Assembly (NCBI GenBank): GCA_964023275.1
Contig: OZ029927.1
Location: 3,333,715 to 3,397,714, forward strand
Length of the DNA stretch: 64,000 bases
Source of the DNA: Norana najaformis
Lineage: Eukaryota; Annelida; Clitellata; Crassiclitellata; Hormogastridae
Direction of reading: 5' to 3'
Shown here: positions 1-64,000 of the stretch, one piece after another
How positions within the stretch are numbered: the stretch's first letter is position 1
Layout: every line of letters starts with the position of its first letter
Position numbers and translations under genes: made by a program
The notes under the pieces: generated by a model
What the model saw: only the letters and a program-made list of their open reading frames with translations
What the model was told of the DNA's origin: nothing
Database searches by the model: none

Positions 1-480
1 CCAGTGTAAAGAACTAAGCGCATTTCTGCAATGGTGGATCAAGGAGGGCCACTCCGGCCATGCCACCTACCCCAGAAACTCAGTCTTCAACGACATCCTA
101 TTGATGCCAAAACCATTGACCTTGACCCTGCTTCCTATAATAGCCTCAAGACACTATCTAATATCCAATTTCTTTTTAACGATGCTGTGTTATAATGCAG
201 ATATTTAGCGTTATCTAACCCAATTAATATGTCATTATGTGTGATATAATACAGTATGTATCTGAAGTATTCTGCGCATGCCCGCAGTCATATCGGTCTA
301 ACGTTAGCTGTCTTTGTGTCACTTTGACGGATGATTTTGTCTAAACGTACAATTTGCTAGATTATTCTGTATGGATTTTGCTGTTGCCGAGTCTGCGTGT
401 CGGAATTATTTCTCGTTTTCAACTGCGTTTAGGACGGCTTTTATAGCATGTTATCGCGACCTACATTGACTGGAATGCGC
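1..480. other. gene-free lead-in
   Basis: No convincing exon or repeat is recognised here. A plus-strand frame stays open over roughly the first 200 bases, but it has no start codon, no clear splice sites and no family resemblance, so it is not called. Confidence 0.4.
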
Positions 481-492
481 CACTTATAGATT

Positions 493-506
493 GGGGGGGG
501 GGGGGG
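493..506. repeat. homopolymer G14
   Basis: Uninterrupted run of 14 G. The surrounding 507-1120 interval holds nothing recognised. Confidence 0.95.
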
Positions 507-1124
507 AATCAGCTGGACGGTCAAGCCTCAGACCTAACACCTACGGACGCCGTCCGTAAATCGTGCAATATTACAGGTTTATTACGTTCTGCATACGGCA
601 TAGATATGGTACACACACGCACACGCAGCCACTCATATGATTATATCTTCCTCGTGCAGACCACGTCCAGGCGAGAAATGTTCCAACTGGACCCTAGGCC
701 AAAGTGGTCCGCGCAAGAAACTTACGACCTCCAAACGTTCTCGGCATTTTTGAGCCCAATGTTATCAAGAGGAGCATGAAGAATCCAAACCAGAAAGTGC
801 ACGGAAGCAGGCTATTCGTTAGAAGCCACGAATCAAAGAAAGTTAACGGACAAACTAAACAATGAAAACGCGGCATTTGCGCGACTCATGTCTCGATCCA
901 ATTTCGATACCAGTTCTCTGATTCGAAATGAATTTCACGTCTTAAGGCTTATGAGCAGATCGCTTGCAAGCACACAGTCGCATACAAAGACCCAAGTGTG
1001 CGATAAAAGTCGTGTGCCTGAGCTGAGCTAAAGGACTCTGTTATGTCTGTCTATTAAAAAGCAAAGAACTCAGTTGTACCGAGGTGTACTGAAATTTTGA
1101 CAGGCAGTTATATCCACAGCACTC

Positions 1125-1310
1125 TCAAATGTCATTCAGGTCTGAACAAAAGACTCATCCGTTTCAACTTGCTTAACCAATTTCTCTGACTTCGGTTTCG
1201 ACCGGGCTTCTCCAGCTGATTTTTATGCTGACTACGGCGTCACCTGAAGCGACCAGCGATTGACGCTTCGGGCATAGTGGCAACGGTCCTACAGAATTTC
1301 TTCGATTACA
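1125..1310 (+). mobile_element. L2-like LINE 3' end (family A)
   Basis: It shares the order of motifs seen in the plus-strand copies at 42480, 45395 and 54170: a 'gtcattcaggtct' block, an 'acttgctta' block, a 'cgaccgggcttctcc' block, then an 'attgacgct' block ending in a degraded 'ggcgctatagaagt'. This is a 5'-truncated, non-coding retroposon tail. Confidence 0.55.
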
Positions 1311-2464
1311 TTACAACAGATTAGATTACAAAGCATTTTAAACATTATCCCAAATGCAATGAATAGGGTCATTTTCACACAGATGCAACTTGGTCTCTCA
1401 ATAACAGGAGGCAGTTTGTGATTGCGATCAGTGGGAGAAACACCGCAGGAGCAAAGTGCATCCATGGGCAAATGTACCTTCAGTGGGACGTGATCTGAAC
1501 CAGCAGAGAAAGATACCCTTCCTCATCAAATTACACCCTGTTCGACAATAATTACGATCTCTGAAATTAATGATATCTCAATATCATCTCTAATGCAGTG
1601 GAAGAACAGTAACCGTACCTTACAAATGCGAACGACTGAACGAAGAATTAACCTGGACTAAAACACATGGAGCAATCCATTATATTCTGGAGAGAGTGAG
1701 CTAGGTCCACAGATTAAACTCCGCTGCTGGCCAGAGTATATATCCGTGGAAAGATCCTGTTGCGAAAATGTTTTCGTCCACTTTTTCTTAATTCAACCGA
1801 CGGGTTTTCTTTTCCAGGAACTGATCGATTAACCAATAAAACGTGTCAACCCAGTCCAAGCATACATTCGCACGCATACTGCATAAACCAGATATTTATA
1901 CATAGCACACAAGCTGCTATGTATACGGACAGTATATGTATTAAACTGTTATTATCTGCAGTCGTTACATACATGTTGGTTATAGCCCGAGACTGTTTGC
2001 ACAGCTGTGGTAATTATATTGCAGGTCTTTGCAAATAAAGGATTTACAACATATGAACATCGGCTAAATGTCCGCATATTGTGTGCTTGTATGTGTATCT
2101 AACTAAGGTTAGTCCCACCATTAAATCAAGAGATTGCATTAGCAAATAAATTATTTATTACTGCAGAACGAAACAGCAGAACACAAAGAATATGCTGTTG
2201 CAGTCAGCTATCGATTTTGAGATTAACTGCGGGTTTACTGTTATAAGAGCCTGATATACGGTGCGATGCTAGATGGCTATTCTCCGAGCGGAAGATAAGT
2301 CGTTTGTCATCATAATTATGTCATAATGTGACAATATTTTGATTACAGATTAAATCAATAATGATCGTTAGATCTGTCAAGGTGTACGAGGCAAACTTAA
2401 GTCATGGATCGTTTAATACACTCCTCTGTTGCGAAATATTTGTCCTCAGCAGCGGAGGCCTCTT
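1311..2464. other. no gene recognised
   Basis: AT-rich unique-looking sequence. A 92-codon plus-strand ORF at 1760-2038 has no recognisable domain and is probably chance. Confidence 0.4.
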
Positions 2465-2920
2465 GTAGCATGTAGGTAGATATGTAGGTAGGTATATGTA
2501 GGTGTGTATGTATGTAGGTAGGTAAATAGGTATATACATATGTAAGTAGGTGTGTAGGTATATATTTAGGTATGTATATAGGTAGATATGTATGTAGGTA
2601 AGTATTCAGCTAGGTAGGTATATATGTAGGTATGTATGTAGGTAAGTATTCAGCTAGGTAGGTATATATGTAGGTATGTATGTAGGTAGGTATGGAAGTA
2701 GGTATTTATGCAGGTAGGTAGGTATGCAAGTAGGTATGTATGTAGGTAGGTATGTAAATAGGTAGGTATCTAGGTATGTACGTAGGTAGGGATATATGTA
2801 GGTAGGCCTATGTATGTAAGTAGGTATGTAAGTAGGCATGCATGTAGGTAGGTATGTAGGTATGTATACAGCTAGGTATGTAAGTAGTTATGTATGTTGG
2901 TAGGTATGTATGTAGGATAT
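2465..2920. repeat. GTAG/GTAT compound microsatellite
   Basis: About 450 bp of interspersed gtag, gtat and gtaa tetranucleotides. Its minus-strand translation gives Thr-Tyr-rich ORFs that are artefacts of the repeat. Confidence 0.95.
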
Positions 2921-3465
2921 AATAGGAACAATGTGTAAAGAGTATCGTCTTTGCGATCAATGAAAGATTATTTCTAACGGCTGTGTAGTAATATAGGTCA
3001 TATTTATTCAAACATATTTACGCTTAAATGTTAAAACTAATCTGGCAGAAGTCAAATTTGCAGTAAATTTGAAACTGGCGGACCGCCCAAATTGCGCTAG
3101 ATAAATAAAAGAGGCACCTAGAGGGTACACTGATTTATATTTGTCAATTTACTTATATATGGGGGTAGATTCAGTGCATGTCCCATGGGTGCGTTCTGTA
3201 TTTATTGCACCACTGATCGAGCACCATTGATCCAGCTTATTCGGTAGGTCATAGGTCAAAGGGCGTCTAATATATCGGCGATGGCCTATTTCCTCATCTG
3301 GTTCGCATCATCTGTCAATTCCAGTTCATGTATACAAAGGAACTGACTTATATTCAGAACATTCAACGTCTTGTTGTGTGCATGTAGCCTCCCTCCTAGA
3401 AATTACATAGACAGTGCTCGAAAAAAGCCAAACTCAATCAAACTAAGTAAAAATTTATGACATCT

Positions 3466-3522
3466 AACTGACTAACTAACGAATTAGCTAACTAACTAAT
3501 TAGCTAGTCAGCTAACTAACTC
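3466..3522. repeat. TAAC-type tetranucleotide tract
   Basis: Degenerate repeats of ctaa and taac. The flanks from 2921 to 4290 contain no recognised gene. Confidence 0.8.
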
Positions 3523-4294
3523 AAATCCCTAATCGCTTTCAGTGAAGAACAAAGAATTGTTATAAAAGTTTACGTCAAAATAAGAATTATGGGCAAAACG
3601 TTTACCAGCAGAATTTTCGGATTAAAGGACGCACACTAAGCGAACTTAATAAACTCCTACAAGAGCTTGACAAAGCCAGATCTTTAAAAACATTAACAAT
3701 TTTTAAAACTATAAGCTTACTTCAGTTATTGTAATTTAGCTTAGGTTCCTTTTCTGGAGCCCGTCTAGTCTGAAAACTGCCAGGAAACAAACCGAAGCTG
3801 TAGTTACACCTGGATTTCCTGTCCAATGCGCTGCCTGTCATATGCGGTCAATTTTAACGACGAACGTTTCTGAACATGTAGAAGTATTTGGACTTTTTAA
3901 TAGTCTTCGCATAATAAGGTCATAATGTCATAACATAATCGCAGCGAGGCTTGGTAATCGTTAGGAAAGCTTTTGAGTGGTATATATGACAATGTGGCAT
4001 ACATTCAGACATTTCTATACACTAATCGACTAGCTTTAGTATATAATGACAATACCTGAATACAATGATGTCGTCTTTTACATTATAGAACCACCATCAC
4101 CACCACCACCGGCTATCATCATCAGTTCCTACCTTCTTACATACTGGTCCACATAAATCTACAATAAATATATATGTAGGATGGTAGGCATAGACTCAGC
4201 ATAATACTAGTTGATTGATAGTCTAGGATTGGAATTCGCTAGGTGGCGAGCGTCGATCGCCATTTTCTTTCAGTTCAATTTGGACTATACAACA

Positions 4295-4400
4295 TCAAAC
4301 GTAAATGTAAACGCCTTTCTATAGCGACCGTGTGGCATCGACCATGCTCAGTTTTCAATGAATTTATCGGGTCAGATCCTTCGCCACCGCTACCCATTTG
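4295..4400 (-). mobile_element. retroposon 3' end (family D)
   Basis: Read on the minus strand it ends with a version of 'ggtcgctata' followed by tandem acattt-type hexamers. The plus-strand copies at 26820, 36773 and 51783 have the same order: a 'ctcacccgataaattc' block, a 'gagcaggg' block, then the tail. Confidence 0.6.
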
Positions 4401-5149
4401 AATGGGTGTCATGCCAGTTAAGGTCCCCGTGTACGGAACGTGCTAGCCCGAGATTCAAATCTTTGAAATAAGCCACGATCGGTATGCGAATAGCCAGCCT
4501 ATCGTTACTGTGCGGTGTTTGTCAGAATGCCAGCGCGTGTTAGATCACCCTTTGTCCGAGTTTGCGCTTCTAGCGTTGGTTTTCTAGCACTCTGTTGATT
4601 TATTGCGGTTCTAAACATGTAATATTGCAAGCGTCATCGGCCACAGTGATCTCCGTAGATCCTGCTGATATAAATCAGTGCCTGTTGATTCTGCACGTGT
4701 TATCCTGGGCCAAAATGTCGGTTGCGACCGAGAAATCACGGACTGTCCAGTTCCAGATTAGCCTATTCTCCATTTTGGAGAGGTTCTCGTCGATCGGTGC
4801 TCGACGAATTCGTCGGAAATTACAATCCTGGGAACGAGGAAACCTCTGGATGCTTAAACTCAATCGTTAACTGCGGGATAATCGGTCAGAGAGAGATAGA
4901 CAACCGGGGGCTGCGAGCGCTGCTTTCAGCTCGCTGTAATTCTTCATTTCGTTATCGACGCAATCTGAACTAGCAATTCTGAATACATGTCAACTGTCAG
5001 CCGTGTCTGGATGGGAGTATCAATCTTAACGACGCGTCTGCGCTTTAGACTGTCCTTGGGTTCGCTCATCGGGATCGTGCACGCGAAGTCGCAGGGCCGA
5101 CTTTGCACTTACATATTTACAGTAGACACACACACACATACTTACTTAC

Positions 5150-5830
5150 TTAGTACTTAGTCCTTCCTGCGCCGGTCTGCATATTGGGCCACTCATCTCT
5201 GTCGAGCGCCAGTCTTCCTCCCTCATCCCATGATATCTCCAAACACCCAAAGTCGTCTCTGATGGTCTCTGGCCAGTTCTTCCTTGGTCTTCCCTTCCTC
5301 CGTTTCCCTTCAGGAATCCAGTTCATTGCTTGACTGGCCCGCCTATCTCTGTCCATACGAATTACGTGTCTCATCCATTTCAGTCTTCTCTTTCTGATCA
5401 TATTCTCTATATCCTCTTGTCTAGTCCCTTCTCTTATAGTTTTATTCGATGTCTTGTCACACCACGAAATGTGCATAATTGTCCAGGGGGTTATTGTCCT
5501 GTTACCCTCACCCACCTCTCCTCCGTTTCTCACAGCGCATCTACTGTCATCATCAAAGCTCTTGATGCCATCAATTATCTTGGTTGGAATTCCATAACTC
5601 TCCATTATCTTCCACATGGCTTTTTGACATCAACGAAGTTAATCTGTACAGGAACCTCCCACATTAGAGTCTTCTCAATTATCTGGCTAAGTGTGAAGAT
5701 TTCCTCGCAGCGGGATCGCCCTGGTCTAAACCTCGCCTGTTCCTATATCCGCTATTTGTCTACAGCATCCCTCATACGATTCAGCATCACTGTGACATGA
5801 CCTTTGAATTGACAGCAGAGTGATGCCTCT
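5150..5830 (-). mobile_element. RTE-type non-LTR retrotransposon fragment
   Basis: Decayed 3' part of a reverse-transcriptase ORF. On the minus strand the conceptual reading begins near 5830 with stops and frameshifts. It shows an RT stretch resembling 'FRPGRS' and 'IFTL', then a block with 'GIPTKIIDGIK'. After an apparent internal deletion comes the C-terminal region with 'RRRLKWMRHVIRMD' and 'GKRRKGRPRKNW', typical of RTE-like C-termini. It stops at 5150 and is followed by a short tail of taag-type repeats (plus-strand cttactta, 5137-5155), also usual for this clade. The element is not functional. Family level comes from motif memory, not a search. Confidence 0.8.
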
Positions 5831-6299
5831 TCAATAATTGTACGTTAAACTTCTTGTCGTTTAGCAGCGTATAATAAGGTACGCTAAACCTATTGTCCAT
5901 TAGTTAATAGTATAACCATATCTATGAGCTTAACAGTCAGACTGCCATATGCTAGTAGCATATAGTGTCAGCAAGTGTTAATAGTGTCATTAGACAGAAA
6001 ATTTCACAACCATTTATCGCTTGAACAGCTTGCAAACAGTTAGCAGAAGAACAGAAGCCATTTGTCCGCAGTTTCACGAGACAAATGAGCCGACACAAGA
6101 AGGTTCAACGTACAAATGGAAATCGGAAGACTATGAGATCCATTTAAGGCAGAAACACCTGCACCCGCCGCTTAATGAATAATGAAGTCCGTCTGTGCAT
6201 TATGGGATTTATGGGTGACACAGGTATAATTATTTAGGGAGATACAAATACTTTGATGTGACTCGTGGAAGAAATTATCACTGGAAATTTATCACCAAC
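5831..6299. other. no gene recognised
   Basis: Unique-looking spacer between the RTE fragment and the 48-bp array. Confidence 0.4.
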
Positions 6300-6764
6300 A
6301 GAGATACACAAGACATGTGCAGAATTTAAAGGGAAGGTATGATTGCCGTGAAGATATATCTTTAGAGAAACCCAGGACATATGATATGCTGCATTCAAAG
6401 GACATGATATAATTGCAGAGAAACCCAAGGCATATGCTGAATTCAAAGGACATGATATAATTGCAGAGAAACCCAAGGCATATGCTGAATTCAAAGGACA
6501 AAATATATCTTCAGATAAACCCAAGACATATGCTGAATTCAAAAGACAAGATATACCTTCAGAGAAACCCAAGACATATGCTGAATTCAAAGGACATGAT
6601 ATAATTGCAGAGAAACCCAAGGCATATGCTGAATTCAAAGGACAAAATATATCTTCAGATAAACCCAAGACATATGCTGAATTCAAAAGACAAGATATAC
6701 CTTCAGAGAAACCCAAGACATATGCTGAATTCAAAGGACATGATATACCTTCAGAGAAACCCAA
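6300..6764. repeat. 48-bp minisatellite with 144-bp higher-order period
   Basis: Seven clean 48-bp units run from 6423 to 6758. A slightly longer unit lies at 6369-6422 and a decayed copy at 6300-6368. Units contain 'catatgctgaattcaaa'. Three sub-variants, distinguished by their ends (aaaatatatcttcag, caagatataccttcag, catgatataattgcag), recur in the same order, giving a 144-bp super-period. The unit is a multiple of three, so ORFs of 16-residue repeats stay open on both strands. These are not regarded as genes. Confidence 0.93.
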
Positions 6765-7114
6765 TAATGCTACCGCAAACTCAGACGAATGCCCGGAGCT
6801 CAGTCCGCATGGATGAGCTTAACAACGTAATGATACGGGGAAGACTGACAGTAGTAATTTCAGCATGGTAACATTCTCATGAGTAATTACACCTGTATCT
6901 TGCAATATATTCTCAACCTATGTGCTATACAGCGCATATACAACCTCATACCTGTCTGCATAGCTAGCAGGCGAACAGATGCATGCATCTCAATACTAGG
7001 CGCATGTTGCGCGCAGACGAATCGAAGATGCTCGTACCCTGCAGAGGTCGACAGGTAGAATTTCAGGTGGAGACCATTCAATTGGATTCGTATGCCATGT
7101 TCGATCCGAGTAGG
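6765..7114. other. no gene recognised
   Basis: Unique-looking sequence after the 48-bp array, with no ORF or splice pair of note. Confidence 0.35.
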
Positions 7115-7220
7115 CTCCCATCATGCTCCGAGCTAATGTCACGTGCAAGTTATTGACCTTTTCGACACTCCCATCATGCTCCGAGCTAATGTCACGTGTA
7201 AGTTATTGACCTTTTCGACA
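7115..7220. repeat. 53-bp tandem duplication
   Basis: Two adjacent copies (7115-7167 and 7168-7220) differ at a single position (cgtgcaag versus cgtgtaag). Each carries the E-box-like cacgtg. Confidence 0.95.
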
Positions 7221-7540
7221 AAGGTCTTTGCATTGCATTCACATCAGCTGTTAGAAAGGTGAAGTAATAATAATCGAGTCTTTAGAGTGAGGAGCAAACA
7301 GGAAAATGTGAGCTTTTTTAGGTTTTGCCGGCCTACATCTGAATCCGCAACTAGTGGCGTTAGACAAATAGAATCCGCTTTCATCGTCTTTTTGTCGTGA
7401 TTATCGTAATCACTGACATCACTGGCGCATTCAGAAAGGGCTCCTACGCTTGGCGGATTTACACTTTCCTTGTTTCATCACTACATCCTACTACTCACTG
7501 CTCCTTCGGCTCTCTGAGTTAAAATCCTAGATACCCCAGC

Positions 7541-7577
7541 CATGTATGTATGTATGTATGCGTGCGTGCGTGCGTGT
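7541..7577. repeat. TATG/CGTG microsatellite
   Basis: Short tract of tatg units followed by cgtg units. The flanks 7221-8050 hold no recognised gene; the 116-codon plus-strand ORF at 7614-7964 has no family features. Confidence 0.9.
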
Positions 7578-8049
7578 GTATTTAGCTGAACCTGTCCATG
7601 ACTATCAACAGTCTTGAAAATGTGGGAACATAAACGGGTCATAAAACTGGAACTAAGCACATGTCTGCAACCTTGTTGGCTGTTGTTTTTCGACGGAATG
7701 TTCGTCTCAATGCGGAATTTCCTACAGCCCTACAACTGTTGCATGTTCGGACTTCAACTGAGACCAAGTCGACGTTTCGCAGTTTACTTTCGTTTCCGAC
7801 AAGGATTTCGTCTTTTTTGGACGGTATGCGGTTGCATGTGGCCGAAATTTGACTGCTATACGTCGAACATCGCGTTAACTGTTAACTCTCAAAGGAAAAC
7901 CGTTGACTTGGCTTTGCTTGTGCGCTGGGGCCCACTAGTGGTGATGACTTTTCTAGTTATTTGAACACTGTTTGCTTACTTATTAACATGTTACTCTAAT
8001 GACTTTAACATCATTCAGGTTAGAGTAGGCAGCGCTTTTGTAAGGTAAG

Positions 8050-8120
8050 CCTACTAAAAGGCGTTATATTAAGTGTCTAGGTAACTAGCTAATTAACTAA
8101 CTAATTAACTAATTAAAGAA
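8050..8120 (+). mobile_element. retroposon 3' tail (family E) with AATT-rich tract
   Basis: A tail signature 'aaaaggcgttatattaag' is followed by a degenerate ctaattaa tract. The same signature at 49560 and 55350 leads into an ATAC repeat. Confidence 0.5.
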
Positions 8121-8811
8121 AAGATCAAGCAATACTGCCATAACCCGCTTGCTAACCTCCCTTTTAACCTTCTGGATACGTCGCTGTCCTGCATCCTACG
8201 CTCATGTCCTTAAGCGCAGAAGAAGCCAAGGATGAGGCAAATCCGACCTAGACGCCGTTAGACAGGTTAGTGGCGTCATCTGGCGAAGGCGGCACGATTT
8301 AAGCGCACTTGTCTCTGATTCGTAGTGCCACCGCAAAACAGTCACAACCATGGGGACGAACCCGACAGTGAAGGCCAAAAGTTTGCACCAGCATATCTTA
8401 ACGAACAAATTCACTGAAATGGCAAGCAATCTTTAAAAATAAACATTATTTAGGCCTACACTGTTTCAAGTGTCTGTGTAAGGCAGGCCTATAATGTCAC
8501 CAGACAGCGTTAGAACCAACATTAGAAATCCTTAGGATCTGAGAAACCCTCATAAAGTAGTTGTTAGCGCTATCTTCGCAAATCCATGCAATAGCAACGG
8601 CTACCATTGGGAATTCTCGTATGTCTTCGGATACTGCTTGCCCAGGGATGAGAGGACCATTTATGACCAGTCACGTGGGTCTTGAATGACCTGGCACGGA
8701 GGTCATGCACCCGATTCAAGTCATGCGCACTGACTGCAGAAAGTGCACCAAGTCATTGTTAAAACTACCCCTTGGTTAACGAACACTTACAAAGTTGATG
8801 CAGTTATTGTA

Positions 8812-8855
8812 ACTGATTATTATTAACTGATTATTATTAACTGATTATTAGATAA
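8812..8855. repeat. 14-bp tandem triplicate
   Basis: Three head-to-tail copies of a unit containing 'actgattattatta'. Confidence 0.85.
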
Positions 8856-8869
8856 TTGTAAATGTAATC

Positions 8870-9190
8870 AGAAATGTGTAAATCGCCTCTTCAAGGTAGA
8901 CTCATCAGAGGCGCTCCCGGCCCGTCGTCCCAGAACTGGGAATAATATGGTCTTCAAGCGCTTACGGAAGAGGAAGGGGAAGAGGGAGAGAAGCTCCCGT
9001 CGAAGGTCGGCAGATAAATCATTCCAGGAAGCAGGGCCAGCAATAGCAAAACTGTGGCTCTGAGCGGTGGCAGTTTGAGCTAGATGGACGGCGAGGTCGC
9101 CTTGAACCGACCTACTTTATCAGAGTTTCTCAGATCCGGCCACAAATGGAGCCGGTGGAGCGTGTCATTGCTGCTGCAGAATCATCTGGT
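8870..9190 (-). mobile_element. L2-like LINE 3' end (family B)
   Basis: Minus-strand truncated element. The conceptual reading contains a decayed 'FA.AGPA.WN' region typical of the extreme C-terminus of L2/CR1-group reverse transcriptases. It is followed by a 3' UTR ending in a version of 'gaggcgatttacaca' and TTACAA-like repeats. Orthologous blocks occur in the next element at 9740-10310. Confidence 0.65.
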
Positions 9191-9271
9191 CACCTCGGAC
9201 TATTTAGACCCGATTTCACATACAAAACCCACCACTAGGCCCTAGACATGCTAGCGTTGTCAACCCCAATA

Positions 9272-9676
9272 TCAATCGCTACTCTTGACAGGTAGGCCTA
9301 ACTGATTTGCACAGTGAGCCAAGTACATAAACCACACACATAAAAACCAATCAACCCGTTTATCGATGCATATATAATATAAAATGCATCTAAGCACACA
9401 CATGCATAGAGTTTTATTTTTTAAAACTGTAAATATGTCGCGATATACATCAGCAACATGTCCAGTAGCTGAGGAAACGATTTTCCAAAGACAACACAGA
9501 GCGCTATAGCATTTGCGACGCTGCGCAATGTATAGTCTATTATAGAATGGGGTTTTATAGCCCAGATTTGTCCGTCTCTTTCTGCCATTCCGGGTAAAAT
9601 CCAACTTTCTATATTGGTCGAGCGTACAGATCTCAGCTTGCGTTGTTAGGTCGCTGTATAGATGCCAAACACACAT
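9272..9676 (-). other. unrecognised 134-codon ORF
   Basis: An open minus-strand frame lies between two LINE fragments. It is Cys- and Tyr-rich with no recognisable domain, no codon bias and no splice context. It is probably chance and is listed only to account for the interval. Confidence 0.1.
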
Positions 9677-9739
9677 TCAACGCTTTTTTGTTGCCGACAT
9701 ACGACACGCCTTGTATTGTGGGAGAAAGATTCGGCGTGG

Positions 9740-10310
9740 CGTTAAGCAATTCAGCTGTATTGTAATTGTAATTTTAGATTTATAAAGCGCCTCTTAGAGG
9801 ACTCAACAGAGGTGCTTCCGAACCGAAAAAGTAAAATCACTGTTGAACAGTACAGTCTTCAGGCGCCTGCGGAACACTGAGAGGGGGAGAGAAAGGAACT
9901 CAAGTCGCAATTCTCGAGGGAGACGATTCCAGCAAGTGGGACCAACGTAGGCAAAGCTTCTGGACTGGGCTGCAGCGGTACGCATGCGAGGGACAAACAG
10001 GAGATCTTGAGTGGCCGAGCGAAGGTTGCTACGGCCCGGCAACGAGGAGACCAAAGTGCAGAAGTGAATGAGGGAAAGAGGAGCAGAGCCAAGAACACAA
10101 TTGCGCATGAGGGATAGGATCTTAAAGTGGACACTCTGCTGGACGGGGAGCCAGTGAAGAGTGTCACGAATATAAGATGAGGTGTGGCCATATTTTTAAA
10201 TGCCCCCAATGAGACGAGCAGCAGAGTTGAGCACAGATTGCAGCTTAGCAGTGTTGGCAAGCGATAGGCCGGTAAAGTGCAACTGTGATGTCTTTGAAAG
10301 AAAGTCAAAC
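9740..10310 (-). mobile_element. L2-like LINE, RT C-terminus and 3' UTR (family B)
   Basis: Minus-strand 5'-truncated copy. Two overlapping frames together give the classical end of an L2/CR1-type reverse transcriptase. One frame has 'TLHWLPVQQ'-like and 'ILSLMRNCVLGSAP' blocks. The next has 'LRSATQDLLFVPRMRT', 'SFAYVGPTCWNRLP' and 'FRRRLKTVLF'. The 3' UTR ends with 'gaggcgctttataaat' and tandem ttacaa. Frameshifts show it is dead. Confidence 0.85.
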
Positions 10311-10447
10311 TAGTCGTCCAAAAGTTTCACTTAGTGTTCGAATGGTCAACCGAAAGACTTGGCAGCCTTTAACACGGAATGTCTATTACAACTCCAAGTA
10401 AGTAGTTCGATCCGACGAGACATTATGTTCATTGTCTCTACGTCTGA

Positions 10448-10940
<493 letters not shown>

Positions 10941-11147
10941 TTTCGTTAAATTCATAACTGAAAATCTGGCCTTTAGGGCTAAATGTTATCAAATCTAGCA
11001 ACAATTACAAATATTTCTCGCTGAGAGTTTTAGGAAGCATACTAAAATAATTATAATAACAATAAATATTAATTATCATTGTTAAATAATTAAAATATTT
11101 TGCAAAAAGTCGGGGACCAAAAAATCGGACTTCCATGCAAACACAGT

Positions 11148-12680
<1,533 letters not shown>

Positions 12681-12870
12681 GGGGCAGGTAGCCTAATGAA
12701 TAGAACGCTTGACTTGTAACGCGGAGATTACGGGTTCGAAACTCCTCTTAGACGGATCCTGTGTAGAGACTTTGAGCATGTCCTTTATTCACACTTATTC
12801 AGCGCCATCAGTTGATGCTTAGTCATTATATAGTGGCGCTTGATAAATGCAGAAATAATAGTAATAATTT
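12681..12870 (+). mobile_element. tRNA-derived SINE
   Basis: The tRNA-like head carries an internal promoter B box 'gggttcgaaactcc' at about 12732-12745, with an A-box-like region some 45 bp upstream. The body ends in 'cagttgatgcttagtcatt' and 'agtggcgcttgataaatgc', a tail resembling the L2-like LINE 3' ends here. This suggests a SINE that borrows LINE machinery. Confidence 0.7.
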
Positions 12871-13714
12871 TTAAATTGGTGTCACGCTACGAGTGACCTT
12901 TGACCCATGCGTCCTCAAAGCGTGACCTCCCTTTGCTGTAGCAGAGGTCGCCGTCTCCACCTCCATTCAACCATGCTAACCGGCGCAAATGTTCGTGGTT
13001 GTTTTCCATGTCTATAAATATCCCCTCCTCTGACCGCCTGCATTTGTTATCAACGATTAGGGTCAAAGAATCAAAGTGCCAGCCGGGTTCCAGCGTGCCT
13101 CGTACTGGTTCCCTGTCTTTAATGGCCGAGGATTAGCGCCACTCAAACTAATTGTTTACTTGGAAACTTGGCCCAGTTCTTATTTGATCCTTGAATCGAT
13201 CTATGCCGACCTTCCGCCCTGCACCGGTAATTTGCGCAAAGTTTGGCCGTAGATGGCTGACAATAAGCTGATACCGCCACATGCGCCAGTCCATATGTTA
13301 TGGGTTTAATAAGTAGCCTAATAAGTAGCCTAAAAGTACGCCTGATAGTCCAAGTACGTCCCAGAGTCACAATAACAACAACACTGATAATTGCACGACT
13401 AATAAGACCAGTGATATATATAGGAGCTGAGAACTGGCGTACGTGAGTCCTAGGAAACAGGGTTAGTGTTCGGTCATATTCAATTTCTGCTGTGATTCAA
13501 AAATATGCGGTCGCATACGTGATGTTTGGACATATTACACAACTTGCCGCAATAATAATAAATATTAATTATTAATAATGTATATATTATTGATTTAATT
13601 TATTATTATTGATTTAATAATATATACATTACTGATATAATTATTATTTATTGCACTTATTATACGCCCAAGGTCACTAAGGCTGAATATGAGACGCGAG
13701 TCACGTATGCGCGA
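12871..13714. other. no gene recognised
   Basis: A TATA-like 'tctataaatatcccc' occurs near 13010, but no coding sequence follows it. AT-rich inverted stretches lie at 13550-13650. Confidence 0.35.
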
Positions 13715-13790
13715 ACAACTTTCTAGGCTCGAACCCGTAATCGTTGGGTAACAGACCCAACGTGCTACCGAAGAGACTCGATGCCGCACA
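13715..13790 (-). mobile_element. tRNA-like SINE head
   Basis: The minus strand carries a B box 'gggttcgagcc' (13726-13736 on plus), an anticodon-like stem around 'ggtctgttaccc' and an A-box-like 'ggtagcacgttgg'. The acceptor stem does not pair well, so it is a tRNA-derived repeat rather than a tRNA gene. Confidence 0.55.
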
Positions 13791-14181
13791 AATACAAAGA
13801 AACTAGTGACGCATTCTGAAATGAAAATGTGCGCCTCTGATTACACTTAATCTACATTGATTGGCTTAAACACTCCTTGGGGCTTAATCATACCACATTG
13901 AATCTATTTATTACAAAAGAAACCGATCGAAATAACTAATTAATTTGTGATATTACAGTCGCTCGATCCTTAGTCCAAATTAAGAAAAGCCTCGAAGTTC
14001 CATCCTGTGTTGCAAACGCTTACATTGGGAAGCGAGTTAGTGAAAGCAACGGATCAGCAAGTCTTTCATTTATTTCTTGCTCTATAATATCTATTTTATA
14101 TAATGTTATATATATATAATTATTATATAAATGCGCTACCGATTGTGTATTGTTTGACCAAACAGGCATAGTAACTGTTTC

Positions 14182-14250
14182 GATCGGGGGCTCGAACCTG
14201 CAACTGCGTCACAAGGCGAATGCTCAACCAGTCAACCACCGTATCATACA
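14182..14250 (-). mobile_element. tRNA-like SINE head
   Basis: The minus strand shows 'ggtggttgactggttgagc' as an A-box region and 'gcaggttcgagcc' as a B box, spaced as in tRNA-derived SINEs. Confidence 0.55.
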
Positions 14251-14394
14251 ACATTACGTAATTGGCCAAATGTTGTCTTCTTCTAGGAACTCTAAGTAAG
14301 CATAGTGCGAATTCTCTAGCGTTACTGCGCTTGTATTATTGCGATTGATACTATAGACCTCTGTAGCACTCAAGCCATAAAACATTGCATTCTA

Positions 14395-14660
14395 GTGAAT
14401 AACCTAATCCAATCGTAGAACTTCTATAGCACCATTGTAATAATGCATTAGGCATCATTCGATGGCATTCCAAAAACAGATTCGCCATCCGGTCCATTCC
14501 AAGGGTCAGTCCGATGTGACAGAATGGGAGCCGAAGAAGGCTAAGTATGTTGAAGCAAAAATTCATTGACTCGACAGCACAGACACAAAAGACTCAGCAA
14601 TGTGAACAAACAGATCGTGAAAGTCTATTTCAGAACCTTGGGCTAGCAACATAAAAGCCA
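14395..14660 (-). mobile_element. L2-like LINE 3' end (family A)
   Basis: The tail (plus strand 'acttctatagcaccattg') and the following block match the copy at 20035-20260 over more than 200 bp. Shared landmarks include 'agactcagcaatg' and 'agtctattt'. It lies downstream of the GPCR stop codon and may fall in its 3' UTR. Confidence 0.65.
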
Positions 14661-14799
14661 CGCAGTTAACAGACAGAAGCTTGTTGCCTACAACTGTTCT
14701 GTTTCATGCACATTCGGCAAGACACTTCCAAAGGCGCCACATAAATTTCAAGTAACCGTACCTTGATGACTTGGCTATAATTTGATGCAGAGGGAGGCG

Positions 14800-16017
14800 T
14801 TAGGCGTCATATCGCTGCTGCCTACATGAGCAAACCAGCAAAAGAGGATGAAAGGACTTACTGTAGTTCCTGTTCGAGATGCCGTAGACGATGGGGTTGC
14901 AGCAGCTGGAGATGAACATCAGCGTCTGTGCGACCATGTGGCAGTAGATGAGACGATTCACCCAGTCAGCGGTCAAGATTCTTCCCTGAGCCAGCTGGCG
15001 AATGATGTGGAACGACACGAACTCGTAGACAATCAACGGCAGCTGACAGATGGCGAACGTAATAACAATGACGAACATCATCCTCGTCATACTCGACGTC
15101 AGGCTCTGTCGCTGGTGAACCCTCGCAGTTCCTGTGCCCTGGCGCACGAGTTCCGATGATGGTCCTCCGCCGATGGGATTATGGCGCTGGGTCCGGCTGC
15201 TCGACTGGTGCTTCACGCCGGCCGACCGACTGTGGATCCTACGCACAAGGAGTCCGTTGAAGACGGCGATGACGGCGAACGGCAGAAGGACCCCGCCGAA
15301 GAGCTGGACGTAGAGCCAGAGCTCGTGGTACTCCTGACCAGGCCAGTTCACCTTGCAGCTCATGCGACTGTCTGTCGAACGACGCTTGACGGTCGTACTG
15401 AACAGCCAGTAGGGCACGGACAGGACAAGGCAGAGCAGCCAGATACACGCGCAGACGGCGATGCCGACCTTGACCTGGCGGAACTTACCCATCGTGTGGA
15501 AGGTCGCCAGAAAACGATCGATGCTGAGGGCCATCAGGGTGAAGAGGCTGGCGTACTTGTTACACTCGCGGAAGACGAAGGCCACCTTGCACGTCCATTC
15601 GCCGAAGACCCAGTTGTTGTAGAAAGTCCCGAAGCAAAAGAACGGGATCGTCAGCACAAAAAGTTCGTCGGCAAATGCAAGGTTCCAGATGTAGTAGTTG
15701 CTCACGGATCTCGACCGGATTCGATCGTACTTAGCGATTACGTAGATGACCAACGTGTTTCCGACAATCCCAAAGGAGAAGGTTATCATGTAAAAGAGTA
15801 CAGTCACAATCCGAATCTCAATGCCCGTTCTGTCACTTCCGGGCTGTCTTTCGGTCTGATTATCTGTCACGTTAAGTGGTAAAAACACTGACAAGTTCGA
15901 GGCATCATCGGCATCGGAGGCATCAAAGCTCCAGCCGCTTGCAGGAGGAACACAATGAGGGGTTCCAGTGTCATGAGTCATACACCGTTGTGCAATTGTA
16001 CTGTTGATCAATTCCAT
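14800..16017 (-). CDS. class A GPCR, somatostatin/allatostatin-C-like
   Basis: A 405-residue seven-helix receptor expected at the plasma membrane as a G-protein-coupled peptide receptor. The first in-frame ATG is at 16017-16015. An in-frame upstream extension starts only with GTG and lies beyond an acceptor-like 'cattttttag' ending at 16029, so it is read as intron. The N-terminus has four sequons (N5, N41, N49, N53). Landmarks: TM1 GN (N87), TM2 LAFAD (D117), TM3 Cys143 pairing with ECL2 Cys221, TM5 P246 and TM7 NPIVY (374-378). Helix 8 is Y385-SKSF with possible palmitoyl Cys396/398. The motif 'LAFADELFVL' and the overall pattern point to the somatostatin/AstC/opioid/galanin group. Oddities: DRF replaces DRY (167-169), CQLP replaces CWxP (324-327), and Arg150 sits at position 3.32, where somatostatin and opioid receptors have Asp. 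Ligand unknown. Confidence 0.93.
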   Translation of the reverse strand: MELINSTIAQRCMTHDTGTPHCVPPASGWSFDASDADDASNLSVFLPLNVTDNQTERQPGSDRTGIEIRIVTVLFYMITFSFGIVGNTLVIYVIAKYDRIRSRSVSNYYIWNLAFADELFVLTIPFFCFGTFYNNWVFGEWTCKVAFVFRECNKYASLFTLMALSIDRFLATFHTMGKFRQVKVGIAVCACIWLLCLVLSVPYWLFSTTVKRRSTDSRMSCKVNWPGQEYHELWLYVQLFGGVLLPFAVIAVFNGLLVRRIHSRSAGVKHQSSSRTQRHNPIGGGPSSELVRQGTGTARVHQRQSLTSSMTRMMFVIVITFAICQLPLIVYEFVSFHIIRQLAQGRILTADWVNRLIYCHMVAQTLMFISSCCNPIVYGISNRNYSKSFHPLLLVCSCRQQRYDA

Positions 16018-16040
16018 CTCACATGGGCCTAAAAAATGAA
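16018..16040 (-). promoter_or_regulatory. probable 3' splice site before the GPCR coding exon
   Basis: On the minus strand a T-run 'cattttttag' ends at 16029, 12 bases upstream of the ATG. This suggests a 5' UTR exon further upstream. No upstream exon was identified. Confidence 0.5.
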
Positions 16041-16059
16041 ACTTTTTTGGTGAACGTGA

Positions 16060-16080
16060 TTTACGTTGGCCCAACGTAAA
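16060..16080. repeat. perfect 10-bp-arm palindrome
   Basis: Arms tttacgttgg and ccaacgtaaa flank one central C. A related half occurs at about 16190-16212, so this may be a small inverted-repeat element or a binding site in the GPCR upstream region. Confidence 0.85.
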
Positions 16081-16479
16081 CTGATGAGTCAACAAACGTG
16101 TATCACGTGATTTGCATGTAGATACTACGTAACGATAAGTCAGCAAATTTTTGGACAGGTCCGCCTGCCTCAATAGCACCCAAACAACACTTTACGTTAC
16201 GCCAATGTAAAATTAAAGTAGTATCACCAAATGATATAATAGGCCTACTTACATGCATGCAATTCAATGGTACGTTCTTGACTTTTAAGCCAGTCTTTAG
16301 CAGAATAGCAGAAATGCATTGCCGCGTTTTAGTGAAATGTCAATCAGTCTAATTTTAGCAGTGATCCCAGGTTAAATGTAGCATATACTTTGCAAGAGAT
16401 GCACGCAGAGATATTAGAACATCGCGAGACATTCCGAACAATCTCTATCCGGATAATTAGTCTGTGCTTTTAATATCAG

Positions 16480-16760
16480 ATTCAATCTAATCTAATCTAA
16501 AGACTTCGCTAGCGCCGTTATCATAATGCTCAAGACATCAGTCGATGGTCGCTTCAAGTCAAAATCGCGGTCAAAAACCATAAACCATAATAAAATCATA
16601 ATTCCGACAGGTCAGAGAAACATAAACAATAAATGCATATAAATGCAAAAATAGATGAATAAAATACCTTGTCCTGCAGTGGGTCGATGTCATTAGGATG
16701 CGCCAATTTCCGAAGTACAACGCTAGAAACTCGGGTGGAAACGTAAGACTAAAATCGCCG
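16480..16760 (-). mobile_element. L2-like LINE 3' end (family A)
   Basis: On the plus strand it begins with tandem 'aatctaatct' (its TTAGA tail in reverse). 'gcgccgttatcataatg', 'catcagtcgatggtcgctt' and 'caggtcagaga' blocks follow, matching copies at 24590 and 28530. Confidence 0.7.
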
Positions 16761-17354
16761 ATCAAACCAACGATCCCAATAGATGCAACATTCGGATAAA
16801 GATTACATACGTACAAGTCTAAAATGTATAAGACTCGAAAACATTTATGGGCCTAGATTTAAAATCGCCCACTATTCCGCTTCGGAAGAAGAAGCCGAAT
16901 GCAACAGACCGAGTTCTCCTCGAAGCTTTATTCAGTGAACTATCAGACACACATCTGTGGCATTCGTCGGGCCACATGACAGCGGTGCCTTGATCAACGG
17001 CGAGCGACTAGGCCCTATACCCGGCGGAGAGCGACGACGGACGGGGGCCTACGCACGACTGCCTTACATACGAAGAAGACCGAACGCCTGCGAAGCCTAC
17101 AGATCACGACCAACGACATCCATCCGAGCATCGATGCATGCGGCAATGCAATACAACGTACCTGAGAGGTTTTTAAAGGCGCTATACAAATAATCAGATT
17201 ATACATAATTACAGTGTGTTCATAGTGGAATGCGAGGCCCTGACCATTGTTAAATTGCAAGGCTTATCAATCCTCAACATAATGCGACAAACTTATAGCC
17301 TAGAACCTGTGAAAAGACGGACACAATAGATTGCGAGGCCCGGGGCAAGTAACC
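16761..17354. other. no gene recognised
   Basis: A 78-codon plus ORF (16957-17193) and overlapping minus frames have no recognisable motif. The ORF end overlaps a 'ggcgctatacaaataatc' retroposon tail near 17178. Confidence 0.35.
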
Positions 17355-17460
17355 CATCTGGCTCACTCCTCCTCCTTCTTCCTCTTCTCCTTCTCTACCT
17401 CCTCCTTCTTCTTCTCCTTTCCCTTTTCCTTCTCCTTCGCCTCCTCTTCCTCCTCAGCCA
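17355..17460. repeat. CTT/CCT polypyrimidine tract
   Basis: About 100 bp, almost purely pyrimidine on the plus strand. A GAG-rich purine tract follows at 17740-17777. The strand asymmetry could favour triplex structures. Confidence 0.85.
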
Positions 17461-18106
17461 ACGTATTTGTTCTAGGTTCACCCACAAGACATTCGAGGGC
17501 TGCTTAACTCACGTCAAATTCTGCAGTTACAGTAAATTGAGGGTTAGCCTTCTCATAATACACTCGATACTTGCTATTCCCACAAGACATTCGAGAATTA
17601 GCCTATTATTTTCAGAAGACATTCGACAGGGACTATTCCCAATATACGTTCCAGGCTCAGAATACTGTGCAGTGCTTAAATAGGCATACTATGCTTAAAT
17701 ATCGGTTCCCGAAGAAGGAGAAATTGATGAGGGAAGGAGGAACAAAAAGAAGAGGAGGAGGAGGAGGAGGAGGAGTGGGCCAGAGGGGTTATTTTCCCCT
17801 GGCCTCGCATTCTATTGTGTCACATCTTTTCACCGGTTACAGGCTGTTAGTGGATGCTGATCGAAGACTTCGAGCCAATGCCTTTCTTTGCTTATCGAGC
17901 ATTTCTGTTGAGCCGCGGTGCAGACGCTAATCGTTGACGCGTGCCACTCCAATTCTCCCTCGGTCAAGGTTTCTGAGTGCAGTAATTGTCGTCTTTTTCT
18001 AAAGAACGAGGCATTAGCAATTTCGTCTGGAATCGATATATACAAGTGACCGTGGTTTTGGTCCCCGCATAGAATTGGCAACGGCAATGGTGTATATAGG
18101 GTCCTT
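17461..18106. other. no gene recognised
   Basis: The 119-codon plus ORF (17571-17930) contains the GAG-tract polyglycine and looks non-genic. Confidence 0.35.
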
Positions 18107-18850
18107 GTCACGTCCTCGCTTCCCCTCTAGTCTAGCAGGAACGACGCGTGATGGGTTCGCTCAGTACGAAGCGATAATTTAATCAAACTCGCGCAAACAA
18201 AGTCAGCGTTGCGATCTAGAATGTTCCTTCTTAGTTGGCATTTCCTGTCGTGTTCTCCCCGATCTCTTCTTAATTTCTGTTCACCCACTTAACCTCTGTT
18301 GAATTCCTTTGCTGCGACGAGCAGTGCTTATATAACCGAGTCGGCCGAACCTGAGACCTTTCTAGAATCGTTCGATGTGTGGGGTGTCCATTCACCCTAT
18401 AGCTTTATTGTCTATCCCATACACGTCGTGTCCGTCATCTTACCAGTCTAGGAACCGTTAACGCCTTTGTCCCAAGACTCCGGTGTCATAATGGCGACCT
18501 CGGAGAATGTTGTAGTTGCCTTCATGTTGACCGTTGATCTTGGCCGTGACTGTCCTGGGGTCCCGACCCCTCTGAGGCCACGACCATCATTCTTGAGTTT
18601 CGTTTAGATCCAATGACGTATTTTATAGATCCAATGACGTATTTTATAGATCCAATGACGTATTTTATAGATCCAATGACGTATTTTATAGATCCAATGA
18701 CGTATTTTATAGGTCCAATGACGTATTTTAGTTGTCTTCCCATCGGCGACTCTGGATTAGCTGTCAATCGATGCATCATAAAATAAAGAGTATTTCCAGA
18801 CTGACTTCATGTAGTCGAGTTCTGACCTGTTTTATTTCGGCAAAATGCGC
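18107..18850 (+). mobile_element. possible solo LTR-like segment
   Basis: The segment starts with 'tgtcacgtcc', has a TATA-like 'ttatataacc' at about 18329 and an AATAAA at about 18781, and encodes nothing. That order fits U3-R-U5 of an LTR. No partner LTR, tRNA primer site or target duplication was identified, so the call is tentative. Confidence 0.25.
18606..18730. repeat. 21-bp array of CRE-like motifs (6 copies)
   Basis: Six head-to-tail copies of a unit containing 'ccaatgacgtatttta' at an exact 21-bp spacing. Each has a TGACGTA core. On the minus strand the array reads as a KYVIGSI peptide repeat, which is an artefact. Confidence 0.95.
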
Positions 18851-19649
18851 TAGTTTCCGGAATACACAACTACTGTATTTATAGCCAGAGCTCCAGTACA
18901 CCGACCTCGCTGTGTTGGAACTAGGAATAATGTTAACCGCGGACTTTATAACTGATTAAATAAACTTATCCTGTGTTATAGATCGCTTTGCAATGTTGCC
19001 GAGAGGGCTGCGTCTGTAAATAAAACTGACTTACTGTCTGTCAATGAACAAACAGACTGGATTTCTATGATCCTTACGAACAATTAAACAACATACTTGA
19101 AGATGCCATGCACGAACTGCTTACATAAATTAGATGCTTATTAGTGTTATTTTGTTACTAAATATGGAATTCTGTTAGCTTAGCATATCTTCGTACGTTA
19201 ACGTCGTCATCCTGATCTTGTTTTCTATATATGGAATAAAAGGAAGCATAAGCATGTAGTCAAATGTGCTCAGTTTTATACTAAATGCCTCGAATTGTGT
19301 TGGCTGATGGGGCTCCGCCCCGGACTCAGCTGTGGGAGTTAGCTTACGACGCTTCCTCAGACCTCTGCTGGTCGTTAGATGGTTTGAGCCTTCGGCGCTC
19401 GCTCTCCCAGGCCCCTCAGTTTTCATCTAGATGCTAGACTCTCTCTGTCTAGGCAGAAGTCGCCTACATCGCTGGGTGCTGTTAAGTGCAGCTGTAGTAA
19501 ACAACCGTGCTGTCGCCATATGCGCTTCACTGGCACGCGACTCTTTTTGCGCTCACCTATGTGCATGTTCTGCTTCAGATTGAAACATTTATAAAAATTA
19601 ACATTGTATGAGAAGTAGCCCCGCTTAATGCAATAGCCAAGGTCGAAGA
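18851..19649. other. no gene recognised
   Basis: Unique-looking DNA with no splice-supported ORF. Confidence 0.35.
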
Positions 19650-19815
19650 ACGCGACTGATCTAATCCCATCCTATCTCTAATATAATAGTATCTTATATG
19701 ATTTTTATAGCGCTGTGAATATAACGCGCAAGACATAATAGATGGTCGCTGCAAGTGAGACCGTAATGCAAAAATTGTAATCCGTAGGAGAAGCCCGGTC
19801 AAAATCCAGCAGGTC
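19650..19815 (-). mobile_element. L2-like LINE 3' end (family A)
   Basis: Plus-strand blocks 'ttatagcgctgtgaatata', 'gacataatagatggtcgct' and 'ccggtcaaaatccagcagg' are in family A order, read from the minus strand. Confidence 0.6.
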
Positions 19816-20034
19816 AGTCTACTTCGTATTGGTGCTATTCATCGGCATATTTGCCCTTGACCACGTGGGGTCGGAGGGTCAAATTGGCGTGGGCTTCAAC
19901 CTAGCCTCAGAGTTTTGCTTGTTCAATAAAACCATCTTAAAATTTGGAAACACTATCTCCTGAAGTGGTCTTTCCTTTCTTATCAAAACGATATAATTCC
20001 ATCTTTTGAATCAAACTGCTGCTGTGAATAATAG

Positions 20035-20260
20035 AACTTCTTAGAACTTCTAGAGCGCCGTTGTAATAATGCACTAGGCATCATCCGATGGCACACCAAA
20101 ACAAATTCGCAACTGAGTCAATTCCAAGGTTCAAGTATAATGAAACAAAATAAAGTCTTAAGTGGAGAACACATAGACAATGAAGACTCAGCAATGCGAA
20201 CAGTTTGTTGAAGTCTATTTTAGAACATCGGGCTTGCAACATAAAACATAATTTTGTTCA
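20035..20260 (-). mobile_element. L2-like LINE 3' end (family A)
   Basis: Close relative of the 14395-14660 copy. It carries 'agagcgccgttgtaataatg', 'catcatccgatggcacacc' and the distal 'agactcagcaatg' block. Confidence 0.7.
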
Positions 20261-21065
20261 GTGCCATCTAAAACACCAGTAAGAAAAATCACAAACTGAA
20301 AATAGACTGCCACATTGTGTCCGGCTTACGACATTGAATTTTCAACATGAAGTCAAATAAGTATCATATATCCATCGCAGAGGTCAATGGTCTCTGCAGA
20401 ACAGTGGCAGGTTAGTTTAACCGATATCTTTTTTAAAAAAAAACATCGAAATCGACTTTGAAAAATGCTGAAGATCGAAGATAAAGAAATCGAAAACACC
20501 AAAACGTCGATATATACAGAGTGTAAATATCAAATGCAATAGGCCGATTCCATCACAAATATTTTTCGTTCACAGAACATTTCTTGACATTGGTGAAAGT
20601 AATCGACATTGACTGATACATTTACTCTGTGTCCCTTCATACTCGTCCTCGTTACTAAACAAATAATAGTAACGTCTCATCTCTATGCTAAAGTAAATGT
20701 CGTAGGCCTACGTACTCACCTGATTAATTAATTGAAAAATGAGCAGCGGGTCGAAGAAAAACGCACATATTTACATTTACTACGTGGAGGAAGTTGTGGC
20801 GTGTTGCACTCGGAACGCGGTCTATTAGGCCAAATTATTTCACATCAGCGTTTCAACTGCAAAGTTTGCCGGACGACTAATAAACCAAGGACTTGTTGGG
20901 AAAATATCGTACGGTGCTCTCCATTAAAGATGACACTCAGTAAGCTGCTTCATCCCTTATGAGGCGTTGTGTACAGCGCAACAGACTGAACTGACGACAC
21001 TTGTAGTTGAACGCATAAAATACAATTTTCGTTTTTAACATACAATTTCTCACAATGAAACAGCG
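20261..21065. other. no gene recognised
   Basis: Contains a family D-like tail near 20725-20785 ('gaaaaatgagcag', then 'catatttacatttacta') and A/T-rich spacer. Confidence 0.35.
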
Positions 21066-22201
21066 CTGCACACTGCACAACAGTTGCGATGGGTAGATTG
21101 CACAACAGTTGCGATGGGTAGATTGCACAACAGTTGCGATGGGTAGATTGCACAACAGTTGCGATGGGTAGATTGCACAACAGTCGCGATGGGTAGATTG
21201 CACAACAGTTGCGATGGGTAGATTGCACAACAGTTGCGATGGGTAGATTGCACGACAGTTGCGATGGGTAGATTGAACAACAGTTGCGATGGGTAGATTG
21301 CACAACAGTTGCGATGGGTAGATTGCACAACAGTTGCGATGGGTAGATTACACAACAGTTGCGATGGGTAGATTGCACAACAGTTGTGATGGGTAGATTG
21401 CACAACAGTTGCGACGGGTAGATTGCACAACAGTTGCGATGGGTAGATTGCACAACAGTTGCGATGGGTAGATTGCACAACAGTTGCGATGGGTAGATTG
21501 CACAACAGTTGCGATGGGTAGATTGCAAACAGTTGCGATGGGTAGATTGCACAACAGTTGCGATGGGTAGATTGCAAACAGTTGCGATGGGTATATTGCA
21601 CAACAGTTGCGACGGGTAGATTGCACAACAGTTACGACGGGTAGATTGCACAACAGTTGCGATGGGTAGATTGCACAACAGTTGCGATGGGTATATTGCA
21701 CAACAGTTGCGACGGGTAGATTGCACAACAGTTGCGATGGGTAGATTGCACAACAGTTGCGATGGGTAGATTGCACAACAGTTGCGATGGGTAGATTGCA
21801 AACAGTTGCGATGGGTAGATTGCACAACAGTTGCGACGGGTATATTGCACAACAGTTGCGACGGGTAGATTGCACAACAGTTGCGATGGGTAGATTGCAC
21901 AACAGTTGCGATGGGTATATTGCACAACAGTTGCGATGGGTAGATTGCACAACAGTTGCGATGGGTAGATTGCACAACAGTTGCGATGGGTAGATTGCAC
22001 AACAGTTGCGATGGGTAGATTGCAAACAGTTGCGATGGGTAGATTGCACAACAGTTGCGACGGGTAGATTGCACAACAGTTGCGATGGGTATATTGCACA
22101 ACAGTTGCGATGGGTAGATTGCACAACAGTTGCGATGGGTAGATTGCACAACAGTTGCGATGGGTAGATTGCACAACAGTTGCGATGGGTAGATTGCACA
22201 A
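21066..22201. repeat. 25-bp satellite, about 45 units
   Basis: The 25-bp unit contains 'caacagttgcgatgggtag'. Some units carry cgacggg or tatattg variants. Others have a 1-bp deletion (gcaaacag for gcacaacag), giving 24-bp units. Because 25 is not a multiple of three, long ORFs run in several frames of the minus strand. These are artefacts. Confidence 0.98.
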
Positions 22202-22235
22202 CCGCAAAGTCGGACTATGAGCTCGAGGGATAATG

Positions 22236-22352
22236 AACATATAAATAACCGAAAACCGATATCGCGATATTTATAAATACCGAAACCGAACCGACCTTGC
22301 TAAAATACCGAGAAAATCCGAAAACCGATACCGACTAGAATACCGATAGCGA
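22236..22352. repeat. ACCGA-rich degenerate tract
   Basis: Short repeats of accgaaa/accgat interspersed with tata, directly after the 25-bp satellite. It includes a small palindrome 'gatatcgcgatat'. Confidence 0.75.
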
Positions 22353-23376
22353 CCCAGGTCTACTGCAAACAGATTCTTAGTTTTCCTCGTGTACCGAATA
22401 GCCTCTGGTGTCGCAAGAAATGCGTAAAAGCGTCGTCTGCTTTTCAGTCTAAGCTCATTTTCGTCGCGGAATTCGCGGAAAGCGTTAAGTCAGCTTTTAA
22501 AAGTCTTTTGGTTGTTGAAATGGAGCACTTAACGCAGGCCATGGATCAGTTTCAACAGTCTTTAGTGGCGAACGACTTTTCTTCATTCGGCTAGAGGCGC
22601 TGATCGGATGTCCGCCCCAGTCGAGCTCTTAAATCCATTATCTAGGAAAAGGCCTACTTAGAAGAACAGACGATGTTGGTTGTCGTTTTACTATGAGTTC
22701 TAGAACGTATTTCAAGCGGCCTATACTCGCAGCATACAATGTCTGCTAACAACGAAGCAGACAGTTAAAGTGGCCAACAACCAGGCACTGCTTGAGATTT
22801 CTAGACTATTCGGGCCTTCTGGAGGCCTACTCTGGCTCTCCGTAGCACTTTAAACTTGACGACAAAGCGGGTCTTGTGGGCTGCACAGTCAGCAGTAAAA
22901 AGACAGGAAGACTCGACGGCCACAGCGACCGTGATCTTTTACTAGACAATTTATGTGCTTACGAGTTCTGGCGACACAAAGAGTGTATAGGAGGTAGACT
23001 GGTCTACGATCGATTGAGTTTAAGCGCCTGGGTTCATGTGAACAAAACCCCCGTCCGTCTGTCCATCTAAAGGTGGATTATGGGCGGACGAGGTTCTAAG
23101 ATAATCGCTGCACGAAGGAATCTAGGCGACTTCGATAATCGACGACGCCATAATGAAGCATTTAGATCGGATTATCGTCCCGATAAATTGCGTTTCCGCT
23201 CACGAGGCAGAACGCACGATCGGGCATTAAAATACGCTTAGTCAGCAATAAAACAGAGAGAGAGAGAAGAACGCTGGGGAAAATTCTCCGACTCTTTACT
23301 CTCCTACGACGAAAGTGGACCAGTGTTCGAGAGAACTGGACACGCACGACTGTGCACAGCGCCCAGAGACCTGACA
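22353..23376. other. no gene recognised
   Basis: The ORF at 22876-23070 begins with GTG rather than ATG and has no family motif. Nothing else is supported. Confidence 0.35.
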
Positions 23377-23456
23377 GCAACGTTGGAACAATCGTTCCTT
23401 AACTGGAGGTTGCAAAGCAACGTTGGAACAATCGTTCCTTAACTGGAGGTTGCAAA
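23377..23456. repeat. perfect 40-bp tandem duplication
   Basis: Two identical adjacent copies, 23377-23416 and 23417-23456. Absence of mismatches suggests a recent event. Confidence 0.97.
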
Positions 23457-23737
23457 TAACGACCACTGAGAGTCAGTTCCACATGAAACTTCAGGATCCA
23501 AAGTCAGAGATAAAAGAGCGATTCTTGTAACTTTACGGCTTAGACGGTTAGCTTTAGAAAGTTTGAGGATGCAATGGGTTAACGTTTTTTTGTCTTCAAG
23601 CCTTTATTTACTTAAAAATTGTAAACGCTGACAACCTAAGAACCAGGGTGACATAAAATCAATGAGAAAGTAGGAAAATTTATATCCAAGGACCACAAAA
23701 ATTATTTATTTACATCCTGTTCATATGTTTGAAGTTG

Positions 23738-24052
23738 ATTTATAAACTGGCATGCAGTGCATGATATGCAATGATATACAATGCATGTATGTATATATAT
23801 GTATATATGCATACATGTATGTATGTGTGTATGTATGTATGTACATATGCATACAAGTTCATTTATAAATTGGCATGCAGTGCATGATATGCAATGATAT
23901 ACAATGCATGTATGTATGTATACATATATGTATATATGCATATATGCATACATGTATGTGTGTGTATGTATGTATGTATGTATGTATGTATGTATGTATG
24001 TATATACATGTATGCATATATGTGTGCATGTATGTATGTATGTATGTATGAA
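23738..24052. repeat. ATGT microsatellite pair with duplicated flank
   Basis: Two ATGT tracts are each preceded by a nearly identical block containing 'tggcatgcagtgcatgat' (about 23740 and 23868). A flank and its microsatellite were duplicated together. Confidence 0.9.
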
Positions 24053-24589
24053 AACACGTGATATCTGATATCAATAAGTGCGTTTAAAGATAGGCAGAAA
24101 ATGCACAAGAATAATATTTGCGTTTTTAGCCGCTCCTTACCTTATTACGAACCACTTCATCAACCACATTTCAAAGTTCTTCAGGCCTTCTTTTCTTCTC
24201 AAATCTTACGACATCCGGTGCCGTTTAGTCGTTATCCGGGCGACCAGGAGGAACGACGAACCCATCTTCAAAGACGGAAGTGAAAGGCAAATTCATGGTG
24301 GCGTAAACAGTCGCCTAAATCTGGAGAATGACGACAAGCACCGCGACTAAACGACTCTGACAACACATAAACAAGTCAGCTTCAGTCACAGATTGATGCT
24401 CACAATCGACCCTAGGGACGCAGACCTGCATTTCAATGCGGCGACGGCGGTGTCTGTATTTCATCGCGCCGTGTCTGAAGTTTGAATCCCAATGCGTCAC
24501 GTCAAAATGACATTACGTGGTCGAACCAGACATCCAGCAGATGGGAAAATGTTGTTCTGGTTAATAGATTGATGTAGTGCAACATATTT
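24053..24589. other. no gene recognised
   Basis: Overlapping short ORFs on both strands lack domains or splice context. Confidence 0.35.
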
Positions 24590-24860
24590 TGTCTCATCTA
24601 ATCAAATCTGATACGATCTAATCTAATCTAATGACTTCTTCGGCTTATCATAATGGACAAGGCATCAAGAGATGGTCGTTTTAAATAAAACCGTAGTCAA
24701 AAATCGTAATCCATTGCAATATCCAGGTCGAAATGTCATCAGAAGGGGAAATCAGAAATCGGGGTGCGGTGGCTAAACAAATTTGAAATTGACAAGTCTT
24801 AAGTTCAGACTTGAATGACATTAAAAACTGTCAAAAGACACTCGAAAGATTTATACATAA
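24590..24860 (-). mobile_element. L2-like LINE 3' end (family A)
   Basis: It begins on plus with 'atctaatctaatctaatg', then 'gacaaggcatcaagagatgg', then 'agtcttaagttcagactt', the reverse of the family A 'gtcattcaggtct' region. Confidence 0.65.
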
Positions 24861-26819
24861 TTTAATGCGATGCAATGGCGAAATTATACATTTTTACTCA
24901 TTGGCATCTCCTACCCAGATTTTTAATACTAGGTTTAATCGGCGCTCCATTAAAGTATTAGTTTTAAAGAGGGCGATTTGTGGTTGAAAGGCAAAGGGTA
25001 AAGACTTATTATGAGCAGAAAAAAATTCTGATTTGTAGAGAGAAGAAAACTTCCTCCTCATAGAACCAGTGAGGAGGGAGTTTCCTCCTACGACTTTTAC
25101 GTGTAATAGTTGGCAACACCATGATACATACTTACTGACTTCCATCAAACGTCCAGCAGCCATTCCGCCGCTTTCCATTGGGATCAGTTCAACTGGCAGA
25201 AGCTTCCCACTCCATGGCGTTGTTTTATCTAAACCACTGGCACAGATGGTTCGCTAAGAGCGCGATATTACTGGATATACGGGAGTTCTCCATCGCTTCT
25301 TTGGCCGCTAATGCAACGAAGGACAACCACACCACGTCTGGTAAGAATGACTGAAACGGTCAAAAGAATAACAGGATTAGGATTTGCTTGCCTTATTGAC
25401 AGTCACTGATTAGAGTCAGTAGTTCTACTAAGATATAGAACTAAACTACGTTCACTGGCTAAGGCTACTACTTTGTACTAAGGTCAGTGTTGTAGCCTCT
25501 AGGGTTAAAGGATATAAAGGTAAATAAGTAAATACTCGGTAGTTTTTATTTGCATATGACAAGCGCACATAAGTGAAGATATATCGATTCACAAAACTAC
25601 TTGTAAACAGTATTACTTTTTAACAGCAGGTAGCATACAAGGGTGTTCTCTCTTGCGAAGAGAGTATTTGTCCGCATGAGCTAATGGAGGCAGTGCCCCG
25701 AAAACTGCGCCTTCTGGAAGAGCTAACCATCTGCTCGAGCAATCAGCTCTCCTGTTCCAGTAGCCTTCGTAAGAGCTACAATAAGTTAATGCATTATCGC
25801 GATGCTTAATGCTGGAGTCTCAGTTTAGGTTCATCTGTTCAGCTAAGAGCTGCTGCAATGTTTGCTTATTAATAGTTAGGCCTACTTTGCTAGGGTTTGG
25901 TTATGAGTTTCGCACAGTAAGTCCCCTTTTGCATTTGGCATTATTGTTAGCTGTTCAACTACTTTACGGCCTTCAGTTGCCGCAAGTAAAGACTCGGCTG
26001 ATTCTTACGAGATCCACTGCAGTTTATTAGTTCGAAGGCTGTGATCAGCGAAGCGCGTATCGTTGCGTGAGGTATTCGCCCGACGAACTTTGACCTCAGA
26101 GTTTCTGTCAACTTAAACTGCCCGACTTGGTCAGGACGCCATTGACCTGTCTGTCTCTTGATGTTTTCACAAGTAACGCAAAAAACAGGATAAGAAGCCA
26201 AAAAGCCTTAAAATGTCCCAACACTCCCATCTCTGTCTTGTTAGAGAGCTCATGCCCCATGCTTTTTATTATAGAGTCTCCGACAATCTCCAGTCGTTAC
26301 GCACAAATGACCATTTATGACCGAGATATTCAAAAGAAATAGGCTTTGATATGTTTTCTATACAGGCTCCGCTTTCTGCCCAATCAGAAAACGGCGGGCT
26401 TTTTCGCGCTTTTACCCTCGTTTTGAAACTGTTGTGATATCACACACTAAATTTCAAATCCCTGCCAATATTTCCCAAATTCAAACCTGATTTAGAACAT
26501 TTTAAGGTTTTGGGCTTTAAATTTCGTTCCGATATAATTCACAGATTCTTTAAAAAACTGATACTTAACAACGTAAACGCTTACCAAAAGCATACAAACA
26601 TTTCAGCCTATGGCGACTGGTCATGGCGAGCAGAACGGCTTTTCGGCCTGGAGGCCAAGCCCAACGCTTGCCCACAAAACTGAGATAGGGAATTGGCCTA
26701 CCCTGCATCAGCCCTTGGACTAGGATGATATAGGTCTGTGGGATACTTCCCAGTGAAAAGCGACGCATGTTATAGTCGAGGTTGTCGCTGACGGCTTTTA
26801 CGAACGTACGCAAAGGTGG
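24861..26819. other. no gene recognised
   Basis: Unique-looking DNA. Small ORFs (24894-25178 minus, 25809-26030 plus, 26565-26813 minus) have no recognisable domain. Confidence 0.35.
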
Positions 26820-26915
26820 CGTCGATTAATTCATTGAAAAATGAGCAGGGTCAGGGTCATACAGTCGCTATATAAAAACATGTACATTGACATTTGCCTT
26901 TACCTACTACTACAT
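26820..26915 (+). mobile_element. retroposon 3' end (family D)
   Basis: 'aattcattgaaaaatgagca', a version of 'cagtcgctatataaaa' and the tail 'acatttgcctttacc' are in family D order. Confidence 0.6.
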
Positions 26916-27295
26916 ACCTGAGTTTTTACGCCTGGTAAGGTTAAGCAAGATAATTGCAAATTAATTATTTACACGCTCAATTTAGTATGCGTGTATAAAT
27001 GCCAATCTTGTTGTCGTCTGCTGAAACATTGATATCTTAAAACACATGATCATACAAAAAGAATCTGGGTCAAGTGAAAGCAATCAGGGTGCGACTTGTG
27101 ATCGAAAGGATGCAGCGGAGGAAGATTTATGGGCAGGAACGAAGCTTATAAGAAAATACGTCCAATGTGGAATGGTCTGAATCAGTGAGAGGGAGGGAGG
27201 GAGGTGTCCCGTTGCTTCTTCAAATGGCTCCCTAAAGAAAGCGGATGGACATCCTTGACGCGCTTCAGTCTGCCGCAAGCCCCCCGGCGTTTATG

Positions 27296-27365
27296 TGTAT
27301 TAATGTAAAAAAACTGCACATATTAATGTAAAAAACTGCACATATTAATGTAAAAATACTGCACT
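27296..27365. repeat. about 24-bp tandem triplicate
   Basis: Three copies of a unit with 'actgcacatattaatg', differing in the length of an internal A run. Confidence 0.9.
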
Positions 27366-28014
27366 GTTTAATTAGAATGAGTAGTAAAGCCAGCACCATG
27401 CAAATAACACCTGTAAAACAGCAGATACTTAAAGCCGATACTTTTAGAACTTATGCCTGTCATGAGCCACAGAATTTAGTTCAACGGATTCCTTGAATTT
27501 AAAGACCATTTTATTCATTTTCTCTTTGGAATCCAGCCCTAAAACTTTGGTATTTCTAGATGATTCCGATGATTGAATAGACCCATGCATAAAATGTTGC
27601 CAAATGCGTCGTTCCAGCATTCATTAGATTACGGACCACGATGTCACACGGTCTATCAATTAGACATTGATATTCGGTCTCCGAGGAACTCATAACTCTC
27701 AGACCATATTAACGGGTTGGCAGGAACTATGCGTCGAGAATATTATTTGCTTCACCCGGTTGCATTTCTGCCTCGTTATCGTTTCGAGCCCTTATCTGAT
27801 ATGCATGGAAGCCTAGCGTCGGTTGCTACACGCGATCAGTTCTATCCCGCTGAGTCCCTAAAGGTACGCGGGACGCCGCTATGCACCAAAGGAGAGGTGT
27901 GCCAAATGGTCGTAGCTCGTCGACACTGGACACGAGACAGGAAGCCAGGTTGGCTTTTTGGCCCCGGAATAAACCTCGGTGGGGCCTCACAATTTTTACC
28001 TGTTACACAGTTTG
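27366..28014. other. no gene recognised
   Basis: The 126-codon ORF at 27717-28097 runs into the tRNA-like SINE. Its GC-rich middle and an AATAAA near 27969 could be an old LTR, but nothing pairs with it. Confidence 0.3.
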
Positions 28015-28258
28015 TGGGACGCGGTGGTGTAGTGGTATTGTCGGTGCCTCGTAAACAGAGGGTCGCGGGTTCGAATCTGCCTCAAACCACTGCGTAACGA
28101 CCTTGAACAAGTTGCTCACCCACAATTGTCTGTGAAGAAGGCAACGGGAAACCACCTCACTCATCTCATCCCCGAGTGGCATAAAGCCAAAAGACCTGCC
28201 TTCGGGCCGAGAACTCATCATCGTCGTCATCATCATCATCATCATCATCATCACATAG
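28015..28258 (+). mobile_element. tRNA-derived SINE ending in (CAT)n
   Basis: The head has an A-box-like 'tggtgtagtggtattg' and the B box 'gggttcgaatctgcc' (about 28067-28081). The body has 'aacgaccttgaacaagttgc' and 'caacgggaaaccacctc'. The tail runs into about 12 CAT repeats (28216-28253). Confidence 0.75.
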
Positions 28259-28529
28259 CATGGTGGAATTCGATTCATTTCCAAGGGTCAATCAAACAAA
28301 GTTCATGCGGCCTTTCGTGATTTCTCAAGGGTCTGTCTGTGGAAATAAGACGCTTCCCAGAGAATTGACACTATCTGCTCTCCATCAGTAAAACCTGATC
28401 ATGAGATGATCGGCTCAGCTGAGTCCGCCGAAGGAACCTCCAGGGGCCAACATGGGCTCACAGGAGAATAGTCGAAGACAGACGGAATTTCAGCCTACTC
28501 ACTGGTGGAAACCATTAGATACCTACTTC
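28259..28529. other. no gene recognised
   Basis: Short spacer between two retroposons. Confidence 0.35.
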
Positions 28530-28900
28530 TAGTCTAACCTAATGATTTCTTTAACGCCGTTATCATAATACCCAAGGCATCAGTCGACGGTTGCTTTAAG
28601 TCAAAATCGCAAGAAGCCGGGTCGAATTCCGATAGGTCAGAGAAACCAGAAGCCAGGCAACGGTGGGTAAGCAAGGTGAAAGAGATGCGTCTTTAGTTTA
28701 GACCTGAATGACATCAAAGGATTGACAGAACGAACCAAACTGGACAGTGAATCCATATCTTTGGAGAACCGTACAGAGCAGATATCACCAGCCGTCCAGC
28801 AAATCAGACGACAGAAATCGATCGTATGACACACACTGTAGAAGTTCATGGTACATGACAGTCTTCAAAAGCAACAGTGGCTCGGACGTCGCCCGGATCA
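28530..28900 (-). mobile_element. L2-like LINE with RT C-terminal remnant (family A)
   Basis: The minus strand still reads '[17 protein letters not shown]' near the end of a truncated ORF (28637-28849). This is the conserved extreme C-terminus of L2/CR1-type reverse transcriptases. The family A 3' UTR and the TTAGA-type tail at 28530-28560 follow. It anchors all family A copies as LINE-derived. Confidence 0.8.
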
Positions 28901-29397
28901 ACTTGAATCTTCTTAATGCGACGCCTTAATTAAAGGCACACCACCTTCTAAATCGCTTGGAAGCCGCTGTTTGGACGCCAGCGCTGCAACGCAGTTTACC
29001 GTTTTGCCTATAAACCAAATTTAGACTCAATCTCATTAGCAATATGAAGTAGAATGTGAAGGGCTACAAAGGCATCCGGAAGAAAATTAACACAATAAGA
29101 AGTAAATGATTAGGGATATACAGTGAGTATGAGAAGGTAGACAGAGTCTTTTTTACCAAAATGAATCTTGTACTTTCTGCTTCTTAGGTGCTGCGCTCAT
29201 TTGCGAGGACTTTATTACAGTCTTCAAGAAGTTTCTCTGTCTGAAAACCATGCGGCCGAATTCTCCAGAATTGACACGAATCCAACACCAGCAACATGAA
29301 CTTCATGTATTACATGAACTTCACGTGCAACAACCACCAGAGCATTCTACAACCTAAAACATGTAAAGTTGGTCATCACTTTTTTGCATGACTAATC
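28901..29397. other. no gene recognised
   Basis: Unique-looking DNA. One acceptor-like site near 29186 on plus has no matching donor. Confidence 0.35.
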
Positions 29398-29690
29398 ATA
29401 GTTATCATCACCACCACTTTTCCCACCACCACTATCATCATCATCATCATCATCATTATCGTCGACATCATCATTCATCATCGTTATGAATACCATTATC
29501 ATCGTTAACATCCTCATTATTCCCATCACTATCACCATCATCATAGTCATGATCATGATCATCATTATGATAACCACCACTGATATCATCACCACTACCA
29601 CCATCAACATTATCGTCGTCATATACATCATCGTCATCATCTTCGTCGTCAGCATCATCGTCATGATGACCACCAGTAACACCAATACAC
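29398..29690. repeat. CAT/CAC/CGT trinucleotide-rich tract
   Basis: Degenerate trinucleotide repeat of about 290 bp. The Met/Ile/Val-rich ORFs on both strands are artefacts. Confidence 0.9.
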
Positions 29691-30969
29691 CACGAACACC
29701 GCTACCATGAGTTCCCGACGCCAGCCATTTAGCAGAGCGATGAAAGCCAAAGAGTAATCTCAATTCTCTTCGGTTCTTTGTCTCGTCTAATGCTTTTCTC
29801 ATGCTGCGTCGAGTCGTCGATTATGCTTTCTCGCTGTGTTTGTCCATCCATCGTTCTCCTGTCTTCCTCTTCTCCCAGTCCTGCTTGTAAACGACATCGT
29901 GATGTCTGGCTTCGCATCCTGTCAGCAGGCTTTCTCTCCTAATGTCCTAATGGCCAAACTGTTGGACGACTATGGCAGAAGGGTTGGGCGATAGGAGGAG
30001 AGCAAGCGAAAAAGAACATGTGACAAATGAGAATGTAAGACAGAATAGCGTGAGACAAGGAAGTTTGTGACACAAAATAGCAAGCGAACAAAGAAGTAGA
30101 CGCGGCAAAGATCATGTGAAAACTAACAACCTTGAGCAATTTAAAAATAAATATAGAATATGTTTTTGATTGCAGTTAAATTTATCCGGCCATATAATTC
30201 CGTGGAAAACATGAAGTAGCAACATTTTTAAACATTATTAATCTTTGAGAGTAATAACTGAAAGTTTCACTGACAAGCTTCAAAAGCCGAGAGTTAACTC
30301 CTTCCTGCTTTTTGACATCCCACTGTGTGATTGGCTTCCACAGAACTTGTATATATCGCTTACTGAAGCCTTTCTTCACGCCGGACAGTCTGAGGAATTT
30401 GGACATTGACGGATGATGGCTGTCTGTTTGGGTTTGAAATCCCCGATGCCAACCTCCTAAATGATTATTTGTTCTTCGTATCGTTTCTAGTGCCCTTTCA
30501 AGTACCGTCCACATAGCTGGAAAGCAACATTGGTCTGAACATTTCTCCAAAGTGATTGAGTGAAATGGAAGAAGCAGCCTTGAATTTCGATGCGGGAAAC
30601 TCCGGCATAAAAGCTGATCTAGTGGCTAACTCAACATCAGCAAATGTCTTCAGTCCAACAGTATTCGGGTCCTTATAGCATAATGAAGTGGGCAAGCTGC
30701 CCTTATATATAAAGTCATGCTGCAGACTAGTAAATTGCAGGGTAAGAAATGTTGGGAGGGCCGGTTCAAATCTGAAAATGGGTCCGGTTCAGAACCTGAT
30801 TCGTTATGGGAGTGTTATTCGTTATGTTATCCATGTTATACATGAAACTATGTTATGGATGTTATGGAGAATATGTTACGGATCCATTTGAGTAGGCATC
30901 ATCCTGCTTGAAAATCAAAAATTTCAATTTTACGTCATATTACTGATGCGTGCTGAAAGATGAGTTGTA
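29691..30969. other. no gene recognised
   Basis: Several short ORFs without family features. Near 30800-30880 'gttatg'-type words recur irregularly. Confidence 0.35.
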
Positions 30970-31225
30970 TCATGTATGTATGTATGTATGTATGTATGTA
31001 TGCATGCATGTAATATATATGTATGTATATATGTGTTCGTATGCATGCATGTATGCGAATAGTATGTATGTATGTGTATGTATGCAGGTATGTGTATGTT
31101 TGTGTGTATATATATTTGTATTTATAGTTATCTGTATTCTATGCAAGGCTGCATGCATGTATGCATTCAAGTATATATGTATGTATCAAAAGACACTTGA
31201 TATAGCGCCTTTTAAGGACGTCCTT
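30970..31225 (-). mobile_element. family E retroposon tail running into ATAC/TATG microsatellite
   Basis: On the minus strand 'aaaaggcgctatatcaagtg' (about 31196-31216) is followed directly by tandem atac units extending to 30973. Retroposon tail and microsatellite are continuous. Confidence 0.65.
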
Positions 31226-31356
31226 CTTTGTCATATTTTCTCGCCTTTACTATCTCCGTTACTGGTCTACTAGACTGTTGGTAGGGGACTATTACTAATT
31301 GGCCTTCACCTTGACCCTAGATTTTGACCTGGCACAGAAACTGACCAGACAATCGG

Positions 31357-31450
31357 GCCTTGCGGAGCTGATTTGATACAGACCGAGTGAATAAGCTGGT
31401 CTCCCTGAGGCGGCTTTGTGTAGCACTGAGAAACATCGGAGATTTACATT
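31357..31450 (-). mobile_element. retroposon 3' end (family F)
   Basis: Paired with 37740-37845. Shared plus-strand words are 'ctgatttgata', 'agctggtctc', 'gcactgagaaa' and 'tcggagat'. Read on minus, the 37.7-kb copy ends in 'gggcgctatatcaaatcaag'. Confidence 0.55.
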
Positions 31451-32974
31451 TATAGTTTCATTGTGCTTTACTGTGCAAGCGTTGATTTCACTGCGTCGGT
31501 AAAATAGTTCCATTTTTCTGTCTACAGTGATCATTTATTTCTGAGGAGGATATTATGGCTGAGGGCTAAGTCTCATCGCTGTCGCGTGCGGTCATCTGAG
31601 TCATTAGCCTCCTGGGTTCGAAACCGACTCCGCGGTCATGCGGAAGATTGACTCAGAGACGGTGTGACGTTTCCACAGAGTTGAAAAAACGCCGACACGA
31701 AAAAAACCAAGACACGCCAGACAAAAACGACTGCAGACATAATCCTGGATTGAAGAAAGGATAATCCGCGCTGTGGCTCTTGACTGATCGTTGTCTGCGC
31801 TTGGCTGTACGCCTGCGTGTATCTGTCAGTGTGCTTAGATGTCTGTTTCTCGAGTGGTGATGATGGTGTTTTCGTTTCTGAGCGACGTTGATTGAAATCG
31901 ACGCTGTGCACTGAGAGGATTTGTAACCAGAGACTTAAGCGGCACTGATTGTTCTCTGTGGCAGCTGTACCCTAGCTTATCACGAAAGGATTTTCCAGCG
32001 AACAGACGGATTTCAAAAACACAATAAATGAAAAAAAGGCGAAGCTAAAGAGGTGAACAAAATGTTTACTCCCCCAGCGAAGAATGGCAGTGATTTCTAT
32101 AACATTTCTGCCATCTTTCTGTTCCTTTTTCACCCTGAAAAAACATCCACTTTCGTTCCCCTTTTTGTTTCGTTTCTCCACACGTCTCATTTTCGTCTCT
32201 CTCCTCCTCCATCTGACTCCCCCTTTTCTTTCTTTTTCTGTCTCTCCCTCTGTCAACCTCTTTTCTCTCCCCTTTCATTCTGCTCGTCTCTGTCTGAAAA
32301 ACTGCGGGCTTCCTCAGGGATAGACATCATCCCTAAGTAATCAAGGAGAAGCACTGATCTGATGCACTAATTAGCCAGCGTCCTATCGTTAAAATCACTG
32401 AGTGACGCATTATCATTAATCATCTCTGCAGAAACTCGTGTGGCTAAAGGCATCTTGAACAAAGCCTATGCAAACAGCCAAAATTATTTTAAGATTAACA
32501 TAAAACGTCGCTTAGTCTGCATAGCAACATTTATCCCATTTAACATCTACCCTATTAATCATCTGTCCTATTTATTATCTACCCTATTTAACACCAAAAG
32601 ACCACAATTTTTTAGAACTGTTGTTGATAGAGATAATGCTATATTACCTTGGTTTGTTTATCTTTCAATTTCTGATCAAATGTATGTCTGAGGATGCTAC
32701 TACCTCCACTAGTGTCTGCTTTAATCAGTCATTACTTCCGACTATGCTCGGTATAGATCGTCAGCGTAATTATACAACTGTCAGTTCGTCATATCACCGA
32801 CACATTTAGATATGTAAATGTATAAAAAACATTCCTGCTGCAGTGTAGTGAGCGTAAATCGGCGTCTATCGCCACAGCTGAGTTGCTATCATGCATTGTT
32901 AATGACCCTTCGGCATGAAAATAACTGAAATTTGTTCTGAACTGTTGATTCAGATACAGCCCCACACACTTACG
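31451..32974. other. no gene recognised
   Basis: A tRNA-like B box 'gggttcgaaaccgac' lies at about 31614, and a T/C-rich run at about 32100-32300. No gene is supported. Confidence 0.35.
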
Positions 32975-33694
<720 letters not shown>

Positions 33695-34110
33695 CATTGT
33701 TATTACGGCGTACAGTTAAGACCTAGTGAGCTAAATTGTTATACGCTGTCCGCCATTTGTACATTTTGGCGGGAAAGCAGACTTTATAAAAAGTATTTAA
33801 CTTTGGCTCAGACTGGGTTTCAGTTGTTGGTCTTGCGCGATCGTTTTGTTGCCAGCTTCTTGACTAGTATTTCTTTGTCTAACGGTATGGATGACGTCTT
33901 TGGTTATTCGGAGCCGTTTTGGGGTTTTTTGAGCCGTTTTTCGTCACCGTCTCTTGACGGAACTTAAGTCTCTCTTCGTGAGGTTTTCCGCTGGATTGAC
34001 GCCAACTGAAGTCCGACGTCTTGTTAACATGTGAATCATGTTTCGTTGGTCAAATTGATGCTTATGAAATAAAACTATGTTGCATCCTAAAGCTGGTGTC
34101 CTACTAAGCA
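33695..34110 (+). mobile_element. possible LTR or orphan promoter segment
   Basis: Contains an E2F-like 'ttttggcgggaaag' (about 33763-33776), a TATA-like 'ttataaaaagt' (about 33783) and an AATAAA (about 34072) within 400 bp. The ORF after the first ATG is only about 26 codons. The arrangement suits a solo LTR or a dead promoter. Confidence 0.25.
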
Positions 34111-34131
34111 TCTCTAGACAACCATCAACAT

Positions 34132-34352
34132 ACATATATATATAGATAAATAAATACATGCATATACACATACACACATACATACATACATGCACACATA
34201 CATGCATACATACACACATACATGCATTCATAGATACATTCATATATGCTTGCAGACATACAGAGAGACATACAGATATACATACAGATATGCATACATG
34301 AATACAGGCATATATGTATGTATGCAAACATACATACATACATAAACAAACA
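34132..34352. repeat. ACAT microsatellite
   Basis: Imperfect tetranucleotide tract. Minus-strand Cys/Met/Val/Tyr ORFs over it are artefacts. Confidence 0.95.
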
Positions 34353-34599
34353 CATTCTTCTACATAGTATGTGATGTTACTAAAATGTTTTCTACAGAAC
34401 AAAACACAGTAGTTAGAAACTAACGATCTATGAATTTCTAAGCAGAATTTTTCATTACCATCGGGGACGAAGCATTCAAACTTAATTTGTTGTCAGGGTT
34501 GCATAACATTGACCCATGTCCAATAATGCTAAGTTCCTAACCATAACACGTTTACTAACATAAGTGTGTGTGTGTTCAATATCTCACAAGTACCCTCAT
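34353..34599. other. no gene recognised
   Basis: Spacer. Confidence 0.3.
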
Positions 34600-34825
34600 C
34601 TACTTTTCTAAGCCCTTGAGCCGGCAGTGAACGAATCCCAAGGTCCTGGACACGGGGCCAGTGTCTCGCAAGACTTACCCCTTACTTCCCAGCTTACGCC
34701 GGTACCAAATTCTACCACTTGGTGACAGAGGTACCTGTTCCTCAAACAACTTTCCCAGGGTCGTTACACGGAGTCGAACGCATGATCATTGACCAAACAC
34801 GTTACCGATAGACCACCGTCTATAG
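34600..34825 (-). mobile_element. tRNA-derived SINE
   Basis: Minus-strand head with 'gacggtggtctatcggtaac' as A-box region and 'gcgttcgactcc' as B box, then 'gtgtaacgacc'. The body block with 'ggtacc' and 'gcc(g)gctcaagg' is shared with the plus-strand copy at 46415-46600. Confidence 0.7.
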
Positions 34826-35189
34826 CATACCTTAGTAAAACACTTAAATAGAATCATAGCACATAAATCCAACAACTAACCAATGCTTTACCCTGCCCGA
34901 TGCGATCATATCTTCTCTCCCATTCGGTGTAGCCCATGCATGCCATATGGCACCGAGTTGTCGTACCCCGTTATGCCACACAGGGTAACTGTTATGGTTC
35001 CCTGAGTGACTTACAAATTCTACACGAATTTAGGTGGAGTCAGTCCACAGTTCTATCTCTGTCTCGCTTTAATTTGCTTTAAATTGGTAAATGGACCCTA
35101 AAAGAGCAACTTTGGGTTTGTAGCATATAAATTGGTTATTACTGTTAGGTTTGAAGTTGTTTTTGCCAATGGCTAACAGATTACATATA

Positions 35190-35320
35190 TACACGCACAT
35201 ACACACTCATGCACACATACACATACATACACACACGTGCACACATACACATACTTACACACATACACACGCATAAAGACAGACAGACAGATAGACAATA
35301 CAGACACAGACAGACAGACA
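35190..35320. repeat. ACAC/ACAT then ACAG microsatellite
   Basis: Compound repeat. The interval 34826-35189 holds nothing recognised. Confidence 0.93.
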
Positions 35321-35654
35321 GTGTGATCGATAGCTGTTTTGTCTTTGGACTGCTGCCTATTTTGTGTTTATGCTTAACCGAACGTCTTTTATCTCCAGGA
35401 CCAGCTCGGTTTCTGACGGCTATAAAGTCGGTAGAGACCCGCAGGAAAAGTGCGATTACACTACCTCGTCTTACCTTACCCCACCCATTACACCCTACTT
35501 GGCCTTAGACTAGCCTACTTAACTTTGAGTGCGGAAATCGCTGTAAAACGTAAAGTAAAGAAAGATTTATAAACGATGCACAGATTCTCATTCCGATTGT
35601 TGGATTACAGCGAACCCCAAGAATGATGCAGTTACAGTAAGAAGTTGTTAATTA

Positions 35655-35715
35655 GCGGGCTTCAAACCGTCGACTTACCCGATTCGTAGCATAGCGTTAG
35701 CTCGTGTAACGACAC
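35655..35715 (-). mobile_element. tRNA-like SINE head (degenerate)
   Basis: The minus strand has an A-box-like 'gagctaacgctatgctacg' and a degenerate B box 'gacggtttgaagccc'. Flanks 35321-36772 contain no recognised gene. Confidence 0.4.
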
Positions 35716-36772
35716 ACAGTCTTTGATTTTAGAAATTATAATTAAGCGAACAGTTCAGTCACAACAGTACTTCAATCGTCACAGATTTAAAAGCACGAAT
35801 CGATCAACTCAACGACATTTCTAACTCAGACTTTCAACTTAGCACATGACAGACGCTCTCTCAAAAATGTCAGTATAAACTGATTTAGACCGACCTCCCA
35901 ATTTTGCGCAATTGTGGGATTTCCAAAACCTCTGACTCATCACAACGTTTGCTTTTGTTTTTCCGCGCGAGCGTCTACATGCTAAAATGCGCGTCGGCCA
36001 GAATCATTGCTGACGTCACTCTGCCTGTCCGCAGGGTGCCGCCAGCCAATCACACCACCCATCACCCATCACATGTTCGTATAAGCAAATCAATAACCCG
36101 ATGACACATGTCAATTTTCTATACACACGCTCGCTTAAAACTTGCTGACCAAGCGGAGCAATATTACGTTCGCACCTTATCTTACCTCAAACTGGGGCCA
36201 ACATCATACGGTGAATGAATTCTTTACACCATAAAAGGATGAATTAGAATTTCTCTGAGCAGAATTGACAAATTGAATGGCAATAGTGACTAATGATCAG
36301 CAAACTACCTACAAACATTCATGATGGTCGAATAAACCAAGACCAACGAAGGAGCTAACACAAACTCTTTCTTTCAATCTGGTTGTAGGCTCCTGAAGGC
36401 ATATAAACTAGAGGAGTAGACAGAGAAAGAAGAAACGAAGAAAGAGCCGAGAAAGGTCTTGAGGAGTTACTTCATTTAAGAACAATTAATGTAAGGCATA
36501 AGATACGATACGGTAAAACGTTCAATTATTTCACGCTTCCTTGAAGTCTTCGCATTGGTCTGGATTTATCGCCCAATACGCATATAAACCTGATTGTGAC
36601 AGAACGACCCAGAACGCGAGCTGACTCGCTGAATGCCTCTAGAGAACAATTACCGATTGCTTTCAATCGTAAAGCGAGGGCTTACTGTAGCTTTACGTCA
36701 CAACACTGGAAATCGTCTAATGAGAAGTTATATTACAATTACACCGTTTTCGGATCGGCATTGTTTAACGCA

Positions 36773-36860
36773 TGATAGGATCTCACCCGATAAATTCACT
36801 GATAAATGAGCAGGATCGCTATAGGAAAACGTGTAGATTTACATTTACACGCTCTGGTGG
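36773..36860 (+). mobile_element. retroposon 3' end (family D)
   Basis: 'tctcacccgataaattcac', 'atgagcaggatcgctata' and the tail 'gatttacatttacacg'. Confidence 0.65.
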
Positions 36861-37739
36861 TCTACTCGTTACACGTAGCTAAGACTGAGTGAGTGCGGAA
36901 GAAGAATAGCGCAATCGATGTCAATTTGTCTGCTTTTGCGCTCAAGTAAGAAAACCATTTTGGCCAAAATACGATAAAGGTAACTCGATCATTTGTTATA
37001 AGCATCAATCAAGGCTCAACAGTAAGCCTGATCATCAGTGGCGTGGTTCTAAGGTTGAATAATCTTCCTGTCATACATACATACATGCATGCATGGATAC
37101 ATGCATACACACATACTGTTGTGTACTGGCCTAGGTGGCTCATCGTCTTTAAGGGGTAGAAACCAGCAACAACGTTATGGTTAAACACATCTTTTTCCTC
37201 GACAGTATCAGACAATCGACTTCAAAAACAGTAACATTAGACAGGCGTCACGTCACGTCAAGAAGAAGTCCCCTCTCTACAGTTTAGGTTTCTTCTTTTA
37301 TATCTTTATTTCCCGCTCAGTGAGACGCCACTCCTTCAGACACTTCTTATAACCCAACTGCCCAAACAGCTGTTACTTCCCAGCTGTTGCATGAACACGT
37401 GTCTCTATCAAACATATATATTCCTCCCGCTTACACGAGAACTTGTAACAATATATATATATATATATATAATGCAAAGAGCTCTACGAACAAACTCCTG
37501 AAACACCTCCACCAGTTCGCAATCACACTTTCTCTCCCGTCAATACGAGCCCTCCTCCGCTTGCCCTCTCTCCTGCATCCTGCAGCATCTCACTCAAGAC
37601 AAAACTGATCTTATCCGGTTTCCGCTCCTGCACCAACCCATGACCACCATCGCCAACGATTCCACCTTAGCACCATGTCAACTCTCCGGCTCAACTCCCG
37701 ATTCTGACCTACAGTATCTCCGAAACGGAACAAACTCCC
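36861..37739. other. no gene recognised
   Basis: Includes a short CATA tract (about 37072-37112) and an (AT)11 tract (about 37451-37472). Confidence 0.4.
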
Positions 37740-37845
37740 TGCCTCTTGCGGACTTGATTTGATATAGCGCCCGCGAATGAAGAAGCTGGTCTCTGCGACA
37801 CGGCTTTTGTGTGGCGCTGAGAAATTTCGGAGATCTGTATTACAT
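37740..37845 (-). mobile_element. retroposon 3' end (family F)
   Basis: Pair of the 31357-31450 copy. The minus-strand tail is 'gggcgctatatcaaatcaag'. Confidence 0.6.
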
Positions 37846-38907
37846 TAAAAACACTGCTAACAGCAGGAAAACTGTATACAGCCATACCAGTTCGAATACA
37901 GACAACTGCTACTTTTAAGTGAGTACCCGGAATCGAATTCATGGAATAAAAAGCCAACACTTCAAGTGTGAAATGCGTTGACAACCAAAATTTTTACGGT
38001 ATTCACTTGCGAAATCATAATATAAAAGATAGAAATGTAAATCTAACAGACTTGTTGACCCGGCTCTATCGAAGATCAACCGATGCTGAAACGCAAATAC
38101 GATCCAGTTCTTAGCCTAATTCTGTAACTCTAGTCACACTCTTGTCTAAACATTGATGTCATGTTTGTTCTGTAGTCAGGCGACCAACACTGGACACCAC
38201 ATACGACAATCCTGTTGTGACTGTCAGTCACTGGACATGCCAGCAAATTGGAAGCAGCACGTTGCATGTTGTAAGCTGCCAACATCTTCTCTGGACATGA
38301 CCTTCAGGAAAAATCCATTAAAAGATCATCGTGGCTTTAAAAAATTCCGGATTATGTATATTTAACCAAACGAATGGTCTGGCCTTCAGCGTAAAACCTT
38401 AATCCTGCGCTAAAATCATCTTATCTTAATCTGCATGCTCCGCCTCTTCACATACTATAGGCCTACAATACATGCAGCCATTAGGCCTATAACACGTGGC
38501 GTGACGACGTCTGTCGTATAGTGTTGTCTGGAGCAAAGCTCTAAGCCTTGAGTGCTTTATTCTCCCTCCCTTAAAAACGAAGGAAATGGAGAAGTGGAGA
38601 CAATTTTCCAGGAAGGAGACGGCATAGAAAGAGCCTAAGAGTCTAATCCTATTAGTCATGAAATATTAACAGAGGATCTATAAAAAAACATAGGCGCAGA
38701 AAACCAAGATGGCCGACAGACGGGGAAGAAAAAGACCAAAAAGAAGACGAAAGGAGAAGACAAAAGGACTGACAGACAAACAGATAGAAAGACAGACAGA
38801 CAGGAACAGAGAACAGCTGACGAAAGAAGAACTGTGGAGGAGTGACAGCAGAAGGGCAATACTTGGAGACAAAAGTAAAGAAGCAGAAGAAAATACTTTA
38901 CGACAGT

Positions 38908-38909
<2 letters not shown>
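37846..38909. other. no gene recognised
   Basis: Short ORFs such as 38153-38365 (Cys-rich, plus strand) have no recognisable zinc-binding spacing or splice context. Confidence 0.35.

Positions 38910-39002
<93 letters not shown>
38910..39002. repeat. (TA)46 microsatellite
   Basis: Uninterrupted alternating TA. Confidence 0.98.
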
Positions 39003-39005
<3 letters not shown>

Positions 39006-39177
39006 TACGTATATACATGGAGTCTCTTTCCAAAACCTGGTGCATCGGTATGTATTGTATATGAGCATTTACACACAACACCTTTAGGAAACTTCACAAA
39101 GGTTCAGTTTAGGCTCTTTATTGGTAACTAGTCACCATGTCTAATTAATTATACTTTAATATCGATTTAGCCCCAAT

Positions 39178-39217
<40 letters not shown>

Positions 39218-39338
39218 GCAGACTGACAGGCAGGCAGGCAGGCAGACTGACAGGCAGGCTGACTGACTGACTGACTGACTGACTGACTGACTGACTGACT
39301 GACTGACTGACTGACTGACTGACTGACTGACTGACTGA
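39178..39338. repeat. CAGA/CAGG/CTGA compound microsatellite
   Basis: Three tetranucleotide blocks in series. Confidence 0.97.
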
Positions 39339-39450
39339 CGTTCCACTACTACTGAAGTTGTGCAATGCCCTTGTCCTTGAGGCCTGGAGGACTTCGAGTT
39401 TTCTGTTTGTGGGATCATAGCCACACAAGAGAGAAAAGAGCATCTCCAAA

Positions 39451-39463
39451 CCCCCCCCCCCCC
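39451..39463. repeat. homopolymer C13
   Basis: Run of C. Confidence 0.95.
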
Positions 39464-39645
39464 ACTACATGATTTCAACGTCGTTAAACTTTATTTTTTA
39501 CTTAGGATTTCTGTAGATCAAATGCGTTCTTCTGAAATCGTTTGCTTGTATCCATGTTTTGTGAGCTTTGTCTCTGTTACTGGTCGTCGTGAATGGTCCA
39601 CGGTTTCTGTTAAGTATTTGCTAAGAGCCCAAAACGATCCAGTTA

Positions 39646-39790
39646 CATAATACATACATACATACATACGTACATACATACATACATACACGCACATACA
39701 TATATATACGCACATACATACATATATACATACATACGTACATACGTACGTACGTACATACATACATACATACACATACATACATACATT
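39646..39790. repeat. CATA/CGTA microsatellite
   Basis: Imperfect tetranucleotide tract. The flanks 39464-39645 and 39791-40510 contain no recognised gene. Confidence 0.95.
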
Positions 39791-40514
39791 CATTGCTGCA
39801 TGTTGTCTAGTAGCAATAAACAAAACCAGCGCTAGTTAAGACGGCAATATATTTCCAAGCTATATACAAGCAGAAATAAGACTCACGTGCACACATAAAC
39901 GATCACAGCGCCCAAAAGACCAGCAGAATCTCAACGGAAGATACGCTGAACAGACATCAACCTCAGACAGACAAGTCATCCACGTCTCGGAGACAACATC
40001 AACGACCTGTCATGAGTCCCGGAAAGCACGCGTAAAGACCAACAGGGTCGAAAACTAAAATGCCGGACGTAACATACACACACCTTTTGGCTTTGCGGTT
40101 GACAATTCGATGACGATTCGTGTTGTTTTTAATAGGTCTTTCGACGATAAAAATAATGCTGGCCAATCTGCACGTGGCACACACAGGTAGCACTCTAGCA
40201 TTCTCTCCAACACGTGCCACTGCAACAACATCCATACATGGGCCTACATACGTACTGTGAACTGTTCTTTTACTCAAACGAACTGAACTCCGAGATTTAA
40301 GTGTACATTGTCAACTCACAAAACATTTCTATCTTCTACTACTTCAACCTTGACACATACCGCCACTGTGTCCTATCGTATTCGTCTAGACACCGCTCTC
40401 TACATACATCACACACCTTAACTACTGTGCCCATATACATATATACATCAGGCGTACTCTTTCTCCCTGCCCCTGCACGTCACGCTTCACTAGCTAACAA
40501 AATCGTGCTTACAC

Positions 40515-40570
40515 CTACATACATACATACATGCATGCATACACACATACATACATCCATACATACACTG
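40515..40570. repeat. CATA microsatellite
   Basis: Short tract directly before a LINE-derived segment. Confidence 0.9.
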
Positions 40571-40639
40571 AATTCAGCTTTGTCTGTATAGTTATATACG
40601 TGCTATCGATAGTAAGGTTCTTGACGAGTGTGTCTTTCC

Positions 40640-40915
40640 TGCTGCTGGTTCCAGACTCTGGAACACTCTTCCAGTAGGACCCACGTGTTGGGGCATGTGT
40701 TGGCCTTTAGATTACGATTCTTCTCCGTATCTACCATTTCCTCCGTATTCCTCCGCTCTACCATTTCCTAGTTTCCATTAGCTGCATATCTGCATTTCGA
40801 TTAGACTCCCTCTGCGGGTTTTGGTATGCATTGCGATGTCTGTATACGCGATCATCGATTGGCGCTTGCGAGTTCTTACAGTGGCGCTATAGAAGTTCTC
40901 AGATTAGAATAGATA
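40640..40915 (+). mobile_element. L2-like LINE 3' end (family A)
   Basis: 'ccagactctggaacactctt' is the decayed 'LWNSLP' codon block of an RT C-terminus. The element ends with 'agtggcgctatagaagttct' and gattag. Confidence 0.7.
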
Positions 40916-41084
40916 TAGGCCAGAGTATTTGGATATAACGATACATTGTAACATGGATATGAAATATGACAATATTGGTAATAGGAAAGCTAAATTAAGA
41001 ACACTACTTAAAATCCTTGCATAGCATATTGTATGTCTTTTCTACTCGTAAAATACACGCATACGCTTGTCACTTGCATGCATG

Positions 41085-41205
41085 TATGCAAATATGTATG
41101 TGTGTAAATATGTATGTATGTATGTAGGTATGTATGTAGATATTTATGTATATGGGCCTATGCATGTATGAAGACACTTAATATAGCGCCTTTTTAAAAT
41201 ACATT
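41085..41205 (-). mobile_element. family E retroposon tail running into TATG microsatellite
   Basis: Minus strand 'aaggcgctatattaagtgtc' (about 41174-41193) is followed immediately by atac-type repeats. Confidence 0.65.
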
Positions 41206-41347
41206 AAAAAAGCGAAAATAAATCACCCGCATCTATTCGAAGGAAAGCGATACAACTCTAACGAGTCCTGCGCACAACACACAGCCAGCGGTCATTGTCT
41301 GAGGCATCAGACTCTTAGCACTTAGGCTCATGCATTATAGATCGTCA

Positions 41348-41387
41348 TGCTATGACATCAGCATTACCATTAGCCGATGTCATAGCA
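41348..41387. repeat. perfect 12-bp-arm hairpin
   Basis: Arms tgctatgacatc (41348-41359) and gatgtcatagca (41376-41387) flank a 16-base loop. Confidence 0.9.
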
Positions 41388-42479
41388 GGCGCGCGTGCAG
41401 GCAGGCGGGATGATGATGGACAGTCGCTCGATTAGGTCCTCCGGGCCTATGCAGCGAAGGATGCGAGTGATTTGAATGTCTAAATTGATCGACACACCTT
41501 ACGATTCTATTGTTCTTTGTTTAGCAGGTGTTTTGGCCATTTTGTTGTGTATGAGAGAGCAAATACGATTCCTGCTGAAAGTCCGAGCGAGGTGCGTTGG
41601 AACGAAATTGCGCCAATACTCAACGATCAAAGAGATCTACATAAATCATTTAGAACATTTTGGTTATTGCGGAAGGCACGCTGCGAGCATCAACCTAATG
41701 GTCTTGAGTACGCATTGCTATCGGGAAGTATTTCCTATCCTAGAACTCGTTCTAGGACAATTCATGCACGCGGAAAGCTTCGAACGGCAGCCGATTCATT
41801 TCAGTAAAATTGCATTCATGTAGCGCATCCTCAACGATAGCCCTGTGCAATTATGATCTGGCCCGACAACATTCAACCGGTTTTAATGGACATCACACAG
41901 TATTGCGCCAAACCGATGCAGAAATCAAAGAATGCAAACCAGGATCCTCCACCGTGTAAATTTCTGACCTTGTTCTGGCTATATGCAAATCAGTTCACTT
42001 AACATAGGAGATATTCGTAGAATCAGACCTAACATCTCTCGGATTATCTTTGTTTCGGTAGCAATTGTACTGTATGCTACTAGCCAGCTTTACTATCTGA
42101 ACTAACTTCTCACTGGCAGGTACAACTGATAGAGATTTACGCAAATAACAAACGGTTCCAAATTTTCTGGCCAGTGCCATAACACAGACCACTAAGTATC
42201 AAAATACTAAAGCCATATTGCATTCGTTTGCGTTGATTTCCCGTGGAGCTAAGAATCCTGTTTTAAAATCTATCTTTTAGTTCACATGGCATTGCATTTA
42301 ATTAAATCAATCAACCTGAATCTGCTGTCTGCTCACTCTACCTGCAAATATTTCCCTCTATCAACGGATTCTTCGACAGTTGCTGAGTCCTAGTGTTCGC
42401 TCTCGGTTGGGTGTTCTCGGTATACTACAGCTGGCTCTACTAACTTCTTTGTAATTCAAGTCCAGTTCAATGCGTTTTG
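41388..42479. other. no gene recognised
   Basis: Two overlapping plus-strand ORFs (41476-41823, 115 codons; 41517-41807, 96 codons) are the longest non-repeat ORFs here. Neither matches a family I know, and no promoter or splice site supports them. Confidence 0.3.
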
Positions 42480-42670
42480 TCATCTATTTAATGATATTCA
42501 GGCCTAAGTTTAAGACTCTTGTTTCAACTTGCTTACTCACCGTATCCTGACGGATTTCGACCAAGCCTTTCCAAAGGATTACGGTTTCAACTCCCGTGTT
42601 TCCTAAAGCAACCATCGATTGAGGCCGTATGCATTACGATAACGGCGATATAGAAGTCATTAGATTATCC
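42480..42670 (+). mobile_element. L2-like LINE 3' end (family A)
   Basis: 'gatattcaggcctaa', 'caacttgcttactcacc', 'aaccatcgattgaggc' and the tail 'acggcgatatagaagtcatt' then agatta. Confidence 0.7.
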
Positions 42671-43585
42671 GTAACAACCTTACTGCCAATGTAGATCAGC
42701 AGAAGTTAATCCCATTCGCAACTAAGGTAAATACAGAGTGAAGCATAACTTACCTCTGTCAAAAATTTAACATAAATTATTCAGGGAACTCCTTGTGGTG
42801 GATGAAGTCTGTTTCCCGAAACAGAAGACTTAGATGCTCGATTCTCCCTCGAGTAGGCAGCCACGATTGTAAAATTTCCAGACTGTAAAACTCGGTACTT
42901 CGACAGTGTATGCATCACAGGCCGCCAAGGTATCTGCCTTAATAAGATTTAATCTCCCAATAGCTTAAGTATAAGTAAGTAGAGCATTTGGCTTTCGATA
43001 AACTTTGTGTTCGCCTACGGTACAATTAAATGAACATATGTACCCGAAGACGAAGGTTAAAGAGACATTTCTCCTTCACGGTCCCAAAAAAAGCAACCGC
43101 TAACTGTGCTTCAAACTGTGACTCATACGTTGGTATACTCCTCTGCGCTCTTACACTCCGTTACATTCCCTTGTAGAATTACTTACTGCATAAACAGTCA
43201 CCTAATTCCTCCCCTAAATCTACAAAACACTCTATTTTTAGGGGGTTGCTCTCGTTACATCTTACAGTACTACGTATATTGTTAAGCTTCTGTGACACAA
43301 TAACGCAGTATGTTGGATTTCAACCACACTGACTCTGAACTATCGCTTGCTTATCGTCTTAACCGAAGAGCAGCAATCAATTTATGTTTACTGTGCTTCT
43401 CCGTATTGCACCGGCGCAAGAGACGTTACTAGATTAAATATCAATCATGAAGAAACTCGGTGTCTAGTGGAAGACTCGAAACATTGAAACATTAGGAAAC
43501 ATTTTCGGCCAGAGTTAAAACGTATCTTTTTGCAAAACTTCTAGACAGCCATGCTGTAGCGCCTTTGTGAGGTTCTTAAAGTGCT
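42671..43585. other. no gene recognised
   Basis: Spacer ending in a degenerate family E tail ('tagcgcctttgtgagg', about 43557). Confidence 0.35.
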
Positions 43586-43783
43586 TGCATACATACATAC
43601 ATACATACATACATACATACATACATACATACACACATACATTCATACACACATACATTCATACATATATACATACATACATACATACATACATACATAC
43701 ACACATGCATTCATACACACATACATACATACATATATACACACATACATACATACACACATACATGCATACATACATACAAG
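43586..43783. repeat. CATA microsatellite
   Basis: About 200 bp imperfect tetranucleotide repeat. The His/Ile/Thr/Tyr ORFs over it are artefacts. Confidence 0.97.
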
Positions 43784-43799
43784 GCTATTCCCCTCGTCC

Positions 43800-43905
43800 C
43801 ATTATTTGTCTCCTGCTATTGTCTCTCGGATGTTCTCGGTTGCTGGCTCCAAGCTTTGGAATTCACTGTCCAGTTCGATGAGTTCTGTCAGTTAGTTTGT
43901 CAGTC
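43800..43905 (+). mobile_element. L2-like RT C-terminal remnant
   Basis: The plus frame reads 'FSVAGSKLWNSLSSSMSSV', the conserved 'SVAG..LWNSLP' motif at the end of L2/CR1-type RTs. Confidence 0.7.
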
Positions 43906-44156
43906 CGACATCACTGAAAGGCACCATCTTTACTTCTCGTTTACAAGAATTTAGTGTAGCGATACGAAAAAGAAATTTCATGAATTTCGATTAAAAAACT
44001 ACGGATTGTTGTGGAGAATTTGTTGGAAAAAATATCCAAAAATCGATCCCATACAAAACTGACTTACGTGAGGGGATCGTGCAGAGCACATCAACAATCA
44101 ATGTGTAAGGATGGATGTCACGATTCAAGGCTTTTGAATGACGAAACGACATACTT

Positions 44157-44162
44157 TTTATT
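44157..44162 (-). terminator. candidate poly(A) signal for the plakin gene
   Basis: AATAAA on the minus strand, about 460 bp downstream of the last in-frame stop (44625-44627). Confidence 0.3.
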
Positions 44163-44624
44163 TATCCTTAAACCACGTGTCGTGTCACAGTTTCTATTTT
44201 CTACCGCGGTCCCAAGAGCAGAAGCATAATAGCCAGCATCACAGCTAGGAAAAGAGTTACAAGGCACTGCCGCTCTGCAGCATACCGAGTTCAACTCGAC
44301 ATGCACCTAAGGCTGTAGCGTGTGGACATAGAAGCCAAGAGAAAACTGACTGCCAATACCTACCAGCATTGAATGGATGCTAAGGATTATCGAATGCTAT
44401 AGCGCAATTCTAAAAGATGCAGCTGAAGATTGTGCTTCTGGGCTTCATTATTCGCAGCAAAAGGCGCTCTACTCTGACTGTTTTAGCAAGTGACGTTCGG
44501 CATTAAAGACCCGCGTTGGCTTAGAAGTACCATCGACTGATGGTTGCATTTGCATCTCTAGATTACAGATTCCAGAAACGGCGGCTCTTAAAACCCGAGA
44601 CGACGCTCTTCAACTGTCTCTCGG

Positions 44625-45286
44625 TCAGCGATACCTTGGATTGGCTGCTCCAAACTTGACCTCGATTGGACCGTTGCCACTCCCTACAAGTGGCGGTCGT
44701 TCCTCTTCGATGACGAGATTCGACACGGCGAAGATGTCGAGCCCATCGGTGCTGGGAAGGAGCTTCGTTCTGAGAAGGCCCTGGCGAATCGCATCGCCAA
44801 CGTACGTCTTGCGTCCAGTGGAGTTGTCGACGTAGTTGCCCGTTTCGCTGTCGATGAGTCCCCGCCTGACGGCCTGGGCGAAGCTGACGGCCCTTCCCAT
44901 GATCTTATCGACGACGGATACCACGGCGTACGTCTCCGACTCGTAGACCGGCTCACTGTCGTCGAACTCTGCGAGGACCCATCCATCAAGGACGGCCTCT
45001 TCGAGTGGCATTCGCGTCATGTTAAGGCCATTGACGTATTGTCCGTCGGCCTCGTCGATGAGTCCTCGGCGTATGGCCTCCGTCGTGTCGACTCGCTCGG
45101 CATTCGTGGCGTCGATGGCTCCGGTGATAGTGTATCGTCGGTCGATCCGTCGTCTGATCGTGATCAACGCCAGGACGTCGGACTTGGGCGGAGATCTCTG
45201 GACGGACGAATAAACGACGATGATCTGCCCGGACTTCATCGCCTCCGGAATAGGAATACCTTCAACAAAGACCAAATGCACACCGT
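44625..45286 (-). CDS. plakin gene exon: plakin repeats, possible C-terminus
   Basis: 662 bp with stop, starting in phase 1 after the acceptor 'tttgtcgtttacag'. Three divergent repeats can be seen: 'GIPIPEAMKSGQI', then 'TTEAIRRGLIDEADGQYV', then 'SFAQAVRRGLIDSETGNYV' with 'DAIRQGLL'. It ends at TGA 44627-44625. A possible donor AAG|gtatcg at 44635/44634 would skip the stop and join further exons, so the true end is open. Long plus-strand ORFs over it (44641-45413) are antisense shadows. Confidence 0.85.
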
Positions 45287-45394
45287 CTGTAAACGACAAA
45301 TTTTGGAGATATGGCGCATTTGTATGACTGTATTTCAGTGGACGCTGCCACTCTTGCTGCGTCCCGTACCGCAATGGTATTGGGCTCTCGGGCC

Positions 45395-45620
45395 TTCTCT
45401 ATGGCCGGTCTAAAACTTAGGAATTCACTGCCCAGCTCAGTTCGTTCTGTCATTATTTGATGTCATTCAGGTCTAAACTTAAGACATATCTCCTCCAGCT
45501 TGCTTACCCACCGTAGCCTGGCTTCTGGATTCTCTGACCTACCGGAATTCGACCCAGCTTTTCCAATGGATTATGCTTCTGGCTGCGATTTTCATTTGAA
45601 GCGACTTCGCCAAGAGCCAA
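45395..45620 (+). mobile_element. L2-like LINE 3' end in plakin intron (family A)
   Basis: 'ggtctaaaacttaggaattc' is a decayed 'GPKLRNSL' block. 'tgtcattcaggtctaaac' and 'ccagcttgcttacccaccg' follow. It is plus-oriented, opposite to the host gene. Confidence 0.75.
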
Positions 45621-45656
45621 GTGCCCTGCTGTTCTTCCATTCAGATAAGGCACATC

Positions 45657-45836
45657 AATGGATGGATGGATGGACGGATGGATGGAAGGGTGAGTGGATG
45701 GGTGGGTGGATGGATGGATGGATTGACTGATGGATGGATGGATTGATGGATGGATGGATTGAATGATGGATGGATGGATTGATGGATGGATTAATGGATG
45801 GATGGATGGATGGACGGATGGATTGATTGATGAATG
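45657..45836. repeat. GGAT/GATT microsatellite in plakin intron
   Basis: About 180 bp of ggat with tgat and gatt variants. It starts nine bases beyond a plakin exon donor. The Ile-His-Pro-Ser ORF tail on minus is the intron read through. Confidence 0.97.
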
Positions 45837-45845
45837 GAGACTGAC

Positions 45846-46132
45846 CTTCACCAGAATCCGGATTGACGAAGAGTCCGAGTCGATGGTTAATGATTCCTTG
45901 GTCGACTGCGTCCTTGAAGGAGATCTTCTGGCCACTCCTTGGATCAATGACGCCGCCGATGACGAACCTCTTGCGCTCCTCCTGTATCACAGACGTCAAC
46001 TCTTCCGCCTTCACTGACTCCCTCTTCATTCGAATACTCGAAGTCGTGTACATCTCACCCGTGTCTGGATTAACGTACGTTATCTCTTCATACGTCTCAA
46101 TGTCCTCCAGAGTCATACGCACTTCATAGTAC
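45846..46132 (-). CDS. plakin gene exon: linker and first plakin repeat
   Basis: 287 bp, phase 2 to 1. Acceptor 'ttatgcgcag'; donor GAAG|gtcagt, with an alternative CTG|gtgaag five bases upstream in the same phase. A charged stretch with '[10 protein letters not shown]' leads to '[20 protein letters not shown]' and '[17 protein letters not shown]', a well-kept plakin (plectin) repeat. In known plakins these repeats bind intermediate filaments. Confidence 0.85.
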
Positions 46133-46154
46133 CTGCGCATAAACGAAAATTACT

Positions 46155-46230
46155 CACATCATGTAAATGTACATGATTTTATATAGCGACCGTATGGCCT
46201 CGACACTGCTGATTGAGTCATTTCCTGCCA
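46155..46230 (-). mobile_element. retroposon 3' end (family D)
   Basis: Plus 'catgtaaatgtacatg' (tail in reverse), then 'tatatagcgaccgtatggcc' and 'tcgacactgct'. It sits about 25 bp from an exon boundary. Confidence 0.65.
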
Positions 46231-46237
46231 TCTCTAC

Positions 46238-46425
46238 TTGTGACACAGTGGTTCTTGTGTGACACGGTGTTCTGGTGTGACACGGTGGTCTGGTGTGACA
46301 GGGTGGTCTAGTGTAACACGGTGGTCTGGTGTGACACGGTGGTCTAGTGTAACACGGTGGTCTGGTGTGACACGGTGGTCTGGTGTGACACGGTGCTCTA
46401 TTGTGACACAATGCTCTACTTGGTA
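46238..46425. repeat. 18-bp minisatellite, about 10 copies
   Basis: Unit 'gtgtgacacggtggtctg' with variants (gtaaca, gtcta). It abuts a tRNA-derived SINE and resembles that SINE's A-box region. Confidence 0.95.
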
Positions 46426-46600
46426 GTTCTGCTTAGTATATGCTGCAACGATCGTGGGTTCGAACCTGCTGAGCGGACCCCGTGTAACGACCCCCGACAA
46501 GTTGTTCGCGCACAATGTTTCTGTCACTAAGCAGTAGAATTTGGTACCTTGGAATTCGTCCATTACCGGCTCAAGGAACTAAGAGTAGGAAATGAACGCC
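46415..46600 (+). mobile_element. tRNA-derived SINE in plakin intron
   Basis: B box 'gtgggttcgaacctgc' (about 46454-46469), then 'cgtgtaacgaccc' and a body with 'tttggtacc' and 'accggctcaagg', matching the minus copy at 34600-34825. Confidence 0.75.
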
Positions 46601-46932
46601 TCCTCTGAATTCGACTATGGAACCAGTTAAAGGCTTTACTTTCTTACTAGAAATCAATGCAGCTCGCAAAGCCAGTTCTAGTAAAAATAGATTACATGCT
46701 TATGCAAATATATATCGCCCTTCATCCTTCATTGGTCGGTAAATGAGAAAACCAATACAAATCGAGAGGTTGTTGGATTTCAGTTTTTGTGCCTCATCCA
46801 AATAGTCCTTTGATCTCGGGACCATCCTTGTTTGCCAAGGAATTTCTGTAGAGGCGTGTAAACAACTGTGTTACTTGAAACAATTATGCTTGAACCTGAA
46901 ACAGGTAGTTGATCTAATGTCTGGATACTGAC

Positions 46933-47048
46933 TTGAAGTGTTTGCACTGTGATGCCCGTCCGAGTTCTTCCCAATGTTCAACGATGCGAATCGGTCTCGA
47001 TGCTTCCGCGAGACAGAGTCGAAAGCCACGCCACTGCTCATAGAAACT
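46933..47048 (-). CDS. plakin gene exon: spectrin-repeat helix
   Basis: 116 bp, phase 0 to 2. It has an excellent acceptor 'ttgttgtcttggctgcag' and donor CAA|gtcagt. It reads 'SFYEQWRGFRLCLAEASRP' then 'IVEHWEELGRASQCKHF', typical of spectrin/plakin helices with spaced Trp. Confidence 0.75.
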
Positions 47049-47159
47049 CTGCAGCCAAGACAACAAGAAAACCAAGCATAATACGCCACTGGATCTGTCC
47101 AGGTGTAGGCGGCATGCTTCCATTCCCGATCCGTGGCAGAATAGACCAGGGCAGAGTAG

Positions 47160-47585
47160 AATTAAGCAGAACAGGAATTTAAAAGCAGAATACATTAGAA
47201 TAGGGTAGCATGGAATAGGATAGCGTAGAATAGGATAGAGTAGAATGAGATAGAGCAGAATAGGGTAGCATGGAATTAGATAGAGTAGAACAGAGTAGAA
47301 TAGGATAGAGTAGAATGCTAGAGTAGAGTAGAATCGGGTAAAACAGAAGAGACTAGAATAGAAAAGCGTAGAATACGATAGAGTAGAATATGATAAATTA
47401 GAACAGAGTGGAGCAGAGTAGGGTAAAGCAGAGCAGAGTAAATAAGCATTAAATTAGAGTACAATACATAAGCATCAGATTAGATTCCATAAGATCAGAC
47501 TAGACTAAATTATACCAGACTAAATTACACTAGACGAGACTAGATAGATTAGATTAGATTAGATTAGATTGGAGTGGAGTACAAT
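47160..47585. repeat. degenerate GTAGAATAG-type tract
   Basis: About 425 bp of irregular tagaa, gatag and agtaga words in a plakin intron. The last part is tandem 'gattagatta'. Confidence 0.85.
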
Positions 47586-47746
47586 TGATGAGTGTAGATT
47601 ACATTAAATTGCCTATCATGTTTATTCGGCTGCAGCCGGTTGAAACCTGTACCCTTTGCGATTCCTCTAATGCATCATCTCTATTGAATCTCCATTTGGG
47701 AGAGATTCTGTGATTCTTGATGAAAGCCCTTGACATAATAACTCAC

Positions 47747-47805
47747 CTTGTAGCAGAGAACAACTTTGTCCAGATTGGCCACCATTATTTTTATCGACGA
47801 AAGAC
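47747..47805 (-). CDS. plakin gene micro-exon
   Basis: 59 bp, phase 1 to 0. The acceptor 'tattgttttaacag' and the donor CAAG|gtgagt are both strong. It reads 'LSSIKIMVANLDKVVLCYK', hydrophobic heptads continuing the helix of the previous exon. Confidence 0.75.
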
Positions 47806-48329
47806 CTGTTAAAACAATACGAATCGTCAATCGCAAAGCCAGTTTTTGTCACGCTACTGTTCCACGGAACAAATGCGCTACAGCAGTTCATGACTGATGA
47901 CGACACTAGTTTATCTCAGCTTATTTAACTGTTACTTTAAGTAACGACATCTCGTGACGCTATTTAGCGAGTTTAACACTGGCATGGTTAAGCTTTTGAT
48001 TAATTAAACAATGGAGTTTTAGACAAACTGGGATTTTTTTGGCGTTGGTCGGGAAAAATGGAAAGATGCTTCAAGCCTCTTCTCCGTAAATAACTATGAC
48101 GTCACTGGACCATTAAAGCTCGGCTCGCATTTACGTCCGCGCGACATCCACATTTGGCTTTGATCTAGGCATATATCGTTGAGAATGATAGGATGTATAC
48201 AACTGGTTTGGACTATTTTAAAATATCAAACTGGCCCTATATAAATCAAGGTACGTGACTTTCTTCTTAGGCTCTTTCTTAAGTGGTAGGCATTAGTTCA
48301 TCAGGCGATTGTCGCTATGCAGGAAAGTT

Positions 48330-48630
48330 CGTAATCGTAATTACGAGACTTCTACAGCGCCCAACGAAAGCCACGTAACGGGGACCAGATCATTCACAGG
48401 CGCTCAGTCAAAACAAAATCGATAGGCAAAAGGGTTCGGTTCCATGTCAAGATCCAAAAGTCAGGCAGAGAGACAGCGTCGCAGCCACTGTGGACGATAT
48501 TTGGGATTGGAGCAGAAAGAGACAATGAGGAAGAAGAGGAGTCAGAATGGGATCTGTGAAAGAGGAATGTTTTCAATTTTGAGTGAAAGGCCGATGCAGA
48601 AATTGCCAGCGGTGGAGCACAGGTGAGTTT
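48330..48630 (-). mobile_element. LINE 3' end fragment (B-like) in plakin intron
   Basis: Plus 'gtaatcgtaattacgagact', 'tctacagcgcccaacg' and 'cacaggcgctcagtc' form a tail-plus-UTR layout like family B. An element-like block near 33500 shares 'gcagaaattgc' words. Confidence 0.5.
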
Positions 48631-49289
48631 GTATGATGGGTCAGATAACTGTCTCAGTTCTGGGGGGAGTTTATTCTGCGCTTATCTTAATCGTCGGGGA
48701 ATTTATTGTGAAGCATCTTCTATTAGGTATGCTTTTCTTGTTTGTAGGATTTTAATTCGTTTTATGAGCTAATTGATCTAAGAGTTTCCAAGGTGTCGTA
48801 TATTTCCCGCTTTGCAAAGCAGGCGTAATGTCAATGACCGACAACCACGCAGCATTGCACCTTAGCACTCGTGGCGCCATCAGTCTGGAGTGGCTTTTTA
48901 GATCTGTCTTCTGACTCCAACAGATACTATTCCCTCAAACTGAGGACTGTGTATTAGAAGCCACTGCTTCGCCACAAGTGGGCTGGACGAAACACTGCGT
49001 AAATCAATGTTTATTATGTTTGTTATATTTATTAGGCTATTAAATTATGTTTACGTTTATTTGAGGGACCCACGTTTTCCCTATAATCACCGTAAAGCCT
49101 CTACCCTGCTAATTTTCATTGAATTTGGCGGGTGAGCTCCTTCAACACCCCTGCCCGTTGGGATGGTCGCCACGTCATTATATAACATCGTTTACGTACC
49201 GTGCTAGTCTGCGATACACGCCACATGTCATGATACTTACTTACCAGGCGCTATCTTCGTTTACCATACATAATCCGTAGAGAAACTGC
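48631..49289. other. plakin intron, no feature recognised
   Basis: Lies within the intron between the exons at 49960 and 47805. Confidence 0.4.
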
Positions 49290-49912
49290 AATTCTAGGCC
49301 TTGAAAGACTTCTGAGCTCTTTCGTGAGGTGGGTCCACTTCAGCCGCTAAGCAGCGAGGTCAATGAATTCGGAAGATCAGTTGTCAGTTCTGGATGGGAA
49401 TCCTTTGGTTAGGCTCTGTCTGCGCTGTTGCTTACTTCATGTTCTTTATGTTCTTAATGGCTTTAACTTCATTTATGCTAGTGTAGAGGGCGCCTCTGTT
49501 CGGTTCCTATCGAAAGGGCCTTACACAAATTTACGATTTACAATTAAGAATTACAATTACAAACAAAAGGCGCTATATTAAGTACCTTGATATACATACA
49601 TACATACATACATACATCTATACATACATACATACATACATCTATACATACATACATACATGCACACATACATGCATACATTAATATAAGCATACGTACG
49701 TACATACATACACATACATGCATTACATACATGCAAACATCTATATATACATACATACATACATACACACATACATACATGCTGTACATACATACATACA
49801 TACATACATGCACACATAAACACATACATGCATACATTAAAACATGCATACATACATACATAATGCACATATACATGCATACATACATACATACATTATG
49901 TATGCATACATA
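49290..49912 (+). mobile_element. family E retroposon running into CATA microsatellite
   Basis: Body words 'cttctgagctctttcg' and 'atgttcttaatggctttaac' lead to the tail 'aaaaggcgctatattaag' at about 49566. Its end 'ttgatatacatac' opens a 320-bp atac array (49588-49912). Intronic and antisense to plakin. Confidence 0.65.
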
Positions 49913-49959
49913 CACCTGTTTGTGTCATCGTGTGTTTATATTTTGGTATCTGAATTTAC

Positions 49960-50140
49960 CATTTGAGGATCGAATCGTAAGAAGTTCGGCTTCCAGGTGA
50001 CGGATGTACTTCTGGAGTCTGGTCAGATCCAGTCCAACCTTGTTCTGTTTGAAGACGCAATCGACCAGTCTCTTGATCCTCGACGTTACTCTGCCATTGC
50101 CAACCACCTCATCTCGGCTGTGTTCCCTTTGGTGGTCCCT
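49960..50140 (-). CDS. plakin gene exon: spectrin-repeat helix
   Basis: 181 bp, phase 0 to 1. The acceptor 'ttgatattctgtgcag' ends at 50141 and the donor is AATG|gtaaat. The reading contains 'SRIKRLVDCVFKQNK' and 'LTRLQKYIRHLEAELLTIRS', a heptad-like helix. A plus-strand frame is open over the same stretch, but it lacks matching splice sites. Confidence 0.65.
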
Positions 50141-50464
50141 CTGCACAGAATATCAATCACTTTCAAGTTGAAATGCTGTTTAAAAGAATAACAAGGTTCT
50201 GCTGTGATTGATCTTTCTCCGCTCTTTATATCGAAACAAAAATTGAAAAAATTTCGAAAAAAGAAAGCCTTTCCAGACGGCAATCTCTTTAAACGAACGA
50301 TCTCTCAAGATACAGTAGGCTAAAAAAACAGGAATGCTAGGTTTTTTCCCAGTAAAGGACTTTTTAAACGGGTGATCTCAGAAGCAATACAAAACCAGAT
50401 GGACTGAGCTAGCGACCTAGGACAAGAAAAGGAAACCGGTATTCTCTAATAAAACCGTGAAAAC

Positions 50465-50500
50465 TGGATAAAAGGCCGGTGATCATCCTGAGGAAAGCAG
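50465..50500 (+). promoter_or_regulatory. TATA-like box and putative start for the nested gene
   Basis: A 'gataaaagg' element at about 50467-50475 stands about 30 bp before 'gcagtctcg', a start-site-like context, and about 60 bp before the ATG at 50530. Alternatively 'cttcttcag' just before the ATG is a splice acceptor. Confidence 0.35.
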
Positions 50501-50529
50501 TCTCGACTTCTTCAGGTCATCGCGAGCTA

Positions 50530-50976
50530 ATGGAGTTAACGGATCAGGTCTTGCAGAAGGCTTCCGACTTTGCCAACGTCATCCACGGAGCGATGGTCCT
50601 ACTCACCGTCTTTATCATCTACGCTGTCGTCCTCGCAGCCACCGTAGCTGTCTTCGTATTCGTTTGCTTCATGGCCTTAATTATCATACTCGTGCCTTTC
50701 GTAATTGGGGTTGTCTTTGCAATCATCGTAACCGAGGTTATCGCCTACTTCTGGATGGTGGCACCCGGTGGAGATGGCCTCGTCATGAACGAATATGCTG
50801 CGGTCCTCGATAGGGTAGAGGGTGGCGCAGAAGGGACCCAGAGGCCGGACAGGGCCAGCAACGGCAGTGGGGATGCCGACGATGGCAAAGGATGGCTTCG
50901 CTGGTGGCTCGGGTGGTGGTGGTGGGTCACCATAGTAACCGTTGCGACAGTTCTCCTCCTGAATGAACCCCTATGA
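50530..50976 (+). CDS. small multi-pass membrane protein nested in plakin intron
   Basis: A 148-residue product from the ATG at 50530. The open frame extends 17 codons further upstream but only to a GTG. Strong preference for C or G in third positions and a long hydrophobic core argue for real coding. Residues about 19-76 are almost uninterrupted hydrophobic sequence containing 'VVLAATVAVFVFVCFMALII', enough for two or three membrane spans. A polar loop rich in Gly, Asp and Ser (about 78-122) and a Trp-rich fourth span 'WLRWWLGWWWWVTIVTV' follow. There is no signal-peptide-like start. It lies in the intron between plakin exons 51218-51113 and 50140-49960, on the opposite strand. I do not recognise the family. 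Confidence 0.65.
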   Translation: MELTDQVLQKASDFANVIHGAMVLLTVFIIYAVVLAATVAVFVFVCFMALIIILVPFVIGVVFAIIVTEVIAYFWMVAPGGDGLVMNEYAAVLDRVEGGAEGTQRPDRASNGSGDADDGKGWLRWWLGWWWWVTIVTVATVLLLNEPL

Positions 50977-51048
50977 CATCAGAAACACCGACGTCGTGGT
51001 ATTGGCGTGCAGACTTCGCTACAGACACGGAAACGTTTGCTGGCATTA

Positions 51049-51064
51049 AATAAAACTAAATAAA
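51049..51064 (+). terminator. poly(A) signals of the nested gene
   Basis: Two AATAAA hexamers (51049-51054 and 51059-51064), 73-83 bp after the stop and about 50 bp before the antisense plakin exon edge at 51113. Confidence 0.6.
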
Positions 51065-51112
51065 AAATTGCGCTAAAGAATGAATCGGTTGGAAGATAGG
51101 GATCATATGCAC

Positions 51113-51218
51113 CCATTGAGTTGTGATCGTCTGGGATGACGTAGCCAGTGTTGCCATTAGCAACGAACGCAGCTTACGAATACACTCTGTCCATGACGTC
51201 ACCAAGAGGATCTGAAGC
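51113..51218 (-). CDS. plakin gene exon: post-SH3 helix
   Basis: 106 bp, phase 2 to 0. The acceptor 'ttgatcttttcaag' is good. The donor TGG|gtgcat is weak, so the 3' edge is uncertain. It reads 'LQILLVTSWTECIRKLRSLL', resembling the helix immediately after SH3 in plakins (pattern 'ALVTLWxxLHxxxKSLLAW'). About 60 bp of this exon (51152-51213) is duplicated in an upstream intron at 52125-52187. Confidence 0.6.
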
Positions 51219-51344
51219 CTTGAAAAGATCAACAACAAAGCAGAATTAGGCTCAAAGCTTCTTACTATCGATTCATTCAAGCGTCACTTGTAAATAATTA
51301 AGCTAATACGACAACCGAATAACATTGTGGCTGTCTATTTTTGT

Positions 51345-51560
51345 CTATCTAATCTAGCATCTAATCTGGAAACTTCTATAGCGCCACTGTATCATTAATC
51401 GATGGTCGCTGCTGCGAAAAACTGGTATGCATGCCGGTATCCAGGATGCGTCCGGTAGAAAACTCGAGAGAGAGATCCGAGAAGACATGGAAACAGCCAT
51501 CGAAGGAAATTAGTTCAGATTGAAGTCAGATAGGCTGCAAAGCTTAAACTGTAGACCGAA
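51345..51560 (-). mobile_element. L2-like LINE 3' end (family A) in plakin intron
   Basis: Plus 'ctatctaatctagcatctaa' tail, then 'acttctatagcgccactgt', 'taatcgatggtcgctg' and 'tagttcagattgaagtcag'. Confidence 0.65.
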
Positions 51561-51782
51561 AATCTAAGTTGTATTACAGAACAAACCAATGCTTTACGAA
51601 GACGTCGAAAGGCATCAAGAGTCTAGTGACATGATTTAGAAAAAGACAGCAAAGACCTGTGCTCTAGTGACTGCTGCTAGCTAACGGTGATGAAAACTCC
51701 CGCTAAAGGAACTACAGGTGGCATGGCATATATCTCGAGCTACTCGGGGACCTTAAATGGCGTGACGCTCATTCAAAACGGG

Positions 51783-51886
51783 CAGCGGTGGTGAAGGATC
51801 TCACCCGATAAATTCGTTGCAAACTGAGCAGGGTTGAGGCCATACGGTCGCTATATAAAACCATGTACATTTACAGTTACATTTAC
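51783..51886 (+). mobile_element. retroposon 3' end (family D) abutting a plakin exon
   Basis: 'gatctcacccgataaattcg', 'gagcagggttgaggcc' and 'acggtcgctatataaaacc', then the tail of atttac hexamers ending at 51886, the base next to the plakin exon end at 51887. Confidence 0.75.
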
Positions 51887-51978
51887 CTTTCCACTGCTGT
51901 TAGGGCGCTGTTGTCGGGAGTTGGTAGAATGCAGGAAATGGCTGGTACGTAGCCCTCTTCGCCTTTCGAATTTCGCAC
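51887..51978 (-). CDS. plakin gene exon: SH3 C-terminal part
   Basis: 92 bp, phase 0 to 2. The acceptor 'tttgttgcttgccgcag' ends at 51979. It reads 'VRNSKGEEGYVPAISCIL', the final SH3 strands with the 'G.VP' signature, then 'PTPDNSALTAVE'. Plakin SH3 domains are followed by a similar proline-containing linker. The donor AAAG|gtaaat lies exactly at the end of a family D retroposon tail. Confidence 0.85.
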
Positions 51979-52036
51979 CTGCGGCAAGCAACAAAGCCAT
52001 ACCTTCTCTACGTCATATCTCAGAAAATTCGATGAG

Positions 52037-52310
52037 ACAACATGCCAGACGAAGTAACAACAGCAGGAAAGGAAAAGAAGGGCTTAGCGAGATGTGGCAA
52101 GATAACCGCGCATTAAATAATCGTTGCCATTAGCAACGAACGCAGCTTACGAATGCACTGCGTTCATGACGTCACTAAGAATGGAAATTGAGAAAGCATT
52201 CCTGAGTTGCGTTCGTTGCTAATGACAACGATTATTTAATGCGCGGATATCTTGCCACATCTCACTCAGCCTTTCTTTTCCTTTCCCGCTGTTATTACTT
52301 CGTCTGGTAT
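52037..52310. repeat. inverted repeat, about 105-bp arms
   Basis: The left arm (about 52037-52145) and right arm (about 52206-52310) are reverse complements with few mismatches. Shared words are 'ccagacgaagtaa', 'ggaaaggaaaag', 'gagatgtggcaagat', 'cgcgcattaaataatcgttg' and 'cattagcaacgaacgca'. The 60-bp spacer holds a partial copy of a plakin exon. Confidence 0.9.
52125..52187 (-). pseudogene. decayed duplicate of part of a plakin exon
   Basis: Matches 51152-51213 closely. In the exon's frame it retains 'CIRKLRSLLMAT' but has a stop after 'VTS' and another soon after. It lies in the intron upstream of the SH3 C-terminal exon and partly inside the inverted repeat. Confidence 0.7.
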
Positions 52311-52651
52311 TTTGTCTGGAAATTAAGAAAGCTGTTCTAAAGGGCAGCCAATGGCTTTCAGGTTCTACTCTCTCAAGTACAAACATTTCTAGACATTACC
52401 AAATTTGTCCGTCCTATCCTTCAACGGCACTTAATCGCATTTTCACACGCTCATGCACCCAATCATTCGTTCGTTAGTTCGTTCGTTGATTCATCTGTGC
52501 TTGCTGTCCTTTCGTTCGTCCTTCTTAACGCTTCCATCTATCTCCACCTGTTCTCTGAATCCATCTGTCCAACTGGACATTTTTTACTGCGTCATCCATC
52601 GATGCTCCTACCATTCATTCATCCTTCCACCAGGTCATTCGTCCATCTCAC

Positions 52652-52714
52652 CTTAACCCAGTTTGGCTGTGAGTCATCTGTTATCTGAACTTCATCTCCT
52701 TCTTTGAGATTCAC
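52652..52714 (-). CDS. plakin gene exon: central SH3 strands
   Basis: 63 bp, exactly 21 codons, phase 0 to 0. The acceptor 'gattttgtgtttcag' and the donor AAG|gtgaga are strong. It reads 'VNLKEGDEVQITDDS' then 'QPNWVK': the RT-loop 'L.EGDEV' and the conserved Trp of SH3. The nearly textbook motif is the best anchor of the model. Confidence 0.85.
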
Positions 52715-52984
52715 CTGAAACACAAAATCAACGTTGAGTATCGCATAAAATCAACTGAGGTCAAACACCTGCACAGCGTGACCTTAGTTGCCACCAGCTG
52801 AGACTAATATTTGGTAAATTGCATTTTAACATACTAACTAGTTGTAGTCACATCCGAAGCAAAGATACTGTAGCCACATTTACATTTCAAAGTAACTAGT
52901 TCCTTTTAGTCACTTTTGGAAAAAACTATAATTTGTCTCGATTTCTGTGTTCTCATATAGCTACGTCAATCTAAATGCCTAAAT

Positions 52985-53050
52985 GAAAATGTATACGGTT
53001 TTCTATAGCGACCGCATGGCCTCGACCCTGCTTACTTTGTATTGAATAGC
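52985..53050 (-). mobile_element. retroposon 3' end (family D) in plakin intron
   Basis: Plus 'tttctatagcgaccgcatgg' and 'cctcgaccctgctta'. Confidence 0.65.
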
Positions 53051-53389
53051 TAATTCTTCAATTTCTTTAGGCATAACAAGCGACGCATAGACTAAGTTAC
53101 GACTGGTTTAACATCCAAATGTCAAAATACATTCATGTTGAAGTGATGATCAATCAAAAGTCGCTAAACGTCGCTTGAAAAGTAAAGTCAATTCTCGAGT
53201 CGAAAATGTCAGGTCAAGAAACTAATTTATTTATATCTACACATAAACACATAATTATGTTAACGTAGGCCTATAAAGTTTATATATCTCTGACTGGCCT
53301 AAGCGATCAGATACTGGGATGTTTGGATACACAGACGAAAGGATAGAATGGCAGTAACATCCAATCACAGGAATAGAAAGGCAATAGAG

Positions 53390-53575
53390 ACTGACTGACT
53401 GACTGAATGACTGACTGAACGAATGAATAAATGAACGAATGAACGAACGGATAAACGAAAAAAACGCATAGTCATCAGTCAGTTAGTCAGCCTTTCAGTC
53501 AGTCAGCCAATCATCTCAGTCAGTCAGTAAGTCAGTCAGTAAGTCACTTAGTGAGTCAGTCAATCGTTGAATGGA
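53390..53575. repeat. CTGA / AACG / GTCA tetranucleotide tracts
   Basis: Degenerate mirror-like tracts (ctga repeats, then gaatgaac, then gtcagtca) just downstream of a plakin exon donor. Confidence 0.85.
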
Positions 53576-53586
53576 CTAGTTGTTAC

Positions 53587-53733
53587 CTCATTTGTTTCAA
53601 GTGAACATGGTGCTCGAAAGACGTGTAAATCGCCCAGTCTGGTCGAGTTGACCTGGAGAGGTGGACACGTGATTCCTTTCTTTCCAAGGTCACTTATCTT
53701 AGTCTTCCATGTGTGGAAGTATTTCATCATGCT
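53587..53733 (-). CDS. plakin gene exon: spectrin-repeat end and start of SH3
   Basis: 147 bp, phase 0 to 0. The acceptor 'tgattttcctgcag' ends at 53734 and the donor is GAG|gtaaca. It reads 'SMMKYFHTWKTKISDLGKK', a helix resembling the one preceding SH3 in vertebrate plakins. A linker and then 'HVFRAPCSLETNE' follow, which fits the first strand of an SH3 domain ('ALxDY' region, here altered). SH3 continues in the next exon. Confidence 0.78.
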
Positions 53734-54169
53734 CTGCAGGAAAATCATAGACAGAACAGTCAGACAGTCACTAATTGTACATCTCTCCAAAGTGAGACCA
53801 GGTCTAAACTGGGTTAGGTTAAAGGTCAAGGCAAAACACCCAGGTTAAGGGCTTAAGGTCAAGGCAACACACCTGATTACACGCCTCTACAGTAGCTCCA
53901 TAGAAGCGAGGTCCTGAAGCCGAAGGATATTTTGGCTGAGGCGCACGCAACACGAACACAGCAATCCAACGACAGAACGCTAGTTTTCCACCGACCCATA
54001 AAAATTTATTTCTCATATTCCTTAAATTTCCAAGAAGTTTCAATTCTCAACCATGCTCCCCGTGACAGCATCGCCTGCACTCGATAACACCGCAATGCCA
54101 ACTCAGAATACGCCACTACATTTTTCGACATGTCCTCTAATCATTTTCATCATTCTTGCTACTTGTTTA
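53734..54169. other. plakin intron, no feature recognised
   Basis: A short direct repeat 'aaggtcaaggcaa' occurs at about 53821 and 53858. Confidence 0.4.
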
Positions 54170-54440
54170 TCATTTCAAGGGCATTTCGAGAGTTTTTCTC
54201 GGTCGTTAAGATGGTTAAACATACGATATGGTTATAGGTCTGAGCTCAGCGTTACAAGGTCAACCGTTTCAACTTGTTTACCCACAACTTCCTGATTTAC
54301 GATCTACCTGACCTAATGGATTTCCACCGGGTTTCTCCAACAGATCCTGATTTCTGACTTCACTTAAAGCGAACATTGATCATCCCGTGCATAGTTATAA
54401 CGGCGCTATAGAAGTCAGTAGAAGCGATTAGATTAGGCCT
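54170..54440 (+). mobile_element. L2-like LINE 3' end (family A) in plakin intron
   Basis: 'tttcaacttgtttacccac', 'gaacattgatcatcccg' and the tail 'aacggcgctatagaagtcag', then 'gattagattagg'. Confidence 0.75.
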
Positions 54441-54459
54441 TATTCACTCTCCACACTCC

Positions 54460-54815
54460 AGTACCTCATCCCGTCCTCTGCGTTCTCTAGGTCGTCTGGA
54501 TGTATTTATTCCTCGTGTTAAGTCCTCGCTTGCGCAGCAGAGGGTTTTTGCTGTTGTTGGCCCATCTCTATGGAATGACTTCCGCTATCGTTTCGTGCAA
54601 GGGTCACTGTTGGTGAGAGAGCTGAGTCAGCTCGTTGTTTAAAGACCTTATTTTCTTGGGGTCCTCAAGCTGGAAGCGCCTTGGAGTAGTCTGTTCTGTA
54701 AGAAGTGCTATATAAGTTATCAAATACCAAATAAGCAGAACTTTTACATAAAAAGCACGGATTTTCTGTAACGGATTTTGCTACAACGGCGCTATAGAAG
54801 TAGATTAGATCTGAT
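54460..54815 (+). mobile_element. LINE RT C-terminal remnant plus second family A tail
   Basis: The plus frame reads 'RVFAVVGPSLWNDF', the conserved end motif of L2/CR1-type RTs. A second tail 'acggcgctatagaagtagat' lies at about 54787-54806. Confidence 0.65.
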
Positions 54816-54924
54816 TATAAAAAGCAAAGCGTTCATGTAAAATAAGCATGGAGTTTCCTAGACGAAGAAGGGAGTCCATGCAGGTCCTTGAACCTTCTGT
54901 GTTTTCCATGACTGGCCATCTTAC

Positions 54925-55043
54925 CTGGAGCTGCGAGAGGAATATTACGGCTGGCAACGGATCGCACTTGGCGACCTCAGCTCGCAGTTCTGTTTGCAGA
55001 CGATAGATGGTGTGTGTTATGTCATATTCGCATTGCAGGGCAT
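54925..55043 (-). CDS. plakin gene exon: spectrin-repeat helix
   Basis: 119 bp. The acceptor 'gttctacgcag' ends at 55044 and the donor is CCAG|gtaaga at 54925/54924. The first two bases complete a codon (phase 1) and it ends in phase 0. The reading starts 'ALQCEYDITHTIYRLQTEL' and ends 'VIFLSQLQ', an amphipathic helix fitting the spectrin repeat before the SH3 of plakin domains. It is the most 5' exon that can be assigned confidently. Confidence 0.75.
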
Positions 55044-55084
55044 CTGCGTAGAACTACAATTACACAACACGGAAGAACAGTGAA

Positions 55085-55400
55085 GAAATAATATTGCAAT
55101 CGGATGACCACGTCTCAAACGTCATTGCATTCGTGTAGATCAAATTCTAGTAAACACTGGAGCGCTCTAACTCAACTTGCAGGAGCCAATATCCAAACTC
55201 TGAATGGGATTCCATTAGTTGAGCTCTACGTGTGTGCGAAAGCCTACCAATGGCGACACTTTCGGCTTTCTGAGCACTATTATTTTACAGGTGTTCTTTT
55301 TGTTCTTAATTAACTTTGAAGGCAAGCCACTACAACGGTTTCAGCGATGCTTAAAAGGTGCTATATAAAGTGTCAAGATACATATAAACATATATACGTG
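55085..55400 (+). mobile_element. family E retroposon 3' end
   Basis: Body resembles 49290-49587 ('gttcttaattaac', 'tgaatgggattcc'). The tail 'aaaggtgctatataaagtgt' leads into atacatat. Confidence 0.55.
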
Positions 55401-55942
55401 TAACGCCCCTGGCCAGGGAAAATGCAGATCTCCCGGAAGGCCGTTCCAATTAGCTGCCCAACCACCGAAAACGCGCTATGCTGCGCTGTTGAAGTGCACA
55501 CAAGTGGGACAATCAGTTCGCCCTGGGTCTTAAACGACACGACAATTAAATTGTGATCGAATTCGGATATGTCGCTATCATATAGTCCATCTGCCCAATC
55601 AGTCCCCGAGGAAAGACCTGCATAGACGCAGGGAAGTATTTATGGGGGTTACGGATTCGATCCTCCCACCCTAAAAAGTTTCCGATATTGCCCTCAATGA
55701 GTGAAAAAATTTAAAAAGTCACGAGAAAACCCAGCCACCCATGTCATCAGAGCTTAAAAGGCCTTCAACATCTTCTCTGCATATTTGACCTTACACGGCA
55801 TATTAAAATTTAAAAGAGCCCTCAAATTTTTCTGCACAGGGTTCTGGATCAATGGCACAACAGAAGCAGATCCTCCCAGCAACGAACCGATGGCGCTGAA
55901 TAACTGCAACACTGAAGGTAAACGAACGGACATTTTGCGCAG
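55401..55942. other. no gene recognised; LINE-like remnant
   Basis: Minus-strand words around 55420-55490 read like a decayed 'WNGLPGDL', so part is probably another RT C-terminus. A B-box-like 'ggattcgatcctccc' lies at about 55652. Confidence 0.35.
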
Positions 55943-56018
55943 CTGATGGCACAGAAACTAGAGCAACGCTGTGATATTTTTGAGGTCAGCCGAGGTCAAT
56001 ACCTGGACGAGATCAAAG
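55943..56018 (+). CDS. candidate exon, unrecognised coiled-coil-like protein
   Basis: The acceptor 'gacattttgcgcag' precedes CTG-ATG. The only open frame reads 'LMAQKLEQRCDIFEVSRGQY' then 'LDEIK', helical and charged. The donor AAAG|gtgaac would end it in phase 1; otherwise the frame runs to TAA at 56051-56053. No family recognised. Confidence 0.35.
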
Positions 56019-56072
56019 GTGAACTGACGGATGTCAGCAGTAGAGGAATCTAATCTTATAACATGATTACAG

Positions 56073-56115
56073 GTACACTGAAAAGATCCGAAACGAAGGC
56101 TTAATGCAAATGAAG
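56073..56115 (+). CDS. candidate micro-exon
   Basis: Acceptor 'acatgattacag', donor AAG|gtacgt. Phase 2 to 0, reading 'YTEKIRNEGLMQMK'. Its entry phase does not match the exit of 55943-56018, so the two are not adjacent exons of one model. Confidence 0.25.
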
Positions 56116-56801
56116 GTACGTATCCCTTGCTACTGTGTACACTTCCGCGGAGAGAATAAACTCCAGTATATCAAGACAGAATTAGACAGAGTTAGGGAAG
56201 AAAGTTGTTAACTGCTGCTGGGTTTACGTGTACGCCAACCAGACACTCACAACGAACCTTTGCAGAAGTGACTAAAGGAATAACAATATCTAACAACCTC
56301 TTACCTCGGAAGCCGAGGCCATGATGCAACTCCTAAGAATACGGCTAATGCTTTGCCAAAGGCTAATGTCAGTTTAGCCATACATAACAACTTCACTACG
56401 AGCTTAGAAATACACTCGGCGCTGTTTTCCTATACAACTGTTATCTCTGTATGAGGTATTATATATGTATGTATATATATATATGCAAGATATAAGTATA
56501 TATACATGTATATGGGGAAACAGCACATATATATGAAGAAATAGGCTTATATATAGTGCATCGATCTAGGTCCATGTATAATATATTATGGAGAGATATA
56601 TAAATATATAAGCATATATGATCTATCAGGTATGTTGTATATATGGTAGATATTATACGGAAACTAGAAGAGCGAGAGAAGGACCCACTAAGATAATACT
56701 CCGCAGCAGGTAAATCGAGAGTGGCATTATATTAGGCAGTTCTTAACATTCTGACATTTCATTCTGCTCGGGATAAGTCAGAAGCCAAAAAACCACACCA
56801 C
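56116..56801. other. no gene recognised
   Basis: AT-rich, with 'atatat' stretches at 56460-56650. Confidence 0.35.
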
Positions 56802-56882
56802 TCAGTCAGTCAGTCAGTCAGTCAGTCAGTCAGTCAGTCAGTCAGTCAGTCAGTCAGTCAGTCAGTCAGTCAGTCAGTCAGT
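56802..56882. repeat. (CAGT)20 microsatellite
   Basis: Uninterrupted cagt units. Confidence 0.97.
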
Positions 56883-57037
56883 AATTTATCAAAATTCCCT
56901 CCCACCCATCCAAACTCACCCACCATCCATCACTCCAGCCAATCAATCATTTAGTCAGTCGTGTTTTGTCGAATGGTCTAATGTATTGACGTATCCCTTG
57001 CCTACCCATAGGCACTCCTACTCCTGTCCTTCAGTAG

Positions 57038-57102
57038 CTGCGACAGGAGGAATCCTTCACGAGAGGACGGGAAGTGGTCATATATTCGTTCCAAAGAGCA
57101 GA
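57038..57102 (+). CDS. candidate exon
   Basis: The pyrimidine-rich acceptor 'cctactcctgtccttcag' plus 'tag' leads to a frame reading 'LRQEESFTRGREVVIYSFQR' with donor GCAGA|gtgaga (phase 0 to 2). Entry phase fits the exit of 56073-56115. Unrecognised. A different plus frame over this stretch is also open. Confidence 0.25.
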
Positions 57103-58099
57103 GTGAGACGAGCAAAGTCTTTGCACAGAGCAATACCAATTACTGCAGAGGCCAAAGGTCATGAGACACAGGAGGTCATTCGACCAGAAGACGACTAATG
57201 AGAAGCACCCGAGGCAACTTACGACGAGGTGCCAAAGAAAGTGGCCGGGTGAGCATCCCTCCCCCAGTAAACTCAATTCGGTCACCAAGGGCCCAGTGAG
57301 CAGAGTTACTCTTTAACATGGCAATAATTGTCTCTCTGCCTGTATGCCTGCCTTCGGTTGATTGTCTTCCAGTCTGCTTCGAGTATTTTCACAAGACGTA
57401 CCAAATGCAATGGAGAGTTCGTATGTCTAATTCCTATCTGAGAGTGTGACGGTGCCAACTGCACGGGTCAGTGCCCTCAAATACCACGCATGAGCGACCG
57501 AGGTTAACGAGCTTCCTTCTTTTCTTCGACCGAATGACTTCAGCAGTTGCTGCGCTGAGTTCATCACAAAAATTGCGGCCAGAGAATTCATCATTCTTGC
57601 GTTTCAAGCATCTGTCGGTCTATGTGTGATGTTCTCGGCAGATCTTCATTCCTCCTCGTTTAGTCTAAGCGTTTATGTTTTTGTTTATCTTCCGCTGCTT
57701 TCTTTTCATGTGCATCTCTCAGTATTTTAATATCAGCGGCAAAAACAGCAGCTTCTGTCAATCGTTTCTTCCCAAATCACCCATTTAGAGGTCATCCACC
57801 GTATTTCAATTCGTCTGATAAAAGGCAACAATCAAAGTAAAGTAATCCGTTATTAATACAGGACTCTTTCGATGATATTCCACGGAGATAATTATGGTCC
57901 TGAGATTGGAGGATTTTTCGGCTGAAGCGCAAATCCGACAGCAGTTATTGAAAAACAGAACAGGCTTTCCTTAACTGTAATGTGGCTTCATGGAGAATTT
58001 TAACATAACAGATCTGAAAGCAAAACTCGGGCGCCAGGATGAAAGAGAAGCGCATGATAATGCATAAACAAACTGCCATCGTACCACCCACAACTACTT
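57103..58099. other. no gene recognised
   Basis: A further splice-bounded 48-bp segment (57373-57420, acceptor 'attgtcttccag', donor 'gtatgt') is open in all three frames and cannot be judged. Confidence 0.35.
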
Positions 58100-58400
58100 G
58101 TAACTGCAGTTGCAAATTTATATATCGCCAGTTAAATAGAGACTTCTCAGAGGCGCCAATGTTTAAGAGCGTTAAGTGACTGTTTTTGGCTCGAATTCAC
58201 ATCAGCAAGAACTCTGTCAGTTTGTGATCTGTGATTGGCAGCCGTGGAGCAAAAGATCGATCGGCAGGTGCCATCAAATTGCAGTATTTCCTCATGGAAG
58301 ATGGGATGAACCAGAGCAGAAGGAATTCCACTTCCATCGACACCCGCAGGGGGTCGGTCAACTGATTGAACTCAAAAGCAGGAAAGCATCAACGACGTCA
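58100..58400 (-). mobile_element. LINE 3' end (family B)
   Basis: Plus 'aactgcagttgcaaattta', 'tatatcgccagttaaataga' and 'cagaggcgcc' follow the reversed family B order. Confidence 0.55.
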
Positions 58401-58407
58401 CTGGAGT

Positions 58408-58408
<1 letters not shown>

Positions 58409-58502
<94 letters not shown>
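58409..58502. repeat. (AAT)n microsatellite
   Basis: About 31 units, followed to 58560 by mixed AAC/AAT. The poly-Asn and poly-Tyr ORFs are artefacts. Confidence 0.98.
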
Positions 58503-58504
<2 letters not shown>

Positions 58505-58560
58505 TAACAACAACAATAAAAACAACAACAACAATAATAACAACAACAACAATAATAATA

Positions 58561-59016
58561 CAGTAAGAATAATATTGTTATTGTACATTTGGCCTTGACA
58601 ATTCAACGCTTCAGTGCAGCTGCTTTCTGCAGCACATTCTTCTAGCCAGAACTTGACGAGTAGCGGCCGTTCCAGATGTTTTACCTCTTCTCCGTTAAGT
58701 TTTTAATGCCAAAAGATCACATGTACCTCGGGGCAAAAATAATACTAAGACGATATATAGAGTCCGTAGTAAGGCCAAGGCCGAAAAGGGTGCTGTACAT
58801 GTGCAGACTGCAGCCAAGTGCGGCGCGTGTCAGCATATAGACTGTAAAAGTCTAGTAATATTAACTAATTGTGGGATGGTACGAGTAACAGGAAGACTAT
58901 TACCTATAAATCCACTACCAAATTCAATGACTCAACCGTTGGTCTCTTTATGAATTAAAGAAGGGTCTCTCTTGTCTCTGTCTGCCCCTACAAATGCATG
59001 GGCGGATCTACAGCAG
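58561..59016. other. no gene recognised
   Basis: Spacer. Confidence 0.35.
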
Positions 59017-59168
59017 ACAAGCATCGTTCTCAGACTGACTCAAGGGTCATTTGCTCAGTGGTACAGAGTAACACTTCACGCAGACAGTTATGAGTCTAGT
59101 TCCTGGCAACACCAAAACAAAGTTGTTTTGACTACAATGCAGATACGGACACTTTGGCTAATCTTCAC
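59017..59168 (+). CDS. candidate exon
   Basis: 152 bp between the acceptor 'ggatctacagcag' and the strong donor CAC|gtgagt, phase 0 to 2. It reads 'TSIVLRLTQGSFAQWYRVTL' and later 'HQNKVVLTTMQIRTLWLIF', a beta-rich-looking segment. Unrecognised. Exit phase fits 60919-60989. Confidence 0.3.
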
Positions 59169-59329
59169 GTGAGTGGTTTGGAGTGGCATCGATCGAATCC
59201 TTCAAAATAACGGCCACTTCATACGTCTAGAGGATCGTGCCACGTGGCTAACTATATGATGCACTCGCGTTTTTTATGACTGACGTCCTGTGACTATGAC
59301 GTATGTGCCAAATGCTCTGCTTCTGTCTC

Positions 59330-59850
59330 TATGCGTGCAGGTTTGTGGGTGTATGTGTGTGGATGTGTGCGTGTGTGTGCGTGTACGTGTGTGTAGATGA
59401 CTTTAAATGCGTGTGTACCTACCCAAGAATGCATGCAAGTATAAGTATGTGTATGTGCAGATGTATGGAAATGTGTATGTATGCGATATGGAGATATGTG
59501 TATGTATGCATGTATGTATGTATGTAATGTATGTATGTACGTATGTGTTTATGTATGTGTGTATGTATGTACGTATGTATATATGTATGTGTATATATAT
59601 GTATGCATGCATGTATATATGTACGTATGTATGTATGTGTGTATGTATGTATGTGTGTATGTATGTATGTATGTGTGTGTGTATGTATGTATGTATGTAT
59701 GCATGTATGTGTGTATGTATGTGTGTATGTATGTATGTATGACGCATGTATGTGTATATGGATACATGCAAATATAGACCTATGTACTGTATGTATGTAG
59801 GCCAATGTAAGATGTATGTAAGATGTATGTATGCGTTATGTATTACTGTA
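59330..59850. repeat. TG / TATG microsatellite, about 500 bp
   Basis: tgtg-rich start, then long imperfect tatg. All Met/Tyr/Val/Cys or His/Ile/Thr ORFs over it are artefacts. Confidence 0.97.
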
Positions 59851-59955
59851 GATCTGGGTCGGTCAGAGTCCAGGCAAAGGAGAACCGGAAAACCGATCGG
59901 AATCCATAGATTGCTCCAAATGAAAAGAACCTCCGAAGCCCAGAAACGCCACCCA

Positions 59956-60152
59956 CAGCCAACCACACACACGCATACAGCCAACCACACACACGCATAC
60001 AGCCAACCACACACACGCATACAGCCAACCACACGCACGCATACAGCCAACCACACACACGCATACAGCCAACCACACACACGCATACAGCCAACCACAC
60101 GCACGCATACAGCCAACCACACACACGCATACAGCCAGCCAGACACACACAT
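59956..60152. repeat. 22-bp minisatellite, about 9 copies
   Basis: Unit contains 'cagccaaccacacacacg' then cata. Two units carry acgcacg instead of acacacg. Confidence 0.97.
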
Positions 60153-60285
60153 ACCCGCAAGCACGTATAATCTTGCACCCTTTCAAAACCAAGCGCAGTC
60201 CGCCACTCACACTTTATGATCAGCCACACCAGCAATTATAGTCTACTCATCCACGTGTCCTTTTCTCTTATTGTTTGTGTCTGAG

Positions 60286-60332
60286 TGTCTGTTTGTGTGT
60301 GTCTGTGTGTGTGTCTGTCTGTCCCTGTCTAT
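60286..60332. repeat. TG/TCTG microsatellite
   Basis: Short tgtg and gtct units. Confidence 0.9.
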
Positions 60333-60347
60333 GGTTTTCGTACGTAC

Positions 60348-60410
60348 TGCGCAAAGGGCAGGCGAAGCTCCAATGTCCGAAAGAGTTCGTATGCAGCTTT
60401 CTTTGACCTC
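60348..60410 (-). CDS. candidate exon on plakin strand
   Basis: 63 bp after the very strong acceptor 'gtctgttgtttttgcag'. It reads 'EVKESCIRTLSDIGASPAL' plus CA, with donor GCA|gtacgt (phase 0) or, four bases later, phase 1, which would fit the 55043 exon. It could be an upstream plakin exon, but similarity is too short to assign. Confidence 0.35.
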
Positions 60411-60918
60411 CTGCAAAAACAACAGACGATATGTATTGGCCAGATTTAGATAACGCCAAGTGGCCAGGTCGGTTGGGTTCGGAATTTTGAATTCTCCAAC
60501 CAAATTGGGTCATTGTTTGCCCATGAGATTCATACAAGTCCTTCGAGACATTATACTTTAAATATAATTATAAATATATATGTCGTGTAAACAGATGGTA
60601 TGTATGCATAAAGAAGAGGGTGAGGCAGGTGCCAAGGACTCAATCGTCCACACTTCTTTAGAAAATACTATGTGACTATGGTATCACTTCAGCAGTTTTT
60701 CAACATCTAAGCCTCTTCGTCTGCATTTTTGGACCCCCAATGAGTAGATCCAATAAGTTGCGCTATATAATTATAACTGTTGGATCAGTTCGATCGTGTT
60801 CCGTTACATGACCGAAGCAGTCATGCATAGGCCAACAAGGAACAGCCGAGGCCTAGTGCTTAGGCCGTTGTAAACAAGACATCAACGTCACCCTCGCTTC
60901 ACCTGCCCCACACATTAG
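60411..60918. other. no gene recognised
   Basis: Spacer with a retroposon-like 'tgcgctatataattataac' near 60758. Confidence 0.35.
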
Positions 60919-60989
60919 GCCTACTATCGCTCTAGCGGCAGATGAAGTCCCACGGATCTCGTGCAATTATATTTGCGGTGGACCTTCAG
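60919..60989 (+). CDS. candidate exon
   Basis: Acceptor 'cctgccccacacattag', donor TTCAG|gtaaac, phase 2 to 1. The open frame reads 'PTIALAADEVPRISCNYI' then 'CGGPS'. Unrecognised. Entry phase fits 59017-59168. Confidence 0.3.
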
Positions 60990-61249
60990 GTAAACTCCCC
61001 CAACAGTCAACAACAACCCCGTGAAAATTCCTCACCCTGGCGCCCGAGTAACTTGATCCTCTAACGCGATACCGCAGTCGTGGTACATGTATAATAATTA
61101 TGGGTTTCAGGCGACGTGAAGGAACGCCAGCCATCGTCTCACTTCAATTATACCAGCCAGTTAGTTACGTAACTCTAGGACTAGACCCACGCATCCAGTC
61201 ACGTTCAGACACGTATGGAACAAATGAAGAAAGGAAGGAATAATTAAAT

Positions 61250-61580
61250 GGGCGAATGAATGAAAGACAGGCCGAATGAATGCATGAACGCATGAATGAA
61301 TGGATGAATGAATAAATAAATTAGTAAGCAAATGAAATGAATGACTCTATCAATCCATCAATCAATCGATTAATTAATCACTTAATTAATTAGTAAGTGA
61401 AATTAATTAGTAAAAAATGAATGAGTGAAATGCTGGCCAAACGATGACTGAATTAACAAAGAAATTAATTACTAAATGTGTGAGTGAATGATCTGCCAAT
61501 CGATCAGCCGAATAAATGAATGAATAAAATAACGAATGAACCAATAAATGAATTAGCAAATAAATTAAATTACTGAATAA
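61250..61580. repeat. degenerate GAAT/AATT tetranucleotide tract
   Basis: Loosely repeated gaatgaat, aataaat and attaatt words. Confidence 0.8.
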
Positions 61581-61652
61581 ATGAACGATCGGTCAAAGGA
61601 CAGAATGAAAGGACGAACGGACGAACAAATGGCACGTTTTTGCATAAGTTTT

Positions 61653-61885
61653 TGTATGTATGTATGTATGTATGTTTGTATGTACGTATGTATGTATGTA
61701 TGTACGTATGTATGTATGTATGTTTGTATGTATGTATGTATGTTTGTATGTATGTATGTATGTACGTATGTATGTATGTGTTTGTATGTATGTATCTATG
61801 TTTGTATGTATGTATGTATGTATGTACGTATGTATGTATGTGTTTGTATGTATGTATCTATGTTTGTATGTATGTATATATGTAT
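61653..61885. repeat. TATG microsatellite
   Basis: About 230 bp with regular tacg, tgtttg and tatctatg variants. A block of about 66 bp appears twice, ending 'tgtatctatgtttgtatg'. Confidence 0.97.
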
Positions 61886-61979
61886 GGATGGATTGAGATC
61901 GATTTTGTACGGATGCATGAACAATTGAACGATTCGATCTAAAACGCAATTTAATATTCTCATATGCCTTCACGTGGTA

Positions 61980-62465
61980 TGGGTATTTGGGCATATAATT
62001 CATCTGCTTAGATCTCTGCCCTGGCTTCCTGTTCAACAAAGAATTTGTTTTAAATTGTGGCTTATAGTTTATAAAACATTGAAACCTGGCCAACCACAAT
62101 ACTTTAAATCATTCCCTAGACTTGTCGTTATTTGACCAGGTCATCTGATTGTCTTTCTCTGGTCATACCTAAGACTAGAACTGTTCTTGGTGAATGAACT
62201 TTTTCGGTTGCTGGACCTAGATTTTGGAACTCTCTTCCTGTATTTGTTCGTTCCCCTCAGTTGCTTGTGTCATTTTGATCTCAGCTTAAGACTTAACTTT
62301 TTCAAATTGCTCATCCACCATAGGCTGTCTCTCATAGTAGACTGACCTTCTGGATATTGACCTGATTGCGGTTTTGGCTTTGGTGCGCCATCGGTTAATG
62401 CTTTGTCCATTAGACGCCGCTGGGATAGAAGTTACTAATTACAATGACTTCTGTAGCGCCGTTAT
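61980..62465 (+). mobile_element. L2-like LINE, RT C-terminus and family A tail
   Basis: With stops, the plus reading gives 'TFSVAGPRFWNSLPVFVRS' and '(S)QLKT.LFQIAHPP', the conserved RT C-terminus. A family A 3' UTR and a degraded 'agacgccgctgggatagaag' tail follow. A tail of the opposite orientation abuts at 62440-62480. Confidence 0.8.
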
Positions 62466-63299
62466 AACAAGAGGCCATAATCACGAACTTGTCACCAGCA
62501 GTCAACTGGATTGGTCATTTCCAGAGGATGAGTCATGATTGCCAGTCAAAGGAAAAGCCCATTTGAAATATATTGTTTTGAACAGACATCACAATTTCAT
62601 GATTTTCTACATATTTCAAAACCCGTTTTGAAACTTTTATTAAATTAAACTAATGCCTTTCGTGTATGTAATCAATGAGACACCACGTCATATCTAGGAC
62701 TTACATGTAACGTTCACAGGTCAAAGGTAAAAATTTCGAATTTTTACCGAAACTTTCAGTGCAAGTTTTAACCATGAGTATAACACTTTCATGAAATTAC
62801 TCTTGCCTAATCGGATGATCCGAAAAGATGGATCTGAGACGCAGCCTAAACAATGCCTTCACTTGGGCTGCTGCCAAGTCGTTTGCGAAGAGACTTCGGT
62901 TCAGATTGCTGCTCAAACTGGAATGCGTTCCAATCACGTAAACACAATCTGTAGGCCTATTACGACTGTTTTTAAGGGTCGATGCTATAATTCTAACATT
63001 TCAGTAATTTGGACAAATTCAATTTTTACTGCAATTACCAGACAATTGTAGAAATCAGTCAGTAGCTGAATCAGGTATGCATGCCACTGAATGAAGACCT
63101 AATAGCCATCCATCGAAGCGTTGGTTCTCCACTCTCTTTTGTTATTTTCAGATGAAAAGTAATTCCATCAGACTTAGCTTCTGTACAGGCGTTAAGACTA
63201 AATCTATCAGTTACATTCTGTCCAAGAAACTGTCCGGTTTCTTGCCCGTCTGCTTGTTTTTCTGTCTATGTCTGTCTGTCACTCTAGTATAACTTCTTT
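62466..63299. other. no gene assigned
   Basis: A plus-strand ORF at 62791-63051 and a second frame from an ATG near 62828 (38 codons, helical) overlap before a possible donor CAC|gtaaac near 62938. Neither is recognised. Confidence 0.3.
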
Positions 63300-63640
63300 C
63301 CCGTCATCTCATCTGGAAATCGTTCATTACATATAGCTGCTCGACCACTCTGGAATAAGTTTCCGCCAGAAATACGACAATGATCTAACCCATCGTATGA
63401 ACTCACTAACATTTCACCCCTTGCAATCTCTACATAGGCCGTTCACTGAAAACTGAGAACACTCTTCTTCCACAAAACAGCATCCACAGTAGACTGTCTG
63501 CCTGCGTGACTCTTCGATCTTGATCTAGAACTGAATCTGACGCTTCCTGCCTATCGATTTTGTTTCGACTGAACGCCTGTGAATGAGTTGATTCCTCGTC
63601 TTAGTTTTCACTGGGCGCTGTAGAAATCTAGAGTTAACGA
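63300..63640 (+). mobile_element. LINE RT C-terminal remnant and family A-like tail
   Basis: 'agctgctcgaccactctgga' and 'ataagtttccgccagaaat' are a decayed 'ARPLWNKFPPEI' block. A tail 'actgggcgctgtagaaatct' lies at about 63609. Confidence 0.6.
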
Positions 63641-64000
63641 TTCTTTCAACTCGCCCAATTTACACATTTTTCTGACATTCGCTGTCTGAGTCAAGTCATC
63701 TTCCTATTACCCACTGGCTTCCAGATTCCGTCCTGCAGTGGCATCTTACAGTAACCTATACCATCTTATTTGTTTGTTTCATTTGCTATATTTTTCCGGT
63801 TTCAACTTTCGGTTCGTTGTTTTATGGTAGGTTTAGAAAAATAAACAACCATAAGAAAATTATTGCGAATGGATGTGTGGTCGCAGTTGACTTGTAGAAA
63901 GCGAGGTCCTTTAAAGGGGCAAATGTTCAGATGCACGCATGCATACATAGGCCCACGATTTGCCCTTCAACCGAGGGAATGATGTAACCCTCGACTGACG
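63641..64000. other. no gene recognised
   Basis: Terminal stretch without supported features. Confidence 0.35.

What the first reader, a model, noticed from the sequence alone, without database searches (positions are those of the whole stretch)
44625..55043. A hidden plakin gene in ten small exons
Only the plakin-repeat exons show up as sizeable ORFs. Reading splice signals on the minus strand recovers a chain with nine phase-consistent junctions, an SH3 split over three exons and plakin repeats directly after the plakin domain. The repeats-without-rod layout recalls spectraplakin isoforms such as nematode VAB-10A, and the region between SH3 and repeats is shorter than in vertebrate plakins.
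Basis: partly seen in the sequence, partly recalled or inferred. Interest (0 to 1): 0.72.

Follow-up and report, generated by a model that had tools for sequence, protein, structure and literature searches.

The report
Compact divergent plakin gene
The stretch holds a real but small and highly diverged gene of the plakin family, proteins that tie the cell's filaments together, whose split exons match those of larger sister genes in the same animal genome.

Summary
The minus strand of 44625-55053 holds a plakin gene: a plakin-type SH3 (Pfam SH3_10 E 2.2e-8; plectin 3pe0) followed by plectin repeats (PF00681 E 1.4e-19). I recover nine exons and eight in-phase junctions, not ten and nine. One acceptor must move (50138, not 50140); two others probably move (55053, 45259). 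The best evidence is exon anatomy: the 147-, 63- and 92-base exons around the SH3 have the same lengths and phases in a sister gene on contig C2, and in another sister the last two are fused. Exons 47805-47747 and 47048-46933 are unsupported. Four loci of this 608 Mb animal genome show plectin repeats. The other three have a GAS2 domain 21 to 41 kb further on; none was found on the window's contig. No spectrin repeat was found in 20 kb downstream (control 95). So this reads as a separate plakin gene without rod or GAS2, not a shown isoform of a spectraplakin. The 5' end, CH domains included, is unresolved. Likely function, by inference: a filament linker. New variant of a known family; modest interest.

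The parts
   Evidence: position, phase and length fit C2 (44 codons) and C5 (41 codons) as I read them; sequence match not significant; codon usage about zero; upstream exon not found
53587..53733 (-). exon 2 (147 bases, 49 codons, phase 0/0): helix end and first SH3 strand
   Evidence: same length and phase in C2:46.4 and C5:0.84; ungapped match to three sisters z 4.0-5.8; codon usage about zero
52652..52714 (-). exon 3 (63 bases, phase 0/0): SH3 middle
   Evidence: Pfam SH3_10/SH3_1 on the joined exons; identical length and phase in C2:46.4
51887..51978 (-). exon 4 (92 bases, phase 0 in, 2 out): SH3 end
   Evidence: identical length and phase in C2:46.4; fused with exon 3 in C5:0.84
49960..50138 (-). 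exon 5 (179 bases): probable helical segment after the SH3
   Evidence: frame and phase with acceptor 50138; codon usage mildly positive; no significant match
47747..47805 (-). exon 6, tentative (59 bases)
   Evidence: strong splice signals, keeps phase; codon usage negative, no homology
46933..47048 (-). exon 7, tentative (116 bases)
   Evidence: keeps phase; codon usage negative, no homology
45846..46132 (-). exon 8 (287 bases): linker and first plectin repeat
   Evidence: PF00681 E 5.8e-7 on its ORF; tblastn to sister repeats
44625..45259 (-). exon 9: remaining plectin repeats and stop TGA; alternative acceptor 45286 adds 27 bases in frame
   Evidence: PF00681 E 4.9e-12 on its ORF; alignment to sister repeats; desmoplakin repeat domain 1lm5 E 6.5e-10 for the window protein alone
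44157..44162 (-). AATAAA, possible poly(A) signal

Best explanation
A working, protein-coding, compact plakin gene of an unnamed animal. Shown: SH3 of plakin type, plectin repeats, intact frame, exon structure shared with sister genes, no GAS2 match on the contig, no detectable rod in 20 kb. Inferred: the protein anchors intermediate filaments (or another coiled-coil partner) through its plectin repeats and binds a partner, possibly under tension, through the SH3 and its flanking helices, as reported for plectin and VAB-10A. Without GAS2 it would not link to microtubules in the way its spectraplakin sisters are built to. It most likely arose by duplication of a plakin or spectraplakin gene, diverged fast and gained an intron inside its repeats.
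For: Pfam and PDB matches (with sister profiles 80, 81); 147/63/92-base exons with the same phases in C2; gapless 49-residue exon; SH3 match to C5 at z 14.2; codon usage; four plectin-repeat loci, three with a GAS2 match on the same strand 21 to 41 kb beyond the last repeat match and none on the window's contig; one spectrin repeat seen about 11 kb after the last C2 repeat match but none in 20 kb after this gene. Mechanism of the SH3: PMC11774597 and PMC8468861, passages.
Against: No transcript. No first exon found: of ATG-to-donor stretches in 55060-64000 with phase 0 and donor score 3.5 or more, the two candidates score as non-coding. Four of nine exons (1, 5, 6, 7) lack a sequence match; exons 6 and 7 look non-coding and exons 1 and 2 are neutral. 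The SH3 region is only 22-28% identical to sisters and plectin, so decay cannot be ruled out by sequence alone. Filament binding was not tested.
Confidence: 0.72

Rival explanations
1. It is the 3' part of a larger spectraplakin gene whose CH, N-terminal plakin and rod exons were missed because they are small and diverged.
For: Profiles from the sisters miss even a real exon of this gene, so absence upstream is weak evidence. A possible donor, not scored, lies just before the stop (sequence). The CH exon of C5 was barely found (E 0.027, below cut-off). The rod control found only one spectrin repeat in its 10 kb.
Against: No GAS2 match on contig C15 at E 0.01, while all three other repeat loci have one. 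No spectrin repeat in 20 kb downstream. AATAAA after the stop.
Confidence: 0.17
2. A recently dead or dying copy: domains still readable, transcript no longer made or not correctly spliced.
For: Fast divergence; no first exon found; weak splice signals at several exons; repeat-derived sequence in an intron within the repeats.
Against: No stop or frameshift in nine exons; codon usage of the SH3 exons 3 and 4 and the repeat exons 8 and 9 is coding-like; splice phases kept.
Confidence: 0.1
3. Chance assembly of splice signals around two unrelated ORFs.
For: Exons 6 and 7 have no support.
Against: Conserved exon lengths and phases and colinear match to plectin.
Confidence: 0.01

Closest known systems
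Spectraplakin-like loci of the same genome (C5:0.78-0.88 Mb, C2:46.4 Mb, C2:25.9 Mb)
   Same: plakin-type SH3 (same exon cuts checked in C2:46.4 and C5), plectin repeats
   Different: these loci have GAS2 further on, and their repeats run uninterrupted in frames of 824 to 6449 residues; the window gene has about three repeat modules by eye, an intron within the repeats, and no GAS2 match on its contig
Plectin and desmoplakin
   Same: plakin-domain SH3 (PDB 3pe0, 3r6n) and plectin-repeat domains (5dzz, 1lm5, 2n03) match
   Different: no rod found between SH3 and repeats; far smaller
C. elegans VAB-10A
   Same: repeats follow the plakin domain without a spectrin rod (this layout is recalled; the isoform facts are from PMC8468861, passages)
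   Different: VAB-10A is an isoform of a spectraplakin gene; here no second isoform's parts are found
Plakin-SH3 loci without detected plectin repeats (C8:14.1 Mb, C15:1.59 Mb)
   Same: plakin SH3 and preceding exon; group weakly with the window gene (74/79)
   Different: no PF00681 match there at E 0.1; they lack the intron inside the SH3 that the window gene and C2:46.4 share

Membership tests
Plakin family | plakin-type SH3 embedded in spectrin-like helices | tested here: met
   SH3_10 E 2.2e-8, though generic SH3_1 scores better at 2.8e-9; plectin 3pe0 over residues 14-138 E 2.2e-7; exon cuts shared. Flanking helices themselves weak
Plakin family | plectin (plakin) repeats | tested here: met
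   PF00681 E 1.4e-19, 3 stretches, on the joined C-terminal part; PDB repeat domains
Plakin family | binding to intermediate filaments | not testable with these tools
Spectraplakin | C-terminal GAS2 domain | tested here: not met
   19 GAS2 matches in the genome at E 0.01, none on C15 (only best candidates are scored)
Spectraplakin | spectrin-repeat rod after the plakin part | tested here: not met
   none in 24601-44600 minus; control positive in C2, one repeat; low-sensitivity test, window 1-24600 minus not scanned
Spectraplakin | N-terminal CH domains | tested here: inconclusive
   none in 29 kb upstream, but the C5 CH exon scored only E 0.027; genome-wide CH search did not complete
Plakin domain | W-x-W helix exon upstream of the SH3 (the SR4 region of plectin, as I recall it) | tested here: inconclusive
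   leave-one-out profile finds it in 4 of 4 sisters, not here, but the same kind of profile also misses this gene's own exon 2

The most novel reading that the evidence does not exclude
An invertebrate has evolved its own stand-alone plakin, independent of the vertebrate plectin/desmoplakin group, by cutting a spectraplakin-type gene down to SH3 plus plectin repeats. If the helices that cover the SH3 in plectin are really gone, the SH3 would be permanently open instead of tension-gated: a constitutive SH3-to-filament adaptor.
Probability: 0.15. Interest if true: 0.55.

Novelty: new variant of a known kind. Interest (0 to 1): 0.36.

Why it matters
A 2022 survey derives human-like plakins from a common ancestor of tunicates and vertebrates, and describes plectin repeats of protostomes in spectraplakin homologues (PMC9145010, passages). 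A compact, separate plakin beside three spectraplakin-like loci in one animal genome, with further plakin-SH3 loci, would show that the family was trimmed into filament linkers more than once, if this animal lies outside that group; its phylum is unknown to me. It is also a practical warning: of the nine exons only the two repeat exons lie in ORFs of 100 residues or more, so gene finders may miss or truncate the gene. My searches found no paper on such an expansion (listings from an open-licence library only).

Tried and rejected
Rejected: the splice model with acceptor 50140 (out of phase); a missing exon in 50141-51886 (only a 46-base and a 19-base candidate with the right phases) once acceptor 50138 was seen; reading failed upstream searches as proof of absence (control). 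The W-x-W motif scan found nothing credible up to 69 kb upstream. A tree of the SH3 region is unresolved. Not done: whole-genome CH search and whole-genome search with the joined protein, structure prediction and fold search (prediction switched off). Two papers on the plectin and VAB-10 SH3 are not held, so the tension mechanism rests on review passages.
Full report
Where it lies. The window is G000:C15:3333715-3397714 of a 608.4 Mb genome in 17 contigs, an animal whose species I could not name.

The observation. The minus-strand ORFs 44625-45398 and 45655-46149 match the plectin repeat (PF00681, E 4.9e-12 and 5.8e-7). The spliced segment before them matches the plakin SH3 (SH3_10 E 2.2e-8; the generic SH3_1 scores a little better, E 2.8e-9) and aligns colinearly with plectin structure 3pe0 from the last helix through the SH3 (E 2.2e-7). 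The window's C-terminal part alone finds desmoplakin and plectin repeat domains (1lm5 E 6.5e-10, 5dzz E 4.7e-8, 2n03 E 2.4e-6). Profiles that mix the window with sister sequences put plectin and desmoplakin first for the SH3 part (E 6.8e-22 and 2e-15) and desmoplakin, plectin and envoplakin first for the repeats. Searches used my first version of the joined protein, with acceptors 50140 and 45286.

Exon chain. My model has nine exons: 55053-54925, 53733-53587, 52714-52652, 51978-51887, 50138-49960, 47805-47747, 47048-46933, 46132-45846 and 45259-44625. It is open throughout, 568 residues without the stop. The first hand-made chain was out of phase after 51887; taking the second AG of CAG-AG at 50138 restores phase. 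At the last intron two acceptors 27 bases apart keep frame. The downstream one, 45259, gives the repeat without an insertion that the aligned sister repeats lack.

Independent support from sister genes. On contig C2 at 46.42 Mb the corresponding exons, as I read them, are 147, 63 and 92 bases with phases 0/0, 0/0 and 0/2; on C5 at 0.84 Mb they are 147 (with a GC donor) and 155 = 63 + 92 fused. The window exons are 147, 63 and 92 with the same phases. The window and C2 thus share an intron inside the SH3 that C5 lacks. The 49-residue exon aligns without gaps to C5, C2 and C8 exons at z 4.8, 4.0 and 5.8, and the two SH3 exons match the C5 SH3 exon at z 14.2. I regard this as the decisive evidence that the chain is real at its SH3.

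Weak parts. Exons 6 and 7 have negative codon-usage scores and no homology. Exon 1 fits by position, phase and near-equal length only, and exons 1 and 2 are neutral in codon usage. Exon 5 is mildly coding-like but unmatched. Overall codon usage is 5.8 sd above random draws, 0 of 2000 reaching it. Two things favour my result in that control: draws for exons over 250 bases were not required to be open, and the table was trained on sister plakin ORFs.

What is missing. GAS2: 19 matches in the genome at E 0.01, none on C15. The three other plectin-repeat loci have one on the same strand, 21 to 41 kb beyond their last repeat match: C5:777 kb, C2:25.943 Mb and C2:46.446 Mb; that these belong to the same genes is inferred from place and strand. 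Rod: no spectrin repeat on the minus strand of 24601-44600, whereas the same scan of C2:46428401-46438400 finds one at E 3.8e-15, about 11 kb after the last C2 repeat match. An AATAAA lies at 44162. CH domains: none in 29 kb upstream, but the method barely sees the C5 CH exon (E 0.027), so this is open. The W-x-W helix exon upstream of the SH3 is found by leave-one-out profile in 4 of 4 sisters and not here. The matching test with the next-but-one exon also fails on this gene's own exon 2, so I draw no conclusion.

Family in this genome. Plectin repeats occur at four loci: C5:0.81-0.84 Mb (frames of 3722, 2890 and 1943 residues), C2:46.42 Mb (824), C2:25.885-25.901 Mb (6449; only two weak matches, E 0.043 and 0.099, both over Pfam's cut-off) and the window (51 matches in all at E 0.1, lower bounds). 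A plakin-SH3 search gave 16 matches at E 1 or better; it did not list the window gene, whose SH3 is split over small exons. Five of the listed loci (C5:0.84, C2:46.4, C2:25.9, C8:14.1, C15:1.59) also show the preceding plakin exon on reading. C8:29.1 has both halves in the table but was not read; C5:8.03 was read in part and C11:14.84 not read. At least one further match is another kind of SH3 protein (C10 holds three SH3 domains in a row by eye). The SH3 tree does not resolve where the window gene belongs: it groups weakly (74/79) with C8:14.1 and C15:1.59, while the shared intron points to C2:46.4.

How it most likely works. The repeats bind coiled-coil filament proteins, and the SH3 with its flanking helices is a protein-binding, possibly tension-sensitive hub. 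For plectin the SH3 is reported to be blocked by the fourth spectrin repeat until force unfolds it, with similar results for VAB-10A (PMC11774597, passage), and the region for mechanotransduction in VAB-10A is the SH3 and flanking repeats (PMC8468861, passage). For this gene all of that is inference by family. What is shown is that no microtubule-binding GAS2 end was found.

Origin. The repeat intron 45845-45260 has no counterpart at that place in the aligned sister repeats, and its middle is a dispersed repeat found at 12 other places in the fetched DNA at 72-88% identity. This fits intron gain in a fast-diverging copy. The gene has no stop or frameshift, so I favour a working gene.

Verdict. 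The isoform comparison is better replaced by a separate reduced paralogue. Ordinary family, unusual trimmed form.

Noticed in passing
window 14800-16191, minus: 463-residue ORF of a rhodopsin-type GPCR (PF00001 E 5.9e-49).
   Followed up: no
window 50461-50976, plus: 171-residue ORF with a very long hydrophobic stretch inside intron 51886-50139, no Pfam match; perhaps a nested gene.
   Followed up: partly
window 45845-45260: Intron inside the plectin repeats made partly of a dispersed repeat, with TGAAGGT at both ends; possible intron gain by element insertion, or a chance match.
   Followed up: partly
window 52035-52317: Inverted repeat inside an intron of the SH3 (81% over 294 alignment columns).
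   Followed up: no
G000:C5:813831-816965: Plectin-repeat matches with identical scores spaced exactly 1191 bases, two sets of three: probably a recent tandem duplication of 397 residues inside a giant exon.
   Followed up: no
G000:C2:25885157-25901089: Two weak plectin-repeat matches in one open frame of 6449 residues, a remarkably large frame.
   Followed up: no
G000:C8:14.1 Mb and C15:1.59 Mb: Plakin-SH3 loci without detected plectin repeats, 56% identical to each other in the SH3 region.
   Followed up: partly
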